DNA of 64,000 bases from an uncultured Alphaproteobacteria bacterium (GCA_902595755.1 CACJRF010000002.1:74677-138676), one strand, 5' to 3'. Counted from the first letter of the stretch, positions 1 to 64,000 are shown. Program-made: numbers and translations. Notes: generated from the sequence alone by a model not told the origin.

Positions 1-1
1 T

Positions 2-1306
2 GTGCCAGGTTTATCAAAACAAAAAATAATTGATGCTCTTGATTTAAATAATAATGTCAAAAAATTTTTATCCTCCCAAAATCAGTCAAATGTAATAGAT
101 TCCTTTTTTTTGATTTTCATTTTAATTTTTCTTTTTTTCTTAAATTTTAAACTAGCGATAATTTTTTTATCTATTGTTTTAATTTACCTGCTATTTCAAA
201 GACAAAATAATTTAAAAAAAAAAAAAAAATCTATTTTAAATAAACTATCATTAGATGACAGATTAATAGTAAAGGATTTAGTTGAAAATTTTGACTTACT
301 TAATTATTTAAATGCCAAAAAATATATAAATTTTTTTTTAGAAAAATATCATGATAAAAAGCAAAATAATGATAATGCTATTTCTTCAATAGATAATCAT
401 AGTATATCATACAATAATTTTATTATTTTAATTTCTTCGATAGTAGTTATTGGCTTTGGTTCAACATTGGTTGTGAATGGAGAACTTTCTATTGGGGCCC
501 TAATTGGTTTCAATATTTTTTCCTCAAGAGCGTTAATAATAGCATCAAGTGCGCAAAGATCCTACTATAGTCTTATCTTAATAAATGATTATGTTAAAAA
601 TTGTAAAAATGTTTTAAATCAATCAATTAATAACTCAGAAAAGCTAAAACTTAATAGAATTATAGGTGAACTTGAAATAAAAGATTTAGACTTTTCACAT
701 GAAAAAAGTAATTTTTATTTATTTAAAAAAATAAGTTTTAAGGTCTCACCAGGAAAAATTTTAAATATATCGGGTGCTAATGGAACCGGAAAAACAACTT
801 TAGCAAAAATAATTTTGGGTATATTGACCCCAAGTAATGGTGATATTCTTATAGATAAAACTAACATTTTAAAACTATCTACGAATTGGTGGAAAGAACA
901 GATCGGATATGTTCCACAAAATTCTGAATTAATTAATTCATCAATTAAAGATAATATTCTTCTTGCTAATGAAAAATTAAACCAGCAAGAAGTTAGTCGT
1001 TTATTAGAAACTGTTGGATTAGGTGATAATCTAAAAAAATCAAATTTATCATTTACAGATGTCATTCAAGATAATTTATCAAGGGGTTTAAAAAAAAAGG
1101 TTCATTATGCAAGAATACTTTCTATAAATCCTCAAATTTACATATTTGATGAACCATTTAGTGATATGGATGTAAATGGTAAAGAGATGGTATTAAAACT
1201 ATTAAGGTCTTTGAAAAAGTCTAACAAGACTATTATTACGTTAACAGATGACAGTTTGATTAAAGAAGTTTCTGATATCACATTTAATTTAGGAGAGGTA
1301 TTGTGA
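2..1306 (+). CDS. Type I secretion ABC transporter (permease-ATPase), N-terminally cut by window edge
   Basis: Exporter of the type I secretion (PrtD/HlyB) type: inner-membrane permease fused to an ATPase that powers one-step export through a HlyD adaptor and TolC channel. The visible 434 residues begin inside the membrane domain (hydrophobic segments near residues 35-65 and 135-180) and run through the nucleotide-binding domain: Walker A GANGTGKTT (about 258-266), Q-loop YVPQN, signature LSRGL, Walker B IYIFDEP. The family is usually 550-720 residues, so the N-terminus lies outside the window and the GTG at base 2 is not a credible start. Oddities: the signature is LSRGL instead of LSGGQ, and the switch His (normally ITHR) reads LTDD. 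The stop overlaps the next gene by 4 nt (GTGA), and that gene is a HlyD-type adaptor, which fixes the role. Confidence 0.85.
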   Translation: MPGLSKQKIIDALDLNNNVKKFLSSQNQSNVIDSFFLIFILIFLFFLNFKLAIIFLSIVLIYLLFQRQNNLKKKKKSILNKLSLDDRLIVKDLVENFDLLNYLNAKKYINFFLEKYHDKKQNNDNAISSIDNHSISYNNFIILISSIVVIGFGSTLVVNGELSIGALIGFNIFSSRALIIASSAQRSYYSLILINDYVKNCKNVLNQSINNSEKLKLNRIIGELEIKDLDFSHEKSNFYLFKKISFKVSPGKILNISGANGTGKTTLAKIILGILTPSNGDILIDKTNILKLSTNWWKEQIGYVPQNSELINSSIKDNILLANEKLNQQEVSRLLETVGLGDNLKKSNLSFTDVIQDNLSRGLKKKVHYARILSINPQIYIFDEPFSDMDVNGKEMVLKLLRSLKKSNKTIITLTDDSLIKEVSDITFNLGEVL

Positions 1307-2583
1307 ATGATTGGATAAACTGGGAGCCTATTGATGATGATAAGAGTTTGCCATCTAAGTTTATTTTTTCAAAAAAATTTAGAATCTTAGTTTTTCTATT
1401 TTCATTACTATGTATTCTTTTAATTAACCTAAAATTAATTGAAGTATTAAGCTTGGCAGATGGTCAAGTTATTCCTCAAGGAAGAATTAAATATGTACAG
1501 CATTTAGAAGGAGGTATTGTCGATGAAATTTTAGTTAAAGAAGGAGAATTAGTTCAAATTAATCAACCACTTGTAGTTTTATCTAAAGAAAAGGCTTCTT
1601 CTGATTTTGAGGAAATTGACACTAGATTAAAATCAATTGATCTTGCTATCTATAGAATAGAATCTGAAAAAAAATCTCTAGAAAAAATTACCATACCTAA
1701 AGAAAAACTTAATATTTTTGATAAAAATTTAATAAGGTTTGAGAATGAGGTTCTTACAAGTAATTTAAAATCTATAACAAATGAAAGAAAAGGTAAAAAA
1801 TCAACGATTAAAAAAGCAGAGACAAATTTAAAAAATTTAAACAAGAGGTTGAAGATTGTAAAAGAACAAGAAGAAATTAGTGAGAAACTGCTCAAGGCCG
1901 AGGCAACTAATAGACTTAGACATCTTGAACTTCTTAGAGAGTTATCAGACGTTGAGGCAAAAATAGATGAGCAAAAATCTATAATATATCTGAGTAAGAA
2001 TGAATTAGAAAAAGTTAATTTTGAATATAATAAAAATTTAAATAATGAACTTTCTGGGCTGAATAAAGAAAAAGCTGAATTAAAAAAAAGAATTGGAAAG
2101 TATTCTGATAGCTTAAAAAGAACAGTCTTAAAGAGTCCAGTTTCTGGAATTATTAAGCTTATTTCTGTAAACTCTAAAGGAGCAATTGTAGCACCAGGAG
2201 TCACGGTAGCAGAAATTGTCCCAGAGGATGAAAAGTTAATTATTGAAGCTAAGCTTCCACTATCAGAAATTGGATATGTATCTGTAGGGTTAAAGGCTAA
2301 AATAAAACTTAATACCCCAGAGGGTTCAAGATTTAGACCATTAAGTGGAAAAGTGACATTTGTTGGAGCAGATAAAGTTTCAAATTCTAAAGAGGAGAAT
2401 GAAGATTATTATTTGGTTAAGATAGAAACAAATGAAAAGTCCTTTATGAAACAGAACGAATCTTTTAAATTATATTCAGGAGTACCGGTTGTAGTAGGTA
2501 TAATTACTGGCAAAAGAAGTTTTGTAGAATACTTTGTATCACCATTCAAATCTAAATTTTCGTTTGCTTTGTCTGAGAGGTAA
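1303..2583 (+). CDS. HlyD/PrtE-family membrane fusion protein of type I secretion
   Basis: Periplasmic adaptor that links the preceding ABC exporter to a TolC-type outer-membrane channel. One N-terminal membrane anchor (about residues 26-48) is followed by a lipoyl-like segment (VQHLEGGIVDEILVKEGE), a long Lys/Glu-rich coiled coil (about 90-265) with SPVSGIIK closing the lipoyl half, and a C-terminal beta-barrel part. The length (426 aa) is normal for the family. The start is GTG at 1303, supported by AGGAGAGG 5 nt upstream and by the 4-nt overlap with the ABC gene. Unlike the adaptor at 8265-9983 it has no cyclic-nucleotide-binding domain, so the window holds two different secretion pairs. 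It converges with the PII-like gene after only 5 nt, with no terminator visible between them. Confidence 0.88.
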   Translation: MNDWINWEPIDDDKSLPSKFIFSKKFRILVFLFSLLCILLINLKLIEVLSLADGQVIPQGRIKYVQHLEGGIVDEILVKEGELVQINQPLVVLSKEKASSDFEEIDTRLKSIDLAIYRIESEKKSLEKITIPKEKLNIFDKNLIRFENEVLTSNLKSITNERKGKKSTIKKAETNLKNLNKRLKIVKEQEEISEKLLKAEATNRLRHLELLRELSDVEAKIDEQKSIIYLSKNELEKVNFEYNKNLNNELSGLNKEKAELKKRIGKYSDSLKRTVLKSPVSGIIKLISVNSKGAIVAPGVTVAEIVPEDEKLIIEAKLPLSEIGYVSVGLKAKIKLNTPEGSRFRPLSGKVTFVGADKVSNSKEENEDYYLVKIETNEKSFMKQNESFKLYSGVPVVVGIITGKRSFVEYFVSPFKSKFSFALSER

Positions 2584-2588
2584 TTAAC

Positions 2589-2885
2589 TTACTTCGAAGA
2601 TTTAGAAATACTTTCATGCTTGAAAATATAACCATTTTTTTCTTTATCTAGTTTTAGATGTTTATAAAGCTCGTTAAATATTACATTGCTTTTATTATCT
2701 TTTACTATCAAGGTTAAAATTTCAGCTTCACTTGCAGATCCAAACTGCTGTTCATCAAATATATCTGATGCTCTTCCATTTGCATAACCTACTGAAATTA
2801 CATCTTTATCTTTACTAAATCTCTCGGTAACCCCATGACCAAGCCCTTTTTTTATTAACCCACCAATTTCAACAAGTCTAGCCAT
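2589..2885 (-). CDS. PII-like signalling protein, second of a tandem pair
   Basis: Small (98 aa) protein resembling PII-family (GlnB-like) trimeric ligand sensors, with a ferredoxin-like alpha/beta pattern: strand near the start, helix, then ILTLIVKDNKSNVIFNELYK, which matches the strand-helix unit preceding the PII C-terminus. It lacks a recognisable canonical T-loop with the uridylylated Tyr context, so it is a divergent member. It is the last gene of a minus-strand operon: DUF1538 transporter (4960), PII-like (3247), then this gene 5 nt later. Known PII proteins bind ATP/ADP and often control transporters. Regulation of the DUF1538 protein is therefore the obvious inference, but the ligand is unknown. 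Confidence 0.6.
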   Translation of the reverse strand: MARLVEIGGLIKKGLGHGVTERFSKDKDVISVGYANGRASDIFDEQQFGSASEAEILTLIVKDNKSNVIFNELYKHLKLDKEKNGYIFKHESISKSSK

Positions 2886-2890
2886 TATTT

Positions 2891-3247
2891 TTACCCTTTA
2901 GCTCTTTTCATCACATCTTTAGGAATATGGGTTGCCACTCTATCAAGCTTTACCATCCACATGATTCCTTTCCCGGGTGTATCTAAGTTTCCAGCTAAAT
3001 ACATAGCTTCAAAAATTCTATTTGATTGTTCTTTGGAAACAATGATCCTAATAATTTCTTTTTGTTCATCAATAGTTACTCCGAGGAGGCCCATTCTATC
3101 TCTTATTCCTGTTCCTCTTGCATAATTGATAGTAGCACCTTGAGCTCCTACATTTGTAGCGGCATCAACAATTTTATCTGCCAGTCCACTTTCAACTACA
3201 CAGGTTATTAGATAGACATCAGAAAGATATGTGATTTCTCTAGCCAT
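2891..3247 (-). CDS. PII-family nitrogen-regulator-like protein, first of a tandem pair
   Basis: 118-residue PII-like protein. Features seen: a first strand with LITCVVESGLADKIVDAA, a Gly-rich stretch GAQGATINYARGTG at the T-loop position, and EIIRIIVSKEQSNRIFEAMY as the second strand-helix unit, followed by a C-terminal GKGIMWMVKLDRV segment. The layout matches P-II proteins found next to DUF1538 genes rather than GlnB/GlnK, and no amtB is adjacent. It sits 3 nt after the DUF1538 gene and 5 nt before a second PII-like gene, so the three are very likely one transcript. The inferred job is nucleotide- or energy-dependent control of the transporter; the effector cannot be read from sequence. 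Confidence 0.75.
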   Translation of the reverse strand: MAREITYLSDVYLITCVVESGLADKIVDAATNVGAQGATINYARGTGIRDRMGLLGVTIDEQKEIIRIIVSKEQSNRIFEAMYLAGNLDTPGKGIMWMVKLDRVATHIPKDVMKRAKG

Positions 3248-3250
3248 AAT

Positions 3251-4960
3251 TTAATCCTTTATTTTTTTTTGTTTGATTTGTATGAAAAGCCCCATGAGTA
3301 AAACACCTAGAATAGGGCAAATACTAGCCATTGATAAAATACCAAAACCCTCAGTTGCAGATACTGCATTTCCAAGACCAAGGCCCATAGCTAAAACTAA
3401 AGGTACTGTAACTGGTCCAGTAGTCACGCCTGCACTGTCCCAAGCAACATTAACGAACTCTTCAGTTGAAAAATAAGTTAAAACAACTGCAAGTAAATAT
3501 AAAGGAATAAGAACTGTTGCTAAATCAAAAGCAAAAACAATTTTACCAACACCTAATGCAATACCAAAAGCAACTCCTCCAGCGACACTATACATAAGCA
3601 TAGATTTTTTGAATGCACCATTTGTAAGCTCTTGAACAGTTAAACCAAGAGCATTCAAGGCTGGTTCAGCTAAGGTAGCACCGAATCCGAGAATCCAAGC
3701 AAAAAGTATGACTATAGAAAGGCCAACTAGTTCGTTGTATATAGGAGAAACTTCACTTGTTGAAACCTCCATAAAGGCAGCTGGGAGTGTTGAGCCCGCT
3801 TGACCACCTATAGCACCTAACCCGTAAGTCAAACCAATATTAAAGACGCACATCCCGATGATTGAAAGTGACAACCCGTAGGTAGTTACAAGATTATTAG
3901 GTAATTTTGATCTAAGTATAACAAAAAGAACAATCATTAAATAAATGACTAAGGGAAAAATTGCTTGAACCCCACCTCTTATTTCAGCGTAAGGAGTTTG
4001 CGACCAAATAGAACTTTCTAAATTAGTTTCAGATGAATTAACTGCTGATGCCATTGAGATAATTTGTTCTACTGTTGTTGTTTCAGAAATATAAATAGCA
4101 AGTATAAGAACAGCAATAATTGGAAACAAAGATGCCATTGTAACAACACCAAAACCTGAAAGGGAAGAGTCACCCTTTCCAGCTGAAGCAGCTATTCCAA
4201 TTCCTAGAGATAAAACAAGTGGAACTGTAACTGGACCTGTTGTCACAGCTCCACAATCCCAAGCTAATCCCAAAATTGTTCTGAGGTCAGGGTTCATCCA
4301 AGCATAAATTGTTAAACCTATTGTCGGTGCTAATGCTAAATAAATTAATGGTTTTAGTGACCAACCTCTTACAAATCTTATTGTACCAATAACTGCAGCA
4401 ATTCCAACGCCAGCCCCAACCATTACTACAAGAGTTTCGCTTCTATTATTAAGAATTTCATATAAATACGGTGCATCTTGTGGGTTGACGGATGCGCCAA
4501 ACGCTTTCAAAGCACCTATCGCAGGTTCTGCGTATGTAACACCAACCCCTAATATAGCAATAATTATTAAAACAACGAAAAGTGAAGCCTTTTTAGGAAG
4601 TGTATCACCTATAATTGTTCCAAAGGGCATTAGACCTGTTTTCAAACCTTCCATGAAAATAGCCAAGCCAATTATCACAGCAACCAAGCCTAGAGAAATG
4701 GTTGTTGCCTCAGCGATTGGTTGTCTTAGAATCAACAGCTGAAAGAGGAATAAATAAGCTGCTAGTGGTACAACTGCTTTTATTTGCTCCAAAATTCTAA
4801 CGTAAGTATACGGAGCTAACAAAGAAATGGCTTTTGGAAAATCAATCTTAATTTTATCTTGTTTTACCTCTCCACTTTTAAGTGGTTTAGGGGTAAGTAG
4901 GTCATAACTAATGGTATTATGCTTAATTTCTGACTCATGAACAAAATCTGAATATTTCAT
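3251..4960 (-). CDS. DUF1538 membrane protein, fused UmpA/UmpB-like putative cation/proton antiporter
   Basis: 569-residue polytopic membrane protein made of two DUF1538 repeats. The duplicated signature is plain: AWDCGAVTTGPVTVPLV in the first half against AWDSAGVTTGPVTVPLV in the second, and TYAEPAIGAL against TLAEPALNAL. Two separate DUF1538 proteins, UmpA and UmpB, have been reported to work together as a Na+(Li+,K+)/H+ antiporter in Halomonas. A one-chain version joining both halves would fit the same job, but transport here is inference. Around ten or more hydrophobic segments cover the protein apart from a polar N-terminal 55 residues. Two PII-like genes follow within a few bases, suggesting allosteric control. 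The start ATG at 4960 is preceded by a short AT-rich gap to the cyclic-nucleotide-binding genes. Confidence 0.82.
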   Translation of the reverse strand: MKYSDFVHESEIKHNTISYDLLTPKPLKSGEVKQDKIKIDFPKAISLLAPYTYVRILEQIKAVVPLAAYLFLFQLLILRQPIAEATTISLGLVAVIIGLAIFMEGLKTGLMPFGTIIGDTLPKKASLFVVLIIIAILGVGVTYAEPAIGALKAFGASVNPQDAPYLYEILNNRSETLVVMVGAGVGIAAVIGTIRFVRGWSLKPLIYLALAPTIGLTIYAWMNPDLRTILGLAWDCGAVTTGPVTVPLVLSLGIGIAASAGKGDSSLSGFGVVTMASLFPIIAVLILAIYISETTTVEQIISMASAVNSSETNLESSIWSQTPYAEIRGGVQAIFPLVIYLMIVLFVILRSKLPNNLVTTYGLSLSIIGMCVFNIGLTYGLGAIGGQAGSTLPAAFMEVSTSEVSPIYNELVGLSIVILFAWILGFGATLAEPALNALGLTVQELTNGAFKKSMLMYSVAGGVAFGIALGVGKIVFAFDLATVLIPLYLLAVVLTYFSTEEFVNVAWDSAGVTTGPVTVPLVLAMGLGLGNAVSATEGFGILSMASICPILGVLLMGLFIQIKQKKIKD

Positions 4961-4998
4961 ATATAATTTATAGCATATTGTTCACGATAATAAAATGA

Positions 4999-5466
4999 TT
5001 AATCCAAATGGTTAGTGGATTTCTCAAGTCTATAATAAATCTGTTGTGCTAATTTAGTTATTACCTGATTTTCATTCGAAAGAGTTTCATCTAGTTCCTT
5101 TTTAGAACAGGGCGATTTTTGAAATTCACTCCTCTTTGATAATTCTTCACACATTTCATTAATTAAATTTTTTGTTGCCACTGATCCGCTCGCAACTAAT
5201 TCATTAAGACTATCTTTACTAATACTTACAAGTTCAGTAGCACTTCCAGCTATAATTGTAGCACTTCTTTTTTGATTTAATAATAGCGCGAGTTCTCCAA
5301 AAAGTTCGCCATCTTTCATTGATCCCCTTTTCTTATCATCTACAAGTACATCTAGGTGTCCGTAAACGATCATGTAAGCAGAATCACCCTGATCTCCTTG
5401 AGAAAAAAGTTTATCTCCTTCTTTTAGAAGAATTTTTGTTGTTTGTCCTAATTTGACAGTTTTCAT
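4999..5466 (-). CDS. Stand-alone cyclic-nucleotide-binding domain protein
   Basis: 155 aa, mostly one cNMP-binding beta-roll (CAP/PKA-R type). The phosphate-binding cassette is intact: LFGELALLLNQKRSATI, with the Glu that contacts the ribose and the Arg that contacts the cyclic phosphate. A helical tail (ELSKRSEFQ onwards) follows; there is no DNA-binding helix-turn-helix and no kinase, so this is not a CRP-type regulator. It is the last gene of the operon that begins with the ABC exporter at 12143, and its ATG overlaps the previous stop by one base (TAATG), implying coupled translation. Most simply it is a cAMP-responsive partner or buffer of the secretion/cyclase machinery encoded upstream; the partner is unknown. 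Confidence 0.8.
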   Translation of the reverse strand: MKTVKLGQTTKILLKEGDKLFSQGDQGDSAYMIVYGHLDVLVDDKKRGSMKDGELFGELALLLNQKRSATIIAGSATELVSISKDSLNELVASGSVATKNLINEMCEELSKRSEFQKSPCSKKELDETLSNENQVITKLAQQIYYRLEKSTNHLD

Positions 5467-5903
5467 TAGTAAATCCTTTGTGATAGTCTATGGTGTAATT
5501 GTAATGAAAGCGATTTAATAACATTTGGTGATTTTTGAATAAGTTTAATAAGATCTTTGTGGGAGATAGGTAACTTGTGTTCACTTTTTTTTGCAAGTTC
5601 CTTTGAAATGTCTTGAATTACTTTATGTAGCTCAAGGTTTGATGATAATAAGATTTCCTCTAATGCTTTTTTGCTAATCACAACAATTTCTGTGGGAACA
5701 ATTGCTTTTATACTACATGATCGGTTTTCTCCAAGTATAAGAGAAAGTTCACCAAATATCTCGCCAGGTTCAATTTTACCAATTTTTTTAAAGTCTAGCT
5801 CTGCAATGAGACCTCCTGATACTACAAGAAAAGCGGTATCTCCTTTTTCATTTTGTTTGAAAACATATTGATCTGGAAGAATTCTTATTTTTTTTAAACT
5901 CAT
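5466..5903 (-). CDS. Stand-alone cyclic-nucleotide-binding domain protein
   Basis: 145 aa with one cNMP-binding domain. The cassette reads IFGELSLILGENRSCSI, retaining the key Glu and Arg. The Ala usually following the Arg-Ser/Thr pair is Cys here, a mild change. The C-terminal 45 residues are helical and rich in Lys/Ser/Leu (ISKELAKKSEHK), closely resembling the tail of its downstream neighbour (4999-5466), so the two look like a tandem duplication that has diverged. It starts 1 nt after the adenylate cyclase stop, and its own stop shares a base with the next ATG. No output domain is present; a role as a cAMP-sensing adaptor within the same operon is inferred. Confidence 0.8.
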   Translation of the reverse strand: MSLKKIRILPDQYVFKQNEKGDTAFLVVSGGLIAELDFKKIGKIEPGEIFGELSLILGENRSCSIKAIVPTEIVVISKKALEEILLSSNLELHKVIQDISKELAKKSEHKLPISHKDLIKLIQKSPNVIKSLSLQLHHRLSQRIY

Positions 5904-5904
5904 T

Positions 5905-8268
5905 TTATTTAGATGTTGCTACGTAAACTCCATCCCAATTTTTAGGTGGAGGATTTTTTTTATATTCATTTATTCTTTCTGTAATTATCTCATAATATTC
6001 GCTCATTAAGTTATTACAAAGCATTTTTGCTAATTTCATTTCATTTAAGCAATTTTTCCATTTTTGATTAAAATAATATTCAAGAATTTTAAGATGTTTA
6101 GATTCTAAGTTTTTAAATTCGCTACTCTCCTTAAACTCATTATCACCAGCTAAAGTAAAAATAGTTACAGCTTCTTTTTTACCTTTTACAGCTATTAGAT
6201 CTAATTGAAGTGTTGCGTAAGTATCCTTGACACTTTCATGAGTTTCAGGACCAATAACTGTTTTTACTCCATAACTTTTTGATTGCCCCTCTAGCCTAGC
6301 AGCTAAATTTACAGAATCGCCTAAAACAGAATAATCAAACCTTTGATCAGACCCCATATTTCCTACTACACATCCACCGGTATTTAGTCCAATACCTATT
6401 TTTAATTCAAGAAAGTTTTTGTTTTGAGCTTTTGCTTCCTCTTTTCTTATAGCGTTAAGTTCAGCCATCGCTTTATGCATTCTCAGTGTTGCGTCACATG
6501 CTAACTTTTCATGACCTTCAACATCTATTGGAGCATTCCAGAATGCCATTATACAATCGCCCATATATTTATCAATCGTTCCATTAACATTGATAATTTC
6601 ATTGGTTAAAGGTGTTAAAAATCTGTTTATTAACTTTGTTAGACCTTGAGGGTCAGATTTAAAAGACTCTGATATTGTAGTAAAACCTCTTACATCACAA
6701 AATAGGAATGTCATTTTTTTTGTTTCTCCTCCCAATACAAGCTTGTCTGGATCGTTGGCAAGTTGTTCAACTAGAGCAGGAGAAAGGTATTGAGAGAATG
6801 CTCCTCTGATTTGTTTCTTTTCGTTTGCGTCCCTTAAGTAATTAGCAAAGGTATTTCCAAAATATATAATGAAAGTTGAAAATCCTGCAAATGTTGGGTC
6901 AAATAGTATTTTTTCATTTAAAAATAAATGGTTACTGTAATAAAAACCACTTCCAATAGTTAATATTAAAAATGAAATATTAACAATCGGTCCAAACTTT
7001 AAAGCAAAAATAGTTATTAAGAACCCTAAGAAGATTGTAAAAATCGCTTCATAAAACTTCATATTCGTTCCTGCTTTTAAGAAAGGTGCTCCACTTATTT
7101 TAACTTTATTTTTTTCAATTAATGCTTGCTCTTCATTTTTCCCTTCCTTGATAGCTTTGTTAAAGACAGCCTCAGCATTTTTATTAGATGTATAGTACAT
7201 AATAGCTGATATAACTGTATCTATTAGGTTTGCATGAATCTCTACCCCTGGCATTCTATCTTCAATTGGTGTTGGCCTTATATCTTTTAATCCAGTTGCT
7301 GAGGTCCCAAGAATACCAAGTTTTCCTTGCAACCTCTCCTTACCAACTCTTCCCTTTATAATATCTGATGCACTAACATAGTATCTTGAACTTTCTCCTT
7401 TGACTGAATCTGATTCACCATAATATATCCAAACTCTTCCATTCTCATCGGTTGGAATTGCAGCATTTCCAATGGTTTTTGTTTGAATAATTATTTCTTC
7501 CACTCCATTTATACCTGTTCTTGCAGCAATACTATTTCCTTGAAAAGCTACTCTTATCATATCTAATCCAAGAGTAGGTCTAATTGTATCTGCAACGTCT
7601 GAAATAAGTGGTACTCTTCTTATAATTCCATCAGGCTCTTCAGCAACAGAAACTGTTCCCGCACCAGTGCTATTTTTTTCAAATTCAGGAACATTAGCTA
7701 AAAGACCTGGATATGACGTTAACCAATTTTTGATACCTTTATCACCTAAAAGTACTTTTACGGAAGTACTCTTAATATCGTCTCTATTTGCATCACCTGT
7801 TACATCTAGTCCTGAATGACCAATAACTATAGGAAACTTAGTCATTTCATTGGCTGCAATAGATTCATTAGATGGCAGTCTACTTAATTCTTTTGCTAAG
7901 TTAGGGTTTCTTGATTGCAAATCCTTTGATATTAAATCTGGTGATGTTCTATCCTTTTCAGCGAATAGTACGTCTAGTCCAAGAACTAACATACCAGACT
8001 CTTTCGACTTTTTAAATAAATCAGCTAAAACAGTTCTTGGCCAAGGCCATTGTCCAATTTCCCTTAATGATTTTTCATCAATATCAACAATTACTGAATA
8101 TGTATTACCTTTTGTTTCTCGAGGGTTTTTCTTCTGTAGGATATCAAAGTATTTTAATCGCATTATTTCTATTATTTCTGGATCAGAAATTCTGGTGAGG
8201 CCTAGTAGAATTGCAATAACTAAAGATAAAAGAGTAACTATGGCTCTAAATGAAATTTTAATTCTCAT
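5905..8268 (-). CDS. CHASE2-domain class III adenylate cyclase
   Basis: 787-residue membrane receptor cyclase making cAMP from ATP. Order: membrane segment (about 10-28), extracytoplasmic CHASE2 sensor (about 30-395), three membrane segments (about 405-480), then a class III catalytic domain (about 515-700) and a short helical tail. Catalytic signatures are complete: metal-binding Asp in LFCDVRGFTT and in DKYMGDCIMAFW, and the transition-state Asn and Arg in GDSVNLAARLE. The Lys of IDKYMGD and the Asp of RFDYSVLGD occupy the base-selecting positions typical of adenylate rather than guanylate cyclases. The start overlaps the stop of the cNMP-HlyD gene by 4 nt and the next gene begins 1 nt after the stop, so cyclase and cAMP-binding proteins are co-expressed. 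The CHASE2 ligand is unknown. Confidence 0.92.
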   Translation of the reverse strand: MRIKISFRAIVTLLSLVIAILLGLTRISDPEIIEIMRLKYFDILQKKNPRETKGNTYSVIVDIDEKSLREIGQWPWPRTVLADLFKKSKESGMLVLGLDVLFAEKDRTSPDLISKDLQSRNPNLAKELSRLPSNESIAANEMTKFPIVIGHSGLDVTGDANRDDIKSTSVKVLLGDKGIKNWLTSYPGLLANVPEFEKNSTGAGTVSVAEEPDGIIRRVPLISDVADTIRPTLGLDMIRVAFQGNSIAARTGINGVEEIIIQTKTIGNAAIPTDENGRVWIYYGESDSVKGESSRYYVSASDIIKGRVGKERLQGKLGILGTSATGLKDIRPTPIEDRMPGVEIHANLIDTVISAIMYYTSNKNAEAVFNKAIKEGKNEEQALIEKNKVKISGAPFLKAGTNMKFYEAIFTIFLGFLITIFALKFGPIVNISFLILTIGSGFYYSNHLFLNEKILFDPTFAGFSTFIIYFGNTFANYLRDANEKKQIRGAFSQYLSPALVEQLANDPDKLVLGGETKKMTFLFCDVRGFTTISESFKSDPQGLTKLINRFLTPLTNEIINVNGTIDKYMGDCIMAFWNAPIDVEGHEKLACDATLRMHKAMAELNAIRKEEAKAQNKNFLELKIGIGLNTGGCVVGNMGSDQRFDYSVLGDSVNLAARLEGQSKSYGVKTVIGPETHESVKDTYATLQLDLIAVKGKKEAVTIFTLAGDNEFKESSEFKNLESKHLKILEYYFNQKWKNCLNEMKLAKMLCNNLMSEYYEIITERINEYKKNPPPKNWDGVYVATSK

Positions 8269-9983
8269 GGTTCTGCAAAGCTATTTCCAAGGGTTCTTAT
8301 TAAAGGATAAATAAAATATGTGATAAGCTTTCTTTTACCAACTCTAAATTTTCCTGATACTTTCATTCCTGGCATAAGATTAAAACCTGGAGGAATATCT
8401 TTAAGTTCTTGTTCAGTAATTTTAGCTCTAGCTCGATAAAAATTTCCAGAATTACCATCCACATCTTTATCAACTGTATCAGCAGAGACGTAAATTAGTT
8501 TTCCTTTTAATTCACCATGTTTTTGTGCTGGTAAAGCATTAAGTTGAATCTTGACAGAAGTATCTGGTATAAGTTTACTAATATCCGATGGATCAACATC
8601 AAAGACTGTGAGAAGTTCAACCCCTGTTGGAACTAGTGTTACCACACTTTTACCCTGGGAAATTACTGCACCTGGATATAGAGAATGTAAGTCAAGTATC
8701 ATTCCATCTGATGGTGCTCTAACTGTTTCATCAGTTTGTTGTCTTTCAAGTTTTTTTAAATCTTCAAGAAGTGAAATTCTCTGATCTTCTAGAGCCAGTA
8801 ATTCGTCATTTATCCCTCCAAAAAATTGGCTTGTATATTCCTTTCTGTTTGACTTCAATTCACTTAATTTATTACTTGTTTTTGTAAATTCTTTTTCTAG
8901 AGATAATCTTTTATTTTTTTCTCCTAGAACCTGAGCTTCAGCAACTAAATCCAAATCGAATAGTTCTTTTTTAGAATCCTCTAATTTTTTTTGAATATCA
9001 AGTTGTTCTTTAATAAAAGTAAGGTCGTCTTCAGTTGATGAAATCTGTTGATCAAGCGAAGCCATTTTGGCCAAGTATTGCCCCTTTTTATCTTTGAATA
9101 TTTTTTTTTGACGATCGTCAGCAGGATTACTAACAGACGAATTACTCCTTAACTCAGACTGTTTTTTTAGCCGATCAATCTTTGAATTTATAACAGATAA
9201 TTGATAATTTAACTTTTTCATATCAGCTCTTTGAAGTGTAGAATCGAAAGCAACCAATGACTCACCTTTTCCAACTTCTTGACCCTTTTTAACAAAAATT
9301 TTTTTAACTACAGAATTATAATTTGATTGTACTTCAACATTAGGAACAACAGTTGTAATTTTACCTGTTGCCGAAATGGTTGTGTCAATTTCTGAAATTG
9401 ATCCCCAAATAATCAAGAATAATACTAAAAAACCGAATGAAAATACAGAATACTTCACAGATTTTGGGAGAACTTTAGACTTTAAGCGATCCATATCATC
9501 ATCAAATTCGTCAAGTAATTCATTCAAAATAAGTTTCTTTTTTCTCTTTTCTTTATTTTCTTCCGATTCTTCTTCTATATCGTCTGATGTATTAGTTTCT
9601 TCATTACTAAATGCATCGACAGATAGTTTTTCATTTGCATTTCTCGCATAGCTAGCAAGCTGTTGCATCATATTGAAAGCAGTTTGAGGTGAATTCTTGA
9701 GATAACCAAGTAGTGCGTCTTTATCTATTTCTCTTACAGTTGCCTCATTTACTGCTCTTGCCATTGCACTTCGTGGTTGCTTGTCAATCAATGCCATTTC
9801 TCCAAATAGTGCACCTTTTTCAAGTAAAGCTAATGTTACATATTCATCTCCATTAAATTTAGTTACTTCTATTTTCCCTTTTACAACTTGATAAGCAAAA
9901 TCCCCAACTTCTCCCTCTCTAAAAAGTACATCACCAGATGCTAAATTTCTTAATGAAGGTTTTATTTTTTTTTTATCTGTCAT
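8265..9983 (-). CDS. Cyclic-nucleotide-binding domain fused to HlyD-type membrane fusion protein
   Basis: 572-residue fusion. Residues 1-125 form a complete cNMP-binding domain with cassette LFGEMALIDKQPRSAMA (Glu and Arg present). An acidic then basic linker follows (about 130-170), a single membrane anchor (about 178-197), a lipoyl half-motif after SATGKITTVV, a long coiled coil (about 255-415), the second lipoyl half (VRAPSDGMILDLHS) and a beta-barrel ending in IRTLGNSFAEP, as in HlyD adaptors. The topology puts the cAMP-binding domain in the cytoplasm, next to the ATPase of the exporter encoded immediately upstream (stop 12143-gene at 9984, start here at 9983), and the adaptor in the periplasm. 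It therefore looks like a cAMP-gated adaptor. It overlaps the cyclase gene by 4 nt. Confidence 0.92.
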   Translation of the reverse strand: MTDKKKIKPSLRNLASGDVLFREGEVGDFAYQVVKGKIEVTKFNGDEYVTLALLEKGALFGEMALIDKQPRSAMARAVNEATVREIDKDALLGYLKNSPQTAFNMMQQLASYARNANEKLSVDAFSNEETNTSDDIEEESEENKEKRKKKLILNELLDEFDDDMDRLKSKVLPKSVKYSVFSFGFLVLFLIIWGSISEIDTTISATGKITTVVPNVEVQSNYNSVVKKIFVKKGQEVGKGESLVAFDSTLQRADMKKLNYQLSVINSKIDRLKKQSELRSNSSVSNPADDRQKKIFKDKKGQYLAKMASLDQQISSTEDDLTFIKEQLDIQKKLEDSKKELFDLDLVAEAQVLGEKNKRLSLEKEFTKTSNKLSELKSNRKEYTSQFFGGINDELLALEDQRISLLEDLKKLERQQTDETVRAPSDGMILDLHSLYPGAVISQGKSVVTLVPTGVELLTVFDVDPSDISKLIPDTSVKIQLNALPAQKHGELKGKLIYVSADTVDKDVDGNSGNFYRARAKITEQELKDIPPGFNLMPGMKVSGKFRVGKRKLITYFIYPLIRTLGNSFAEP

Positions 9984-12143
9984 TTAAACTACTTTTTTAG
10001 TTGGCCTATTAAAACCTAGTACTGAAATTTGTTTATTAAAAGTCTCTCCAAAAAAACCTCTAATATTTTTTAGTTCTTCAAATGATCCTTGTTGAGTAAT
10101 AATACCGTTATCAAGAACAAAAATTTTATTACAAATTCTTAAATGCCATAAGCGATTAGAAACTATAATAATTGTTCTTCCGAGTGCTATATCTGAAAGA
10201 GCGTCATATAGTTTGATTTCACTGTCAACATCAAAGCCAGTGATAGCATCATCTAATATAATTACACGTGGATTTCTAATTAATGCTCTTGCAATTGCGA
10301 GTTTTTGTCTAAGTCCCGTTGAAAGATTTGTGGCATTTTCTTCAAGAAATGTTTCATATCCATCTGGAAATGATTCGATTTCATCGTGTGCATAAACTTT
10401 TTTTGCTGCCCATGTAATTTTATCCATAGATGAGTTAGGCGCTGCTCTAGAAATTGATTCTCTAATTGTGCCAGGAAAAAAATAGCTTTCTGAGCCAACT
10501 AGTGAAACTTGAGACCTTATGTGAGAAAGGTCAAGCAAACGTAAATCCACATTGTCGAGGGCAACTATACCAGATTGAGGTCTATATAAGCCTTGTATTA
10601 ACTTTGCAATAGTACTTTTTCCGCATCCACTCTTTCCTGTTAGACCAATGATTTGTCTTGGATTGATTTCTAAATCAACATTTTTTAAAATTTTTGTATG
10701 ATCATCATAACCAAACTCAACATTTCTAAAACTAATTTGGCCCATCAATTGAGGTTTTTGGCCTTTAGCTGTAGTTTCCGTATTCGCATCAACAATACCT
10801 GAAACTAGCTGAAGTGATTGTACTAATTTGCTGATCTCAGTTTTTAGTGTAACTAAATCAATAATAGGTCTAGAAACTCTTGAGGCTAGCATATTAAACC
10901 CAACCAAAATACCTGCCGAAAGACTACCAGAAAAAACTAAGTGTACACCAACAAATATGACCATTGCTGTCATTAATTGATTAATCGTACTTGAAATATT
11001 ATTTAGCGTGGCACTCTTTTTTTGCATATCTTCTGATGCAATTATAAAGTTTGCTTCAAGTTCTCTCCACTGTTCTTTAAGTGTTGGCTCTAAAGCAAGT
11101 CCCTTTACATTTTCGATACCATTAACCGACACAGATATAAATTCTTGTCTTTTAGCTTCAGCTTTGCTTACTTTACCCATAGAGTCACGTTGTCTTTTAG
11201 AATAAATAATTGAAGCAAGGGCACCCAAAATACTGAATGAAAAAACGACCATAAATAAAACTGGGCTGTAGAAAAATAATATAGGTACAAAAACTAATAA
11301 ACTTATAGAATCCAATGCAGTTGAAAAAATTTTTTGAGTAAGTGTATTTTTAATTACAGATATTTGAGATGTAAAACGTAAAAAATTTGCAGACTCTCTA
11401 TGGAATCTTTGCATTGGTAAAGAAATTAATTTCTCAAATACTCTGACTGAAAGCTTTGCCTCAACTTTTTGGGATAAAAAGTCAAGTAAATATGCCCTTA
11501 AGAATCCAAGGATACCATTAAATAGGTAGGCAACTATAACACCAGATGTTATAACATAAAGTGTTGAATATGCCTCATAATTTACAACTTTATCGAGAAC
11601 TAGCATCATGAATACAGCAGGAACCACCGCAAATATATTCAAAATAAGTGCCACGATAATAACTTGTACCATTACCGACTTATTTCTTAAAGACTCTCCA
11701 ATTAACCAGCTTAACTTCAACTCACTTTGTTCCTCAAAAGCTTTTAATTTTGCCTTTAAAAGAATTACCTGCCCATCCCAACCTTTTTGTAATTCCTTTA
11801 TACTAATTTGTTGAGGTTTAGGAGTAGTCACTCCAGTATCAAGAAATAATATTGATTTATCATCGTCTTTTGAATCAATAACTCTTAATGCGATTACATA
11901 ACGACCATTTTTTAATCTTAAAATTTGTTGTTTTTTAGATAACAACTTCATTAATTCATTGTCAGTTATTTTTGTTGATTTAGCTTTTAGATTAAAAGAG
12001 GTTGCTAATTCACACATCTCTTTTGGGGAAAGCTCTCTTTCATCATTTTTAAATCTCTCCGGAATATCGTTTGGACCAATGTGAATACCAAGTTGCCTTG
12101 CAACTAGAATTAATGACTTTTGAGATCCTCTCATAGCTTGCAT
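9984..12143 (-). CDS. Type I secretion ABC exporter with inactive C39-like N-terminal domain
   Basis: 719 residues: N-terminal C39-peptidase-like domain (about 1-133), six-helix membrane domain (about 155-440) and ATPase (about 480-700). The N-domain starts SLILVARQLGI, without the catalytic Cys of true C39 proteases, so it should bind rather than cut substrate, as in HlyB-type exporters. The ATPase has Walker A GKSGCGKST but atypical other motifs: signature LSTGL, Walker B IILDDA (Asp in place of the catalytic Glu) and SNRLWHL where the switch His is expected. Weak or regulated ATP hydrolysis is an inference. First gene of a five-gene operon without spacers. An intrinsic terminator separates it from the repeat-protein gene upstream, and the TolC gene lies just beyond. 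Confidence 0.9.
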   Translation of the reverse strand: MQAMRGSQKSLILVARQLGIHIGPNDIPERFKNDERELSPKEMCELATSFNLKAKSTKITDNELMKLLSKKQQILRLKNGRYVIALRVIDSKDDDKSILFLDTGVTTPKPQQISIKELQKGWDGQVILLKAKLKAFEEQSELKLSWLIGESLRNKSVMVQVIIVALILNIFAVVPAVFMMLVLDKVVNYEAYSTLYVITSGVIVAYLFNGILGFLRAYLLDFLSQKVEAKLSVRVFEKLISLPMQRFHRESANFLRFTSQISVIKNTLTQKIFSTALDSISLLVFVPILFFYSPVLFMVVFSFSILGALASIIYSKRQRDSMGKVSKAEAKRQEFISVSVNGIENVKGLALEPTLKEQWRELEANFIIASEDMQKKSATLNNISSTINQLMTAMVIFVGVHLVFSGSLSAGILVGFNMLASRVSRPIIDLVTLKTEISKLVQSLQLVSGIVDANTETTAKGQKPQLMGQISFRNVEFGYDDHTKILKNVDLEINPRQIIGLTGKSGCGKSTIAKLIQGLYRPQSGIVALDNVDLRLLDLSHIRSQVSLVGSESYFFPGTIRESISRAAPNSSMDKITWAAKKVYAHDEIESFPDGYETFLEENATNLSTGLRQKLAIARALIRNPRVIILDDAITGFDVDSEIKLYDALSDIALGRTIIIVSNRLWHLRICNKIFVLDNGIITQQGSFEELKNIRGFFGETFNKQISVLGFNRPTKKVV

Positions 12144-12175
12144 GTATTTATTCTATATGATTTTTAATTTTTATC

Positions 12176-12213
12176 AAAAAAAAACCCTCATCACTTTTCG
12201 TAATGAGGGTTTT
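12176..12213 (-). terminator. Strong intrinsic terminator between secreted-protein gene and exporter operon
   Basis: Stem AAAACCCTCAT (12181-12191) pairs perfectly with ATGAGGGTTTT (12203-12213), and a further pair or two can form inside. Reading on the minus strand, the hairpin is followed by a run of nine T (12184-12176). It lies 22 nt after the stop of the repeat protein and 33 nt before the exporter start, so most transcripts of the repeat protein should end here and a minority would read into the exporter operon. Confidence 0.85.
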
Positions 12214-12234
12214 CAAAGTAGATAACAAGCTAAA

Positions 12235-13134
12235 TTAAACTACATCATCTCCCGGATTGTCATCAGGTGGAGGAGGAGCCATGTCTCCGTCCATTGGCAT
12301 GTCACCTTCAGGTGGTGGTGGCATATCACCATCTGCTGGTCCATGAGAAGCAGCATCATCCATGTGAGTATGCATTTCATCCATGCCTTCCATACCTTCT
12401 GGTGGAGGTCCCATATCACCTTCTGGTGGAGGTCCCATATCACCTTCTGGGCCCATCATTGGATCCTCTGGAGGCATTCCACCATCAGTTGGTGGTGCAT
12501 CAGCTGGACCAAATAATGGATCATCACCCTCTGGTCCCATAGCAATATCACCTTCTGGAGGTGGTCCGGCATAATCAGCTTCACCTGGGATTGGTGCATC
12601 ATCACCTGGAGGAGGCATATCGCCTTCAGCCATTGGTCCAGGCTCTCCACCTGGTCCGGCATAATCAGCTTCACCTGGGATTGGTGCATCATCACCTGGA
12701 GGAGGCATATCGCCCTCTGGTGGAGGTCCCATTTCACCTTCTGGTCCTGGTCCAGCCATATCATCAGGTGGTGGTCCACCCTCATCAGGTCCTGGCTCCA
12801 TTTCGCCTTCAGGTCCCATTGCCATATCATCTGGACCTTCTCCCATATCACCTTCGCCTCCGAATGCTTCATCAACACTGTCTCCAGCTGCTTCAAATGC
12901 ATCACCTGGGCTTGCACCATCAGCTAAAGCTGAATCAAATCCATCTTGAGCTGCTGACGCCATTGTATCTACCATATCAGCTGGTGCGCCCATATCTGTC
13001 ATTACAGTTGATGCAGCATCAATTGCTGCTGCAGCTGCTTCAGATGGATCAGCGCCTCCGTCTAATGATGTTTGGTAGGCTTCTAATGCTGCATCACCAG
13101 CAGCATCAGCCATATCTTCCATTTCTGGTGGCAT
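12235..13134 (-). CDS. Acidic Pro/Gly/Asp/Met-rich repeat protein, probable type I secretion substrate
   Basis: 299 residues with extreme composition: no Lys, Arg, Cys or Trp at all, one Asn, and very many Asp, Glu, Pro, Gly, Met and Ala. Residues 1-95 are Ala-rich and look helical, with repeats of the kind ALADGASPGDAFEAA; from about 96 the chain is disordered-looking PPPEGDM/GPEGDM repeats. A 30-residue unit containing GDMPPPGDDAPIPGEADYAG is repeated. No Sec signal peptide is present. The C-terminus GDDVV (acidic, then hydrophobic) resembles the extreme end of type I secretion substrates, and the gene sits between tolC-like and exporter genes in the same direction. No RTX nonapeptides are seen. 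It has its own promoter, an AAAGGA ribosome site upstream of the start, and its own terminator. Secretion is inferred; the function is unknown. Confidence 0.8.
   Translation of the reverse strand: MPPEMEDMADAAGDAALEAYQTSLDGGADPSEAAAAAIDAASTVMTDMGAPADMVDTMASAAQDGFDSALADGASPGDAFEAAGDSVDEAFGGEGDMGEGPDDMAMGPEGEMEPGPDEGGPPPDDMAGPGPEGEMGPPPEGDMPPPGDDAPIPGEADYAGPGGEPGPMAEGDMPPPGDDAPIPGEADYAGPPPEGDIAMGPEGDDPLFGPADAPPTDGGMPPEDPMMGPEGDMGPPPEGDMGPPPEGMEGMDEMHTHMDDAASHGPADGDMPPPPEGDMPMDGDMAPPPPDDNPGDDVV
12397..12444. repeat. Two perfect 24-bp tandem repeats inside the acidic repeat protein
   Basis: Bases 12397-12420 and 12421-12444 are identical and encode the eight-residue unit GDMGPPPE twice. Exact identity points to recent tandem duplication or slippage. 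Confidence 0.9.
12562..12714. repeat. 63-bp exact direct repeat, 90-nt period, inside the acidic repeat protein
   Basis: Bases 12562-12624 and 12652-12714 are identical, offset by exactly 90 nt (30 codons), so the reading frame is kept. The repeated peptide includes GDDAPIPGEADYAG. The copies are more alike than the surrounding degenerate repeats, indicating a recent copy event. Confidence 0.92.
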
Positions 13135-13189
13135 AATAATTTCCTTTGAAAAAATAAATTTTTAGTGCGAATACTTAAAAGTCAATACA

Positions 13190-13224
13190 AAAAAATATAA
13201 TACATTAATTAAAAAAAAAATCAA
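13190..13224 (-). promoter_or_regulatory. Putative sigma70-type promoter of the acidic repeat protein gene
   Basis: On the minus strand TTGATT (13224-13219) and TATTAT (13202-13197) are separated by 16 nt, giving a start near 13190 and a leader of about 55 nt with an AAAGGA site before the ATG at 13134. An alternative -35-like TTGACT lies slightly downstream. The whole 100-nt gap is A/T rich, so chance matches are possible. Confidence 0.4.
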
Positions 13225-13234
13225 TAAAAAAAAA

Positions 13235-14560
13235 TTAAAACCCCAAGTAACTAAAATTCAATATTCCACAATTTCTTAGTAGCTCAAAAGAATTAATGAT
13301 AAGTTGATATTGTGCGTTTACTAAATTTGATTCAGATTGAGTTAGTTCTTTTTCAGCATCCAAGATATTAAGGGTAGTCCTTGTTCCCACACCAGCCTCC
13401 CTTGAGACGCCCTCTACAGCCATAATATTTGAGTCTACTGATATTTCAAGGGATTCAATGCGTGCTTTTGTACTAGAAATTTTTTTCCATGACGACTTTA
13501 TTTGATGTGTAAGCTCTAATCTTTTTGACTCGATTGCCTTGAGATTTGTTATTGCAGTATCTCTAGACTTAGATAAATTTAAGAAATTATGACCTTTATT
13601 GAATAAAGGGACGGTAACTTCTGCAGTTACAGAATAGTTATCCTTTCTTTCAATTGCTCTTGATGATTCAAGTGATTTCCCAACAGATCCAGTTAAGGAA
13701 AGCTCTGGAGCAAATGAAAGATTATTTTTTGAAATATCAATTTTAGAATTTAAGTGTTGTAATTTTAATGTTACATATTCTGGATTATTTTCCAAACTAA
13801 TCCTTAACGCTTCTTTAAGTGTTTTAGGAGTGTTTGGAATAATACCAAATTTTGACCAATCTTTTGGATTTGATTGGATGACATTTTTGTCATCAGACTC
13901 AAACCAATTAATTTTAGGATCTCTCCCGACTATTTTCTTAAAATCAGAAATTGAAATTTCAAGGTTGTTTTCAGCTTCTATTCTTTTTGATATTGCCTCA
14001 GCTAATCTTGCTTTTGCTTGAAATACATCAGTTTTTGTTACATCTCTAAACTCAAATCTCTTTTCAGTTGCTTCAAGTTTTTTTTTGAGATTTCCTTCAT
14101 TTTTTTTTGATACATCTAATAAAAAAAAATCTTTTAAAACTGTATAATATGCTTTACTTGCTTTTAATAAAACATCTTGAGTTGTTGACTCAAGACTAAG
14201 TTTTGCAATTCTATATTTATTTTTTGATTGTTTAAGATTTAAAACTTTAGAGAAACTAAGTGGCTGTGTTACGTCTATGTCAAAACTTGAGGGATCTATG
14301 GACGTAACATTTCTATTAGATGTATCTGGAAAAGTTTTACTAATATCTTTTCCTCTTGAAGCAGAAAAATCAACTGACGGAAGAAAATCTGTTTTTGATA
14401 TTTTTAAATCTTTCTCAGAAATTTGAAGTTCTTTTTTACTTTTTGCAATATCAGGGTAATAATTGTAGGCATCGTAAAGAACATCACTCAATTCTTCAGA
14501 AAACGAAGAACTATTGCATATTATAACAAGTATAAAAGCTACGAAAAAATTAACAAACAT
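13235..14560 (-). CDS. TolC-family outer-membrane efflux/secretion channel
   Basis: 441 residues with a cleavable signal peptide (about 1-21, ending near SSSFS) followed by the two long helical-hairpin halves of the outer membrane factor family: repeated AxxxYY/AKA-type helices (KASKAYYTVLKDFFLLDVS), and a second half starting around LKEALRISLENNPEYVTLKLQ. The C-terminal GVGTRTTLNILDAEKELTQSE matches the family's conserved end of the last coiled coil. It provides the outer-membrane exit for a type I exporter. It is upstream of, and same strand as, the repeat protein and the ABC/cNMP-HlyD operon, so the window encodes all three parts of a secretion machine. A GAGGAAAG ribosome site lies upstream of the ATG. 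Confidence 0.9.
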   Translation of the reverse strand: MFVNFFVAFILVIICNSSSFSEELSDVLYDAYNYYPDIAKSKKELQISEKDLKISKTDFLPSVDFSASRGKDISKTFPDTSNRNVTSIDPSSFDIDVTQPLSFSKVLNLKQSKNKYRIAKLSLESTTQDVLLKASKAYYTVLKDFFLLDVSKKNEGNLKKKLEATEKRFEFRDVTKTDVFQAKARLAEAISKRIEAENNLEISISDFKKIVGRDPKINWFESDDKNVIQSNPKDWSKFGIIPNTPKTLKEALRISLENNPEYVTLKLQHLNSKIDISKNNLSFAPELSLTGSVGKSLESSRAIERKDNYSVTAEVTVPLFNKGHNFLNLSKSRDTAITNLKAIESKRLELTHQIKSSWKKISSTKARIESLEISVDSNIMAVEGVSREAGVGTRTTLNILDAEKELTQSESNLVNAQYQLIINSFELLRNCGILNFSYLGF

Positions 14561-14676
14561 CGAAAACTGCTTTCCTCATAAACAGTGTAAACAAAAACTT
14601 ATTTAATTAAAGAATTTTTTAGTTATAACTTTTTTTACTTTTAATTATCATAATCTTATAATATAAGCAAGTTGTT

Positions 14677-14753
<77 letters not shown>

Positions 14754-14796
14754 TTTTTTTTGCAGTATATGGTTTAATTTTTATATGGAGAAAAAA

Positions 14797-15411
14797 ATGA
14801 AAAATAAATTTTTAATTGTGATTGGTTTTGTTTTAATTTTTAAACCAGTTTTATCTGAAAATTACTATATAGCTCTTGATTATTTCAATAAAAAGCAAAT
14901 TAGTAAGTCAATACAACTTTTTCAAAAAGTTGCAAGTGATTCAAATAGCACCTATCAAGATAAAGCAATATTTAATCTTGCTGTAATTTATGATAATGGA
15001 TATGGTGTAAAAGCAGATAAAACTAAAGCTCTTTATTACTATAACATTGCATCTGAAATGAATAATGAATTTGCGATGTATAATCTTGGGTGGATGTACC
15101 AAGTTGGTGAAAATTTGAATAAAGATGCAGTCAAAGCTTTTGAACTATATTCAAAATCTGCTGATAAAGGTCACCCCCAAGCAATTTTTAATCTTGCTAA
15201 TATGTATTTTTCAGGTGAGGGAACAACTAAGGATATTCAAACTGCTTATAAATTATTTCTACAATCTAAAATTAGAGGAATAAAAGAAAGTGAGTATTAT
15301 ATAAATTTAATATCTAGTGATTTAAGTTTAGAGGAATTGAATTATCTAAATGAGGAAAACAAACAATTAATTGAAAAAAAAATAGATCTACCTGAACCAA
15401 AAAATGAATGA
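14797..15411 (+). CDS. Secreted Sel1-repeat (TPR-like) protein
   Basis: 204 residues: signal peptide (MKNKFLIVIGFVLIFKPVLS), then at least three Sel1-like repeats, recognisable from A-x-F/Y-N-L-(A/G)-x-(I/M)-Y patterns: AIFNLAVIYDNGYGVKAD, AMYNLGWMYQVGE and AIFNLANMYFSGEGTTKD. Sel1 proteins are periplasmic or secreted scaffolds for protein-protein contacts; the partner here is unknown. The start at 14797 is chosen because GGAG lies 6 nt upstream and the signal peptide follows at once. An upstream reading frame runs back into the tRNA and is not used. It is followed after about 120 nt by a strong terminator, so it is probably a single-gene unit, possibly reading through from the tRNA promoter. 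Confidence 0.8.
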   Translation: MKNKFLIVIGFVLIFKPVLSENYYIALDYFNKKQISKSIQLFQKVASDSNSTYQDKAIFNLAVIYDNGYGVKADKTKALYYYNIASEMNNEFAMYNLGWMYQVGENLNKDAVKAFELYSKSADKGHPQAIFNLANMYFSGEGTTKDIQTAYKLFLQSKIRGIKESEYYINLISSDLSLEELNYLNEENKQLIEKKIDLPEPKNE

Positions 15412-15531
15412 TCAAACATGTAGAAAAGATTACCTAAGATATTCATTACATGAATATTTGTTATAATGAAAATAAATTTCTTTTATGAGGGATTTAGTAT
15501 AATATTAATATATCTTCCTCCCCATATATTT

Positions 15532-15563
15532 AAGGCGCTTTTTCTAAAAGCGCCTTTTTTTTT
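15532..15563 (+). terminator. Intrinsic terminator after the Sel1 gene
   Basis: Perfect 11-bp stem AAGGCGCTTTT (15532-15542) with AAAAGCGCCTT (15546-15556), 3-nt loop, then a T run to 15563 on the + strand. The stop and last codons of the minus-strand gene 15544-15876 lie inside it. Confidence 0.85.
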
Positions 15564-15876
15564 GGTCACATTTATAAAACTTGATAAATAAACCCTTGTA
15601 GCTTGTCCAAATTTTTGTCCTTATGTTATATGTACTAGATATTTCGAAAATATTATTATATAAAACTATTTCTTTTCTATTAAAAAGAACGACCCTATCA
15701 AAAAAATTTCCAGAGTAATTTATTATAGTTCTTTGTTCGAAATTTACAATTTTTGTAAAACTTTTAATAAAATCTTTTTCATACGAAACATTTGTTTCTT
15801 CACACACAAGCTTAAAGTCTGACGATTTAGCTGAGTTAAAAAAAAATAAAAATATTATTATATACCATTTTGTCAT
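15544..15876 (-). CDS. Small secreted hypothetical protein abutting tRNA-Arg
   Basis: 110 residues: signal peptide (about 1-18, ending NSAKSS), then a beta-rich mature part with two Cys (LVCEETN and KFYKCDQKK) that could form a disulphide. No family recognised. Its ATG is only 5 nt beyond the 3' end of the tRNA-Arg gene on the same strand, leaving no room for a ribosome site other than in the tRNA itself. It is probably transcribed with the tRNA. The last codons (KKRRF) and the stop are provided by the A-rich arm and loop of the opposite-strand terminator. The gene could be real, but translation initiation is doubtful. Confidence 0.5.
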   Translation of the reverse strand: MTKWYIIIFLFFFNSAKSSDFKLVCEETNVSYEKDFIKSFTKIVNFEQRTIINYSGNFFDRVVLFNRKEIVLYNNIFEISSTYNIRTKIWTSYKGLFIKFYKCDQKKRRF

Positions 15877-15881
15877 ATCAG

Positions 15882-15958
15882 TGGCGACCCCGGTACGATT
15901 CGAACGTACGACCTACTGCTTAGAAGGCAGTTGCTCTATCCAGCTGAGCTACGGGGCC
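15882..15958 (-). tRNA. tRNA-Arg (anticodon TCT)
   Basis: On the minus strand GGCCCCG (15958-15952) pairs with CGGGGTC (15892-15886); discriminator G and CCA are encoded. The anticodon stem ACTGC/GCAGT encloses CTTCTAA, anticodon TCT. The T-arm carries GTTCGAATC. Confidence 0.97.
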
Positions 15959-16002
15959 ATAATTTATTAATATACCCTATGATTATATTTTTAAATATTT
16001 CT

Positions 16003-17016
16003 TTATAAATTTTTTTTAGGAGGCAAAAACTTTTTATTTTTTTTATCATACCTTCCCATTATCCACCTATGAGTTTTGTAAGACCAATAACTCATTCCAC
16101 CATCCTCAATAGGTTTAAGTTCAACCCTTGATTTTCTGTTTGTTTTTCCGGGTTTGTGCTTAAGCTTTGTTGCTTGGTACATAAGTTTCACATTAGGGTC
16201 AGAAAGATTAGGTCTTTGAGTATTAATATTTTTTACAAAACCTCTTAGAGATACTAATGCCACTCTAGCTCTTTTTTTATCTACTTTCTCAATGGATTTG
16301 ATTTTTTGACCTGCCCATATTAAGTGAATATTAAAATATTCATTAGAAGTTTTGTAGCTTAAAGAAAAATTTTTTGGTTTTTTTTTAATAAACCTAAATT
16401 CCTTCTTTCTAGAGGAAACGTCAATTTGATCAAAAAAATCAACGGAATAATCTAACTCTTCCAAAGCTTTAGTTTTGTCTATAGATAAATTATTAAAAAT
16501 AACATTAAGATCTTCACCTGTTACGCCCGCAAATGGATCAAGTAGATCTACATCTACAGAATCTCTAAAATGTATCTCTTTTATTTCAAGATTATAATTT
16601 TCAGCTGTAGCATTATAACAACTAAGAACATCAGGATGGTTTATATCAGGCTTAACAGAAGATATCTGGGTATAAAACGCTTTTAAACCAGCTAAAGCAA
16701 CACGTACTTGCTTTAATGGAACATTAGCCAGAGTCCTTATTATTTTTTTTGACCAAACTAAATTTATATTCACATATTCTTTTGATTCTTTAGAATAGTT
16801 CCAATGTACCGCTTTTATAGTTTCTTCATCTGATGCTTTGCCTTCACGAAGTTTTTGTAAAAATGATTTTTTTACAACTTTTTTTTGGTCCCATTTATCA
16901 AGCGAATCTTTAATTTCTTTTAATGCTTCTTCCTTATCAATTTTAAACGGTGATGGACTATTTCCAGCTACCTCGCCATGAACACCTCCAAATGGATCTT
17001 TAAACTTTCTACTCAT
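16003..17016 (-). CDS. Hypothetical protein built from two copies of a ~160-residue unit
   Basis: 337 residues, no signal peptide or membrane segment, basic at the C-terminus. Two halves align by eye: DPFGGVHGE (about 6) with DPFAGVTGED (about 160), YVNINLVWSKKI with YFNIHLIWAGQKI, and QVRVALAGLKAFYTQI with RARVALVSLRGFVKNI, each followed by PDINHPDV or PNLSDPNV and a (C/M)YxAT motif. So the gene arose by internal duplication and the unit is probably a folded domain. I do not recognise the family. Its start overlaps by 8 nt the end of a small two-segment membrane protein gene upstream, suggesting joint expression. Confidence 0.72.
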   Translation of the reverse strand: MSRKFKDPFGGVHGEVAGNSPSPFKIDKEEALKEIKDSLDKWDQKKVVKKSFLQKLREGKASDEETIKAVHWNYSKESKEYVNINLVWSKKIIRTLANVPLKQVRVALAGLKAFYTQISSVKPDINHPDVLSCYNATAENYNLEIKEIHFRDSVDVDLLDPFAGVTGEDLNVIFNNLSIDKTKALEELDYSVDFFDQIDVSSRKKEFRFIKKKPKNFSLSYKTSNEYFNIHLIWAGQKIKSIEKVDKKRARVALVSLRGFVKNINTQRPNLSDPNVKLMYQATKLKHKPGKTNRKSRVELKPIEDGGMSYWSYKTHRWIMGRYDKKNKKFLPPKKNL

Positions 17017-17257
17017 ATTTTTTTTTCTTAATTAAAAAGAAAGGAAATAATGTTAAAAATGAAAAGATAGAAGATACTATAAAAATCATTATGAGCCAAT
17101 TAGCAGTATTGATATCTAAACAAAATGTGTTTATTTTTTGATCTACATTAGTCTGTAGGCACTTATCCGATGACATAAATATATTATTTAAAAAATCCGA
17201 ATTATATTTGTTATAGATTTTAAAAAAAGAATATGAAGACCATATAGTTAAAGACAT
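17009..17257 (-). CDS. Small membrane protein upstream of the duplicated-domain gene
   Basis: 82 residues. A moderately hydrophobic N-terminal segment (about 1-15), a Cys-containing loop (KCLQT and TFCLD) and one clear membrane helix (about 55-77, LIMIFIVSSIFSFLTLFPFF) with a Lys-rich end. If the first segment also spans the membrane, the two-Cys loop would be periplasmic. No family recognised. It overlaps the following gene by 8 nt. Confidence 0.55.
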   Translation of the reverse strand: MSLTIWSSYSFFKIYNKYNSDFLNNIFMSSDKCLQTNVDQKINTFCLDINTANWLIMIFIVSSIFSFLTLFPFFLIKKKKYE

Positions 17258-17374
17258 AAAGACTAATCCTAAAATAGCTAAAAAAGATTTTAATATTAAA
17301 TATTTAATTGTATCAAAAATAATTATTTCTTCACTTAAAATTTATAATTTATAAAAATCATTTATTTATAAAAA

Positions 17375-17962
17375 TCACTTATTTATTAAAAATTTGAGTT
17401 CATTAATATTTCTTTGAAACCTATCCTTAAGCGATTTATGATTTTTTAGAAATTTTTTAAAATTTTTACAAAGATTTTCGTAGTACCACTTTGTTTCCTC
17501 TGAAGAAAGATGATGATTTTTCCATATTTTTTTCCCAATTTTGTTATAATCGTTAATTATACAACTTATGCTGTGAAGTTTGTCACACAAAGAAACAAGC
17601 AATGATGACTGGGACATTTTTGTCATAGAATCAAGAAACTTTTTTTTATTTTCTATAAATTTTTCATCGGTAATATCTGAATTCGAGCACTGTTTGACAA
17701 TATTTAGAACTTTTGTTCCAAATTTACTTTTAATTTGATTTAACCTCTTTTTATTATTCTCAAACTCAAATAAATCGTGAAATAATGCAGCTATTACTTC
17801 ATCGGTACTTCCATTGTTTTCAATAATTAAATTACTTACTGATGATAAATAGGCGAAGTAGGGTATTTTTATTCCTTTTCTGTGTTTATCCTTATAAAAA
17901 GAATAAGACAAATCAATAGCTTGCTTATACTTCAAGAGGTCTATTTTTTTTCTTGCGTTCAT
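17375..17962 (-). CDS. HD-domain protein of RelA/SpoT-hydrolase type with altered metal site
   Basis: 195 residues resembling the HD hydrolase domain of RelA/SpoT enzymes (hydrolysis of (p)ppGpp) and small Mesh1-like proteins. Seen: KDKHRKGIKIPYFAYL near residue 23, the HD pair in AALFHDLFE (about 65-73), and the late Asp in SLCDKLHS (about 126). In active enzymes the early motif is PYxxHP; here it reads PYFAYL, so the first metal-binding His is Tyr. The rest of the HD site is kept. No synthetase or TGS domain is present. It may be a weak or inactive hydrolase or act on another nucleotide; this is inference. It stands alone between a small membrane gene and the deacetylase-like gene. Confidence 0.7.
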   Translation of the reverse strand: MNARKKIDLLKYKQAIDLSYSFYKDKHRKGIKIPYFAYLSSVSNLIIENNGSTDEVIAALFHDLFEFENNKKRLNQIKSKFGTKVLNIVKQCSNSDITDEKFIENKKKFLDSMTKMSQSSLLVSLCDKLHSISCIINDYNKIGKKIWKNHHLSSEETKWYYENLCKNFKKFLKNHKSLKDRFQRNINELKFLINK

Positions 17963-18006
17963 TTATAACTCTAAATTTTTAGCAATTTAATCTTAAATAA
18001 TAAACA

Positions 18007-19011
18007 CTAAAAAAATTTTTTCAAAGTCATTATGTGTTTAATTGCCGCACTTGAGTTCCCTGCAATATTATAACCACCTTCTAAAATTGAAAGAATTCTT
18101 CCATCACAAAATTGATTTGCAATATTTAAAACTACCTTTGTGAGACCTTCAAATGCTTCATCTGAGAGATTAAAACATCCTAAAGGGTCTTGTTTTCTGC
18201 TATCAAAACCTGCAGAAATAAGTATAAAATCTGGCTTAAACTTAATGGCTTGCTCAAATAATTTTGTTCTGTAAATTTCTAAAATTTTTTCATCATTAGT
18301 TCCACAAGGTAAATGGATATTTACATTGTAACCCAAGCCGTTTCCTTGTCCCTTTTTATCTGGTGATCCAGTTCCTGGATATGCAAATTGGTCATGTGTG
18401 GAAAAAAAAAGAATGGTAGGATCATCATAAAAAAAATATTCAGTTGAGTTTCCATGATGATAATCCCAGTCAACTATTAGAATTTTTTTTAGCTTATATT
18501 TAACTTGTATATATTTTGCAGTAATTGCAATATGATTATAAAAACAGAAGCCTTCAATTCTACCTGTATTTAAAGCATGATGCCCAGGCGGTCTGACAAG
18601 ACAAAAAATATTTTTGACTTTGCCACTCATAATTCGATCAATTCCATGTAAACAAATCATTGTGGCAGTTTTGGAAGCCATCTCACCTTTTACATTTTCT
18701 TTTTTAAGAGATAAGATATGATTATTTGTATGAATTTTTTTGATCCAAAAATAGGGGTCGTGATTTAAATTAGATAAACTAACATTAATTAAATCATCTT
18801 TTAAATTTGTTTTTAAAATTTCATTTAATAAATATTCAATTCTCTCTGGTTTTTCCGGATGATCATCAGAAATAATATATTTTAAAAAATTTTCATGAAA
18901 TAAAATGTTTGTTTTTGATGTTTTTGAGTAGGCATTTTTAAATGTAAAAAGTTTGAATAAAGAAAATAAGAATAATTGAAAAATAGAAAAAATAAATTTT
19001 CTTTTTCTCAT
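18007..19011 (-). CDS. Histone-deacetylase-family amidohydrolase with N-terminal signal/anchor
   Basis: 334 residues, arginase/deacetylase fold. Family motifs in order: DDHPEKPERI, RPPGHHAL (catalytic His pair), ILIVDWDYHHGNST (zinc-binding Asp and His), FSTHDQFAYPGTG, SAGFDSRKQDPLG (third zinc Asp), ILEGGYN. These Zn2+-dependent enzymes remove acetyl groups from lysine, polyamines or small amides; the substrate cannot be told. Unusually, about 30 hydrophobic/basic residues (MRKRKFIFSIFQLFLFSLF) precede the domain and look like a signal peptide or anchor, placing the enzyme outside the cytoplasm. The ATG directly abuts the stop of a lipoprotein gene, so the two are co-transcribed and may act together in the periplasm. 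Confidence 0.85.
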   Translation of the reverse strand: MRKRKFIFSIFQLFLFSLFKLFTFKNAYSKTSKTNILFHENFLKYIISDDHPEKPERIEYLLNEILKTNLKDDLINVSLSNLNHDPYFWIKKIHTNNHILSLKKENVKGEMASKTATMICLHGIDRIMSGKVKNIFCLVRPPGHHALNTGRIEGFCFYNHIAITAKYIQVKYKLKKILIVDWDYHHGNSTEYFFYDDPTILFFSTHDQFAYPGTGSPDKKGQGNGLGYNVNIHLPCGTNDEKILEIYRTKLFEQAIKFKPDFILISAGFDSRKQDPLGCFNLSDEAFEGLTKVVLNIANQFCDGRILSILEGGYNIAGNSSAAIKHIMTLKKFF

Positions 19012-19641
19012 TTATTTTTTTATAGAATTGAGAGAGATATAAATTTTTTCGTGAATTTCTGACATTAAATTCTCTATTGAACCCTGTATTGACTTATAAG
19101 CACCTTCATTAGCTGTACAATTTAAGTATAAATTCTTATCCCATGATTTATTAGAACTTACAGAATTATTAATTGACCTTATATGGCTTTTAACATTTAG
19201 ATCTGTTTTAATTGTAACATTATAATTAGCTATATTTTCTTTGACATTGAAAATTGCATTAGCTTTGTGATTTTTGAATATAATTTGAGCAATAATATCT
19301 GAAGAAGCCAACTCATCTTCATTTAACTCTCTGTTTGTAAACTCAACATTATCAAACATTCTATTAATTATATTTTTGATTGATTCTCTGTAAGCTTTAT
19401 CTAATTCAATTTGGATTTGCCAAGATTCACAATCCTCGGACTCAATTATGGAATTATTTACTAGTTCTTTATCTGATATATAAACGGAAAATTTTCCACT
19501 GAACCTTGCAACATTTTCTAGAAAAAACGGGGATGCAGACCTTTTTGCACTGCTACTACAACTAACTAATCCAACTAAGAAAACTAATAAGATTAAGTGT
19601 TTTACTTTATTTTTATATAAATTTTTAAATCTAAATTTCAT
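19012..19641 (-). CDS. Lipoprotein of unknown function paired with the deacetylase-like gene
   Basis: 209 residues with a lipoprotein signal (basic start, LILLVFLVGLVSC, lipobox LVSC at about 25-28). The mature part is mixed alpha/beta with two later Cys (SEDCESWQIQIEL and LYLNCTANEGAYKS) and no recognised domain. The first base upstream of the deacetylase ATG is its last stop base, so translation is probably coupled. The pairing with an exported amidohydrolase suggests a common cell-envelope task, but nothing in the sequence says which. Confidence 0.7.
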   Translation of the reverse strand: MKFRFKNLYKNKVKHLILLVFLVGLVSCSSSAKRSASPFFLENVARFSGKFSVYISDKELVNNSIIESEDCESWQIQIELDKAYRESIKNIINRMFDNVEFTNRELNEDELASSDIIAQIIFKNHKANAIFNVKENIANYNVTIKTDLNVKSHIRSINNSVSSNKSWDKNLYLNCTANEGAYKSIQGSIENLMSEIHEKIYISLNSIKK

Positions 19642-19708
19642 AAACCTAATTGTAAATTAAATATGTGAAAAATGATAACTCAAGTTTCACATATTTAACA
19701 ATCAATAA

Positions 19709-19831
19709 TTATTTTTTATCTGAGCGTTTATAACCCCATCTATTTTCTGATAAATCCCATACTCTTCGAGTCTGTTTTGGAATTTTCACTAGAATATTAT
19801 TAATTTTAATTAGAGTTTTGGTTAATAACAT
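19709..19831 (-). CDS. 40-residue basic small protein
   Basis: Short frame with a strong ribosome site (AGGAG at 19844-19840, 8 nt before ATG at 19831). The product is basic, with a hydrophobic N-terminus (MLLTKTLIKINNILVKI) and a C-terminal PKQTRRVWDLSENRWGYKR. It has two Trp and many Lys/Arg. It resembles DUF1127-type mini-proteins in size and charge but lacks their conserved C-terminal motif, so I leave it unnamed. The gap around it would otherwise be empty. Confidence 0.55.
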   Translation of the reverse strand: MLLTKTLIKINNILVKIPKQTRRVWDLSENRWGYKRSDKK

Positions 19832-19879
19832 ACTTTTCACTCCTTTATGTTAAAGTTAATAAGCATGTACTTTTGACGC

Positions 19880-20113
19880 ATGTACTATGCGCCACTTTAT
19901 AACCATGTGGATGGTAATATTATAATAAACTATTTTAAAAAAAATACAATTATTTTATTATACATTTATATGATTAGGAAAGTTTTCAAAGAAAGTATAT
20001 ATAGAGAATATGAGAGATATATATGTAACGAGATGGATGATGATGAAAAATCAAAATATGTTAAATCGAAAAACTTTTTTTTAGTAACTAGAATTAACCT
20101 TGATATTAAATAA
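19880..20113 (+). CDS. Hypothetical small protein, first of a three-gene overlapping run
   Basis: 77 residues from the first ATG, or 47 from an internal ATG at 19970 (MIRKVFKESIYREYERYICNE), which gives a compact charged protein. The N-terminal 30 residues are hydrophobic and not clearly coding. The stop shares a base with the next ATG (TAATG at 20111-20115), which supports real translation of this frame near its end. No family recognised. Confidence 0.4.
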   Translation: MYYAPLYNHVDGNIIINYFKKNTIILLYIYMIRKVFKESIYREYERYICNEMDDDEKSKYVKSKNFFLVTRINLDIK

Positions 20114-20385
20114 TGAAGTATATTGTTATTATTTTATTTTTTGGATTATTAGTTACACTTTTTTTTATTGTTAAAAATGAGTATACACAAAATAAAAACT
20201 CCACAGTTAAAATAATCAATCAAAAATCATCATTAATTAAATGTGAATTAAAAAATGAAATCATTGACATGAAAAAGTTAGATTCTGAACGTCAATGTTA
20301 TTACGACTGTGGAAAAGATGATGTTGTGAGGGTGGATACCAGTATATCCTACCCATGTCAGAATTATATTATGGAGAATCGATGA
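20113..20385 (+). CDS. Small membrane-anchored, Cys-containing hypothetical protein
   Basis: 90 residues: an N-terminal hydrophobic anchor or signal (about 3-20, YIVIILFFGLLVTLFFIV), then a polar domain with four Cys (IKCELK, QCYYDCGKDD, SYPCQNY) that may form disulphides outside the cytoplasm. Unknown family. Both ends overlap neighbours (1 nt upstream, 4 nt ATGA downstream), so it belongs to one small operon running to 20744. Confidence 0.6.
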   Translation: MKYIVIILFFGLLVTLFFIVKNEYTQNKNSTVKIINQKSSLIKCELKNEIIDMKKLDSERQCYYDCGKDDVVRVDTSISYPCQNYIMENR

Positions 20386-20744
20386 AAAAAATTCTAATGC
20401 TTTTACTAGTTTTAAATTCAAAAGTTTTTGCCGGAGAGATTGATGGTAAGGGGCTTATATGTAAAGTATATGGGGATCTTATAGGTTATTATTTCGAAAA
20501 TAATCGCACATCGGAATATAAAATAATTGGTGGAGAAAAAGAATTAGAACTTAAAAGTAAGGATATAGGAAAGTACTATACTAATGAAAATTTTATTTTT
20601 ATAAATGAAATAAAAATCGACAGAAAAAATTTAAAATATCAAAGATTTTCCTCTTTTAGGGGGGATTGTGAAGCATTTAAAGATCTTAAATCTTTTAAGA
20701 AAGGTTTTGATATTGAGTTACTTACCAAAGAAAATAAAATTTAA
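20382..20744 (+). CDS. Secreted hypothetical protein (paralogue of 23208-23678)
   Basis: 120 residues from ATG at 20382, chosen because GGAG lies just upstream, the ATGA overlap with the previous gene is typical, and a signal peptide starts at once (MKKILMLLLVLNSKVFAG). The mature part has the pattern GKGLICK...GYYFEN...FIFINEI...DRKNLKYQ...GDCEAF. The same order of motifs (GKSLSC, GISFES, NNIFFKI, NRESLDL, KCDIVE) appears in the gene at 23208, so the two form a small family of exported beta-rich proteins with a Cys near each end. Function unknown. Confidence 0.65.
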   Translation: MKKILMLLLVLNSKVFAGEIDGKGLICKVYGDLIGYYFENNRTSEYKIIGGEKELELKSKDIGKYYTNENFIFINEIKIDRKNLKYQRFSSFRGDCEAFKDLKSFKKGFDIELLTKENKI

Positions 20745-20823
20745 AAGTTATCAAAGTTAAAAAATATTTTATGAATCTATATTAAAAAGTTGATATTTTG
20801 AGTAAACCATATAATAAAGATTT

Positions 20824-21459
20824 ATGATTTTTGTATTCTGTAGAATAACTTTATCTGTAATAATGATTTTCGTTTGTGGTCAGACTTTTTCACAAAATTT
20901 TAGTGAAAGAAAAAATGTTAACAAAATTTTGAAAGGTTTTTATAAAAATAATACATTTGAATGCAACTATATTAACAAATCTTGGAGTACAGGTTTTAAC
21001 GACCAACCATATGGTATGGTTAATAATAATGGTGCTTTCAGTTCAATTGTTGTTTTTAAACATCAAAATTTCATTGGTACTTTGTGGCCTAAGATTGGAG
21101 AAATTTCTACAGAGAGAGGTGTTAGAAAATATCAACTTTGGAAGAAAACTAAAAACGATAAATTTGAGCTTATACCTACTGATTATCTTGATGATAAGTC
21201 AAGTGCAGATTTAAATCTGAAAGATATTCAAACTGTTGCCGAATATAAAACCTATTTTGATGATAAAAGTTTAAAAATAGCTTCAAAATCTTGGATAACT
21301 GACTTTTATAGTTGTGAGAAGGTAGATCATTCAAATTTTGCAAGAGAAAAATTAATAGATATCTTTGTCAACCAAAATATTTATGTTGAAAAAGATTTTA
21401 AGTATAGAGAAGGAAATCCTACATCCTTTAGCAATAAAATAGATCTTTTAAAAGAATAA
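20824..21459 (+). CDS. Secreted hypothetical protein
   Basis: 211 residues with a signal peptide (about 1-23, ending GQTFSQ). The mature domain contains aromatic-rich segments (NKSWSTGFNDQPYGMVNN, FIGTLWPKIGE, ASKSWITDFYSC) and two Cys (FECNY and YSCEK). No family recognised; the position and size suggest a periplasmic or exported protein. It stands alone with about 80 nt before it and no clear terminator after it. Confidence 0.55.
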   Translation: MIFVFCRITLSVIMIFVCGQTFSQNFSERKNVNKILKGFYKNNTFECNYINKSWSTGFNDQPYGMVNNNGAFSSIVVFKHQNFIGTLWPKIGEISTERGVRKYQLWKKTKNDKFELIPTDYLDDKSSADLNLKDIQTVAEYKTYFDDKSLKIASKSWITDFYSCEKVDHSNFAREKLIDIFVNQNIYVEKDFKYREGNPTSFSNKIDLLKE

Positions 21460-21534
21460 TTTGTGGTAGAAATATAGTAGAAAATAATTAAATAGACCAG
21501 AATTAAGGCATTCTCATTGCTAATAATGAAAGTT

Positions 21535-21702
21535 TTATTTAATCAGCTCATGAACATCGTTATGTATATCTTCAACCAAAAGGTTGAGATTATCAATACT
21601 CGATTGAAGTTCATTATTATAATGTATAATCTTAAAATTTTGATAAAGAATTAATATAATGATTATTAATAGGCCAAATAAACCAATATTAATTTTTTGC
21701 AT
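21535..21702 (-). CDS. 55-residue single-span membrane protein
   Basis: ATG at 21702 with an excellent GGAGG site 8 nt upstream (21715-21711). The product has one membrane helix at residues 6-20 (GLFGLLIIIILILY) and a soluble amphipathic C-terminus with heptad-like leucines and acidic residues (ELQSSIDNLNLLVEDIHND), possibly a coiled coil. No family recognised. It lies in a stretch that would otherwise look non-coding. Confidence 0.6.
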   Translation of the reverse strand: MQKINIGLFGLLIIIILILYQNFKIIHYNNELQSSIDNLNLLVEDIHNDVHELIK

Positions 21703-21963
21703 ATTATTTACCTCCAGATATTTATTTGAATTACAAACTTAAAAATATCAATACTTAATTTAATTATCAACATAATGAAATTTCAAATTATTATTTGAGT
21801 TTCCAACAAAAGTAGGATAATTAAATAAAAAATTTATTTCATTATATACTAAGAATTTCAATTACTTATATGTTAATTAAGTTAAATATTTATTAGGTTT
21901 TTATATCTTTAGAATAAAAGTATCAGTACAATATTTTCAATTTATTAACAATGTTATCCACAA

Positions 21964-22338
21964 TTATACAATGCTATCTAAATTATCCCTTATTGTATTG
22001 TCTAAATTCATTAACCTTATGTAAGTAGTTCTTAAAATTGCTTTTATAAGCTTTGATGATTTTTGAAACTCTGCAATGATTGTTTTTTTTGGAATTTTTA
22101 TGGCAACTGAATCTTTAGTAATTTTAAGTGTAACTGTTCTTTTTGTATTAAGTAATATTGATTGCTCACCAAAAACCTCTTTCTCGTTAATAAATCCAAC
22201 TTTGACTGAGTTCTTTGATAAAACTTCTACTTCACCTTTTTCAAGAAGATAAGCAAAGTTTGCTTCATCACCTATTTTGTAAATGGTAGTTCCTGATTTC
22301 CAGTTCACTGGATTTATATTTTTTAAGACATTGGACAT
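21964..22338 (-). CDS. Stand-alone cyclic-nucleotide-binding domain protein (fourth in window)
   Basis: 124 residues, a single cNMP-binding domain with cassette VFGEQSILLNTKRTVTLK; the Glu and Arg contacts are kept, the usual small residue after Arg-Thr is Val. The N-terminal part (SGTTIYKIGDEANFAYLLEKGEVEV) is typical of the beta-roll. The C-terminal helix is short and there is no DNA-binding domain. It resembles the proteins at 4999 and 5466 and the N-domain of the HlyD fusion, although it lies 12-17 kb from them and outside their operon. Sensing of cAMP made by the CHASE2 cyclase is plausible. Confidence 0.75.
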   Translation of the reverse strand: MSNVLKNINPVNWKSGTTIYKIGDEANFAYLLEKGEVEVLSKNSVKVGFINEKEVFGEQSILLNTKRTVTLKITKDSVAIKIPKKTIIAEFQKSSKLIKAILRTTYIRLMNLDNTIRDNLDSIV

Positions 22339-22516
22339 TTAACTCATTTAATTATATGAAGAATTTTTGGATTTAAAGTTGGGCTATGTGCCACTTTGCT
22401 TTTACTTCAATCAGAGGGCTAAATGGCTATAATGATCTACTATTACAAAGTGGCAATAAATATTTAATTATTTTATTATTTAATACAATTGTTTTTTAAG
22501 ATTATTAGAAACTTTT

Positions 22517-22870
22517 ATGTACAAAATTCTTATACCATTGATTTTTATAAATTTTGAATCTTTTGCAAAAAGCTTTTGCATAATAGAAAATTTAAAGAAT
22601 TTTGATAATGAGAGAATGAATTGTAAAAATAAAGACTTTGTTTTTGGCTATTTGAATTTTAATTCTGAAAATAAAAACTTAGACTATATTGTAGATAACA
22701 AGAAAAATATAAAAGTTGTAAAAAAATATCATAAAAATATAAATAAATTTATTGATGATTTATGTTATCTTGATAATTATTTGAAGATAAAAGAGATAAC
22801 AGACTTTGATGAAAAAAAAAATATATTCAAAGTAGTACTTATAATTTCATGTAGGATAAAAAATGAATAA
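22517..22870 (+). CDS. Secreted Cys-containing hypothetical protein
   Basis: 117 residues: signal peptide (MYKILIPLIFINFESFAKS), then a Lys/Asn/Asp-rich mature part with four Cys (SFCIIENL, MNCKN, DLCYLD, ISCRIKN), consistent with two disulphides in the periplasm. No family recognised. The ATG of the next small gene lies inside its last codons (overlap 8 nt), so it heads a run of three overlapping genes. Confidence 0.55.
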   Translation: MYKILIPLIFINFESFAKSFCIIENLKNFDNERMNCKNKDFVFGYLNFNSENKNLDYIVDNKKNIKVVKKYHKNINKFIDDLCYLDNYLKIKEITDFDEKKNIFKVVLIISCRIKNE

Positions 22871-23003
22871 GAATGATATCGACTATAAAGTTTGTTCTAA
22901 ATGTGATGCGCCACTACCAAATTCAAAGGGAAGATTGGATTACTTTAATTCAGATCCAAATATTTGTGACGATTGTCATATACTATTAGATCATGAGGGT
23001 TAG
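22863..23003 (+). CDS. 46-residue zinc-ribbon mini-protein
   Basis: Too short for usual gene callers but has clear features: VCSKCDAPLP and ICDDCHILLD give two CxxC knuckles spaced 21 residues apart, typical of a four-Cys zinc ribbon. It overlaps the end of the preceding gene by 8 nt and the start of the following zinc-ribbon gene by 11 nt, a layout expected of real, translationally coupled genes. The partner (protein or nucleic acid) is unknown. Confidence 0.6.
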   Translation: MNKNDIDYKVCSKCDAPLPNSKGRLDYFNSDPNICDDCHILLDHEG

Positions 23004-23175
23004 AGAAAATAGAAAGTGTTTTAGGTGTTCAAAGGATTTCAAAAAGCTATTTAGATGTATAATAGATTCGAGCGGTAACTTGATATTCATTTGTGAATTT
23101 TGTCTAGAAAGCTCAAAAAAGGATAACATATTCTATCAGTATGGAGGAACTTGGAAATCTAAAAAAAAGGATTAA
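22993..23175 (+). CDS. 60-residue zinc-ribbon protein
   Basis: Contains CFRCSKDFKKLFRC and ICEFCLESS: CxxC pairs about 23 residues apart, with an extra Cys, and a basic tail. This is the second of two adjacent zinc-ribbon mini-proteins; they may be a split or duplicated pair. It is encoded in a frame overlapping the previous gene by 11 nt. No nuclease or polymerase domain is attached. Confidence 0.6.
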   Translation: MRVRENRKCFRCSKDFKKLFRCIIDSSGNLIFICEFCLESSKKDNIFYQYGGTWKSKKKD

Positions 23176-23207
23176 GTTTAAGATATTAATTTATTATATT
23201 ATTTACT

Positions 23208-23678
23208 ATGAACATTAAACTCTTTAATATAGCCTTTGGAATATTCCTTTTATTATCATCAAATAAGGTTTTTTCAAATCCGACAGGTAAATCTCTTAGT
23301 TGTTATTCAATAGTTAAAAAAAATTTAAACTATAAAAATTATAAAGGAATAAGCTTTGAATCTGAAAAATCTGTTAGAGTTGTGACTCTCAAAATGAAAA
23401 ACAATCAATTAAAAGTAGTCTCAAAGCTCACACCTTACAAGGTTGAAAATAACAATATTTTCTTTAAAATTAAATTTATTTGGTACGGTAATATTTTCTT
23501 TGAAGAGTTTAGTTTAAATAGAGAAAGTCTTGATTTGATAAACACTTCAAAGAACAAAGTTAGTAAATTAAAGTGTGATATTGTAGAGGGTGATTTTATG
23601 CAGTTGATGAACAAAAAAAAAGATAATTATCAAGAGATCTTTGAAAAGAAATTAAGACAAGGAACGAATAAAATTTAG
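23208..23678 (+). CDS. Secreted hypothetical protein (paralogue of 20382-20744)
   Basis: 156 residues: signal peptide (about 1-24, ending SNKVFS), then a beta-rich domain sharing motif order with the protein at 20382: GKSLSCYSI, GISFESEK, VENNNIFFKI, SLNRESLDLI, SKLKCDIVEG. The C-terminus adds a charged helix. A Cys near each end of the domain could form a disulphide. Followed at once by a perfect 13-bp bidirectional terminator. Function unknown. Confidence 0.6.
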   Translation: MNIKLFNIAFGIFLLLSSNKVFSNPTGKSLSCYSIVKKNLNYKNYKGISFESEKSVRVVTLKMKNNQLKVVSKLTPYKVENNNIFFKIKFIWYGNIFFEEFSLNRESLDLINTSKNKVSKLKCDIVEGDFMQLMNKKKDNYQEIFEKKLRQGTNKI

Positions 23679-23681
23679 TAG

Positions 23682-23710
23682 TTTAAGGAGAGTTAAAAAC
23701 TCTCCTTAAA
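23682..23710. terminator. Bidirectional terminator between convergent genes
   Basis: TTTAAGGAGAGTT (23682-23694) and AACTCTCCTTAAA (23698-23710) form a perfect 13-bp stem with a 3-nt loop, placed between gene ends at 23678 (+) and 23712 (-). Confidence 0.8.
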
Positions 23711-23711
23711 T

Positions 23712-23951
23712 TTATTTGTTAAATAAAGCTAAAGCCTTGTCAAAGATTAATTCTGCATTATCCATTTCACCAAGCTTTAATTTTTCTTCACCTTGTGATC
23801 TTAGATTGGAAATTTTAGCAAAGGTCTGTGAACTTATGTTCTTTTCTGAATAAAGCTTAGTATCAACTTCTGCCATTTTTTGATAAGGACAAGATTGAGC
23901 ACTGAAACTTATTGCAGATATCATTAATAGACTAAAAATAAAACTTTTCAT
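23712..23951 (-). CDS. Small secreted helical protein
   Basis: 79 residues: signal peptide (about 1-20, ending SAQS), then CPYQKMAEVDTKLY and a charged helical hairpin (LRSQGEEKLKLGEMDNAELIFDKALALFNK) that looks like a single TPR-like helix pair. If the signal peptide is cleaved before the Cys the protein could be lipid-modified, but the lipobox (SAQSC) is poor. AGGAG upstream of the ATG supports the start. No function known. Confidence 0.7.
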   Translation of the reverse strand: MKSFIFSLLMISAISFSAQSCPYQKMAEVDTKLYSEKNISSQTFAKISNLRSQGEEKLKLGEMDNAELIFDKALALFNK

Positions 23952-24119
23952 AATTTTCTCCTTTGTAGTCTTTATAATTAAATAGTAATTTATAGTAGAA
24001 TGTCAAATTTATAATATATTGATTTGATTATGACTCAAAATTTTTCAATTTTCTAATAGTTTTATTAAATTTTTCTATTTTTTGATGACTTTTTAAATCT
24101 AAATGTTTAGTTTTTAAAC

Positions 24120-24446
24120 ATGAAAATTTTATTTGTTCTTTTTCTCTTTTTTGTTTCCCCAATTTTACTTAAATCAGAAGTTACTTTAAAAGCACAAACT
24201 TCTGAAATTAAAGATATAAATTGTATCACTTTATTACAAATAGCTAGTGAGAAAAGTAAAAAGGAAGGTGAAATGGTTAAATATGAAAAACTAAAAACCC
24301 TTCAGCAGAAATATATAAGTAAATATTCTGAAAATCATTTTTCTGATGATAATTTACAATTACGGATTAATGAACATAATTTAAAGATAAAAGAGAAAGG
24401 TAAAAGATATATTAATAAAGGCTTGCAAAAATGTGGGCTTAAATAA
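24120..24446 (+). CDS. Small secreted hypothetical protein
   Basis: 108 residues: signal peptide (about 1-18, ending LLKS), then a highly charged, probably helical mature protein with two Cys (INCITLLQ and GLQKCGLK) that could tie the ends together. No family recognised. No clear ribosome site upstream (T/A-rich), as for several other exported proteins in this region. Confidence 0.5.
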   Translation: MKILFVLFLFFVSPILLKSEVTLKAQTSEIKDINCITLLQIASEKSKKEGEMVKYEKLKTLQQKYISKYSENHFSDDNLQLRINEHNLKIKEKGKRYINKGLQKCGLK

Positions 24447-24588
24447 GATACTATGATATTTACATCGAAAACTTAATATTTTTCAGCTTAAAAGTATAAA
24501 TTTTTCCATTACTTCAGTAACAAGCTAGTGCAAACATGACTTTTCATTATAAAGATTAAACCTTAGTTATCATTTAAATTAGATTCAA

Positions 24589-24843
24589 ATGAAAAAAAGA
24601 AGATTAAAACTTAAAAAAATAGATTTTTGGCGATGGGTTGGTTTCTTTTTAGCAGTGATAGGAGCATACATTTTGGGAAATGCAGAAATTTTATCTCAAT
24701 GGATTGGTTGGAGTGTTTGTTCGGTATCTTGTTTAATTTGGATTTTTATGGGTCTTAAAGATAGAGATTTACCTAGAACGCTAATGGAACTTATGTATTT
24801 TATAATTGGTATTAGAGCAATTATAAATTGGGTAAATTTTTAA
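24589..24843 (+). CDS. Small polytopic membrane protein
   Basis: 84 residues with a basic N-terminus and three hydrophobic segments (about 14-31, 35-55, 65-82) including FWRWVGFFLAVIGAYILGN and a TLMELMYFIIGIRA end. The layout resembles small three-helix proteins found in marine alphaproteobacteria and their phages, but I cannot name the family with confidence. It stands alone between intergenic stretches. Confidence 0.6.
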   Translation: MKKRRLKLKKIDFWRWVGFFLAVIGAYILGNAEILSQWIGWSVCSVSCLIWIFMGLKDRDLPRTLMELMYFIIGIRAIINWVNF

Positions 24844-24953
24844 AACTTTTATTACTAAAAGAAATATCCCTAAAATAAATTATTAAAGAATAAATTTTTA
24901 ATTTTTTATACAGTAGTTTTAGAACAGTATGATAATTTATCTAGATAAATCCT

Positions 24954-25205
24954 TTACTGATTTTTGTTTAGCCTTCTCTTTATGATTTTATTTTGAATAT
25001 CTTGTAATCTTAATTCCTGTGATTTTAATTGTTTTCTAGCTGATTCTATTTGTTTTAATAGGTTATCGATATTCTCTCCAGATTGTTGATTTTTTAAATT
25101 TTGATTAGAGTTTTGTTGTGGTTTGTTAGATTGATTTTCTTTATTTTCAGAAAATAATGAAGTCCAACCAAAAAGTATGAGAATAATAGTATAAAGTTTT
25201 AACAT
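24954..25205 (-). CDS. Secreted Gln/Asn-rich protein with coiled-coil end
   Basis: 83 residues: signal peptide (about 1-18), a low-complexity Asn/Gln/Ser tract (about 20-45), then a helix with heptad spacing (IDNLLKQIESARKQLKSQE). Such proteins often sit in the periplasm or bind membrane partners; nothing specific can be said. Same strand as, and 18 nt after, the gene at 25224. Confidence 0.5.
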   Translation of the reverse strand: MLKLYTIILILFGWTSLFSENKENQSNKPQQNSNQNLKNQQSGENIDNLLKQIESARKQLKSQELRLQDIQNKIIKRRLNKNQ

Positions 25206-25223
25206 TTAATATTTACTATAACA

Positions 25224-25529
25224 TTATTTCTGAAGTTTTCTTAATTCTATCCATACATTGTCATAGGCATTTTTTCTTTCAATTTCTATGACAGAGTTCT
25301 TAAAATTGTCATAGTTAATATCTGTCATCTTAAACATCATTTTTGCTGCAACTTTAGCTTTTGAAATAAATGCCCTATATTTATAATCTGCACTATTATC
25401 TTCAAAAACATCAGCATCAGGAAAAATTTTTTCAATATCACCTTTTAAACGTGCTCTAACTAACAACTCTAACTTATTATCTCTATTTTCAACTATTGAT
25501 AGAAATGCGTTATTGAACTGTATCCACAT
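25224..25529 (-). CDS. Conserved-looking cytoplasmic hypothetical protein
   Basis: 101 residues, no signal or membrane segment: MWIQFNNAFLSIVENRD at the start, RARLKGDIEKIFPDADVFED, a helix with AKVAAKMMFKM, and YDNFKNSVIEIERKNAYDNVWIELRKLQ at the end. The pattern (beta start, helix, Asp-Tyr-x-Asn-Phe-Lys) recalls short phage- and bacteria-borne conserved hypotheticals, but I cannot assign a function. Probably co-transcribed with 24954-25205. Confidence 0.55.
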   Translation of the reverse strand: MWIQFNNAFLSIVENRDNKLELLVRARLKGDIEKIFPDADVFEDNSADYKYRAFISKAKVAAKMMFKMTDINYDNFKNSVIEIERKNAYDNVWIELRKLQK

Positions 25530-25564
25530 AACCTAACTATATCTATTAATTCAAAAGAGGGAAA

Positions 25565-25608
25565 GGGGAGAATAATCTCCCCAGATCAATTATTTGATAC
25601 CAAATAAT
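25565..25608 (-). terminator. Pair of hairpins between minus-strand genes
   Basis: GGGGAGA/TCTCCCC (25565-25571 with 25576-25582) and ATTATTTG/CAAATAAT (25589-25596 with 25601-25608). They lie after the DUF2905 gene on the minus strand. The T-tract is modest, so termination is plausible rather than certain. Confidence 0.4.
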
Positions 25609-25637
25609 TTTGAATTTAATTAAGTAAGTTTTTTTTG

Positions 25638-25841
25638 TTATTTTTTAAAAAACATAAGTATTAAACTAATAACTAAACTTATGAGAATACAAGTAACAAT
25701 GGGAAAATAAAAAGAGGAGTTTTCTTTTTTTATTATAATATCACCTGGCAATCTTCCCAAGCCAATATCCCTTAAAAAGGGATATAATAACCCTATAAGA
25801 ATAAATAAAACTCCAATGATGATAAGTGTCTTTTGAATCAT
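25638..25841 (-). CDS. DUF2905 small membrane protein
   Basis: 67 residues with two membrane helices (about 5-22 and 45-64) and between them the DUF2905 signature LGRLPGDI. The family is widespread and uncharacterised; members sit in the inner membrane. It lies 10 nt after the MGMT-like gene on the same strand, so the two probably share a transcript. Alternative names are not justified. Confidence 0.85.
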   Translation of the reverse strand: MIQKTLIIIGVLFILIGLLYPFLRDIGLGRLPGDIIIKKENSSFYFPIVTCILISLVISLILMFFKK

Positions 25842-25851
25842 AAATGTATTC

Positions 25852-26130
25852 CTAAAATTTTATACCTTCACTTTCAAGGAGTCTTTTCTTTCTTTCTATT
25901 CCTTTTTCACCCATATATCCACCCATTTTACCGTCACTTCTTATGACTCTGTGACAAGGAATAATTTCTAATAATGGATTCTTAGCACATGCACTAGCTA
26001 CAGCACGATAGGCTTTAGGTTTACCTATCTTTATTGCAAGTTCTTTGTAAGTAATTGTCTTTCCTTTTGGAATTTTTTTTATCTCATTCCAGACCATTTT
26101 CTGGAAATCAGAACCCTTTAAATTATTCAT
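25852..26130 (-). CDS. MGMT-like alkyltransferase, DNA-binding/active-site domain only
   Basis: 92 residues covering just the C-terminal domain of O6-alkylguanine-DNA alkyltransferases. Family members transfer alkyl groups from guanine O6 to their own Cys. The active-site motif IPCHRVI is intact, preceded by the recognition helix KAYRAVASACAKNP and followed by GGYMGEKGIERKKRLLE. Full enzymes are about 160-180 residues; the N-terminal domain is absent here and there is no sign of it upstream. Short forms exist among alkyltransferase-like (ATL) proteins, but those replace the Cys, usually by Trp. Keeping the Cys suggests real repair activity, perhaps with reduced stability. Confidence 0.85.
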   Translation of the reverse strand: MNNLKGSDFQKMVWNEIKKIPKGKTITYKELAIKIGKPKAYRAVASACAKNPLLEIIPCHRVIRSDGKMGGYMGEKGIERKKRLLESEGIKF

Positions 26131-26262
26131 CTATAAACTCATTATAAAATTTAAACTATTACTCGTCATTAAATCTAAAATAGTCTCTATCTTACCTTAG
26201 TGTAACCAAAACATCATATGGGCTATTCATAGTGAGTCAAGCTGAGTAGCGCAAAGAATGTT

Positions 26263-26300
26263 ACCACTTGAGAGATTTGAACTCACGACAGACTGATTAC
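26263..26300. other. Degenerate att/tRNA-Thr 3' fragment (older insertion scar)
   Basis: 38 nt that match the 3' part of the tRNA-Thr gene (42721-42758) at 33 positions, including CTTGAGAGATTTGAACTC. No 5' half of a tRNA is present, so it cannot fold as a tRNA. It sits 1.1 kb outside the exact att copy at 27359, as expected from an older integration at the same site that has since decayed. Confidence 0.6.
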
Positions 26301-26327
26301 TATTGATTTTTTTTTTAAATTTAATAA

Positions 26328-26546
26328 ATGATCAGTATGAAACTTTTTTCCTTTACTTTAATTATTTGCCTTGCAATTTTTTTTTCTGAGACCAAGGGTA
26401 ACTTTATAAATGATGTTAGAGATAAATTTGGTAATCCTAATAAGTCTTATTCAGTAAAAATGAAATCCGTTACTAAAGATAGTAAGAATAGTGAGTCTGA
26501 TGAGAAAAAATCAAAAAAAGAGAAAAAAAAGGGGGGATACAGGTAG
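26328..26546 (+). CDS. Small secreted basic protein
   Basis: 72 residues (or 69 from a second ATG at 26337): signal peptide (about 4-24, ending ETKG) and a Lys/Ser-rich mature part whose last 20 residues are almost only Lys, Glu, Ser and Gly. No family. It sits just inside the degenerate att scar and may be residue of an older element. The ribosome site is weak. Confidence 0.4.
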   Translation: MISMKLFSFTLIICLAIFFSETKGNFINDVRDKFGNPNKSYSVKMKSVTKDSKNSESDEKKSKKEKKKGGYR

Positions 26547-26631
26547 AAACAGGATGTTAAAAAAATAATTAATTAGTCAAATATCTTATCATTGCTTGTG
26601 TTTTATAATTTATATTCACATATAACAGTAT

Positions 26632-27255
26632 ATGAAGAAATTCCTTTCATCTCTAGTTATGACAGTTCTTCTTTCGTCGTGTGCAGTAGAAAAAGAAAAA
26701 CTTACAGAAAATATTGGTAAATATGTTCCACCAAATATCGATAATACTAATTTTAAAAATTCAACAATTTCTAATAAAAATTTTGACGAAACTTGGAACT
26801 CTCTAATTGACTTTGTAAACGATTCCTTTCTTAAAATCGAAAATCTTGAGAAATATTCTGGATTGTTAACGTTATCATTTGGTGCAAAAGAAGCTGAAAA
26901 ATTTATAGATTGTGGTGATTTTGAATATACTCTTTTCTTTACTGGTGAGGATTTTAAAGGTTCTTACATTGATTATGCTAAAAGTGGCTTACTGGCAGTA
27001 CTTGAAGCAAAAATGAATATCAATATTGAAAAAATTGATAATGAATCTACGAAAATAAGTATTAACACAAACTATAGGTATTCAACACAACATGCGCTTG
27101 GATATTACGACCCTAAGCTAAACCAAACTTATAGTTTTGAATCAGGAGGCTATCAAACAATAGATGTTATCAACCCAATTAAAGGAAGTATTCCAACACG
27201 AACTTGTAAATCAACTAACTTTGCAGAGAATGCAATATTTAATGTAATTAAGTAA
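26632..27255 (+). CDS. Lipoprotein of unknown function
   Basis: 207 residues with a lipoprotein signal (MKKFLSSLVMTVLLSSC, lipobox LSSC). The mature part starts with a polar linker, then FDETWNSLIDFVNDSFLKIENLEKYSG and LLTLSFGAKEAEKFIDCG, and further on ISINTNYRYS, a fold reminiscent of BamC/lipoprotein repeats in which a Trp-containing helix precedes a beta sheet; I do not claim the family. Its upstream 60 nt and signal-peptide DNA closely resemble those of the gene at 27596, on the other side of the att copy. Confidence 0.6.
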   Translation: MKKFLSSLVMTVLLSSCAVEKEKLTENIGKYVPPNIDNTNFKNSTISNKNFDETWNSLIDFVNDSFLKIENLEKYSGLLTLSFGAKEAEKFIDCGDFEYTLFFTGEDFKGSYIDYAKSGLLAVLEAKMNINIEKIDNESTKISINTNYRYSTQHALGYYDPKLNQTYSFESGGYQTIDVINPIKGSIPTRTCKSTNFAENAIFNVIK

Positions 27256-27358
27256 GGTTACTTTTGTTATTTTTAAAAAAAATTTGCACTAAATATGAGG
27301 TTTTATATTTGTAGCCCCAGCAGATTGAAATTAATTCAGAATTTATTAAACCCTTGGT

Positions 27359-27411
27359 GAGTGGTGCCGCTTGAGAGATTTGAACTCCCGACCCACTGAT
27401 TACAAATCAGT
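27359..27411. other. Left attachment site (53-bp tRNA-Thr 3' duplication)
   Basis: Identical over 53 bp to 42714-42766, covering the CCA end, T-arm, variable region and part of the anticodon arm of tRNA-Thr. After 27411 the sequences diverge, so the tRNA 5' half is missing here. This is the expected product of site-specific integration into a tRNA 3' end. Confidence 0.9.
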
Positions 27412-27500
27412 ATTTCAGTAAAACACAAAAGTCATATAAGTTATTGATTCTATTGATAAATATTGTAATGAAACTACTGTGTATTTAAGCTGAGAGATTT

Positions 27501-27520
27501 CTGTGTTACTCCTGTGTTAC
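27501..27520. promoter_or_regulatory. Paired CTGTGTTAC repeats, left integrase arm sites
   Basis: CTGTGTTAC at 27501-27509 and 27512-27520, 11 bp apart (one helical turn), 90 nt inside the left att. The same repeat occurs in two such pairs at the right end (42603-42662). Confidence 0.6.
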
Positions 27521-27595
27521 TTTTTCTTAACACCTCATTAGATAAATATTTTATCTTTGCTTGAGTTTTATAATTTATATGAATTATAATTAAAT

Positions 27596-28318
27596 ATGAG
27601 AAAATTTTTTTCACTTCTAGTTATGTTTGTTCTTCTGCTTTTTAGCAATAGCAATTCTTTTTCTGAAGAATTGTCAGAAAACTTAAAACAAGCATTTAGT
27701 AATGCTATGCCTTTTGACAAAGCTCTAAAGCTGTCAAGAGGTCAATTATTCCCTCAGACAGCAGATGGATTTTCATTTGAAAAAAAAGATTATTGTATTG
27801 TGATGAAGGAAAGCTGGGGGTGGCCTAGTTGTGACGGTATTGAGGCTTTTGTGATACTTTCGATGCCAGGTGTTGATACGATGCTTGTGGAAAAACCCGA
27901 TTCATCTGGTTATGTGAAAAAAGATGACTGGTTAAGTCTTGATAAAAAGGAATTAAAAAAAAGTATACAAATAATTGAAGATGGACTTAGAGAAATTGTT
28001 AAACAGCAATCAATTAATTTAAACACAGATGTTAAATTTGGTGGATGGAGAACGTATCCACAACTTTATTCGGAGAAAAATTATATTTATTATGCTTATG
28101 ATGGGTTATTTGATGGCAAACGAATTATAAATATTAAAGCTACAGTTCTAGATAGACAAGGTTACATCCCTTTTACTATCATACCTGCAAACAATAATTT
28201 AAACTCTACTCAAATAGAAAAAATAATAAATAATGTACTAGATTCATATAAGCCTAAAAAAGAAGAAAACTATTCTATTTTATTAAAGGAGATAAAGTTG
28301 CCGCTGTCGGTGCTTTAG
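27596..28318 (+). CDS. DUF2167-family membrane protein, C-terminus lost by frameshift
   Basis: 240 residues: signal peptide (about 1-24, ending SNSFS), then a DUF2167-like domain: GVDTMLVEKPDSSGYVKKDDW, KELKKSIQIIEDGL, FGGWRTYPQLYSEKNYIYYAY, and IKATVLDRQGYIPFTIIPA. In this family the domain is followed by a DKVAAYG motif and membrane helices. Exactly such a segment follows, but in the -1 frame (28282-28476), so the gene as read stops early at 28316-28318. Either a one-base change has inactivated the anchor or a -1 ribosomal slip makes both forms. Upstream DNA and signal peptide resemble those of the lipoprotein gene at 26632. The function of DUF2167 proteins is unknown. First cargo gene of the island. 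Confidence 0.7.
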   Translation: MRKFFSLLVMFVLLLFSNSNSFSEELSENLKQAFSNAMPFDKALKLSRGQLFPQTADGFSFEKKDYCIVMKESWGWPSCDGIEAFVILSMPGVDTMLVEKPDSSGYVKKDDWLSLDKKELKKSIQIIEDGLREIVKQQSINLNTDVKFGGWRTYPQLYSEKNYIYYAYDGLFDGKRIINIKATVLDRQGYIPFTIIPANNNLNSTQIEKIINNVLDSYKPKKEENYSILLKEIKLPLSVL

Positions 28319-28476
28319 GAGTTCTTGCATCCCTAGCAGGCGTGAAATGGGGTAAGACAATTATGGCTGTTATTTTAGCTTTCTTTAAAAAAGCATGGTT
28401 TTTGATTTTTCTTCCCTTTATTTTTTTATGGAATAGGATAATTAAATTTTTTAAGGGCATTTTTGGAATTAAGTAA
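28282..28476 (+). other. Out-of-frame C-terminal membrane segment of the DUF2167 gene
   Basis: In the -1 frame relative to 27596-28318 the DNA reads KGDKVAAVGALGVLASLAG, then two hydrophobic helices (TIMAVILAFFKKAWFLIFLP and FIFLWNRIIKFFKGI), stop at 28474-28476. This matches the DKxAAYG-plus-helices tail expected for DUF2167. No stop occurs in this frame after 28255-28257, so the shift lies between about 28258 and 28316; an A-rich run at 28256-28269 is a likely place. Confidence 0.65.
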
Positions 28477-28894
28477 ATACAAAGCTAATTTTTTTCTATT
28501 TAGTATTCTATCAGGAATAATCTTTACCAAAAATTATTTGATTATTTATTTATTTGAAAATTTATTCGGCATACTATTTGGTTTTATTTCTATATCTCAT
28601 TCTCTTTTAGCCAAAAGTTACATATCACCAGTTTTCTCTTCTTTTATATCTTACCTTATATTTTTATATCTTATTCAAAAACTAGCGATTTGTAAAATAT
28701 TTGTAAATCAAAGAATTTTAATTAGATTGTTTTATTTTTTAATATTTTTTCTGCAATATATTATTTTTAAAAATATTAATTTTTATGAAACAAAAATATT
28801 AAAATATTTAATTTCAGATTTTAGTTTTATTATATTTCTTGAATTATTGATTAGAAAAAAGTTTCTCAAGAAAATTTGGAGTATAGGGAATTAA
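28463..28894 (+). CDS. Polytopic membrane protein of unknown function
   Basis: 143 residues with four to five hydrophobic segments and basic ends. The start is TTG at 28463, with AAGGG 8 nt upstream. It overlaps by 14 nt the out-of-frame tail of the DUF2167 gene, so the two probably belonged to one operon. No conserved motif is visible beyond membrane helices; composition is very rich in Ile, Leu, Phe and Lys. It may be a partner of the DUF2167 protein. Confidence 0.45.
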   Translation: MELSKYKANFFLFSILSGIIFTKNYLIIYLFENLFGILFGFISISHSLLAKSYISPVFSSFISYLIFLYLIQKLAICKIFVNQRILIRLFYFLIFFLQYIIFKNINFYETKILKYLISDFSFIIFLELLIRKKFLKKIWSIGN

Positions 28895-28958
28895 AATGAT
28901 GTCCAGATTCATATTTGTTGATACTCTTATAACTTTAAGTGTATAAAACTTAACTATC

Positions 28959-29083
28959 AAAAGATTACTGACATGGTTTTGATAAAAGTAATTGTGTTAT
29001 ACGGAAAATAAAAAAACAATCCATTGAGTTTTATGAAATCATCTCCTTTGACTTTTGAGGGTGGGGGGAGGAAAAAAATATGG
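28959..29083. repeat. Degenerate copy of the 3' end of the gene at 36992 and its downstream DNA
   Basis: About 125 nt that align with 37261-37385 at roughly four of five bases. They start in the codons for KITDIVLIKVIG and continue past the stop through ACAATCCATT and a CTTTTGAGG-plus-G-rich segment. The coding part here is broken, so it is a fossil duplicate 8.3 kb from its relative, in the same orientation. Confidence 0.75.
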
Positions 29084-29133
29084 TATAAATCTAACTAAGA
29101 TTTTAAATGGTAAGACAATATTTATAATAGGTT

Positions 29134-30225
29134 TTATTGTTTTTTGAATATTGAATTTATTCTATCATTCACAGAAATATAAATACTTTTAAAACTCTCT
29201 GGAAAGTTTAACTTAAGAACACTTGAACTCTCATCAACCTTTTTTTCAATTTCATTTAATATATCTTTATTAGAAAATAATGATAAAAAATTTGTAAATT
29301 TTTTTAATTGATTCTCACCAAATATTTCAATAAAAAACTTTTGATGTTCTTTGCTAAATTTTCCAATATTGACAATTTTCTTACCAAATAGCCATAATCG
29401 AAGATTTTCAGTCATATCATTTTTCATTTTTAAAATGGGGGCATCTATATATGTTTCAATATCTTTAATAATTTTATTGTTAAGATTATCAAGGTCATTA
29501 GTATTAATTTCACTAAAATTTTGATAATTGTTAAGCATAGAGAACCAAAGTAACGCTCTGCAACGAACTAACATTGGTGGGTGAGATGAATGTATACTTT
29601 CTGATTGTGTAGCTAAATTAATATCTTTTAATTGTGTTAAGAACTCAGAAATATTAATTTTCAAATGCTCACTATCAAGTCCACTGATACATTTAATCAT
29701 TGCACTTAGGCAGCTATTTAAGTTTTGACTAGCAATCAAACCAACCCTATCTACAGATATTTCCTTAGCTCTAGATAAAATTAAAGAATCAAAATTTATT
29801 TGTGACTGTTGATTAGAACTATTATGATGTCCAAGTATAAAATGTCCTAGCTCATGTCCAATAACAAAACAGAATTCATCCTTATCTAAAAGATTCACCA
29901 AGCTTGAAGAAAACTTAATGAAACACTTATTTGAACTAAACGCAACACATTGTGCCTGTATTTCCTGTGATGCATAGACGAAAAATCTTATATCAAATGT
30001 CGATTTAATTTTAAGATTTTTTAATACTTTAGAAGTACATTCAAATAACTTGGGTGTTGATAGTTTTGAAATTTGGAGAGAATTCTCCAATAAATAATTA
30101 TTTAACTTATTTTCTTCAAGCGTATCATTTATAAAATTGTTTGATTTTATATCATTTGGAAATCTAATTGCTTCAAAATTATCTATAATACTTTGAGCAT
30201 TATTCGGAATATTTTTTTCTGGCAT
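29134..30225 (-). CDS. M48-type zinc metallopeptidase
   Basis: 363 residues, no evident signal peptide. Zinc site HELGH in FCFVIGHELGHFILGHH (about 119-135), with the third ligand probably the Glu of AKEISVDRVGL (about 155), as in M48 family (HtpX/Oma1-like) peptidases. SIHSSHPPMLVRCRAL further on matches the M48 segment following the active site. Most M48 enzymes are membrane proteins that degrade misfolded membrane proteins; this one lacks clear membrane spans and probably works in the cytoplasm or at the membrane surface. Last gene of the operon with GrpE-like, Hsp70 and TerB genes; it overlaps the TerB gene by 26 nt. A quality-control protease fed by the chaperone is the natural inference. 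Confidence 0.8.
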   Translation of the reverse strand: MPEKNIPNNAQSIIDNFEAIRFPNDIKSNNFINDTLEENKLNNYLLENSLQISKLSTPKLFECTSKVLKNLKIKSTFDIRFFVYASQEIQAQCVAFSSNKCFIKFSSSLVNLLDKDEFCFVIGHELGHFILGHHNSSNQQSQINFDSLILSRAKEISVDRVGLIASQNLNSCLSAMIKCISGLDSEHLKINISEFLTQLKDINLATQSESIHSSHPPMLVRCRALLWFSMLNNYQNFSEINTNDLDNLNNKIIKDIETYIDAPILKMKNDMTENLRLWLFGKKIVNIGKFSKEHQKFFIEIFGENQLKKFTNFLSLFSNKDILNEIEKKVDESSSVLKLNFPESFKSIYISVNDRINSIFKKQ

Positions 30226-31471
30226 CAGATATACAGTTTAACATAAATTGTGCATTATCCCTTTCTTTACCTTCAGATAAATTTTGGTATCTTGAATTCC
30301 ATTTTTTGAATTCATTTTTCAAATGTTCATTTATTTTTTGTTTGCTCCAATTTGTTTTGATATTCAAAATACTTTCAATATCTAAATTTGAACTTGCCTT
30401 TGATGAATCTAATTTTAACAGGCTTTTATCTTTTATTTTATCAATCATTTTTTTATTAAGTTTTAAATCTTTTGCTATGCGATTAAGTATTTCTAACTCA
30501 GATTTTTCAGCAACCCCATCTGCTGACATAACATCATAGCAAAGTTCAATCGCATCATACTTAATTTTTTTCGTACCAATTTCATTCATCCTAGAAATTA
30601 TTTTAGACAAACTTAGTGTATTATTCGTAGCTTCATTAAAAGTTAATTTGAAAGCATCGTTAAACATTTTTTTTAATTTATCTTGAGTTCTTGGCTCATA
30701 AAAAGCAATATTATCCTTTATGAAGGTTTTAATTGTATTACCTTCCTTTTCATCCAGATTTCCATCTGCCATAGCCACTGCAACAGCCAATTTAATTCCT
30801 AATGTCGTTGATTCATCAGCATCATCAATTGCTTCAAGATAACCTTTTTCTTTAAAATTGATTTCGGTTTCAATGCTTTTAAGGAAATATATAGGAGGAT
30901 TTTCTCCAAAGAAACCATTAGTAAATTGAACAGGGTTATTAGCATTACCCATAAATAACATGATACGTAGTTTTCTTTTACCACTGTAAGGTGGAGAGAG
31001 CATTTCGGGAAAAAATCCAGCTAAAGGCACAAAATTCAGATACGTTTTACCAGGAGTAAGGGAAAAGGCTGCACTTTCAAAATGGTAAATAATTGAGTTA
31101 GGTTCTCTGAACATATTAAAAGCTGAAACTACGGGTTGCATAGGTTTTTGTGCATCCTTTTCGTGTTCAGTTATATCATAAATCTTTAACCCCCAATAAG
31201 CTTTTAGAGTTATATTAGGTAGATTGCCTTTCATCATTACTTCTGTAATCTCTAAACCATCTTTTGTTTTGTTTTGTAGTCTTAAAATTAATTTTCCAAA
31301 AAACTCATCTGAAGCAAATTCTTCCTCCATCGATTCCTTAAAAGACTTGCTTGATACTGCAGTTTTAGCAGCAGCTTTAACAGTTTTACCTGCGGCTCCA
31401 GCTGCTCCTACTATTACATTAATAATAACTCCACCGAAGAATAAAAAAGCTAATCCTAAAAGAATTTCCAT
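30200..31471 (-). CDS. TerB-domain protein with degenerate J-domain-like C-terminus
   Basis: 423 residues. An N-terminal hydrophobic stretch (about 2-28, Ala/Gly-rich) may be a membrane anchor. A large middle domain (about 55-205) is not recognised. Then a TerB-like all-helical domain with its two typical halves: GIKLAVAVAMADGNLDEKEG and AIELCYDVMSADGVAEKSE (acidic DG turns). The last 60 residues (SILNIKTNWSKQKINEHLKN, then EFKKWNSRYQN, ISDARKKY) follow the J-domain helix pattern but have WNSR in place of the HPD that activates Hsp70. Similar TerB+J arrangements occur in DjlA-type cochaperones. Directly after the Hsp70 gene with a good GTGGAG ribosome site, so it is probably the cochaperone or substrate adaptor of that Hsp70. 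Confidence 0.75.
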   Translation of the reverse strand: MEILLGLAFLFFGGVIINVIVGAAGAAGKTVKAAAKTAVSSKSFKESMEEEFASDEFFGKLILRLQNKTKDGLEITEVMMKGNLPNITLKAYWGLKIYDITEHEKDAQKPMQPVVSAFNMFREPNSIIYHFESAAFSLTPGKTYLNFVPLAGFFPEMLSPPYSGKRKLRIMLFMGNANNPVQFTNGFFGENPPIYFLKSIETEINFKEKGYLEAIDDADESTTLGIKLAVAVAMADGNLDEKEGNTIKTFIKDNIAFYEPRTQDKLKKMFNDAFKLTFNEATNNTLSLSKIISRMNEIGTKKIKYDAIELCYDVMSADGVAEKSELEILNRIAKDLKLNKKMIDKIKDKSLLKLDSSKASSNLDIESILNIKTNWSKQKINEHLKNEFKKWNSRYQNLSEGKERDNAQFMLNCISDARKKYSE

Positions 31472-31475
31472 AAGT

Positions 31476-32981
31476 TCACTCCACTAAAAATTTATCAATA
31501 TCTTCAACTGTATTTTTTTGTTCATGTAGGGAATCGAATGACAAATCTATTTCCTTTTTTACAGATGTTTCTTCATCTAAAAATTCACAATTCATTGTTT
31601 TGTTTTCTGTAAATGAAAAAGTTACTGAAATTTTTGTACCTGCTGGTCTTTTGCTATTAAATTCAAGCTCGCCCTCCCAAATTAATTTGACAAATTTTAT
31701 ATCTTTTTCTTCTTCTTTTGACTCTGTTACTCTGCAAATGATACTTTCCATATCATTCAACGGGGTGTAATAATCTTTAGTTATACTAACTGGAATTTTT
31801 TTACCCCTGGGAATTATAACATCGTTTACTAGTAGTATTTGACCAGTTTCTTCGTCATTAGTTTGCATATATGTTCCAAAATAGTTGTGAGTACATTCAT
31901 CAACTGACAATTTACTTACTGATTCTTTTTGAGTACTTGTTAATAAGCTACCATCATTCTTAAATGCTGCATATAAAGATGCTCCCAAAGCTACGACTTC
32001 ATCCACATTTACAGTTGAAATAGGTTCTTTTTTAAAAATTTTTTTAACTGAATTAACTATTGCTGGAATTCTTGTACTTCCACCAGCAAAAAAAACTGCT
32101 TTAATATCTTGTACTTTGATTTTGGCATTATCTAACACTGTCTCACATAGCATTTCCGTTTGAGCTATGAGAGAGGATATTGATTCTTCAAATTCTACCC
32201 GAGTAATTTCAATATTTGTTTTACCAACAGATACCCTTACTTTATCTCTTTTTGATAAAGACTTTTTATCATTTTCAGCATCATTTTCATTGTACTCATC
32301 ATCTTTTAATACTTGACTTGTTTTTTCTTTAAACTTTTTGGCAACCAGTTTTTTTAGCTCGGTATCAAAATCATATCCACCTAATTTAGAAACTCCTTCA
32401 GAGGCAACTATTTCTATATTTTGATTTTTAACCTTAATAACTGATACATCGAATGTACCTCCACCTAAATCATAAACCACATAGTGACCTGAGAGGGATT
32501 TTCCCTCTTTATATGCATAATATAATGCAGCAGCAGTTGGCTCATCAATAATATATTTTACATTCAGCCCAGCATTCTTTGCTGCAAGTAATGTTGCCTC
32601 ACGAGCATCATGCCCAAAATTTGCTGGGATAGTAACTGAAGCTTCAGCAATTTTACCAATTTCTTTCTCTGAATCTTGTTTGAGTTTTTTGAGTACAAAT
32701 GTACTTAAATCGGTAGGACTAAATTCATGGTTGTTAATTTTATATGTTTTAGTCGTACCCATGTCTCTTTTAAAACGAGCAGCAGCAGCTTTTTTACTCA
32801 CACCCCATTCTTTTCTTGCTGATTCACCAACAACAAATGTATTTTTTTCTATTTCATGAACGCAAGAAGGAGTAATATTCTGACCATCATCGTTATAAAC
32901 AACTACAGGTCTTCCAGCATCGTCTATATAACTTAATGCTGAAAAAGTTGTTCCAAGGTCAATACCTACAATCTTTGACAT
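31476..32981 (-). CDS. Hsp70 (DnaK-like) chaperone lacking the C-terminal lid
   Basis: 501 residues. Complete actin-like ATPase domain (about 1-375): phosphate loop GIDLGTTFSALSY, SVTIPANFGHDAREAT, IIDEPTAAALYYAY, VVYDLGGGTFDVSVI and adenosine-site AVFFAGGSTRIPAIV. A beta-type substrate domain follows (about 385-495), after which the protein ends. DnaK has about 640 residues, so the helical lid is missing and substrate would be held weakly or recognised differently. It lies between a membrane-anchored GrpE-like gene (upstream, 19 nt) and the TerB/J-like gene (downstream, 4 nt), a dedicated chaperone set distinct from housekeeping dnaKJ/grpE. GGGGGA precedes the ATG. Confidence 0.93.
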   Translation of the reverse strand: MSKIVGIDLGTTFSALSYIDDAGRPVVVYNDDGQNITPSCVHEIEKNTFVVGESARKEWGVSKKAAAARFKRDMGTTKTYKINNHEFSPTDLSTFVLKKLKQDSEKEIGKIAEASVTIPANFGHDAREATLLAAKNAGLNVKYIIDEPTAAALYYAYKEGKSLSGHYVVYDLGGGTFDVSVIKVKNQNIEIVASEGVSKLGGYDFDTELKKLVAKKFKEKTSQVLKDDEYNENDAENDKKSLSKRDKVRVSVGKTNIEITRVEFEESISSLIAQTEMLCETVLDNAKIKVQDIKAVFFAGGSTRIPAIVNSVKKIFKKEPISTVNVDEVVALGASLYAAFKNDGSLLTSTQKESVSKLSVDECTHNYFGTYMQTNDEETGQILLVNDVIIPRGKKIPVSITKDYYTPLNDMESIICRVTESKEEEKDIKFVKLIWEGELEFNSKRPAGTKISVTFSFTENKTMNCEFLDEETSVKKEIDLSFDSLHEQKNTVEDIDKFLVE

Positions 32982-33000
32982 TTAATTCCCCCAAATTAAG

Positions 33001-33888
33001 TTAGTTATATTTTAGTATTTTTACTTGCGAAGGTCTAATAATTTCTCCATCTTCACCTCTAAACTTATATCCACGTTTAACAATATCTATGATTTGAAAA
33101 TTTTTACTTTCATCAGTTGTCTTTTCAACAATTACTTTATCAGAGACTGCTGAGCCCATTTTTCTATAATCAGAACCTAGGGGTGGGGAAAAAGTTTCAA
33201 TATCGCAATCTTCGATAGCGTCTTGAAGTAATTCATCTATATTGACAATATCGTCTTTAGTTAATTTATTTTCCTTCTTAAGTTCTTCTGTAATAATTTT
33301 AACTCTTAAAAACCTTTCGATGAATTTTTTTATAATTTTTGAATCATATCCTTTTCGATATCTATCAATTAACTCATCCTTTTCATCCATATTTTTTTGC
33401 ATTACCATCGAAATTTCTTTTTGCTCTTGATTCGATTTTTGTAAGGTAATAATTACATCTTTAAGGCCTATCAGTGCTGACTTATAATCATCTAATGATT
33501 TCTTCCATTCTTCTGGGACTAAAGCGTTTGGTTTTCCCTCAATGAGTATTCTCTTCCATCTATAAACTAAATAAGTAATTATTACACAGACCAAACTCAG
33601 AATTAGACTAAAAAAAAGAATGATATGATGAGCAGTATGGTTAGATTCAGATGAAACGTTACCAACTAATTTTTTATCTACAATTTCTGATGATTCTTTT
33701 TTGCTCTCAGTTTTGACAATTGCTCGATAGTGAGGATAAAGATTATTATTATCTGTAAAATTATCTTTTATTTCGGTATTTGAAACTTCTTTGTTTTTTT
33801 CTTGTAAAGTGTCTATTAAGAAAAACAAACATACAGCTAACGCAAGTATTACTATAATATAAAGAATTATTTTAAAAATTTTTTTCAT
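33001..33888 (-). CDS. Membrane-anchored GrpE-like nucleotide exchange factor
   Basis: 295 residues. Two membrane helices (about 7-26 and 87-108) enclose a ~60-residue extracytoplasmic loop. The cytoplasmic remainder has a long helix (about 140-215) and then a beta-wing like GrpE: CDIETFSPPLGSDYRKMGSA, IIDIVKRGYKFRGEDG, EIIRPSQVKILK, corresponding to the family pattern of a Gly-Tyr strand followed by I-R-P/A-x-x-V. GrpE releases ADP from Hsp70; this one is tethered to the inner membrane, which would bring the adjacent lid-less Hsp70 there. First gene of the four-gene operon (GrpE-like, Hsp70, TerB/J-like, M48). The GrpE assignment rests on motif pattern only. Confidence 0.7.
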   Translation of the reverse strand: MKKIFKIILYIIVILALAVCLFFLIDTLQEKNKEVSNTEIKDNFTDNNNLYPHYRAIVKTESKKESSEIVDKKLVGNVSSESNHTAHHIILFFSLILSLVCVIITYLVYRWKRILIEGKPNALVPEEWKKSLDDYKSALIGLKDVIITLQKSNQEQKEISMVMQKNMDEKDELIDRYRKGYDSKIIKKFIERFLRVKIITEELKKENKLTKDDIVNIDELLQDAIEDCDIETFSPPLGSDYRKMGSAVSDKVIVEKTTDESKNFQIIDIVKRGYKFRGEDGEIIRPSQVKILKYN

Positions 33889-33974
33889 TTAGTTTTTTAA
33901 TTAAGAATACCTTTATCCTAAATTTAATTATTTAAATATCCTTTTTGTTTATAGTTAATTGTAGTTTGAAAATA

Positions 33975-34181
33975 TTAATTGTAAAACTTTTTTCGTTGCT
34001 CCTCTGCAAGCATGGCATATGCATAAACTTCTTTATCCCATTTTGCAGGAAAGAACTCATCATCATGAACATCCTCATAACAATCTAGCCAAGTTTCATA
34101 TTCTTCCTTGATGTCTTTAAACATTTCAACTGTTTCTTCATCGTCATCAATAAGGTCACAATAATCATCATAATCATCCAT
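33975..34181 (-). CDS. Small acidic hypothetical protein
   Basis: 68 residues from ATG at 34181 (GGAG 7 nt upstream). The first half is extremely acidic (MDDYDDYCDLIDDDEETVE), the second ends in KEVYAYAMLAEEQRKKFYN. No membrane segment. Highly acidic small proteins of mobile elements sometimes mimic DNA or inhibit host enzymes; there is no direct evidence for that here. A hairpin separates it from the gene upstream. Confidence 0.55.
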   Translation of the reverse strand: MDDYDDYCDLIDDDEETVEMFKDIKEEYETWLDCYEDVHDDEFFPAKWDKEVYAYAMLAEEQRKKFYN

Positions 34182-34199
34182 AAAAAATCTCCAGGTAAA

Positions 34200-34226
34200 A
34201 CACCCCCCCAAATATTTGAGGGGTGT
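34200..34226 (-). terminator. Hairpin between two small minus-strand genes
   Basis: ACACCCC (34200-34206) faces GGGGTGT (34220-34226) around the palindromic centre CAAATATTTG; on the minus strand it is followed by TTTTA. It lies between genes ending at 34240 and starting at 34181, so it may limit read-through. Confidence 0.5.
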
Positions 34227-34239
34227 GTAGGTTAATAAA

Positions 34240-34479
34240 TTATTTGTTTGGGAATAAACGTTGACTTTTAGCCCAGCCAACTGGATTGAGTCGTTTATAT
34301 TCACTCTCGTAATCATTTATGATACGTCTACGTGCTAACTCACTCGCATCCTTTCCCAGTTGATTCTCAACCTCTTGAACAATGTCAGACATTGCCCAAC
34401 CTTTTTGTTTGGACTGTTTACCTTTTTCTTTAAGGTCATTGATAATATTATCTACATAAAATGATAATGGCTTTATCAT
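34240..34479 (-). CDS. Small helical hypothetical protein
   Basis: 79 residues, charged, probably all-helical: MSDIVQEVENQLGKDASELARRRIINDY in the middle and a basic end (LNPVGWAKSQRLFPNK). AAGGAG lies upstream of ATG at 34479. No family recognised. Its long 5' region contains the hairpin cluster at 34532-34690, suggesting tight control of expression. Confidence 0.55.
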   Translation of the reverse strand: MIKPLSFYVDNIINDLKEKGKQSKQKGWAMSDIVQEVENQLGKDASELARRRIINDYESEYKRLNPVGWAKSQRLFPNK

Positions 34480-34531
34480 TAGCTACTCCTTTTGTTAAGT
34501 TGTTAAAAGTTGAGGAAGAAATTCCCCAGAG

Positions 34532-34576
34532 AGCCTTTATATATCTCTCTAAAGTATTTAGAGATATATAAAGGCT
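34532..34576. repeat. Perfect 17-bp inverted repeat upstream of 34240-34479
   Basis: AGCCTTTATATATCTCT (34532-34548) and its complement (34560-34576) around an 11-nt loop that can itself pair partly. GGAAGAAATTCC-like and GGAATTCTTTCC-like sequences flank it, extending a larger imperfect cruciform. It is not followed by a T run, so it is more likely a regulatory leader structure or DNA cruciform than a terminator. Confidence 0.7.
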
Positions 34577-34649
34577 TTAAGCTGAAGGAATTCTTTCCAG
34601 ACAAAAGGAACGTTTTTTTAATTTCGAGTTATTTAACTTAAAAGAAAAA

Positions 34650-34690
34650 AATAATTCCTTTTCGTTAACCTCAAAGGAATTATTTTTTTT
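34650..34690. terminator. 12-bp hairpin with T-rich flanks on both strands
   Basis: AATAATTCCTTT (34650-34661) pairs with AAAGGAATTATT (34673-34684), loop 11 nt, T run to 34690 on + and an A-rich stretch before it, so it can stop transcription in either direction. Confidence 0.65.
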
Positions 34691-34706
34691 TAAGTATAAT
34701 GTAGAC

Positions 34707-34732
34707 AAAAAAAAACCTGACAGAAGTCAGGT
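34707..34732 (-). terminator. Intrinsic terminator, minus strand
   Basis: GTCAGGT/ACCTGAC stem (34715-34721 with 34726-34732), 4-nt loop, followed on the minus strand by nine T (34715-34707). Backs up the terminator of the candidate small RNA. Confidence 0.7.
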
Positions 34733-34748
34733 CAAATATTGATTAGGC

Positions 34749-34808
34749 AAAAAAAAACCCAGCTTCAACTGGGTACATTTATCCTATATAGGAAAAAAAA
34801 TTTTGTAT
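34749..34808 (-). ncRNA. Candidate ~60-nt small RNA
   Basis: Minus-strand unit with a promoter-like TTGACA (34843-34838), 17-nt spacer and TAGATT (34820-34815), predicted start near 34808. It ends in hairpin ACCCAG/CTGGGT (34774-34757) followed by nine T. The transcript would also carry a CCTATATAGG palindrome. No open frame is present. The evidence is promoter plus terminator only. Confidence 0.4.
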
Positions 34809-34814
34809 TTTTCC

Positions 34815-34843
34815 AATCTATTAAATTACGATATGTTTGTCAA
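34815..34843 (-). promoter_or_regulatory. Promoter-like element for the candidate small RNA
   Basis: A perfect -35 hexamer TTGACA at 34843-34838 and a 4-of-6 -10 hexamer TAGATT at 34820-34815, spacing 17. Confidence 0.4.
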
Positions 34844-34885
34844 ATTGTTTTTTGCAAGTCATTGATTTTGGTGTTATCTTTTTTT

Positions 34886-35425
34886 ATGCTTAAAATAAAA
34901 CTTCCTGTTATTCTATTTATTTTAATATTTAATAATAGTTTAAATAGTCAAGAATTTAGCAACTTTTTTAAATTTGTTTCAAATTGTCTTAACAGCATTC
35001 ATAGTGTTGAAGAAATTAAAGAGGGTATAGAAATTTCAGGAGCAACGATTCTGAAAAAAAACACTGCACCTAAGCAACTTTTACCAATCATCAAAAACCT
35101 TGATATATTTGGTTATCAAGGATGGCAGTTTGTTAGTAAAGAAGAAAAAGATTTTATAATATTGTCACTAGGACAAAATAAAGAAAAAGGAAAAAATTTT
35201 ACTATCTGTACAGTAATGTCTGCAGTTGAGGATTATAAATCAAACTCAAGCTTATTAAAAAAAACCTACGATACTAAACTTGTGGATACTCTTAAAAAGG
35301 GTCCCCAGAAAGAAATGATGTATGAGGTAAGGTCTGGAACTGTTGATTATATGGTTGTTAATATCACTGAATTAACGGGGAAAAAAACGGGCTTACTTAA
35401 ATATGATGTTATAGGTGAATATTGA
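34886..35425 (+). CDS. Secreted hypothetical protein
   Basis: 179 residues from ATG at 34886, chosen because a signal peptide (about 1-20, ending NSLNS) begins there; upstream codons of the open frame run through terminator DNA. The mature part contains LKKNTAPKQLLPIIKNLDIFG, IILSLGQNKEKGKNFTICT and a C-terminal SGTVDYMVVNITEL strand. Two Cys (SNCLNS and TICTV). No family recognised. The next gene, a membrane protein, begins 1 nt after the stop. Confidence 0.6.
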   Translation: MLKIKLPVILFILIFNNSLNSQEFSNFFKFVSNCLNSIHSVEEIKEGIEISGATILKKNTAPKQLLPIIKNLDIFGYQGWQFVSKEEKDFIILSLGQNKEKGKNFTICTVMSAVEDYKSNSSLLKKTYDTKLVDTLKKGPQKEMMYEVRSGTVDYMVVNITELTGKKTGLLKYDVIGEY

Positions 35426-35426
35426 T

Positions 35427-35723
35427 ATGAATTTTAAAGAAAAAGATTATTTCTGGCTTGCACCTCTTATAGTAATGGGGATAGGTTTGTTACCTATGCC
35501 TTACGGGTACTACTTCCTTTCAAGGTTGGTAGTTTGCATTTGTGCTGTGTTTTTTCTTAGTCAATTATATAAGATAAACGAACGAACCTCAGTCTTCATT
35601 TTTGTAGGAATTGCAATATTATATAATCCTATATTTCCTATTCATTTGGGGGATAAGAGTATTTGGATAGTTGTAAATATTATTACTGCAATCCTTTTTT
35701 TAATTAACAAAAACAAAATTTAA
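35427..35723 (+). CDS. DUF6804-like four-helix membrane protein
   Basis: 98 residues from ATG at 35427 (AGGTGA 8 nt upstream). Four hydrophobic helices and the pattern LPMPYGYYFLSRLVVC ... NPIFPIHLGDKSIWIVVN, as in a widespread uncharacterised small membrane family (DUF6804 as I remember it). It follows the secreted protein gene by 1 nt, so they are co-expressed. Convergent with the gene at 35736. Confidence 0.65.
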   Translation: MNFKEKDYFWLAPLIVMGIGLLPMPYGYYFLSRLVVCICAVFFLSQLYKINERTSVFIFVGIAILYNPIFPIHLGDKSIWIVVNIITAILFLINKNKI

Positions 35724-35735
35724 CGTATCTAATAC

Positions 35736-36161
35736 TTAACTTACAATTTTTGCTTCATCTTTTAATGTCGTTATATATAAAGCTAGTGTAAGACCATCCC
35801 TTACAATATTTTGAACAAATTGATAAAAAGTACTCAAATCATTAGCATAGTCTGTTATGTCCATAATTATAGAGTAAACCATTATTATGACTGGAATTGC
35901 GCATACATTTACCATATCAAATGATTTATTCATTTTCATAACAGCTTTAGCTGCTATCCATCCACCAAAGGCACCACTTACGAAACCTACAGTTATGTAA
36001 GAAAATAATTGTGGCATATTAAATCCAGTAAAGAATGAGTTGAACCAGGCTAAAAACATTCCTACAAATCCCCCAAATAACTGACCGAGCATAAAAACGG
36101 GAATAAAAATTAAGGAAGCCAGAAAGCTAAAAAGTTTGACTTTAATCAACTTTTTTCTCAA
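35736..36161 (-). CDS. Membrane protein of unknown function
   Basis: 141 residues, four or more membrane helices; GQLFGGFVGMFLAWFN and SGAFGGWIAAKAVMK are Gly-rich helices, the latter followed by a basic loop. The likely start is TTG (36161 or 36149), inside the end of the upstream gene, so the two are translationally coupled. No family recognised. Confidence 0.5.
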   Translation of the reverse strand: MRKKLIKVKLFSFLASLIFIPVFMLGQLFGGFVGMFLAWFNSFFTGFNMPQLFSYITVGFVSGAFGGWIAAKAVMKMNKSFDMVNVCAIPVIIMVYSIIMDITDYANDLSTFYQFVQNIVRDGLTLALYITTLKDEAKIVS

Positions 36162-36414
36162 AGGCCATAGACATCATAAAAACAACATAAGCAGGAATTC
36201 CTCCACCGTAAGTAACAAGTAAGGGAATGTAGTTTCCATCAGAAATAAGTGCATACCAAGGGACTATGGCCCATGCTAACGGCCCAATAAAGATACTGGC
36301 TACAGCCCAGAATGTTCCAAAGTTTTGAGCGATGATTCCAAAACATAAGATGAATCCATAAATTCCAGCAAATAAAAACATTAGGAAAGCTAAAAATTTT
36401 AATGCAGTACCCAT
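36142..36414 (-). CDS. Small membrane protein, partner of the following gene
   Basis: 90 residues with three hydrophobic helices (about 5-25, 32-52, 63-82), including GPLAWAIVPWYALISDGNYIP. ATG at 36414. Its end overlaps the next membrane gene by 20 nt. Together they may form one complex; no function is known. Confidence 0.55.
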   Translation of the reverse strand: MGTALKFLAFLMFLFAGIYGFILCFGIIAQNFGTFWAVASIFIGPLAWAIVPWYALISDGNYIPLLVTYGGGIPAYVVFMMSMAFEKKVD

Positions 36415-36565
36415 CTTATAATTATAATTTATTTATAAATAATTTGTCTAGAATATTTTTTTTACCTAAATGATTTAGCTTTATAGTTAGTAAAAAAGTT
36501 AATATTTCTTTTATTACTTTCTATTTAAATTTTTAGATGATTTAAATTATGGTATAAGTAAGTCA

Positions 36566-36982
36566 GTGAAAAAGTTATTTATAATTATAAGCTTTATATT
36601 TATAAGTTCTCCTGTTTATTCTAACTGGACACTTCTTCAGGATAAGAATGGAAAAAAAACTTTTGTTGATTTAGAAAATATAAAAGAAGATGATAAATTT
36701 GTTTATTGGTATCAGTTAACTGATTTTACAAAACCCCAGTTTCTTGCTGGAGGAGTTTCCTATTTATCCAGTACCGTTTATGCAAAAGGAGATTGTGCAG
36801 GTTTAAGGACTCAGTTTCTAAAGAAAGATTTTTTTTCGAGAAATATGGCTAAAGACTTTGTTCTTTCTGTAAATGCAAAGTCAGCTGGAGGTGCTGGTGC
36901 TAAATTATTTGAAAAGTGGATTCACCCCCCTAAGAATACCTATGGTCGCTTAATATTAGATTCACTATGTAAGAAAAAATAG
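36566..36982 (+). CDS. Secreted protein resembling surface-adhesin-E-like domains
   Basis: 138 residues; GTG start at 36566, signal peptide (about 1-19, ending PVYS). The mature part opens NWTLLQDKNGKKTFVDLENI and continues FVYWYQLTDFTKPQF, the W...D..G...vD...I...V.fW pattern of the small adhesin-E-like exported domain. A Cys pair (GDCAGLR and DSLCKKK) could close the fold. Function in this host unknown. The next gene starts 9 nt later. Confidence 0.6.
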   Translation: MKKLFIIISFIFISSPVYSNWTLLQDKNGKKTFVDLENIKEDDKFVYWYQLTDFTKPQFLAGGVSYLSSTVYAKGDCAGLRTQFLKKDFFSRNMAKDFVLSVNAKSAGGAGAKLFEKWIHPPKNTYGRLILDSLCKKK

Positions 36983-36991
36983 AGAGTAGTA

Positions 36992-37312
36992 ATGAGTAGA
37001 TTATATTTCAAATTTTATCGAATTCTCCTTAATGAGAAATTCTACCCATTCAATATTTGGATATCCTTTTTAGTAGGCTTTTTTAGGAATTTTTTCTTTG
37101 CTCTTTTTATCAACACTTTTTTTCTCAATTATTATACGGATTCAGAATTCAATGAAGGTGTAATGTTTAGTTTTGCATTTACACTTATCCTTATGGTTTT
37201 CAGGATTTTTACAACCTTCAATCCCCTTCAGTTAATTGTATTCATCTACGACACAATCGAAAAGATTACTGATATAGTTTTAATTAAAGTAATTGGCTTA
37301 TTGAGAAAATAA
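36992..37312 (+). CDS. Membrane protein with duplicated 3' end elsewhere in the island
   Basis: 106 residues with two or three hydrophobic helices (about 22-45, 55-75) and a C-terminal amphipathic segment (FIYDTIEKITDIVLIKVIGLLRK). No family known. The last 50 bases and the next 75 non-coding bases have a degenerate copy at 28959-29083. Confidence 0.5.
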   Translation: MSRLYFKFYRILLNEKFYPFNIWISFLVGFFRNFFFALFINTFFLNYYTDSEFNEGVMFSFAFTLILMVFRIFTTFNPLQLIVFIYDTIEKITDIVLIKVIGLLRK

Positions 37313-37385
37313 AAATAAACAATCCATTAGATTTTTTAAAATCATCCCCTTTAACTTTTGAGGTTAGGGGGAGGAAAAAATATAG
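37261..37385. repeat. Repeat partner of 28959-29083
   Basis: Covers the codons for KITDIVLIKVIGLLRK, the stop, and a downstream block with AATCCATTAGATTTTTTAAA and CTTTTGAGGTTAGGGGGAGG. Same orientation as the copy 8.3 kb to the left. Conservation of the non-coding half suggests a terminator, regulatory or recombination role. Confidence 0.7.
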
Positions 37386-38036
37386 CTATAATTTTATAAA
37401 TATTAAATACTACTGAAATTTTGTGGGGGAGTTTAATCAAGAAGATACCAGCTATATAAATCAATATAGTTCTATATAGAACTTATATAGACTTGTATAA
37501 GTCATGATAAGTATATTAAAGTAACGTTATAGTTAACTATGTATATATTCTTTATTATCTTTTTCTTAACTTATATTGAGACTTATATACATCTATAATT
37601 ATCTAATTATTATTTTATTACTTAGTCTTAATGAATCTTTAATAGAACTATTATGTAACTATATATATACTATATATATTATATTGTTCCCCAAAATATA
37701 TCTTTAGATTATACCACGAAACTAATTGACAAAAAATAGACAAAATATCTTTTTTTTTTGTCTTTTAAATAGTTGTCTTTTTTATGTCATCAAACAAGAA
37801 TATGTTCTACTATTGTTCTACTAGAATGCCTCTAGAAAGCCCATAGAAGCTCGTAGGTGAAGATTTGTGTGTGTTCAAGTATCATTAGTCGATTGACGAA
37901 AAAGTGCACCAACTTTTAATCGTCTGAAATGCCTAGAATTCCTGAGTTTTTTTTAATTAATTAGTATTTTAAACTCAAAAACCTAACTTTTTTTTAAAAA
38001 TTGATTTAAAATAGTAACTAATTTAGTCTTTATTGT
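37386..38036. other. 650-nt gene-free, extremely AT-rich region
   Basis: No open frame of note on either strand. It holds a perfect 16-nt palindrome AGTTCTATATAGAACT (37468-37483), GACTT/AAGTC half-sites (37490-37503), long alternating TATA stretches (37655-37685), and clustered GACAAAA elements facing TTTTGTC (about 37728-37784). This is the kind of DNA seen at origins or operator regions of mobile elements; it precedes the five-leader gene cluster and probably contains its promoter. Confidence 0.5.
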
Positions 38037-38447
38037 ATGAAAAAACTATTACTAATACTGATTTGTTTATTTGTGTCTTTTGAAGTGAGGTCAAAAGAGG
38101 TTATTTTAAAATGTATTATGACTTACGAACAACTAATTGGACAGAAACCAATAAAAGTTGATAAGACTAAAAAGATTCCACCTGAAACTGAAATTCTTTA
38201 TTTTAATAAAAAGAAGAAATACATTACTCAAGAACCTAACGACCCATATATTGATTATAGTGAATACTATAATTGGAGAGAAAGTGATTCTGAGATTATT
38301 TTTGACAGAAAAAATGGTGTTAAAACAATTACTCTAAATTTGTATGATGGGAGTATAAAAATTGAAACTGTTAAAACTGTAGGTGGTGAATACAGGTTTA
38401 TTAAAACTGGAAAATGTGAAAAGATTAAAGGTGAAAAAATATTCTAG
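38037..38447 (+). CDS. Secreted protein with shared leader, copy 1
   Basis: 136 residues: signal peptide MKKLLLILICLFVSFEVRS, almost identical to that of four other genes here. The mature part (KEVILKCIMTYEQLIG, then polar beta-rich sequence, ending FIKTGKCEKIKGEKIF) has one Cys near each end. Unknown function. No ribosome site is evident upstream (TTTATTGT before ATG). The stop directly abuts the ATG of copy 2. Confidence 0.65.
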   Translation: MKKLLLILICLFVSFEVRSKEVILKCIMTYEQLIGQKPIKVDKTKKIPPETEILYFNKKKKYITQEPNDPYIDYSEYYNWRESDSEIIFDRKNGVKTITLNLYDGSIKIETVKTVGGEYRFIKTGKCEKIKGEKIF

Positions 38448-38867
38448 ATGAAAAAACTATTACTGATATTGATTTGTTTGTTTTTTTCTTATGAGGTGAA
38501 CTCAAAGACAGTTTTCACTTGTGGAAGTAGTGAAGGTTATGTTCATTTCTTTGACAAAAATAAATTTGAGAAAGATGGAATAAAAGATGGAATGTTTACA
38601 CTTCGTAAAAACTCTGATGGTTGGGACTTTGGTTTTGTTGACTATTATAAAGAATTTACAAGTGTAAAAGATAAAGATGGAGAAATATCTGTCATTGATA
38701 CAGGTGAACAAATTTTAGTCTCAGTAATTTATGGTACGGGTGTCTGGGAAAAATACCAATTAAGTAAAAAGAGTGGTTTAATGATGTGGACTTCTCATAG
38801 ATTCAATGGAACGATGTTTGATAATGTAAAGATTATGAAGTCCCAATGTAAATATTCAGGTGACTAA
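38448..38867 (+). CDS. Secreted protein with shared leader, copy 2
   Basis: 139 residues: signal peptide MKKLLLILICLFFSYEVNS, then TVFTCGSSEGYVHFFDKNKFE and a mature part with DGWDFGFVDYYKEFT, IGTGEQ-like turns and a final Cys (KSQCKYSGD). Mature sequence is unrelated by eye to copy 1 apart from Cys at both ends. The pattern (Cys near start, YVHFFD, W..GF.D) recalls small exported lipocalin-like folds, but that is weak. Its stop shares a base with the next ATG. Confidence 0.65.
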   Translation: MKKLLLILICLFFSYEVNSKTVFTCGSSEGYVHFFDKNKFEKDGIKDGMFTLRKNSDGWDFGFVDYYKEFTSVKDKDGEISVIDTGEQILVSVIYGTGVWEKYQLSKKSGLMMWTSHRFNGTMFDNVKIMKSQCKYSGD

Positions 38868-39151
38868 TGAAAAAACTATTACTGATATTGATTTGTTTAT
38901 TTGTTTATTCGTGTAAAGAGAGAAGTGAGAAATTAGAAAAAGTGGTGAGTGAGAATTTTAAAAACTCAGTGTGGTTAGAGAAGAAAAGTAGAGTCGGAGA
39001 ATTTGGTGTGTCAGTAGAACCAGATGAAGAATGGATAAAAACAATTTTGATTTATGGATATTTTGATAATCAAATAAATTGTGATTTAATTAAAAGTAAT
39101 TTTGAAGAAGAGTATCCTCAAGATGCATTTAGGTGTAATCCAGTAAAATGA
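38867..39151 (+). CDS. Small lipoprotein with shared leader, copy 3
   Basis: 94 residues. The leader DNA is the same as its neighbours, but the signal ends LICLFVYSCKERS: VYSC can serve as a lipobox, so this copy may be anchored as a lipoprotein. The mature part is charged (SEKLEKVVSENFKNSVWLEK) and ends with Cys residues (INCDLIKSN and FRCNPVK). Overlaps the preceding gene by 1 nt and the next by 4 nt (ATGA). Confidence 0.6.
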   Translation: MKKLLLILICLFVYSCKERSEKLEKVVSENFKNSVWLEKKSRVGEFGVSVEPDEEWIKTILIYGYFDNQINCDLIKSNFEEEYPQDAFRCNPVK

Positions 39152-39570
39152 AAAAACTATTACTGATATTGACTTGTTTGTTTGTCTCTTTTGAAGTGAA
39201 GTCAAAGGAAATAGTCTTTGAATGTCAGGACGTTACCGAACCAGACTCTTCATCAGTAAAAAATTATTTCCCTGAATTATTTGTTTTTAATCGTAAGACT
39301 GGTTGGTTAAATACAAATGGTTATAAGGAAACATTGATTAACTATAAAAATCAAGGGATTGAAATTTTGGATTTTGGTTATTTAGAAACTAATTTGAAAA
39401 CTAAATTTTCATACACTACTTTTTTTAAGTATAAAATGTCAGATAATATTATTACCGAATTATCAGAATTTAATATGTATACGGGTACCTTAAGTCGTCG
39501 TACTAAAGGGGGTGAAATTGATAGAGGATATATAAACTACTCCTGTAAAGAAATTGAAAAAAAGTTTTAA
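39148..39570 (+). CDS. Secreted protein with shared leader, copy 4
   Basis: 140 residues: signal MKKLLLILTCLFVSFEVKS, then KEIVFECQDVTEPDSSSV, VFNRKTGWLNTNGYKETL and an end YINYSCKEIEKKF. As in copies 1 and 2 the mature domain has a Cys close to each end. The opening KEIVFEC resembles copy 1 (KEVILKC), so these two may be true paralogues. ATGA overlap with copy 3; TAATG overlap with the next, leaderless gene. Confidence 0.65.
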   Translation: MKKLLLILTCLFVSFEVKSKEIVFECQDVTEPDSSSVKNYFPELFVFNRKTGWLNTNGYKETLINYKNQGIEILDFGYLETNLKTKFSYTTFFKYKMSDNIITELSEFNMYTGTLSRRTKGGEIDRGYINYSCKEIEKKF

Positions 39571-39848
39571 TGAAAAAAGTTATTTCGTTAGATACCAAGA
39601 AGTTTTTAAATAGGATTCATTCTGAAGATGGAAACCATCTTTTAAAAAAAGAGAATGATATTTATTTTTTCGGATACGATAACGGAAAAGATTTGAGAAT
39701 GTGGAAACTTCAACTACCTAAGAATTTTGATGAAAAGAAACTCTTTGTTTTCTTTCAACAACTTACTGGAAGTGATAGAGGTATTTGGGATTACTTTAAT
39801 TGGTTAAAAAAACAAAAGATTAAACTCACTGAACATACTTGGTGGTGA
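39570..39848 (+). CDS. Cytoplasmic hypothetical protein at the end of the leader-gene operon
   Basis: 92 residues, no signal peptide: MKKVISLDTKKFLNRIHSED, IYFFGYDNGKDLRMWKLQLP, IWDYFNWLKKQKIKLTEHTWW. Aromatic-rich and probably globular. It begins in the stop of copy 4, so it is part of the same transcript but stays in the cell; an immunity, chaperone or regulatory role for the secreted products would fit but is only a guess. Confidence 0.55.
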   Translation: MKKVISLDTKKFLNRIHSEDGNHLLKKENDIYFFGYDNGKDLRMWKLQLPKNFDEKKLFVFFQQLTGSDRGIWDYFNWLKKQKIKLTEHTWW

Positions 39849-39860
39849 TTTAAGGAAGAG

Positions 39861-40280
39861 TTACTCTTTCTTTCTTTTATAAAACCATATTCCTAAAAAA
39901 ATTAGAAATCCAAGTGTAATTACTTTATAAAACATGGGTATTGGTTGATTGAGATATTTAAGAAAGAAAACTTCAACCAGAACATATACACCCCCGAGAA
40001 AATAGAAAAGATTACATAATAGATTAGAATTCTTACCCCATCTGTTTTCACTCTCAATATCAAAATCCCCATAATAAAATCTCATTCCAATTCTTGTTGA
40101 AAGAAGTAAAGTTACAATGTTTCTATAAAACCCAATATCATTTTCTTCATTATCATAAAAATCACCATGTTCCAAAGGAATACCGAATTTATCAAAAACA
40201 TAGTCAAACAAACTATAAAAAATAATCCCAGATAAAAAACCTATAAAAAAGGAAAAGAAGATTTTAAGTTTTTTTTTCAT
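39861..40280 (-). CDS. Four-helix membrane protein
   Basis: 139 residues from ATG at 40280. Hydrophobic helices near 5-22, 55-70, 85-107 and 115-133, between them an acidic loop (EHGDFYDNEENDIGF). No family recognised. Convergent with the leader-gene operon (12 nt apart) and divergent from copy 5 of the leader family. Confidence 0.5.
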   Translation of the reverse strand: MKKKLKIFFSFFIGFLSGIIFYSLFDYVFDKFGIPLEHGDFYDNEENDIGFYRNIVTLLLSTRIGMRFYYGDFDIESENRWGKNSNLLCNLFYFLGGVYVLVEVFFLKYLNQPIPMFYKVITLGFLIFLGIWFYKRKKE

Positions 40281-40318
40281 ATAAATTTTTAACAATTAAA
40301 ATTTTAATTGATGGATGT

Positions 40319-40324
40319 TATAAT
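40319..40324 (+). promoter_or_regulatory. Consensus -10 box 8 nt before an ATG (possible leaderless mRNA)
   Basis: TATAAT at 40319-40324, with the ATG of the next gene at 40333. Transcription would start about 6-8 nt after the box, at or next to the ATG, leaving no ribosome site. The -35 region is weak. Confidence 0.4.
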
Positions 40325-40332
40325 TTCAAATA

Positions 40333-40587
40333 ATGAAAAAACTATTACTGATATTAATTTGTTTGTTTGTGTCTTTTGAAGTGAATTCAGAATCTAAAAA
40401 ATCAATTACTAAACTTATTGACTATGAAAAGTGTATGAAAGAATTAGAAGAGGATGACACTAAAATAGTAAATTCAACAATCAATAGAAAATCAGGTGAA
40501 CTTCACTTGTATTTTCATAATGATGACAAAATGTATAGGTTACATTTGACAGGTAATGAAGGTACTTGTTTAGTTTATGAAAAATAA
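40333..40587 (+). CDS. Secreted protein with shared leader, copy 5
   Basis: 84 residues: signal MKKLLLILICLFVSFEVNS, followed by a short mature part (ESKKSITKLIDYEKCMKELE ... GNEGTCLVYEK) with one Cys near each end. It is separated from copies 1-4 by the genes at 39570 and 39861 but has nearly the same first 60 bases. A TATAAT box immediately upstream suggests it is transcribed alone, perhaps without a leader. Confidence 0.6.
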   Translation: MKKLLLILICLFVSFEVNSESKKSITKLIDYEKCMKELEEDDTKIVNSTINRKSGELHLYFHNDDKMYRLHLTGNEGTCLVYEK

Positions 40588-40698
40588 TCTAGGAAATCCT
40601 CTGAATTTTGGTTCAGAGGATTAATAAGGACTAGGAAATCAACTTTACATAAATTATTTTTGTGTAAGTTTTATGGCAAATATTAATGAGAGTGAGTA

Positions 40699-40971
40699 AT
40701 GAAGATAGATGATGGTACAGGTATCGAAGTTGATTTAAACGAATTTGAATTAAAGAAAGTAAGAGATAATTGGGAGAAAGTTAAAGAGAAAATACCATTA
40801 GATAATGATGTTGATGAAGTTAAATGTAGAAGAAGTTTCTTTCACATTATTGGGTACGATTCAATGTTCTTGAATGGTGGAGATAATATTGAGGAAAGAG
40901 TAAAGAAATTCGTAGATAATGAAGAATGGAAAAATAGAAAAGAGTTTTGGAAGTTGGAAGTTGACGAATAA
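40699..40971 (+). CDS. Small cytoplasmic acidic protein
   Basis: 90 residues, strongly charged, no signal peptide: GTGIEVDLNEFELKKVRDNW, CRRSFFHIIGYDSMFLNGGD, VDNEEWKNRKEFWKLEVDE. Possibly a small two-domain helical protein. GAGAGTGAG precedes the ATG. No family recognised. Confidence 0.5.
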   Translation: MKIDDGTGIEVDLNEFELKKVRDNWEKVKEKIPLDNDVDEVKCRRSFFHIIGYDSMFLNGGDNIEERVKKFVDNEEWKNRKEFWKLEVDE

Positions 40972-40976
40972 AAATT

Positions 40977-41225
40977 CTAAACTGAATTATCGTCTTTAGG
41001 TGATGATGGCAATTCTTTTTCCCATTGAAACTCTTCAATCTGTTTTTCCATTTCTTGAAATATATTTTGAACTTCATTAAACCCATCACTAATAAACCCT
41101 ACAAACTGAAAGATAGGTATTAAAAACATAACAATACCATAAATAATAAATACACCAATTAGAGTGAATATGAGTTTAAACATATTTCGTTCAAACCATT
41201 TAAACATTTTTAGAAAATCTTTCAT
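40977..41225 (-). CDS. Small single-span membrane protein
   Basis: 82 residues: amphipathic start, one long membrane helix (about 15-40, LIFTLIGVFIIYGIVMFLIP) and a Gln/Glu-rich soluble helix (EVQNIFQEMEKQIEEFQWEKE). ATG at 41225, 19 nt after the end of the integrase gene on the same strand, so it could be expressed with the integrase. Confidence 0.45.
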   Translation of the reverse strand: MKDFLKMFKWFERNMFKLIFTLIGVFIIYGIVMFLIPIFQFVGFISDGFNEVQNIFQEMEKQIEEFQWEKELPSSPKDDNSV

Positions 41226-41244
41226 AAAATGAAACAGTTAATTA

Positions 41245-42600
41245 TTATTTACCATCAAAAAAATTAACATCCCAAATTCGTAACATCTCTTCATGTATTT
41301 CTTCATACACTTTAATAGATTTAGAGACAATATTATGAATATACCTTTGCGTAATAGAGCTTATTCCATGATGGAGCAATCGTTTAATTACATCTTCAGG
41401 ATGACCAATACTAGCTCCTACAGATGCAAATAAATGACGTAGTTCATGAAGAGAGAAGGGGTGTCCAATGTGTCGTGCTACTCGTTCAATATTCTTTCGT
41501 GGACTATTCATTGGTTTACTATCATCACCCTTAAGAGCATCCCTTCCATTATTAGAGGGAAATACCCATTGTGATATTTGTCCTGAATATTTGTACTGAT
41601 TATTCAGAATAGTCTTTAAGTACTTTGTTAATGGAATAATTGAGCGATATTTTTTGGATTGGTCTTGGTCTCCTTTAAGACCATACACAAGCATATGAGC
41701 TGGTTTAAAGTCCTCAGGATTATCATTAAGATTGATGTGTTCCCATTTTAGCGAACAGGCTTCATGCAATCGAAGTCCAGTAAATAATATTAGATGAATA
41801 AGATTAAAGATGTATTCTCTATTTTTGAAGACACCATTATATTCAGGGTGGTCACTAATTCGTGCTTCATCAAAGAGTTTTCTAATGAGTGCAGGGCTTA
41901 TTTCAATAGCTTTGCGAACTGGTAAAGATTTCTTTATTTTCTTACGTAAATTCAATAGTTTATTTAATGGATTTAAAGTTAATAAGTAGGTATCATTTTC
42001 GTCTATTAGTACACCAGTTGCATAGTTAAATATAGTATTGAGATACCCAAATAGATTAAGTGCTGTTGCAATCTTACCTTCCTTATAGATAGTATTTATT
42101 TTTTGTTCCAGCTCACGTGATGTGATAGTTGCAATAGATTTTTTAAGCAATCCATTACAGTTTTTTTGCAAACAATTTGTCATATCCTTTCTAGTTACAG
42201 GCTGTATATGTGTATTCTCACTTAAGTACATCTTAAAGGTATCCTCAAGGCTCATTTTTCTTTGTTTTGCAAGGGTTTTAGCTTCCAGTTCCTCTTGTTT
42301 TTTTCGCTCAAATACAGTCTTTGGATTAATACCATCAAGACATAGCTTTCTATATTCTTGATATTTAAAACGTATTTCATTGATATCATGTTCAGGATAG
42401 CTTCCTAATTTAAAACTAGTCGGTTTAGTTTCTCCTTTAATTTTCATTTGAGTGATAAAAGACAGGTGAGGGGAAGGTGTTTTACGTTTACGAACTTCGA
42501 GGTTTTTTATTTCTGAATCAAATAAAGAATCATTATATTCAGCAATATTGAGAAACCGTTTCAGACTTTCTTTGGAAAATTTAGCTCTTCTACGACCCAT
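41245..42600 (-). CDS. Tyrosine recombinase (integrase) of the tRNA-Thr island
   Basis: 451 residues. N-terminal arm-binding region (about 1-100), core-binding domain (about 110-220) and catalytic domain (about 240-440). The active site is complete: Arg of TGLRLHEACSL (about 275), HELRH (His and Arg, about 383-387), His of LLHHGIS (about 408-413) and the nucleophile Tyr of TQRYIHN (about 420). It catalyses integration and excision between attP and the tRNA-Thr attB. The gene starts 114 nt from the right att copy and reads away from it, the usual layout for tRNA-linked islands. The repeats CTGTGTTAC lie right upstream of its ATG, so it probably represses its own promoter when bound. Confidence 0.95.
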   Translation of the reverse strand: MGRRRAKFSKESLKRFLNIAEYNDSLFDSEIKNLEVRKRKTPSPHLSFITQMKIKGETKPTSFKLGSYPEHDINEIRFKYQEYRKLCLDGINPKTVFERKKQEELEAKTLAKQRKMSLEDTFKMYLSENTHIQPVTRKDMTNCLQKNCNGLLKKSIATITSRELEQKINTIYKEGKIATALNLFGYLNTIFNYATGVLIDENDTYLLTLNPLNKLLNLRKKIKKSLPVRKAIEISPALIRKLFDEARISDHPEYNGVFKNREYIFNLIHLILFTGLRLHEACSLKWEHINLNDNPEDFKPAHMLVYGLKGDQDQSKKYRSIIPLTKYLKTILNNQYKYSGQISQWVFPSNNGRDALKGDDSKPMNSPRKNIERVARHIGHPFSLHELRHLFASVGASIGHPEDVIKRLLHHGISSITQRYIHNIVSKSIKVYEEIHEEMLRIWDVNFFDGK

Positions 42601-42602
42601 TT

Positions 42603-42662
42603 CTGTGTTACCTCTGTGTTACTTTTTGGGTAAAAAGACGCTCTGTGTTACCCTTGTGTTAC
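42603..42662. promoter_or_regulatory. Two pairs of CTGTGTTAC repeats, right integrase arm sites / int promoter
   Basis: CTGTGTTAC at 42603-42611, 42614-42622 and 42643-42651, and TTGTGTTAC at 42654-42662; within each pair the spacing is 11 bp. They lie between the integrase ATG (42600) and the right att (42714) and match the pair near the left end in sequence, orientation and spacing. Confidence 0.65.
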
Positions 42663-42713
42663 CAAGTGAGTATAACACTAAATTAGTCTAAAAGTCAATC
42701 TGGAAGTGGTTTA

Positions 42714-42766
42714 GAGTGGTGCCGCTTGAGAGATTTGAACTCCCGACCCACTGATTACAAATCAGT
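42714..42766. other. Right attachment site inside tRNA-Thr
   Basis: 53 bp identical to 27359-27411, spanning the 3' CCA end through part of the anticodon arm of the intact tRNA-Thr gene. Confidence 0.9.
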
Positions 42767-42792
42767 TGCTCTACCAACTGAGCTAAAGCGGC
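42717..42792 (-). tRNA. tRNA-Thr (anticodon TGT)
   Basis: On the minus strand GCCGCTT (42792-42786) pairs with AAGCGGC (42727-42721), followed by A and CCA. The anticodon stem ACTGA/TCAGT encloses TTTGTAA, anticodon TGT. Its 3' half is the att core of the adjacent island, which restores the gene after integration. Confidence 0.97.
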
Positions 42793-42833
42793 GATATCTT
42801 TTCGAATATAATATTATAAATCAATTTATCAAC

Positions 42834-43067
42834 CTAATTTTGTGGCGCCTCAAAGGGTAGTTCTTCCTTTATATCATTTTGTGGGGACGATTCGATCCTA
42901 GGGCCTGTGTCAAAAGAACTGGGTGAGCATTTGCCTAATACAACTTGTTCAAATAAAGATTCCTTGCATTTCATCCATGGTGGAGTCTCACGATTTTTTC
43001 CCAACCAAAAAGAACTAACTAATAAAATTAAGATTAATATACTTATGATCCACATTGATTTTGACAT
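42834..43067 (-). CDS. Small single-span membrane protein downstream of panD
   Basis: 77 residues: one N-terminal membrane helix (about 5-22), then PPWMKCKESLFEQVVLGKCSP and a Pro/Ser/Asp-rich tail. The two Cys, 14 residues apart, would be outside the cytoplasm. It starts at the base before the panD stop, so it is co-transcribed with panD. No family recognised. Confidence 0.55.
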   Translation of the reverse strand: MSKSMWIISILILILLVSSFWLGKNRETPPWMKCKESLFEQVVLGKCSPSSFDTGPRIESSPQNDIKEELPFEAPQN

Positions 43068-43466
43068 TTATAAATTAACTATATTATTTTTTTGAATCTT
43101 TATTGATGATTTAATTTCATTTATTATGTTTACACCTTCTTTAAAATATACAAGCGTTGGCTTATGTTTTTTTATCTCTACATCATCCAGATAAGCGTAG
43201 GTACATATTATAACCTTATCATTCTTAGACCCTTTAAAGGCAGCAGCACCATTAAGGGTTACAACCCTTGAGCCTGCCTCAGCTTTTATTGCATAAGTTG
43301 AGAATCTTTCTCCATTTTGAAGATTATAAATATGGATCATTTCATATTCATTTATTTGTGCAACTTTTAATATTTCTGAATCTATTGCACAGGAACCCTC
43401 ATAGTTTAGGTGAGTATTCGTTATAGTTACTCTATGTAGTTTAGATTTTAAAATTTGTAATTTCAT
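43068..43466 (-). CDS. panD: Aspartate 1-decarboxylase
   Basis: 132 residues. PanD makes beta-alanine from aspartate for pantothenate/CoA synthesis. Family pattern: KLHRVTITNTHLNYEGSCAID, where the precursor self-cleaves between Gly24 and Ser25 to form the pyruvoyl group; then EYEMIHIYNLQNGERFSTYAI, a Ser-Arg turn and TLNGAAA, all as in PanD. The length fits (about 125 in other bacteria). It stands alone except for the small membrane gene downstream; the gap to the divergent helicase gene (71 nt) should hold both promoters. No other pan genes are visible. Confidence 0.9.
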   Translation of the reverse strand: MKLQILKSKLHRVTITNTHLNYEGSCAIDSEILKVAQINEYEMIHIYNLQNGERFSTYAIKAEAGSRVVTLNGAAAFKGSKNDKVIICTYAYLDDVEIKKHKPTLVYFKEGVNIINEIKSSIKIQKNNIVNL

Positions 43467-43537
43467 AAAACATTTTTACTAAAAGCATAATGATCATAGA
43501 TAATCAATAAAAAATATATTATTATAATAGATTATTT

Positions 43538-45355
43538 ATGGAATTAAGACGTTGGCAAAAAAAAGTTATAGATGAATTTCCTGATATTGTAAAAAATTAC
43601 AAAAAATTTATCTTAAAAGCACCCACTGGTGCAGGTAAAACTGTTCTAGCTAGTGAAATTATAAATAAATTTTATAAAAATCAAAAAATTATCGTTCTTT
43701 GTCATCGTTTAGTTTTACTAGAGCAATTAGATAAAGGACTTTCTAATGACCATAAGGTAAAAAAGTTAGGTCTTTCAGAAGTTGGTGAACCATTTATTGA
43801 TTATGATGTTTTAATTTCTACAAATTTACGTTCTAGAGATTTTTTACTTAAAGCAATAAAAGAATGTGATCTTTTGATAATTGATGAGGCTCATAGAGTA
43901 TCACCGAATGGTCAGGCATACAAAGAACTATTAATTCAATTTGATAAAGAATCAAAAAGTGAATCTAAACTACTAGGTTTAACAGCATCTCCAGAAAGAA
44001 GGACTGGCGACCAAAAGGATCAACTTGGTTTAGCTTTTGATGCTATAATAGATTGCGCCGATATTGACGAGTTAATAAAGGAAGGTGTTTTGGTTCCTGC
44101 TGAATATAAATCATTTTTCATTCATGATTTAGAACTCGAAAGTATGGATATTTCAACAGGAGACTTTCCAATTGAACAATTGTCAAATGCTATAATTAAA
44201 TCATCAATGATTGAGTACGCTTGTAACATCTACTTAAAAGAAAAAGAAAAAATAAAAAATAAAGCTATTTCTGCATGGTTCTGTCCTGACGTTTTAGTTG
44301 CAGAAGAAACTAAAAGGCAAATTGAAAAAAAAAAATTAAATGTAGAATTAATTACTGCAAAAACTCCCATAAAAGAAAGATTAGAAATACTTTCTCAGCA
44401 TGAATCTGGTGAAATAGAGTGTTTAATTTCTGTGGGAGTTTTATCTGAGGGTTGGGATAACCCCAATTGTAATATTATCGTTCATCTAAGACCTACATTA
44501 TCTAAGGTTTTCTGGGGACAATCTGTTGGACGAGGATTGAGGTCTGCCAAAAATAAAGTTAAATGCTTAGTAATAGATGTAAGTTCTAACTATACTACCT
44601 TTGGTCCGGTTGAGAAACTAAAATGGAAATTATGGAATCATAGAAAATCATACTTAGAATTTAAAAATAGATTTAATTGGGTAAGCAAACAAAAATACGT
44701 AGAAGACAGAGATTTTACTTATATGCTATGTGAGGGTTCAGGTGATGATGGTAAAAGATGTTCATTAGTATACAAAAAAAAGGAATTATCTGATCAAGCT
44801 TGTCCAATGTGTAATTCTTACGCATCCACTAATCTTTATAAAGAAAATAAAATAGATAAGCCAAAAAATGATAATAGTTTGCATAAAGTATTTTTTGAGA
44901 TGATGCCTAAGATTTATAAAGATATGAATCATGCTATTTGGAAAAATATGGAATCATCTGCTTGGAAAGACGCCAATATTTATGAAAAACTCTTCTTATC
45001 ATTTTGCCTTGCATTTGATTACGTTTCTGGTGATATGACAGGTTCAGAAAATGAATTTTGGAATCTTACATTGGATGCTGAAAAAAGAGTTAGAAAATTC
45101 CTTAGTGAGAGAAATATCACAATTCCTCAACAAGAAGAGTTTATTTTTTCCTCTTTGAGTGATGGACTCAATAAGGGTAGAGTTATTAGGCCAGTTCAAA
45201 CAAATTATGGAATCGCATTATGTGGTGAAAACTTTGTAGTAAATAGTGAGGAAATTAATGAAAGAAAGTTTCAAAAAGCATTACAGGTTATAGAGAGAAT
45301 TGCTGCAATGGGTGTTACAAATACTGAAGAACTTCCGTATTATAAAATCAATTGA
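43538..45355 (+). CDS. SF2 DEAH-box helicase with zinc-knuckle
   Basis: 605 residues. N-terminal helicase half: LRRWQKKVIDEF, Walker A APTGAGKTVLA, DEAH box LIIDEAHRVS, motif III LLGLTASPER. C-terminal half: WFCPDVLVAEETKRQ, VSVGVLSEGWDNPNCN and motif VI WGQSVGRGLRSAKNK. Then a Cys cluster (MLCEGSGDDGKRC ... CPMCNS, about 405-430) that can bind zinc, and a helical tail. It resembles Type III restriction/SSL2-like ATP-dependent helicases, but there is no nuclease or methylase partner. Substrate (DNA or RNA) unknown. It lies just outside the island boundary. Confidence 0.85.
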   Translation: MELRRWQKKVIDEFPDIVKNYKKFILKAPTGAGKTVLASEIINKFYKNQKIIVLCHRLVLLEQLDKGLSNDHKVKKLGLSEVGEPFIDYDVLISTNLRSRDFLLKAIKECDLLIIDEAHRVSPNGQAYKELLIQFDKESKSESKLLGLTASPERRTGDQKDQLGLAFDAIIDCADIDELIKEGVLVPAEYKSFFIHDLELESMDISTGDFPIEQLSNAIIKSSMIEYACNIYLKEKEKIKNKAISAWFCPDVLVAEETKRQIEKKKLNVELITAKTPIKERLEILSQHESGEIECLISVGVLSEGWDNPNCNIIVHLRPTLSKVFWGQSVGRGLRSAKNKVKCLVIDVSSNYTTFGPVEKLKWKLWNHRKSYLEFKNRFNWVSKQKYVEDRDFTYMLCEGSGDDGKRCSLVYKKKELSDQACPMCNSYASTNLYKENKIDKPKNDNSLHKVFFEMMPKIYKDMNHAIWKNMESSAWKDANIYEKLFLSFCLAFDYVSGDMTGSENEFWNLTLDAEKRVRKFLSERNITIPQQEEFIFSSLSDGLNKGRVIRPVQTNYGIALCGENFVVNSEEINERKFQKALQVIERIAAMGVTNTEELPYYKIN

Positions 45356-45364
45356 ATATGAACA

Positions 45365-45676
45365 CTACTTCAAAGGTTCATAAATACAAATTATATAATT
45401 AGCACTATCTCTTTTTTGTATTATCTTGATCTGATCATCAGATATTACGCTGTATTTCAGATTACAATAATTTAAAATTAAATCTTCAGCTTTAATTTTT
45501 ACATCGAATTTAATTAATATTTTGTCACCAGATTTGCAAACTTTATCAACTTTTTCCTCTAGTTCTTTATAACTTTTAATAATTTTTGGTAAACAAACTT
45601 TACTGTGTAATTCCACACTGTTTAAAATAAAGCAAAGAATTATTAAGAAGTTTCTAAAGAGTATGGGATACCTCAC
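45365..45676 (-). CDS. Small secreted hypothetical protein
   Basis: 103 residues: signal peptide (about 1-25, ending VELHSK), then a small domain with four Cys (KVCLPK, DKVCKSGD, LNYCNLKY, YIICIYEPL), probably two disulphides. GTG start at 45676 lies inside the last codons of the acetolactate-synthase-like gene (23-nt overlap). It therefore belongs to the same transcript. No family recognised. Confidence 0.5.
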   Translation of the reverse strand: MRYPILFRNFLIILCFILNSVELHSKVCLPKIIKSYKELEEKVDKVCKSGDKILIKFDVKIKAEDLILNYCNLKYSVISDDQIKIIQKRDSANYIICIYEPLK

Positions 45677-47324
45677 CTAGATGTTTGGTTAATCTCATAT
45701 TTTCATCGTAGTCAACAGGAACTCCAATTATTGCTGGGCCTTTTTGTTTAAATGCTTCTTCTAACGCAGGAAGAAATTCGCTACTATTACTGATTTGTTT
45801 ACCCCACATATTTAATGAATTTGCTAACATCTGAAAGTCCGGGTTATTAAATTTTAGATCTGAATGCTCTCCCTTAAAGCCAACTTGTTGTTTCCATTTA
45901 ATTAAGCCATATTCACCATCAAGCCATACTACTGCTACAATATTAATATTATATCTAACAGCTGTTTCTAGGTCTTGAACATTCATAAAAAAACCAGCAT
46001 CACCATTGATTGATATTATTTTTTTATCAGGAAAAGCCATTTTTGCTCCAATAGAACCTGGGAGTGCAAATCCCATTGTACAAAAACCATTTGAAATTAA
46101 GCAAGTATTTGGATCAGTACAATCATAATGCCTTGCAACCCACATTTTATGCGCACCAACATCAGAAAGTAAAATATCTTCACCACCCATGACCTTTCTA
46201 ACATCTGCAAGAATTCTCTGAGGTTTCATTGGGAAGCTATCGTCTTTATCATTTTTGTCTAAATCTTTAGCCATTGCAGATCTAAGTTTTTGTCGTGATT
46301 CAATGTTAAAAAGAGGAAGATCTGTTTTATTAAGTCTCTCTAGTAGTGCCTTATTAAGTTGATATAACGCACCTGCTAAATCTCCAATAACCTCAACATT
46401 CGGTAAATAATCTTTATCAATTTCTGCAGGAGAAAAATCTATATGAATGATTTTTTTTTCTCCACCTTCAATTCTATTCCATGCTGACGGGCTATATTCT
46501 ACTAAATCATAACCTATTGCAATCACCAGATCAGATTCATCAATGGCTAGATTATTATAATCCCCACTTCCTAACCCAATAGTAAATAAAGAATGCTTAT
46601 CCTTGTATGAAATGGCTCCCTTAGCCATAAAAGTATTAATTACTCCTATACCTAAATTTTCTACCAAAACCCTTAACCGATTTGAGGCTCGTTTTCTTAT
46701 TGTTCCATTGCCAGCCAGTATAATGGGATTTTTAGAGTTGATAATTAAGTCTAATGCGTCTTCAATTGCTCTGTTATCAGCAGCTGGACGTCTAGTAAGA
46801 ATTGGTTTAATAGGTTTTTCATCAATTTCTTCTTCTGCAATATCTTCAGGTAATTCTATAACTGTTAACCCTGGTTTTTCCGTTTCAGCAACTTTAAAAG
46901 CTTTTCTTACAACTTCAGAAATATTTTCAGGTGTAAGTATTGTTTGTGCCCACTTAGATATTGGTTGAACCATTGAAATAGAATCCATGATTTGGTGACT
47001 TTCTTTATGTAACCTCTTAGTAGAACCTTGTCCAATTATTGCAACAACTGGTGCTCTATCCATATTAGCATCTGCTAAACCTGTCATTAGATTAGTAACC
47101 CCTGGGCCAAGAGTTGATAGACAAACACCGGCTTTACCTGTTAATCTTCCGAATGTGTCTGCCATAAATGCAGCAGCTTGCTCATGTCTGCATAAAATAA
47201 ATTTTATTTTCTTACTTTTTTTTAATGACATCATAAAATCTGCATTTTCTTCACCAGGAACACCAAAAATTCTTGTTACACCTTCTTCCTCAAGGCACTT
47301 GATCATTAAATCTGAAGCTTTCAT
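45654..47324 (-). CDS. Acetolactate-synthase-like thiamine-diphosphate enzyme (AlsS type)
   Basis: 556 residues, TPP-dependent decarboxylase/ligase. N-domain with the catalytic Glu in CRHEQAAAFMAD, GPGVTNLMTGLADA, GQGSTKRLHKESHQIMD (characteristic of catabolic AlsS enzymes), and the TPP-binding core ISINGDAGFFMNVQDLETA with GDG-type motif GDAGFFMN. Reaction in the family: two pyruvate to acetolactate plus CO2; other 2-oxoacids are possible. No regulatory small subunit or acetolactate decarboxylase gene is present. It follows an aldehyde dehydrogenase gene by 12 nt with AAAGGAG upstream of the ATG. This pairing suggests a decarboxylation-oxidation route rather than butanediol formation. Confidence 0.85.
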   Translation of the reverse strand: MKASDLMIKCLEEEGVTRIFGVPGEENADFMMSLKKSKKIKFILCRHEQAAAFMADTFGRLTGKAGVCLSTLGPGVTNLMTGLADANMDRAPVVAIIGQGSTKRLHKESHQIMDSISMVQPISKWAQTILTPENISEVVRKAFKVAETEKPGLTVIELPEDIAEEEIDEKPIKPILTRRPAADNRAIEDALDLIINSKNPIILAGNGTIRKRASNRLRVLVENLGIGVINTFMAKGAISYKDKHSLFTIGLGSGDYNNLAIDESDLVIAIGYDLVEYSPSAWNRIEGGEKKIIHIDFSPAEIDKDYLPNVEVIGDLAGALYQLNKALLERLNKTDLPLFNIESRQKLRSAMAKDLDKNDKDDSFPMKPQRILADVRKVMGGEDILLSDVGAHKMWVARHYDCTDPNTCLISNGFCTMGFALPGSIGAKMAFPDKKIISINGDAGFFMNVQDLETAVRYNINIVAVVWLDGEYGLIKWKQQVGFKGEHSDLKFNNPDFQMLANSLNMWGKQISNSSEFLPALEEAFKQKGPAIIGVPVDYDENMRLTKHLGEVSHTL

Positions 47325-47336
47325 TATAGTTCTCCT

Positions 47337-48716
47337 TTAACTTTTTAAGACTAACATTTTATCTATCTGCATTTCATGCATAGTATACTTTATTCCTCCA
47401 ACTCCAAAACCCGATTCCTTTAATCCAGCAAAAGGCATCCAATCTACCCTAAATGCGGTGTGATCATTGTGAAAAACGGCTGATGCATTTATGTTTTTAT
47501 AAAATTTTAGAAGTTCACTAATATTATTGGTAAAAATAGAGGATTGGAATGAAACATTAACAGAATTAGCAATTTCAATTGCGGATTCAAATTTTTCATA
47601 AGTGTATATGCATGCTACAGGTCCAAATATCTCATTTTGTGATACCTTATCTTCATGACTAGGGTTAAGTAAAATAGTTTTATCGTAAGCTACATTATTA
47701 ATCTTTTTTCCTCCTAGTAATAGTTTTGCACCATTTTTTGTTGATTCTCCTACCCACTTATCAACCCTTTCCACCTCTGTATTTCTAATCAATGGACCTA
47801 AATTTGTGCTTTCCATTATAGGATCACCAACTTTTAATTCCGAAACTGTTGGTATAAATTTTTCTAGAAATTTATCAATAATTTTTAAATTTACAAATAT
47901 TCTTTGAACTGAGACACAAACTTGTCCAGAATGATAAAAAGCACCTCTAGTCAATAACTTACAAGAACTATCTAAGTCAGCACTTTCAGTAATAAATGTT
48001 GGAGCAATTCCACCGTGTTCTAGTGCGCACCTTGTACCAGGAGCTAATTTTGATCTCAAAAACCAACCAACTTTGCTTGATCCAATAAAACTAAAGAAAT
48101 CAATCCTACTATCTTCCACAAGTTTTGTTGCAAGTTCTAAAGTTTCTGGCATAACAAAAAAACATCTATTTTTAGGTAAACCTGATTCGTACAACATCTC
48201 TACTATTTTAATACAAGAAAGAGGTGTATCCTCAGCTGGTTTTACTATAACTACACAACCACATGCTATTGCTGGAATTATTTGATGAATTATCAAATTA
48301 AAAGGGTGGTTAAAAGCACTTATTGCAAGGACAACACCAATTGGTTCTTTTTGCGTAAAAGCCATTCTGTTCTTTGAAGCTTCATCTATATTCATTGGAA
48401 TCACATTTCCAGAATCATTTTTCAAAACTTCTATACAACATTCCACTCCATCTACACCTCTTTTAATTTCAATCAGTGAATCTGCAATTGGCTTTCCACC
48501 TTCTGAAGTAGCAAGCGAAGCAAGTTCTGTTAAATTTTTATCAATTATTTGTGAGAATTTTTTCAAGATCTTTATTCTTTCATCGGGAGGAAAGTCAAGA
48601 CTCTTACTTTTCGAAATCGCATTAGCTTTTTCTAATATACTTTCAACTTGACTATCATTATTTTGAGGAACTTTTTCTAGGGTTTTTAAGTTCCATGGGG
48701 ATTTAACTTCTAACAT
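47337..48716 (-). CDS. NAD(P)-dependent aldehyde dehydrogenase
   Basis: 459 residues, ALDH superfamily. Seen: SAFNHPFNLIIHQIIPAIACG and VVIVKPAEDTPLS (cofactor fold), FIGSSKVGWFLRS, catalytic Glu in CALEHGGIAPT, catalytic Cys in HSGQVCVSVQRIFVN, and a normal C-terminal SGFGVGGIKYTMHEM oligomerisation end. It oxidises an aldehyde to the acid with NAD(P)+. Short for the family (usually 470-500) but no domain is missing. First gene of the unit with the AlsS-like enzyme, implying the aldehyde arises from that enzyme's product or reaction. Confidence 0.9.
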   Translation of the reverse strand: MLEVKSPWNLKTLEKVPQNNDSQVESILEKANAISKSKSLDFPPDERIKILKKFSQIIDKNLTELASLATSEGGKPIADSLIEIKRGVDGVECCIEVLKNDSGNVIPMNIDEASKNRMAFTQKEPIGVVLAISAFNHPFNLIIHQIIPAIACGCVVIVKPAEDTPLSCIKIVEMLYESGLPKNRCFFVMPETLELATKLVEDSRIDFFSFIGSSKVGWFLRSKLAPGTRCALEHGGIAPTFITESADLDSSCKLLTRGAFYHSGQVCVSVQRIFVNLKIIDKFLEKFIPTVSELKVGDPIMESTNLGPLIRNTEVERVDKWVGESTKNGAKLLLGGKKINNVAYDKTILLNPSHEDKVSQNEIFGPVACIYTYEKFESAIEIANSVNVSFQSSIFTNNISELLKFYKNINASAVFHNDHTAFRVDWMPFAGLKESGFGVGGIKYTMHEMQIDKMLVLKS

Positions 48717-48783
48717 ATTTTATTTACTTTTTTATAATTTTAATTCTATAATGAAGATGTTTATTTACAACCTATATATTTTT

Positions 48784-49269
48784 ATGCCTTCATTCGACGT
48801 AGTTTCTAAAATTGACTTAGCAGAAGTTGACAATGCCATTAATGGTGCAATGAGAGAAATAAGTAATCGGTACGATTTTAAAAATAGTGAGTCAAAAGTT
48901 TCAAGAGAAGATGAAAGTGTTTTTTTGATTGCGGAAGATAATTATAAAATTGATCAAGTACAGCAAATATTTAGAACACATTTAGTTAAGAGGGGTCTAT
49001 CCTCTGGATATTTTGAGTTTTCTAAAATTGAAGATGCAAGGGGAGGGCTCCTCAAACAGTTTTCAAAGATTTTACATGGAATAGATAAGGAACTTGCTCA
49101 ACAAATAAATAAAACTATAAAAAATTCAAAATTGAAGGTTCAGGTTGCTATCAGGGGTGATGAGGTAAGAGTGTCAAGCAATAAGCGAGATCTTTTGCAA
49201 TCAACCATACAAATTATTAAGGAAATGAAAGTCAAGCAGCCTCTTCAGTTTATTAATTTTAGAGACTAA
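48784..49269 (+). CDS. yajQ: YajQ-family nucleotide-binding protein
   Basis: 161 residues from ATG at 48784, where MPSFDVVSKIDLAEVDNA matches the usual YajQ start (MPSFDIVSE); upstream codons are not family-like. YajQ has two ferredoxin-like domains; EISNRYDFKNSESKVS and AIRGDEVRVSSNKRDLLQSTI are family hallmarks. Members bind nucleic acids or nucleotides, and a relative acts as a c-di-GMP receptor; which applies here is unknown. It begins about 70 nt from the divergent ALDH gene. Confidence 0.93.
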   Translation: MPSFDVVSKIDLAEVDNAINGAMREISNRYDFKNSESKVSREDESVFLIAEDNYKIDQVQQIFRTHLVKRGLSSGYFEFSKIEDARGGLLKQFSKILHGIDKELAQQINKTIKNSKLKVQVAIRGDEVRVSSNKRDLLQSTIQIIKEMKVKQPLQFINFRD

Positions 49270-49296
49270 TTGGCATAAATATTTCATAGATTGATT

Positions 49297-49443
49297 ATGA
49301 AAAAAAATAAAAAGACATATACAAAAAAAACTATAGATAATTCTAGAGATTTTATTGATAAACTTGCTTCACTAAAATATGCATCAAAAAAAGATTCTAA
49401 ATTGATGTCCTCTATTGTTTCTAGTGTGTTGAAAAAAAAATAA
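49297..49443 (+). CDS. 48-residue basic small protein downstream of yajQ
   Basis: Short frame with 14 Lys: KKNKKTYTKKTIDNSRDFIDKL, then LASLKYASKKDSKLMSSIVSSVL and a Lys end. It begins 27 nt after yajQ and could share its transcript. Basic and probably helical; no family recognised. Ribosome site weak, so moderate confidence. Confidence 0.4.
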   Translation: MKKNKKTYTKKTIDNSRDFIDKLASLKYASKKDSKLMSSIVSSVLKKK

Positions 49444-49448
49444 TAATG

Positions 49449-50216
49449 CTACTTTTGGACATTAAAAAAAATACAACCCTGATGCCAATCGCTATGTTCC
49501 CCTATAAATAAAGAACTAGAGTCATCTTGTGTTGTTTTAATTTCAATAGATGAGATAATCTTTAATTTACAATTATTAATAGCTTCGTGGGTAGCTTCTC
49601 TTACTTGTTTCCAATTCCAATCATCAATTATCATAAGAAAATTGTCATTCATCGAAGGACTAACCATAGAAATAGCATCATAATGGTCTTTATAATGATG
49701 CGGACCATCAAAGAAGAAAATATTGTGATTTACTAATTTATTATATTCTATGTCTCGAAAATCCTTTTTAATGAGAGAAAAAGACGAATTTTTATTAATA
49801 TATTTATTAATATTTTTCTTTAATTCTTTTTCTGGATCAAGATTTGGCAAAAAATTCTGAGAAAAGTTGTCAATACAAGTAATATGAATATTATTGCCAT
49901 ATAGAGCAGAGCAGGCGGTGGACCCTAACCAAGATCCTATTTCCAAGTATTTTGGTTCCACTATAAGTTTAATTAAACTGTTGATCATTATTCTGAATTT
50001 CCTACCTGACAATCCTTTCATTTTTAGTACTCCCTTATCAATTGTAGTTTTCATGGCAAGTGCATCGTTTAAAGATTGTTTTAAAATTTTAGAATAATTA
50101 TGATTTGGATTTCCGTCAAAAATAATTGTTGTTTCGTCAAAACTTGATACTAAATTTAAAAGGGAAAGAATTCTTTTTTTTTTTTTTAAAATGTTTTTTT
50201 TTTGTATATTTTCCAT
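49449..50216 (-). CDS. Class I SAM-dependent methyltransferase (Methyltransf_24 type)
   Basis: 255 residues. Motif I LEIGSWLGSTACSAL (SAM-binding Gly-rich loop), then HITCIDNFS (acidic loop end), IIDDWNW and, characteristic of the Methyltransf_24/cephalosporin hydroxylase-like group, FFFDGPHHYKDHYDAISM. These enzymes methylate small molecules or sugars; the substrate is unknown. The neighbours (yajQ downstream convergent, lldD divergent) give no hint. Confidence 0.8.
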   Translation of the reverse strand: MENIQKKNILKKKKRILSLLNLVSSFDETTIIFDGNPNHNYSKILKQSLNDALAMKTTIDKGVLKMKGLSGRKFRIMINSLIKLIVEPKYLEIGSWLGSTACSALYGNNIHITCIDNFSQNFLPNLDPEKELKKNINKYINKNSSFSLIKKDFRDIEYNKLVNHNIFFFDGPHHYKDHYDAISMVSPSMNDNFLMIIDDWNWKQVREATHEAINNCKLKIISSIEIKTTQDDSSSLFIGEHSDWHQGCIFFNVQK

Positions 50217-50227
50217 AGAGTAGATTT

Positions 50228-51376
50228 ATGTATAAAATTAATGATTGTCATAATGTAAATGATTTTAGAAAACTTGCCAAAAAAAAATTACCATCACCTA
50301 TATTCCACTATATCGATGGGGCAGCTGATGATGAGGTAACCTATAGAAGAAATACCGAATCTTTCGAAAAATGCACACTAATCCCCAAAGTTCTAAATAA
50401 TGTTGATGAGGTTGATATAGGTTTAAAGATACTTGGGAAGAAAATTGATCTTCCTTTTTTTCTTTCACCCACTGCATTGCAAAGGTTATTTCATTATGAA
50501 GGAGAGTTAGCTGTAGCAAAGGCAGCAGAAAAATTTAATACATTCTTTGGTATTTCCTCTTTATCAACAGTTTCATTAGAAAAAATTAAAGAAATTAAAA
50601 CTCCTAAAATTTTTCAATTATATTTTCACAAAGACAGAGGCCTAACAAATTCAATGATTGATAAATGTAAAACTGGAGGGATTGACGCTATAGCGCTGAC
50701 TGTCGATACAATTACCGGTGGTAATAGAGAAAGAGATTTGAGGACTGGATTTACATCGCCTCCCAAACTTACTTTGAGTAGCTTGTTGAGCTTTGCAACT
50801 TCACCTTCATGGTCTTTAAATTATATTTTTAGAGAAAAGTTTGATCTCCCTTTTTTAAGTGAGTATGTAAAAGAAGGTACAGATATTAAAGTTTCTGTCT
50901 CTGACTATTTTAGTAATATGCTAGATCAAACAATGAATTGGAAAGACGCAGAAAATGTCAAGAAAAAATGGGGTGGTACATTTTGTCTAAAAGGTATAAT
51001 GTCAAAAGATGATGCAAAAAGAGCAATTGATATTGGAGCTGATGCAATTATGATCTCTAATCATGGAGGTAGACAGTTAGATGGCTCTGCCTCTCCATTT
51101 GATCAACTAGAGGAAATTGCAGATTTTGTTTCAGGAAAGATTGATTTAATTTGTGATGGCGGAATTAGAAGGGGAACTCATATGCTTAAAGCTCTTTCTT
51201 TAGGAGCAAATGCCTGTTCTGGGGGAAGACTATATTTATATGCATTAGCTGCCGGAGGTCAAATGGGAGTCGAAAAGAGTATTCAGAATCTTAGGAATGA
51301 ATTACTTAGAGATATGAAATTAATGGGTTGTACAAAAATCTCTCAACTAAGTAAAAAAAATATAAGATTTATTTAA
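50228..51376 (+). CDS. lldD: FMN-dependent L-lactate dehydrogenase / alpha-hydroxy-acid oxidase
   Basis: 382 residues, TIM-barrel flavoenzyme oxidising L-lactate (or a related 2-hydroxy acid) to the 2-oxo acid and passing electrons to the respiratory chain. Seen: FHYIDGAADDEVTYRRNTE at the start, FFLSPTALQRLFHYEGELA, QLYFHKDRG, and the catalytic/FMN segment ISNHGGRQLDGSASPFDQL with the base His, then the phosphate-binding DGGIRRGTHMLKALSLGA. The stop shares a base with the ATG of the mltB-like gene, so it leads into the cell-wall gene run. LldD is typical in length; substrate specificity (lactate versus glycolate or mandelate) cannot be settled by reading. Confidence 0.88.
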   Translation: MYKINDCHNVNDFRKLAKKKLPSPIFHYIDGAADDEVTYRRNTESFEKCTLIPKVLNNVDEVDIGLKILGKKIDLPFFLSPTALQRLFHYEGELAVAKAAEKFNTFFGISSLSTVSLEKIKEIKTPKIFQLYFHKDRGLTNSMIDKCKTGGIDAIALTVDTITGGNRERDLRTGFTSPPKLTLSSLLSFATSPSWSLNYIFREKFDLPFLSEYVKEGTDIKVSVSDYFSNMLDQTMNWKDAENVKKKWGGTFCLKGIMSKDDAKRAIDIGADAIMISNHGGRQLDGSASPFDQLEEIADFVSGKIDLICDGGIRRGTHMLKALSLGANACSGGRLYLYALAAGGQMGVEKSIQNLRNELLRDMKLMGCTKISQLSKKNIRFI

Positions 51377-52356
51377 TGAAATATATAATCTCAATAATGT
51401 TTGTAATTTTTTATACCGCATCTAATTCTGCAAGTTTAGACTCACCTGACTTTTCCAATATTAAAAAAAATGATCTATCATGGAATGACTGGGTTAATAA
51501 AATGAAGATTCAGCTTAAAAAAGAGAATTTTAAAAAATCCACAATAGATATATTTGATACTCTAACATTTAACCCCAGAGTAATTGAATTAGATCGAAAA
51601 CAACCCGAATTTAAACTTACGTTTGATGAATATTTAAGTAAAGTAATAGGGGAGAAGAAAAAGAAACAAATTAAATTAGAATTTAATAAGAATAAAGAAT
51701 TATTAAAAAAAATAGAAAATAAATTTAACGTTAATTCTAAAATTTTAGTTGCTTTATGGGGAATAGAGACCTCATTTGGAAAATATACAGGAAAGTTTGA
51801 TATTTTGAGATCATTAGCATCCTTATCTTATGATGGAAGAAGAACGACCTTTTTTCAAAAAGAATTAAAGAATTCTCTAAAAATAATCGATAATGGACAT
51901 TTTCCAAAAAAAGACTTTTATGGTTCATGGGCAGGTGCTTTTGGTCAAACTCAATTTATGCCAAGTACATTTATAAAATATGCCGTTGATTTTGATGGTG
52001 ATAATCGAAAAAATTTGTTTAAAAAGTCAGATGCTTTGGCCTCTGGTGCAAATTATTTAAATAAGACAGGGTGGACAAATGGTACTACTTGGGGTGAAAG
52101 ATTTAATATTGAAATTACTAAGAAAATGAAAAGCTTATCAAAAAAAAAGCAATTTAAAAAAATTGATTTTTGGAAAAAGATAGGTTTCACAATAAAAAAA
52201 AAATATAACAAAAATCAACTGTTGAGACTTGTGATTCCAGATTCAAATTTTAATGAATGTTATCTTGTCTCAAAAAACTTTGATGTTATATTAGGTTGGA
52301 ATAGATCAAGCTACTTTGCTTTAACCGTATTTCTTTTTGCAGATGAAATTAAATAA
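51376..52356 (+). CDS. mltB: Lytic murein transglycosylase, MltB family
   Basis: 326 residues with a signal peptide (about 1-18). Cleaves the MurNAc-GlcNAc bond of peptidoglycan, forming anhydroMurNAc. Catalytic Glu in VALWGIETSFGKYTG, then SLASLSYDGRRTTFF and YGSWAGAFGQTQFMPSTF, the family's best-known motifs, and ALASGANYLNKTGW. No lipobox Cys is seen, so it is probably soluble in the periplasm. The family's peptidoglycan-binding domain is not evident. It begins in the stop of lldD, and the rlpA gene begins before its stop. Confidence 0.9.
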   Translation: MKYIISIMFVIFYTASNSASLDSPDFSNIKKNDLSWNDWVNKMKIQLKKENFKKSTIDIFDTLTFNPRVIELDRKQPEFKLTFDEYLSKVIGEKKKKQIKLEFNKNKELLKKIENKFNVNSKILVALWGIETSFGKYTGKFDILRSLASLSYDGRRTTFFQKELKNSLKIIDNGHFPKKDFYGSWAGAFGQTQFMPSTFIKYAVDFDGDNRKNLFKKSDALASGANYLNKTGWTNGTTWGERFNIEITKKMKSLSKKKQFKKIDFWKKIGFTIKKKYNKNQLLRLVIPDSNFNECYLVSKNFDVILGWNRSSYFALTVFLFADEIK

Positions 52357-53227
52357 TAAATACAAACGTTTTCTTAAAATTTTAATTATTTTATTTCTAA
52401 CAAGTTGTTCTGAAACTACTTTTCTTATCAATTCTGCAAAAAAAATGAGTAAGTGGGATGAGGATCCAATGTATAAAGTAGGGAATCCATATAAAATCAA
52501 TGGTAAATGGTACTATCCAGCAATTGATTACGATTATAATGAAGTGGGAATTGCATCGTGGTACGGACCTGGTTTTCATGGAAAAAAAACAGCAAATGGA
52601 GAAATTTTTGATCAAAATAAAATATCTGCGGCACATAGAACACTTCCTATGCCCTCGATAGTTAGAGTCACTAATTTAGATAATGGTAAGGTTTTAGAAA
52701 ATATAAGAGTAAATGACAGAGGGCCTTTTGCTGGAAACCGTATAATAGATCTTTCCAAAAAAGCCGCACAAGAACTAGACTTTGTAAATTCTGGTGTAGC
52801 AAAAGTAAGAGTTGAAATTATGGAAAATGAATCAAGAATTTACGCTGCTCAGAATAGTCAAAAAAACAAAGTTAGAAAAGCTAACAAAGCAAAAGTAGAA
52901 AAGGTCCAAAGAAAAGTAATTCCTACAGAAGAAGCTGTATATAAAAATTCCAGTGAATTAGTAAATATCTCTGAAGATGAAGACAACTTAATACTAAAAG
53001 ATAAGCCTGTTATTATTCAAGTTGGAGCATTTGGTGATCATAGAAATGCAAAGAGTCTAACAGAAAAACTATCAGAATTTAAGGCATATATCGAGAGAAA
53101 ATTTATTGATAATAAATACTTGTATAGAGTTAGAATTGGACCATTATCAAACTTAGACTTAGCTAATTCAATTAAGTCGAAATTATTCGAGCTAGGACAT
53201 ACATCTAGTCATCTTGTGGTTAACTAA
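52343..53227 (+). CDS. rlpA: RlpA-family septal lipoprotein with SPOR domain
   Basis: 294 residues from ATG at 52343 (overlapping the mltB stop by 14 nt). Lipoprotein signal LIILFLTSC (lipobox LTSC). Double-psi barrel domain: GIASWYGPGFHGKKTANGE, ISAAHRTLPMPSIVRVTNL, INVRDRGPF-type RVNDRGPFAGNRIIDLS with the catalytic Asp. A Lys-rich linker leads to a C-terminal SPOR domain (VIIQVGAFGDHRNAKSL ... YRVRIGPL) that binds denuded glycan at the division septum. RlpA cleaves glycan strands lacking stem peptides in some bacteria. It acts with the neighbouring MltB and DacA in wall remodelling. Confidence 0.93.
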   Translation: MKLNNKYKRFLKILIILFLTSCSETTFLINSAKKMSKWDEDPMYKVGNPYKINGKWYYPAIDYDYNEVGIASWYGPGFHGKKTANGEIFDQNKISAAHRTLPMPSIVRVTNLDNGKVLENIRVNDRGPFAGNRIIDLSKKAAQELDFVNSGVAKVRVEIMENESRIYAAQNSQKNKVRKANKAKVEKVQRKVIPTEEAVYKNSSELVNISEDEDNLILKDKPVIIQVGAFGDHRNAKSLTEKLSEFKAYIERKFIDNKYLYRVRIGPLSNLDLANSIKSKLFELGHTSSHLVVN

Positions 53228-53228
53228 C

Positions 53229-54371
53229 ATGAAAAAAATTCTTATTTTAATTGTGTCTAGTATTTTTATTTTTAATAGAGCATTAGCATTAAATACCACC
53301 GCATCACAGGCTATAATTTATGATTATGAAGCTAAAACTGTAATTTTTGAAAAAAATTCTAAGGAACTTGTTTCACCGAGTTCAATGAGCAAAATTATGA
53401 CAATTTATTATTTATTCAAAAAATTAAAAGATGGAGAAATTAAATTAACTGACGAGTTTAAAGTATCTAAAAAAGCCTGGAAAAAAGGTGGCTCAAAAAT
53501 GTTTGTGAATGTGGGTGAATCAGTTAAAGTCGAAGATTTAATTAGAGGGATAATTGTCCAATCTGGAAATGATGCTTGTATAGTTGTAGCCGAAGCAATT
53601 TCTGGTTCAGAAGAACTATTTGCTGAGGAGCTTAACCTTTTAGGTCAAGAAATTGGTTTAAAAAAATCAAATTTTACAAATTCTACAGGTTGGCCTGATC
53701 CAGAGCATCTAATGACTGCAGAAGATCTTCTGACCTTAACAATAAGGACAATAGAGGATTTTCCAGAATATTACCATTACTATGCTGAAAAAGAATTTAC
53801 TTACAGTAATATAAAACAGAATAATAGAAACCCTCTATTATATTCCAATATTGAGTCTGACGGCCTAAAGACCGGGCATACGTCTCTAGGAGGTTATGGA
53901 ATTGTTGTCTCAATAAAACAAAATAATAGAAGATTAATTTTAGTTTTAAACGGATTAAAATCATCAAAAGAAAGAGCAAAAGAATCAGAAAGATTATCAA
54001 AAATTGCTATCAATCAATATTTTAATTATTTGATTTCTGAAGAAGGTAAAATTATTAAAAATCTTAATGTTTGGGGTGGTAAAAAAAAGTATATAGGAGC
54101 TATTCCAAATAAAAAAATTATGGTTACAATTCCTAAAAAAGTGAAGAATAATTTAAAGATGGTTGTGAAGTATAAACTTCCCCTAAGAGCTCCCATATAT
54201 AAAGATAAACCAATAGCTGAGTTGATAATAAAGAAAGATAATTCAAATACCGTATTATCGAGATTTAATTTATATCCCGAAGAGGATGTTGAAAAGGCCT
54301 CATTCCTCTCAAAAATATACTATAACTTCAAATATCTGATATTTGGGGATAGTATTTTTAGTGAACAATGA
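53229..54371 (+). CDS. dacA: D-alanyl-D-alanine carboxypeptidase (PBP5/6 type)
   Basis: 380 residues from ATG at 53229, with a signal peptide (about 1-21, ending RALA). Removes the terminal D-Ala from peptidoglycan stems. Active-site Ser and Lys in SPSSMSKIMT, second motif QSGNDACIV, third motif GLKTGHTSLGG. The C-terminal beta domain (about 280-345) and an amphipathic end (SFLSKIYYNFKYLIFGD) that would bind the membrane match DacA/DacC. The end overlaps the tmk start by 4 nt (ATGA). Confidence 0.93.
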   Translation: MKKILILIVSSIFIFNRALALNTTASQAIIYDYEAKTVIFEKNSKELVSPSSMSKIMTIYYLFKKLKDGEIKLTDEFKVSKKAWKKGGSKMFVNVGESVKVEDLIRGIIVQSGNDACIVVAEAISGSEELFAEELNLLGQEIGLKKSNFTNSTGWPDPEHLMTAEDLLTLTIRTIEDFPEYYHYYAEKEFTYSNIKQNNRNPLLYSNIESDGLKTGHTSLGGYGIVVSIKQNNRRLILVLNGLKSSKERAKESERLSKIAINQYFNYLISEEGKIIKNLNVWGGKKKYIGAIPNKKIMVTIPKKVKNNLKMVVKYKLPLRAPIYKDKPIAELIIKKDNSNTVLSRFNLYPEEDVEKASFLSKIYYNFKYLIFGDSIFSEQ

Positions 54372-55009
54372 AAAAATTTATTTCATTTGAAGGTGGCGAG
54401 GGTGTTGGAAAAACAACACAATCAAATTTATTATTTCAATCTCTAAAATCTATTAAGGAAAAATGTATAATTACTCGTGAACCAGGAGGTACTAAGGAAT
54501 CAGAAATAATTAGAGATTTAATAGTGAATAATAAATATAAAAACTTTCTTCCTGACACTGAACTTTTATTAGTTTATGCTGCAAGGCATGAACATGTAAA
54601 AAAATTATTAATTCCAAGTTTAAAAAAAAATAATGTGATATGTGATAGATTTATACACTCAACAATTTGCTATCAAATCATTATGAACAAAATTGACATA
54701 AAAAAATTAAAATTTCTTCATAAAGAATTTGCATATAATCTTTTTCCTAATATTAGCTTTTTTTTGAATCTAAATTCTAAAGAAGGTGTAAAAAGAAGTT
54801 TGTCGTCTAAAAAAACAGAAATAAAGTATGAAAAAAAAGAAAATAGATTTCATGAAAAAATTAGATCTGAATTTGAGAAATTATCTAAAAAAGATAAAAA
54901 ACTTATAAATATTGATGCAACTAACTCAATAAAATTAATACATAAAAAAATAATTGATATCATAAATAATAAAAATTTCTTTAAAAAAAAGCTTCCTTAC
55001 TCAATATAA
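54368..55009 (+). CDS. tmk: Thymidylate kinase
   Basis: 213 residues. Phosphorylates dTMP to dTDP. P-loop FEGGEGVGKTTQS at the start, ITREPGGTKESEIIRDLI (substrate loop), CDRFIHSTICYQ (DRF/H motif) and a charged C-terminal helix with ENRFHEKIRSEF, as in bacterial Tmk. Length normal. Part of the dacA-tmk-holB-metG-tatD run, an arrangement common in alphaproteobacteria. Start fixed by the 4-nt overlap with dacA. Confidence 0.93.
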   Translation: MKKFISFEGGEGVGKTTQSNLLFQSLKSIKEKCIITREPGGTKESEIIRDLIVNNKYKNFLPDTELLLVYAARHEHVKKLLIPSLKKNNVICDRFIHSTICYQIIMNKIDIKKLKFLHKEFAYNLFPNISFFLNLNSKEGVKRSLSSKKTEIKYEKKENRFHEKIRSEFEKLSKKDKKLINIDATNSIKLIHKKIIDIINNKNFFKKKLPYSI

Positions 55010-55013
55010 AAAT

Positions 55014-55889
55014 ATGAATTTACATAATATTGTAGGCCATGAAAAACAAATTAATTTCTTAAGAAATCTTACTTTAGATAATCTTCATCATTCATGGATT
55101 TTTTACGGAAAAAAAGGAGTTGGAAAATATTCTACATTAGTTAGTTTTTTAAATGATAAATTAGATAATAAAACGAATTATTTAGAGAATATATTCAAGT
55201 TAGAATGTGACATTGATACTTCTATTGATGATATTAGGGAAATTATAAGATATTCTAATTTAACTAATGCGCACAAAAATGAAAAAACATTTATTATATT
55301 CAATGATGCTGATTTTTTAAATTTTCAATCTTGGAACGCTTTATTAAAAACAATTGAAGAACCACCTACTGATACTATAATTATTATCATTTTAGAAAAT
55401 CTAAAAAAAATTCCAAAAACTGTAGTATCAAGATGTAATTTACTAAAGTTTAGTGATTTAACTAATCAAAATTTAGAGAATTATTGTAAAAAAAATAATA
55501 TGAATGTAGATATAAATGCCTTAAATGAAAAAGAATTTTTAATAAGAGGGAGTGTTGATAGACTCAATATAATATTTGATGAAGAAAATATAACTATTAT
55601 AAATAGACTGATAAAATTCATGAATCAAAATATTTTTATATTTAATGAATTTGAAAATTTATACAGTTTTCTGTCAAAAGATTATATTAAGCTACGATTC
55701 ATTATTATAGACATAGTTTTTTACAAATTAAAAGAGATTTTTATTAGCAATAACGATGAAAAAAAAAGAAAGTTAATTTTAGACCTTTTAACTTTTATGA
55801 AAAATAATTTTAATGAGAATTCTAATCAAGATAAAAAACAAGAACTTTTAGTAATTCTTTTAGAGTATTTTAAAATTAAAAAACAATGA
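55014..55889 (+). CDS. holB: DNA polymerase III subunit delta-prime
   Basis: 291 residues, clamp-loader AAA+ subunit. Seen: IVGHEKQINFLRN, a P-loop-like GKKGVGKYSTL, then TFIIFNDADFLNFQSWNALL followed by KTIEEPPTDTIIIIIL and VVSRCNLLKF (sensor SRC). The usual zinc-binding Cys cluster is missing, as in many alphaproteobacteria. The sequence is rather diverged and Asn/Lys rich. It is 4 nt after tmk and overlaps metG by 4 nt (ATGA). Confidence 0.85.
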   Translation: MNLHNIVGHEKQINFLRNLTLDNLHHSWIFYGKKGVGKYSTLVSFLNDKLDNKTNYLENIFKLECDIDTSIDDIREIIRYSNLTNAHKNEKTFIIFNDADFLNFQSWNALLKTIEEPPTDTIIIIILENLKKIPKTVVSRCNLLKFSDLTNQNLENYCKKNNMNVDINALNEKEFLIRGSVDRLNIIFDEENITIINRLIKFMNQNIFIFNEFENLYSFLSKDYIKLRFIIIDIVFYKLKEIFISNNDEKKRKLILDLLTFMKNNFNENSNQDKKQELLVILLEYFKIKKQ

Positions 55890-57409
55890 AAAAAATTTAT
55901 TTAACAACCCCAATTTATTACGTTAATGATTTGCCTCATATTGGCCACGCATACACATCAGTTATATGTGATTCAATAGCTAGATACTATAAACTTCATG
56001 GTTTAGGGGTTAATTTTACTACAGGAACCGATGAACATGGACTTAAAGTTGAACAAGCTGCTAGGAAAAATAAGAAATCTCCTAAGGATTTTGTTGACGA
56101 CGTATCTTTAAATTTTTTAGAACTTACAAAAAAGCTTCAATTATCAAATAATGATTTCATAAGAACAACTGAAAAAAGACATCATTTAGCTGCAAGTCAT
56201 TTCTGGAAAAATCTTGAACAAAATGACCATATTTATCTCGATAAGTATTCAGGATGGTACTCAGTAAAGGATGAAGCATATTATCAAGAAAAAGAGCTAA
56301 TTAAAAATAAAAATGGTGATTTTGTTACCATTGACGGTGGGGCAGTTGATTGGGTTGAGGAAGAAAGTTATTTCTTTAAATTATCCAAATGGCAAGAAAA
56401 ACTCCTCAATTATTACGAAAAAAATAAAAATTTTGTGTATCCAGAATCAAGATTTAATGAAGTTAAGAGTTTCGTTAGATCTGGACTGAAGGATTTATCA
56501 ATTTCCAGAACAAGTTTTAGTTGGGGAATTAAAGTTCCAGATACAAATCATGTTATGTATGTCTGGGTTGATGCATTGGTAAATTATTTAACCTCTTTAG
56601 GGTACCCAGATTTTGAAAAACAAAAGGAGTATTGGCAGAATTCCTATCATATTATCGGTAAAGATATCTTAAAATTTCATGCTGTTTATTGGCCTGCTTT
56701 ACTTTTAGCTAATAATATAAATCTACCAAAACAAATTATAGCTCATGGGTGGTGGACGAATGAAGGTAAAAAAATATCAAAATCTATGGGTAATACTATT
56801 GACCCAAACGAAATGATTGATAAATACGGATTAGACCAATTTAGATATTTTTTGATTAGGGAAATTCCGCTTGGAAATGATGGTGATTTCTCAAAAGAAG
56901 CGTTTTTAAATCGAATTAACTCTGATTTATCAAATAATTTAGGGAATTTAATACAAAGAGTTATGAAGTTTATATATAAAAACTATGATAACCGGTTACC
57001 TTCTAAAATTGACTCAACACTTGACGGGTATAATTTAATAAAGGATGGTTATGAGCTTTTACCATTAATTGATCGAAAGATTGAACATTTCGAAATAAGT
57101 AAATGTTTAGAAGAAATTTTTATATATATTGATAAGCTTAATAAGTTTGTAGACACGAATGAGCCATGGAAAGTTTTTAAGGTTGAAAAAGAAAAAGCCG
57201 GAAACGGTTTATCTATTTTAATTGAAACTTTCCGAATAGTTGGAATTTTACTACAACCTTTTATTCCAATTTTTTCTACAAATCTTCTTGACCTGTTGAA
57301 TGTTGACAAAAATGAAAGAGAGTTTAAATTTCTAAATATTGAAAATTTATTAAAAAAAGATCATATATTTAATAAACCAGAAGCATTATTTCCAAGATAT
57401 GAAAAATAA
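55886..57409 (+). CDS. metG: Methionyl-tRNA synthetase
   Basis: 507 residues, class I aminoacyl-tRNA synthetase. HIGH motif in TTPIYYVNDLPHIGHAYTS, KMSKS-type loop in EGKKISKSMGNTIDP, and WVDALVNYLTSLGYP and WPALLLA core motifs. The zinc-binding Cys cluster after GWYSVKDEAYYQE is absent, as expected for the short alphaproteobacterial form without the C-terminal dimer domain. Overlaps holB and tatD by 4 and 11 nt. Confidence 0.96.
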   Translation: MKKIYLTTPIYYVNDLPHIGHAYTSVICDSIARYYKLHGLGVNFTTGTDEHGLKVEQAARKNKKSPKDFVDDVSLNFLELTKKLQLSNNDFIRTTEKRHHLAASHFWKNLEQNDHIYLDKYSGWYSVKDEAYYQEKELIKNKNGDFVTIDGGAVDWVEEESYFFKLSKWQEKLLNYYEKNKNFVYPESRFNEVKSFVRSGLKDLSISRTSFSWGIKVPDTNHVMYVWVDALVNYLTSLGYPDFEKQKEYWQNSYHIIGKDILKFHAVYWPALLLANNINLPKQIIAHGWWTNEGKKISKSMGNTIDPNEMIDKYGLDQFRYFLIREIPLGNDGDFSKEAFLNRINSDLSNNLGNLIQRVMKFIYKNYDNRLPSKIDSTLDGYNLIKDGYELLPLIDRKIEHFEISKCLEEIFIYIDKLNKFVDTNEPWKVFKVEKEKAGNGLSILIETFRIVGILLQPFIPIFSTNLLDLLNVDKNEREFKFLNIENLLKKDHIFNKPEALFPRYEK

Positions 57410-58199
57410 AATAGTTGATTCTCACTGCCATTTAGATTTTGATGATTACAATAATGACTTAGATAGCGTCATTCACAACGCTAAATTAAATGATGTCGAA
57501 TATTTATTAAGTATTTCTGTTAATTTAGAAAAATTTAAAAATATACATGATATAACTAAAAAATATAAAAATGTTTGGTGTACCACTGGTATTCATCCAA
57601 ATAATGTTCCACAAAATATATCTGATGATAAATTTGATTCTATTATTGAACAGCTCGAAGAAAACATTAATAAACCTAAAGTTGTCGGACTAGGTGAGAC
57701 TGGGTTAGATTATTTTAGAGAATCTGACAACAAACATAATCAAATAAAATTTTTTGAGGGACATTTAGAAATTTCAAGTTTGACTAACAACCCTGTCATT
57801 GTTCATACTAGGGATGCAGAATCGGATACAATAAGTACATTAAAAGATTTTTTTAAAAATAAAGAAGTTAAAGGATTGATACATTGTTTTACTTCAACTA
57901 AGGAAATGGCTGAAGCTGCTTTAGATATTGGGTTTTATATATCAATTTCAGGAGTTATAACATTTAAAAACGCTAAAGATTTAGTTGATGTTGTAAGGTA
58001 TATTCCCTTGGATAGACTATTAGTTGAAACGGATTCACCATATTTGGCTCCCGTTCCAAATAGAGGCAAGAGAAATGAACCATCAAATACTAAATTTACT
58101 CTAGAAAAATTAGCTGAAATAAAAAACACTTCAGTTGAAAATATGGCAAAAATCACAACAGATAATTTCTTTTCTCTTTTTAATGGAATTCAATATTGA
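57399..58199 (+). CDS. tatD: TatD-family metal-dependent DNase
   Basis: 266 residues, TIM-barrel hydrolase. Motifs: DSHCHLDFDDY (metal His pair), TGIHPNN, GLGETGLDYFRE (metal Glu), VIVHTRDAESDT (His), GLIHCFTSTKEMAEAALD (His) and LLVETDSPYLAPVPNRGKRNEP (metal Asp). The family removes damaged 3' ends of DNA and acts on RNA. It is in the usual alphaproteobacterial position between metG and an MBL-fold gene. Confidence 0.93.
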   Translation: MKNKIVDSHCHLDFDDYNNDLDSVIHNAKLNDVEYLLSISVNLEKFKNIHDITKKYKNVWCTTGIHPNNVPQNISDDKFDSIIEQLEENINKPKVVGLGETGLDYFRESDNKHNQIKFFEGHLEISSLTNNPVIVHTRDAESDTISTLKDFFKNKEVKGLIHCFTSTKEMAEAALDIGFYISISGVITFKNAKDLVDVVRYIPLDRLLVETDSPYLAPVPNRGKRNEPSNTKFTLEKLAEIKNTSVENMAKITTDNFFSLFNGIQY

Positions 58200-58972
58200 A
58201 TCTATCAGTTCAAATATTAGGTTGTGGAAGTTCATCAGGTGTTCCGGCAGTCGGAAATAACTGGGGAGCATGCAATCCTAATAACCCAAGAAATAGAAGA
58301 TTAAGATCATCTATTTATGTTAAGAATGATAAAACCAATATTCTAATTGATGCAACTCCTGATTTAAGGCAGCAGTTACTAAATGCTAATATTACTAATT
58401 TAGATGCAGTTTTTATAACACATACCCACGCTGACCATATAAATGGTATTGACGATTTTAGATTTCTCAACGTTCTTATGAAGAAACATATAAGTCTTTA
58501 TGCTTCTGAAAAGAGTATAATTGATATAGGAAAAAGATTTTCTTATGTTTTTGATGAATTATCTCCAGAGGCAAATGGATTTTATTACAAACCTTGTTTG
58601 ATTCCCAATATAGCTAAAAAAGAATTTGTAATAAATGGGTTAAGAGTTTTTAGTTTTCCTCAAAATCATGGATTTTCGGAGTCTACTGGTTTTAGAATTA
58701 ACAACATGGCTTATTGCACTGATGTAATAGATTTCTCAAAGGAATCTTTTGAATTATTACACGGACTAGATTTGCTAATAATCGATTGTCTAAGATTTAA
58801 ACCGCATAAGACACATGCACATCTTGATAAAGTTTTAATGTGGATAGATGAATTAAAACCCAAAAAATCTGTCTTAACACATATGAATTATGATGTTGAT
58901 TACGATCATATCAATTCACTTTTACCTCCCAATTGTGAGGCAGCTTTCGATGGACTTATTCTTGAATGCTAA
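58196..58972 (+). CDS. MBL-fold metallohydrolase (PhnP/lipoate-associated type)
   Basis: 258 residues. TTG start at 58196 overlaps the tatD stop by 4 nt (TTGA). N-terminal LGCGSSSGVPAVGNNWGACNP, zinc motif ITHTHADHINGIDDFRFL (HxHxDH), LIIDCLRFKPHKTHAHLD and VLTHMNYDVDY (His) match a phosphodiesterase-like branch of the metallo-beta-lactamase fold that is regularly found after tatD. Probable activity: hydrolysis of a phosphodiester such as a cyclic phosphate, but the true substrate is not known. Confidence 0.88.
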   Translation: MNLSVQILGCGSSSGVPAVGNNWGACNPNNPRNRRLRSSIYVKNDKTNILIDATPDLRQQLLNANITNLDAVFITHTHADHINGIDDFRFLNVLMKKHISLYASEKSIIDIGKRFSYVFDELSPEANGFYYKPCLIPNIAKKEFVINGLRVFSFPQNHGFSESTGFRINNMAYCTDVIDFSKESFELLHGLDLLIIDCLRFKPHKTHAHLDKVLMWIDELKPKKSVLTHMNYDVDYDHINSLLPPNCEAAFDGLILEC

Positions 58973-58982
58973 TTTTTTAAAT

Positions 58983-59858
58983 CTAAAAATTTTCTCTAAT
59001 TATATCAGTTATAAATTTACAAACTACTTTAATTCTCTGTAGTTGAAATGAATTTTCGTGAACAATCATCCAATATTCCCGTTTAATATTAATCTGATTC
59101 TCTAATACTTTTTTTAGCTCGGGTTCTTTATCTGCTATAAAAGAATGAAGAAGACCTAATCCAATATTATTTTTTACTGCTAAAAATTGCGACCTCAAAT
59201 TATTACTACTAAACTTTATATTTGCATTTATCTTTAAATCATTTAAGTAATTTAATTCTGGAAATTCAATGAATTCATTTACGTAACTAACAAAGTCATG
59301 TTTTTTTAAATCCTTAATAGATTCAATTTTATTATGATTATCTAAATAATGTTTTGTTCCATATAAATTTACGAAATAATCACATATTTTCCATGTTTTA
59401 AGTCTACCTTTAAGTGGCTGTGAAAAAGATATTAGAATATCAGTTTCTCTATTTGATAAACTTCTTAATTTTGTATCGGCAAGTAATTCAATTTCAATGT
59501 CAGGGTAAAGTTTATAGAATTTATAAAGATTCTTACTTATAATTTCAACTCCTAAACCTTCTCCTACACTTAATCTAACTTTGCCTTTTATACTTAAATT
59601 ACTTCCTAAAAAGTTTTCATTAATTCCGTAAACTTCGTTTTCAATTCTTTCAACATGTTTTAAAAGCTCTGAACCTATCTCTGTAAGAAAATATCCTTTG
59701 GGTGACTTAATAAAAAGCTCTAAATTAAGTTTGTTTTCTAATCTTGCAACCCTTCTTGAAATAGTAGTGGATTCAACTTTAAGTTTTTTAGAGGCTAAAT
59801 TTAATTTTCCTGTCCTTGATAAAGTAAGAAAATAATTAAGATCATCCCAGTTAAACAT
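58983..59858 (-). CDS. LysR-family transcriptional regulator
   Basis: 291 residues from ATG at 59858, where MFNWDDLNYFLTLSRTGKLN begins the winged helix-turn-helix (about 1-60: LNLASKKLKVESTTISRRVARLENKL). The effector-binding domain follows (about 90-290), with GKVRLSVGEGLGVEII at its start. Divergent from mmsA, with a 106-nt intergenic region, the standard layout for a LysR regulator controlling its neighbour. The ligand is probably an intermediate of the adjacent catabolic genes. Confidence 0.9.
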   Translation of the reverse strand: MFNWDDLNYFLTLSRTGKLNLASKKLKVESTTISRRVARLENKLNLELFIKSPKGYFLTEIGSELLKHVERIENEVYGINENFLGSNLSIKGKVRLSVGEGLGVEIISKNLYKFYKLYPDIEIELLADTKLRSLSNRETDILISFSQPLKGRLKTWKICDYFVNLYGTKHYLDNHNKIESIKDLKKHDFVSYVNEFIEFPELNYLNDLKINANIKFSSNNLRSQFLAVKNNIGLGLLHSFIADKEPELKKVLENQINIKREYWMIVHENSFQLQRIKVVCKFITDIIRENF

Positions 59859-59964
59859 TTTAATATGGTACCAGAAAGTACAATTAATTATATTGCTTTT
59901 TTGCAATATTATAAATAAATAATAAATCTTGTGTTGCATTTTAATAAACTTTATATTTGCATAT

Positions 59965-61476
59965 ATGAAAAATACTGACGTAGGTCACATTATTTCTGGT
60001 GAAGAATTCAAGGATAATGGAGAAATAATCGAGATTATTAACCCAACTAATGAAGAAAAGATTGCCAGGATAACCTCTGCAACCGAAGATACTATCGATA
60101 AAGCTATAAAAAGTTCTTTAAAAGCTCAAAAAATATGGCAAACATTTTCTTTAGCAAAAAGAACGCAAATACTTTTTGAATTTAAAGAATTACTTGAAAA
60201 AAATGAGGATAAAATCACACGTCTTATTAGTAAGGATCTAGGCAAAGTTTATGACGACGCTAAAGGTGAATTAAGAAGAGGAATAGAAAATGTTGAGTAT
60301 GCATGTGGAGTAGGGGAAATACTTAAAGGAGAGTATAATAAAAATATTAGTTCATCAATCGACTCGTGGAGTGAATTTTCTCCAGTTGGTGTTGTTTTGG
60401 GTATTACCCCATTCAATTTTCCAGCTATGATACCTTTGTGGATGTTTCCACTTGCGCTGGCAGCAGGTAATTCCTTTATTCTTAAGCCATCGGAAAAAGA
60501 CCCTTTAGCAACAATATTTATTACTAAATTATTCAATGAGACTAGAGCGCCAAAGGGGTTGTTGAATTTAATAAACGGCCAAAAAGATCAAGTAGAGAAA
60601 ATGCTAGAAGATAAAAGAATCAGTGCAGTAAGTTTTGTTGGATCAACAGAAGTTGCTAGACAGATTTATACAAATTCTACAAAAAATGGTAAAAGATGTC
60701 AGGCTTTAGGTGGTGCTAAAAATCATGCTTTAGTTTTATCTGATGCAAAAATTAGCCAAGCAACAGATCAATTGATTTCTGCTGCATTTGGATCGTCTGG
60801 ACAGAGATGTATGGCTTTATCAGTTGTAATGGTCGAAAAGAAAATAAAGAAACTTTTTTTGGATGACCTTATAACTAAAGTAAAGAATCTCAAAGTTGGA
60901 TTTCAAAAACTTGAATTAAATAGTTATGGTCCATTAGTATCTGATGATCATCTTAATAATGTCCAAAACTATATAAAATTAGCAAAAGATGAGGGTGGTG
61001 AAATAATTTTAGATGGTAGAGAAATAAATGACAGACGAAACAGTGATAAAAAAGGATATTTCCTTGGCCCAACACTAATAGATTCTGTAAAGCCTAATAT
61101 GAAATCTTATTTAAATGAAATATTTGGTCCGGTTCTTCAAATAATTGAGATTGACAATATAGAAGAGGGGATTCAGATTATTAATCAAAATTCTTTTGGA
61201 AATGGTTGTTGTATTTTTACAGAAAATGGAAATTATGCTAGAGAATTTTCTGAAAAAGTAGATATTGGAATGGTTGGTGTTAACATTCCACTTCCAGTTC
61301 CTTCGTCCTTCCATAGTTTTGGGGGATGGAAGAACTCTTTATTTGGTGACTTAAATATTTATGGACCAGATGGATTAAGATTCTATACTCGTAGAAAAAC
61401 TGTAACACAAAGATGGTTTGGTAATTCTGATATAAGTGAAATAAATTTATCAATGCCAAGTAATCAAAAAAATTAA
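59965..61476 (+). CDS. mmsA: CoA-acylating methylmalonate-semialdehyde dehydrogenase
   Basis: 503 residues from ATG at 59965 (MKNTDVGHIISGEEFKDNG; upstream codons are not family-like). ALDH superfamily member that converts methylmalonate or malonate semialdehyde plus CoA and NAD+ into propionyl-CoA or acetyl-CoA and CO2. Typical MmsA signatures: GITPFNFPAMIPLWMFPLA, SFVGSTEVARQIYT, KRCQALGGAKNHALVLSDA (where ordinary ALDHs have Glu-Leu-Gly-Gly) and the catalytic Cys in SSGQRCMALSVVM. First of three + strand genes (with SMP-30-like and AtoE-like), divergent from the LysR gene. It fits catabolism of valine, beta-alanine, inositol or similar compounds. Confidence 0.93.
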   Translation: MKNTDVGHIISGEEFKDNGEIIEIINPTNEEKIARITSATEDTIDKAIKSSLKAQKIWQTFSLAKRTQILFEFKELLEKNEDKITRLISKDLGKVYDDAKGELRRGIENVEYACGVGEILKGEYNKNISSSIDSWSEFSPVGVVLGITPFNFPAMIPLWMFPLALAAGNSFILKPSEKDPLATIFITKLFNETRAPKGLLNLINGQKDQVEKMLEDKRISAVSFVGSTEVARQIYTNSTKNGKRCQALGGAKNHALVLSDAKISQATDQLISAAFGSSGQRCMALSVVMVEKKIKKLFLDDLITKVKNLKVGFQKLELNSYGPLVSDDHLNNVQNYIKLAKDEGGEIILDGREINDRRNSDKKGYFLGPTLIDSVKPNMKSYLNEIFGPVLQIIEIDNIEEGIQIINQNSFGNGCCIFTENGNYAREFSEKVDIGMVGVNIPLPVPSSFHSFGGWKNSLFGDLNIYGPDGLRFYTRRKTVTQRWFGNSDISEINLSMPSNQKN

Positions 61477-61493
61477 TTTATAAAGGAGAAAAA

Positions 61494-62384
61494 ATGAAAA
61501 ATATAAATAAAATCATAGCAATTAGCTTTTTAGTTACTGCTTTCTTTAGTACAAACTTGTTTGCTAAAGATCATCAACTTGAGTTAATGTGGGAGTCTGA
61601 GAAAGCTTTTAATTTGCCTGAATCGGCTATTTTTGATGAAAAAACTAATATGATATATGTCTCGAATATATCAAACCATCCTTTTAAAAAAGATGGAAGC
61701 GGCTTCATTTCTAAAGTTGATTTAGACGGTAAAATTGTGGAATTAAATTGGGTTAGTGAACTTAATGCCCCTAAAGGACTTACAATAGTTAACGATAAGT
61801 TATATGCTGCTGATGTTGATGAGTTAGTAGAAATAGAGATAAGTAGCGGAAAAATTACTAATAAGTATAAAGCCTATGGAGCAGTTTGTTTGAATGATGC
61901 TACTCATGATGAATATGGTAATGTCTATGTTGGTGATACTTATAATGACACTATTTATAGATTAAACCAATTTGGCCAATTACCATCATGGTTTTATAGT
62001 CCTCAGCTGGCTCCAAATGGATTGCATTATGATACTGAAAACAAAAGCATAGTAGTCGGAAGTTGGGGGGCTGTTATGGAAGGTTGGGGAACGCCGGAAC
62101 TTCAAGGAAACCTCAAGAGTGTAAATATTCATTCCAAAGAAATTAAGAACTTAGGTAAAAAGCCAATTGGCAACTTGGATGGTGTTGAATCAGACGGCAA
62201 TGGTTCTTTTTACGTAACCGATTGGAGTGGAGGAAAACTATACTTGATTAAAAAGAATGGAAAATTTAAAGTTCTAAATGAGGTTGGTAAAGGAGCTGCA
62301 GATCATGAGGTCATATTAGATAAAAAGATGATTATTATACCAATAATGACTGAAGGTAAAATTATTGCGTTAAAAATTGATTAA
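61494..62384 (+). CDS. Exported SMP-30/gluconolactonase-like beta-propeller protein
   Basis: 296 residues with a signal peptide (about 1-25, ending LFAK). Six-bladed propeller pattern: LPESAIFDEKTNMIYVSNIS, APKGLTIVNDKLYAADVDELVEIE, GAVCLNDATHDEYGNVYVGDTY, APNGLHYDTENKSIVVGSW, GNLDGVESDGNGSFYVTDW. This is the SMP-30/LRE layout, with likely metal-binding Glu, Asn and Asp. Family members hydrolyse lactones; a periplasmic location would prepare a lactone or sugar acid for uptake. AAAGGAG upstream of the ATG. The ATG of the transporter gene that follows overlaps its stop (TAATG). Confidence 0.8.
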   Translation: MKNINKIIAISFLVTAFFSTNLFAKDHQLELMWESEKAFNLPESAIFDEKTNMIYVSNISNHPFKKDGSGFISKVDLDGKIVELNWVSELNAPKGLTIVNDKLYAADVDELVEIEISSGKITNKYKAYGAVCLNDATHDEYGNVYVGDTYNDTIYRLNQFGQLPSWFYSPQLAPNGLHYDTENKSIVVGSWGAVMEGWGTPELQGNLKSVNIHSKEIKNLGKKPIGNLDGVESDGNGSFYVTDWSGGKLYLIKKNGKFKVLNEVGKGAADHEVILDKKMIIIPIMTEGKIIALKID

Positions 62385-63748
62385 TGTCTTGGCAGCGAAT
62401 TAAATCTCTGGATAGTTTAGCTCAACCCTTTGTTAAATTTGTTGATAAATGCTATCCAGACGCCTTTTTATTCGTAATAATTCTTACGTTTATTACTTTT
62501 TTTTTATCTCTTGGCTTTACTGATTCGAATAGCTTGGAGATAATTAATTCCTGGGGTAACGGTCTTCCAAAGCTCTTTACATTTACTGCACAGATTTGTG
62601 TGATAATGATTACTGCACATGCATTAGCCCATACCGATCCAATCGAGAGATTTTTAAACAGAGTTGGTTCGCTTCCAAACTCACAAGTTCATGCTTACGC
62701 AATTGTTGCCTTTGTCTCAGGAATTGCTAGTTTATTTGCTTGGTCGTTTGGTTTGATCGTAGGTGGGTTAATAGCAAAATTTGTTGCAATAGGTTGTCAA
62801 AAAAAATCAATTAAAGTTCATTATCCACTAATAGTTGCTTCTGCATATTCTGGATATGTAATATGGCATATGGGATACTCATCTTCAGCTGCGTTATTTG
62901 TTGCTTCCGAAAATCACTCATTGATTGATAAGATTGGAATTCTGCCAGTCACAGAGACTATTTTTTCTTCTTTTAATATTTTTATGGCATTAGTTACACT
63001 TCTGACTATAACAATTATAGCACCACTAATGAGGCCAAAGGATTCAAAAACTATAATAGAAGTTGATGCAAAAAAGTTATTTAAGAAAGAAGAAAAAGGT
63101 ATAAAAAGGATTAGCAGTGTCGCAGAAATAATTGAAAATAATAGAAAAATAAGTTTTTTATTTGGTTTTGTTATTCTTTTTTTTATTTTAAATACATTTT
63201 ATGAAAAAGGTTTCTTTTTAGACTTAAACTTAGTGAGTTGGACATTTTTATGTGTTGGTTTAATGCTAAGTAATTCTTCAATACATTATGTCAGATTAAT
63301 TAATAATGCAGCCCCAACGGTAGGACCAATAATACTTCAGTACCCTTTTTATGCTGGAATCATGGGTATTATGGCAGATACAGGTTTGATTAATATATTA
63401 GCAAATAAAATTGTTTTAGTCTCATCAGCAGATACTCTTCCATTTTTTTCCTTTTTATCAGGAGGTCTTGTAAATATGTTTATTCCTTCAGGAGGAGGCC
63501 AGTGGGCTGTTCAAGGCCCTGTAATGATTGAGGCAGCGGAAATATTAGGCGTTAATCCAAGTTATGTTGTTTTAGGCGTTGCTTATGGTGATCAATGGAC
63601 AAATATGATACAGCCCTTTTGGACAATACCACTTCTTGCTATTGCAGGTTTACATATGCGCCAAATAATGGGCTACACATTCGTAATATTCATTTTTACA
63701 GGTTTTATCTTTGGAGGATCATTATTATTTTTAGGTTACTATGGATAG
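62384..63748 (+). CDS. atoE: Short-chain fatty acid transporter, AtoE family
   Basis: 454 residues, ten or more membrane helices. Family signatures: SLDSLAQPFVKFVDKCYPDAFLF at the N-terminus, CVIMITAHALAHTDP, and near the end PSGGGQWAVQGPVMIEAAE and GVAYGDQWTNMIQPFWTIPLLAIAG. AtoE-type permeases take up short-chain fatty acids such as butyrate or acetoacetate. Its linkage to mmsA and an exported lactonase-like protein suggests uptake of a short branched or hydroxy acid fed to MmsA; this is inference. Translation coupled to the preceding gene by a one-base overlap. Confidence 0.9.
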   Translation: MSWQRIKSLDSLAQPFVKFVDKCYPDAFLFVIILTFITFFLSLGFTDSNSLEIINSWGNGLPKLFTFTAQICVIMITAHALAHTDPIERFLNRVGSLPNSQVHAYAIVAFVSGIASLFAWSFGLIVGGLIAKFVAIGCQKKSIKVHYPLIVASAYSGYVIWHMGYSSSAALFVASENHSLIDKIGILPVTETIFSSFNIFMALVTLLTITIIAPLMRPKDSKTIIEVDAKKLFKKEEKGIKRISSVAEIIENNRKISFLFGFVILFFILNTFYEKGFFLDLNLVSWTFLCVGLMLSNSSIHYVRLINNAAPTVGPIILQYPFYAGIMGIMADTGLINILANKIVLVSSADTLPFFSFLSGGLVNMFIPSGGGQWAVQGPVMIEAAEILGVNPSYVVLGVAYGDQWTNMIQPFWTIPLLAIAGLHMRQIMGYTFVIFIFTGFIFGGSLLFLGYYG

Positions 63749-63818
63749 GTGACCTTGAAATATATTATAAAAATCAACTTAGGAATAATATTTTACGCAT
63801 AATATATATTATGTTAAA

Positions 63819-64000
63819 TTATATATATGTATCAGATAAACACTTTCTAATTATATTCGTATCAAGATCTTTTGAAAAAGCTATGAAAGCCTGATTTTTA
63901 AAGTTATCTTTTCCGTATCGTAGTTTATTTAGATTAGTATCACATAAATTTGCGTTTGCAGTATTTAAAACTGCATTTCCTGCAGCTATATCCCATTCCA
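63819..64000 (-). CDS. CysQ/inositol-monophosphatase-family protein, C-terminal end only
   Basis: Minus-strand frame entering from the right edge and stopping at 63819-63821; 59 codons plus the stop are visible. EWDIAAGNAVL is the family's PWDxAAGxxxL motif (metal-binding Asp) with Glu in place of Pro, followed by NLNKLRYGKDNFKNQAFIAFS, the usual end of CysQ-like 3'(2'),5'-bisphosphate nucleotidases. No other part of the gene is in view. It converges with atoE across about 70 nt of AT-rich DNA. Confidence 0.75.
   Translation of the reverse strand, partial: EWDIAAGNAVLNTANANLCDTNLNKLRYGKDNFKNQAFIAFSKDLDTNIIRKCLSDTYI

What the first reader, a model, noticed from the sequence alone, without database searches (positions are those of the whole stretch)
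38037..40587. Five genes sharing one signal-peptide cassette but unrelated bodies
At 38037, 38448, 38867, 39148 and 40333 the first ~40-60 bases are nearly identical (ATGAAAAAACTATTACTGAT ... encoding MKKLLLILICLF), while the mature parts differ almost completely, apart from a Cys near each end in most. Genes 1-4 and 39570 overlap end to start. Conserved leader with diversified cargo is what one sees in arrays of exported effectors or antigenic proteins. Leader identity at DNA level suggests gene conversion or recombination through the leader, which would let new bodies be swapped in.
Basis: partly seen in the sequence, partly recalled or inferred. Interest (0 to 1): 0.85.

Follow-up and report, generated by a model that had tools for sequence, protein, structure and literature searches.

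The report
Gene cassettes bounded by a signal peptide
In a family of small-genome, probably oceanic bacteria, one 55-base start sequence that codes for a protein-export signal marks the edges of swappable gene cassettes, so unrelated genes are traded between genera and many arrive already fitted with the same export tag.

Summary
Five genes at 38037-40587 share one 45-60 nt leader beginning exactly at the ATG (0.01 matches expected by chance); bodies and upstream DNA are unrelated. The array is cargo of a 15.4-kb tRNA-Thr island with a tyrosine integrase and 53-bp direct repeats.

Across 32 genomes of the family, the same leader DNA heads 41 genes with 18 unrelated body families, plus leaders without a body. 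It was found in no genome outside the family, in no viral contigs and no plasmids. Of 75 locus pairs sharing long DNA in register with the leader, 41 share only the upstream side, 27 only the body side, 7 both. Ends of shared DNA fall in leaders 27% of the time (leaders are 1.25% of the DNA). A 381-bp leader-to-leader unit is 99.2-99.7% identical in three genomes of two genera, with unrelated DNA on both sides; 281-bp and ~1380-bp units behave alike. Several body families also occur with unrelated signal peptides.

Best explanation: the leader is a shared crossover site (probably homologous recombination) through which island cassettes are exchanged, making each inserted body an exported protein. 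Effector or antigen function is not supported. Closest in kind: phytoplasma SVM signal peptides and terminal reassortment of type III effectors.

The parts
38037..38092 (+). Leader copy 1 (56 nt, signal-peptide coding)
   Evidence: 52/56 to consensus; nhmmer and model R1
38037..38447 (+). Leader gene 1, 136 aa; body has only weak distant relatives elsewhere
   Evidence: AlphaFold2 mostly beta, pLDDT 74
38448..38503 (+). Leader copy 2
   Evidence: 51/56
38448..38867 (+). Leader gene 2, 139 aa, orphan body
38867..38909 (+). Leader copy 3 (first ~43 nt, then a lipobox-like VYSC)
38867..39147 (+). 281-bp leader-to-leader unit (gene 3, 94 aa) also found in another genus
   Evidence: 92.5% identical to L048:6682-6962, both flanks at background level
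39148..39203 (+). Leader copy 4
   Evidence: 54/56
39148..39570 (+). Leader gene 4, 140 aa, orphan body
39570..39848 (+). 92-aa gene without leader, overlaps gene 4 by 1 nt
40333..40388 (+). Leader copy 5
   Evidence: 54/56
40333..40587 (+). Leader gene 5, 84 aa; same body family in genera g8 and g9 and elsewhere in this genome, behind different upstream DNA
   Evidence: gene 89.8-92.9% identical, upstream 300 nt at background; body family F1
41245..42600 (-). Tyrosine integrase of the island
   Evidence: PF00589 E=3.7e-16, phrog_1 E=1.4e-40
42717..42792 (-). tRNA-Thr (tgt), island insertion site
   Evidence: ARAGORN
42714..42766 (.). Direct repeat, tRNA side (53 bp)
   Evidence: exact repeat with 27359-27411
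27359..27411 (.). Direct repeat, distal side (53 bp)
27359..42713 (.). 15.4-kb tRNA-Thr genomic island that carries the array
   Evidence: direct repeats, integrase and tRNA

Best explanation
The 5' end of these genes, a ~55-nt signal-peptide coding sequence, is a shared recombination boundary of genomic-island cargo in one bacterial family. A cassette runs from one leader to the next. Crossover between leaders, most likely ordinary homologous or homeologous recombination, joins any upstream context to any body, replaces bodies at a fixed locus, and moves leader-to-leader units between genomes and genera. Since the leader carries the start codon and the signal peptide, most junctions yield an intact exported protein or lipoprotein. 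Shown by comparison: shared leader, reassortment of both flanks at the leader, leader-bounded units, body families with and without the leader. Inferred: RecA-type mechanism, export, and that the benefit is a quickly changing set of envelope proteins. Possible source of the leader: an LxGKxLxC-family gene kept in genus g8 with a leader-like signal peptide (44-46/56).
For: (1) Leader DNA within 3 mismatches over 30 nt in 14 of 32 family genomes and in none of 65 genomes of other families; model R1 finds nothing above 25 bits outside the family among 385 class genomes. glmS third-codon identity between genera is 45-51%, i.e. saturated, so near-identical leaders and bodies are recent exchange. 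(2) 41 pairs share upstream only, 27 body side only, 7 both. (3) Block ends: 121 of 456 fall in leaders (1.25% of DNA); 29/36 leaders carry one vs 28/89 nearby gene starts (p=9e-7) and a mean of 5.4/36 random windows. (4) Same locus, replaced body: L056 vs L058, 94% identical for 591 nt upstream plus leader, then unrelated bodies, then the flank resumes. (5) 381-bp unit 99.2-99.7% identical in three contexts, 281-bp unit 92.5%; HIT+HNH module 90-97% identical in four genomes of three genera with background flanks, lying between two leaders in two of them (1380 and 1379 bp). (6) 18 body families; several also with unrelated signal peptides; in one the identity starts at the lipobox. (7) Crossover points vary: leader variants A9/C17 go with the upstream context in L048/L053, T15 goes with the body in family F1, and truncated leaders end at ~18, 26, 30, 37 and 53 nt: favours homologous over site-specific recombination.
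Against: No recombination was observed directly; the crossover type is inferred. One genome per species is held, so turnover within a species is untested. Three of the five window bodies are orphans, so for them reassortment rests on the shared leader only. Loci were picked because they contain the leader; the random-window and gene-start controls address this only in part. The 41/27/7 counts are pairs, not independent events. Other island gene starts also carry block ends (28/89), so islands recombine elsewhere too.
Confidence: 0.82

Rival explanations
1. The leader contains a dedicated site for a site-specific recombinase (an integron-like system whose site is coding), acted on by the island integrase or by the recombinase-like HTH protein c1 next to many arrays.
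For: Exact left edge at the ATG in every copy; discrete leader-to-leader units; c1 resembles part of PF07508 (E=3.7e-6) and lies beside leaders in most glmS-site loci.
Against: Crossover positions vary inside the leader and truncated leaders end at many positions; the leader strand folds no better than shuffles; c1 shows no catalytic domain and is absent near the window array; several loci have no recombinase nearby.
Confidence: 0.12
2. Pure selection on a good signal peptide (or on translation start) keeps the leader alike; no recombination through it.
For: It is a plausible Sec signal peptide, and all copies start at the ATG.
Against: Codon identity between genera is 0.68 against 0.47 expected from codon usage, with the same mix of CTA, TTA, CTG and TTG Leu codons; non-leader signal peptides in the same loci share nothing comparable; it cannot explain upstream-only and body-only sharing or well-kept leader DNA in bodyless copies.
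Confidence: 0.03
3. Ordinary tandem duplication followed by fast divergence of the bodies.
For: Tandem, same-strand arrays; some bodies share a two-Cys beta pattern and could be very remote homologues.
Against: 18 body families, including 90-99% identical copies next to non-homologous neighbours; body families that also carry other signal peptides; same-locus replacement.
Confidence: 0.03
4. Assembly or amplification artefact: the repeated leader made assemblers or amplification join unrelated DNA.
For: The isolate names look like single-cell genomes; several leaders lie near contig ends or on short contigs.
Against: The longest exact word shared by two leaders within a genome is at most 41 nt, and several genomes showing the pattern hold a single clear leader in the regions compared; the same junctions recur in separate genomes.
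Confidence: 0.03
5. An antigenic-variation or effector array, with switching or injection into a host.
For: Conserved export leader with diverse bodies resembles such arrays.
Against: No host link and no expression-site layout seen; every leader gene in the window is intact with its own start and there is no silent-copy layout; bodies match no known effector or antigen family.
Confidence: 0.04

Closest known systems
[quoted passage not shown]
   Same: One conserved Sec signal peptide in front of rapidly evolving secreted proteins in mobile, mosaic DNA (PMC8026896, PMC3984173, PMC5379588).
   Different: Unrelated sequence (no PF12113 hit); phytoplasmas are plant pathogens with effectors; here leader-to-leader cassettes, exchange between genera and a cassette without export are documented.
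Terminal reassortment of type III effectors (Stavrinides et al. 2006, as cited in PMC6460904)
   Same: A 5' end with an export signal recombines onto unrelated bodies (the 2006 paper itself was not held).
   Different: Type III signal rather than Sec signal peptide; there chimaeras in pathogens, here tandem leader-bounded cassettes.
Integron gene-cassette arrays
   Same: Small cassettes bounded by a repeated sequence, exchanged as units between backgrounds.
   Different: The repeat is at the 5' coding end, has no foldback site, no IntI-type platform was recognised, and crossovers look variable in position.
Replacement flexible genomic islands exchanged by homologous recombination in aquatic prokaryotes (PMC4033161)
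   Same: Island content at fixed sites replaced, with homologous recombination proposed as the means.
   Different: There whole islands are exchanged through their boundaries; here the joint is an internal coding leader repeated at every cassette.

Membership tests
Integrative genomic island at a tRNA gene | tRNA 3' end duplicated as direct repeat at the far end | tested here: met
   53-bp exact repeat 27359-27411 / 42714-42766
Integrative genomic island at a tRNA gene | integrase gene next to the tRNA | tested here: met
   PF00589 at 41245-42600 beside tRNA-Thr
Phytoplasma SVM signal proteins (PF12113) | match to the PF12113 profile | tested here: not met
   Pfam scan of the five leader proteins up to E=1 lists no PF12113
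Integron | attC-like foldback recombination site | tested here: not met
   single-strand DNA fold z=0.49 and 0.38, no better than shuffles
Integron | IntI-type integrase adjacent to the array | tested here: inconclusive
   window integrase is of ordinary phage/island type; no IntI-specific model was run
Integron | cassettes bounded by repeated sequence and exchanged as discrete units | tested here: met
   381-, 281- and ~1380-bp leader-to-leader units
Terminal reassortment (as a process) | shared 5' end with export signal joined to unrelated bodies | tested here: met
Terminal reassortment (as a process) | proteins actually exported by the shared signal | not testable with these tools
   no signal-peptide predictor or expression data; read from sequence only
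Antigenic-variation locus | one active expression site plus silent copies, turnover within a strain | not testable with these tools
   one genome per species held; no population data

The most novel reading that the evidence does not exclude
A signal-peptide coding sequence has become a dedicated recombination site: an integron-like exchange system in which the site itself supplies start codon and export signal, served by a specific recombinase (island integrase or the recombinase-like c1 protein), and in which modules without export such as the HIT-HNH pair travel as passengers.
Probability: 0.13. Interest if true: 0.92.

Novelty: new variant of a known kind. Interest (0 to 1): 0.74.

Why it matters
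It is a clean, sequence-level case of a signal peptide serving as the joint of gene exchange: a bacterium can acquire an unrelated body and export it at once. It offers a general route by which orphan exported proteins arise in low-GC, streamlined genomes, gives a natural experiment (same site, different bodies; same body, different sites) for measuring such exchange in metagenomes, and extends the phytoplasma SVM and effector-reassortment idea to apparently free-living bacteria.

Tried and rejected
Phage vector: exact and degenerate leader patterns gave 0 hits in IMG/VR, three bodies no viral relatives, phage records none, plasmids none. Known domains for bodies: no Pfam or PHROG match above chance. 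attC-like folding: none. Linkage of leader thirds to upstream or body as a group statistic: uninformative. Structure: the LxGKxLxC family folds confidently as a small 8-strand beta protein (pLDDT 84.8) but has no significant PDB match; YedD (4hwm, 9fz5) is the most plausible near match at E 0.07-0.1, TM about 0.47, with lipocalins further down. Gene 1 is mostly beta at lower confidence (pLDDT 74) with no usable match, so a common beta-barrel fold of the bodies is only a suspicion. Defence-system scan of neighbours: HNH-type nuclease genes beside leader cassettes, otherwise nothing tied to the leader. Generic MKK-start similarity as the cause: rejected.

Full report
Observation. Five genes in the window (38037, 38448, 38867, 39148, 40333) begin with the same DNA, ATGAAAAAACTATTACTGATATTGATTTGTTTGTTTGTGTCTTTTGAAGTGAAGTCA, for 43-60 nt; DNA upstream of the ATG and DNA of the mature parts is unrelated. 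The first 24 nt occur five times in the window against 0.01 expected. The gene at 39570 lacks the leader. The same genome has two more copies at the start of contig C1 beside glmS: one with the 84-aa body of gene 40333, one with no body at all, running straight into the glmS 3' end.

Setting. The array is cargo of a tRNA-Thr genomic island: tRNA-Thr at 42717-42792, tyrosine integrase at 41245-42600, and a 53-bp exact direct repeat of the tRNA 3' part at 27359-27411 and 42714-42766. Leader genes elsewhere lie mostly in comparable places: 3' of glmS in about ten genomes, by tRNA-Ser/lepA with another integrase (L048, L053), by tmRNA (L056, L140, and the matching site L058), near tRNA-Met (L060).

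Distribution. With up to 3 mismatches over 30 nt the leader is in 14 of 32 family genomes and in none of 65 genomes from other families of the class. A sequence model of the leader (R1) gives strong matches in most genera of the family and nothing above 25 bits outside it among 385 class genomes. Exact matches in the named collection are uncultured alphaproteobacterial isolates with AG- names, a style I know from ocean single-cell projects. It was not found in viral contigs, phages or plasmids. glmS DNA of these genera is 65-72% identical, 45-51% at third positions, so leaders and bodies at 95-100% identity between genera are recent transfers.

Both sides reassort at the leader. Comparing 41 leader windows (-600 to +900), 41 pairs share long DNA only upstream, 27 only on the body side, 7 both; upstream-only matches end inside the leader (+17 to about +60) and body-only matches begin at or within a few nt of the ATG. 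Ends of shared blocks fall in leaders 121 of 456 times although leaders are 1.25% of the DNA; 29 of 36 leaders carry a block end, against 28 of 89 other gene starts close by (p=9e-7) and on average 5.4 of 36 random windows. At the mrp/tmRNA site, L056 (genus g8) and L058 (g10) are 94% identical for 591 nt up to and into the leader, then have unrelated bodies of 227 and 173 aa, then the flank resumes.

Leader-to-leader units. The QSRPNL unit is exactly 381 bp from leader ATG to next leader ATG in L045 (g9), L050 and L055 (g8), 99.2-99.7% identical, with both flanks at background identity. The gene-3 unit of the window (281 bp) recurs in L048 at 92.5%, again with unrelated flanks. A HIT (PF01230) plus HNH (PF13395) gene pair is 90-97% identical in four genomes of three genera with unrelated flanks, and in two of them lies between two leaders 1380 and 1379 bp apart; its own leader is cut off by a stop where the HIT gene begins. 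So the leader marks the border even where it exports nothing.

Bodies. 41 leader genes with bodies form 18 families by phmmer. Several families also occur with quite different signal peptides: L057:6222 against L047:8006, alike from the lipobox on; the GKYKG-repeat family in L140/L142 against L143; the LxGKxLxC family against non-leader members in L047, L045 and in the window at 20355 and 23208; the L050:1236 body against window 20824. Bodies of window genes 1, 2 and 4 have no clear relatives in the other family genomes. A vertically kept LxGKxLxC gene in several g8 genomes has a leader-like signal peptide (44-46 of 56 nt) and may be where the leader came from.

Mechanism. Leader variants show crossovers at different places: A9 and C17 stay with the upstream context in L048/L053, T15 stays with the body in family F1; bodyless or truncated leaders end at about 18, 26, 30, 37 and 53 nt. 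The L048:6124 signal peptide looks like a converted patch between otherwise matching flanks (20/33 inside against 49/58 and 99/117 outside). This fits homologous exchange between leaders better than a fixed-site recombinase. The leader has no foldback structure. A recombinase-like HTH protein without catalytic domain (c1, PF07508 fragment) sits beside many glmS-site arrays; a role for it is open.

Controls. Signal-peptide genes without the leader share nothing like this. Codons are kept beyond chance (0.68 against 0.47 expected). Misassembly is unlikely: leaders within one genome share exact words of at most 41 nt and several genomes hold only one clear copy in the regions compared.

Function. 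AlphaFold2 gives the LxGKxLxC family a confident small beta fold (pLDDT 84.8), with only weak resemblance to YedD and lipocalins; gene 1 is also mostly beta at lower confidence. Small periplasmic or membrane-attached proteins are the likeliest products (inference from the sequences); what they do is not known. Nothing found supports effectors or antigens.

Placement. The nearest kinds are the phytoplasma SVM signal peptide and terminal reassortment of type III effectors. It is not a member of PF12113 and lacks the integron-type foldback site. It works like terminal reassortment organised as cassettes, hence 'new variant of a known kind'.

Noticed in passing
window 27359-42713: Complete 15.4-kb tRNA-Thr island with 53-bp direct repeats; an 18-nt extra piece of the tRNA end at 26267 suggests an older neighbouring island.
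   Followed up: partly
L050:1632-2926, L052:7013-8307, L057:6860-8154, L142:2006-3300: HIT-domain gene followed by an HNH nuclease gene (weak Cas9-HNH resemblance), 90-97% identical across three genera: a mobile two-gene module of unknown role.
   Followed up: partly
L047:5862-6188, L062:115-453 and others: c1: ~110-aa protein resembling the HTH part of serine recombinases (PF07508), between glmS and the leader array in most glmS-site loci, no catalytic domain seen.
   Followed up: partly
L056, L058, L060, L062 just upstream of the leader: Conserved ~19-codon hydrophobic mini-ORF (MLFRFIIIGTVICIIILMM-like) directly before leader genes in three genera.
   Followed up: no
L140, L141, L142 upstream of the leader: Shared upstream element with short direct repeats (AAAAGTGTCTG, TGCACGACTTCTGCAC) in three genera, each followed by a different body.
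   Followed up: no
window 20355-23678: Relatives of leader-borne bodies with other signal peptides lie outside the island in the same window.
   Followed up: partly
window 29134-32981: Hsp70-like gene, a 423-aa gene and an M48-like peptidase gene side by side in the island.
   Followed up: no
window 12235-13134: Acidic, low-complexity Pro/Asp/Met-rich 299-aa protein next to type I secretion-like genes.
   Followed up: no
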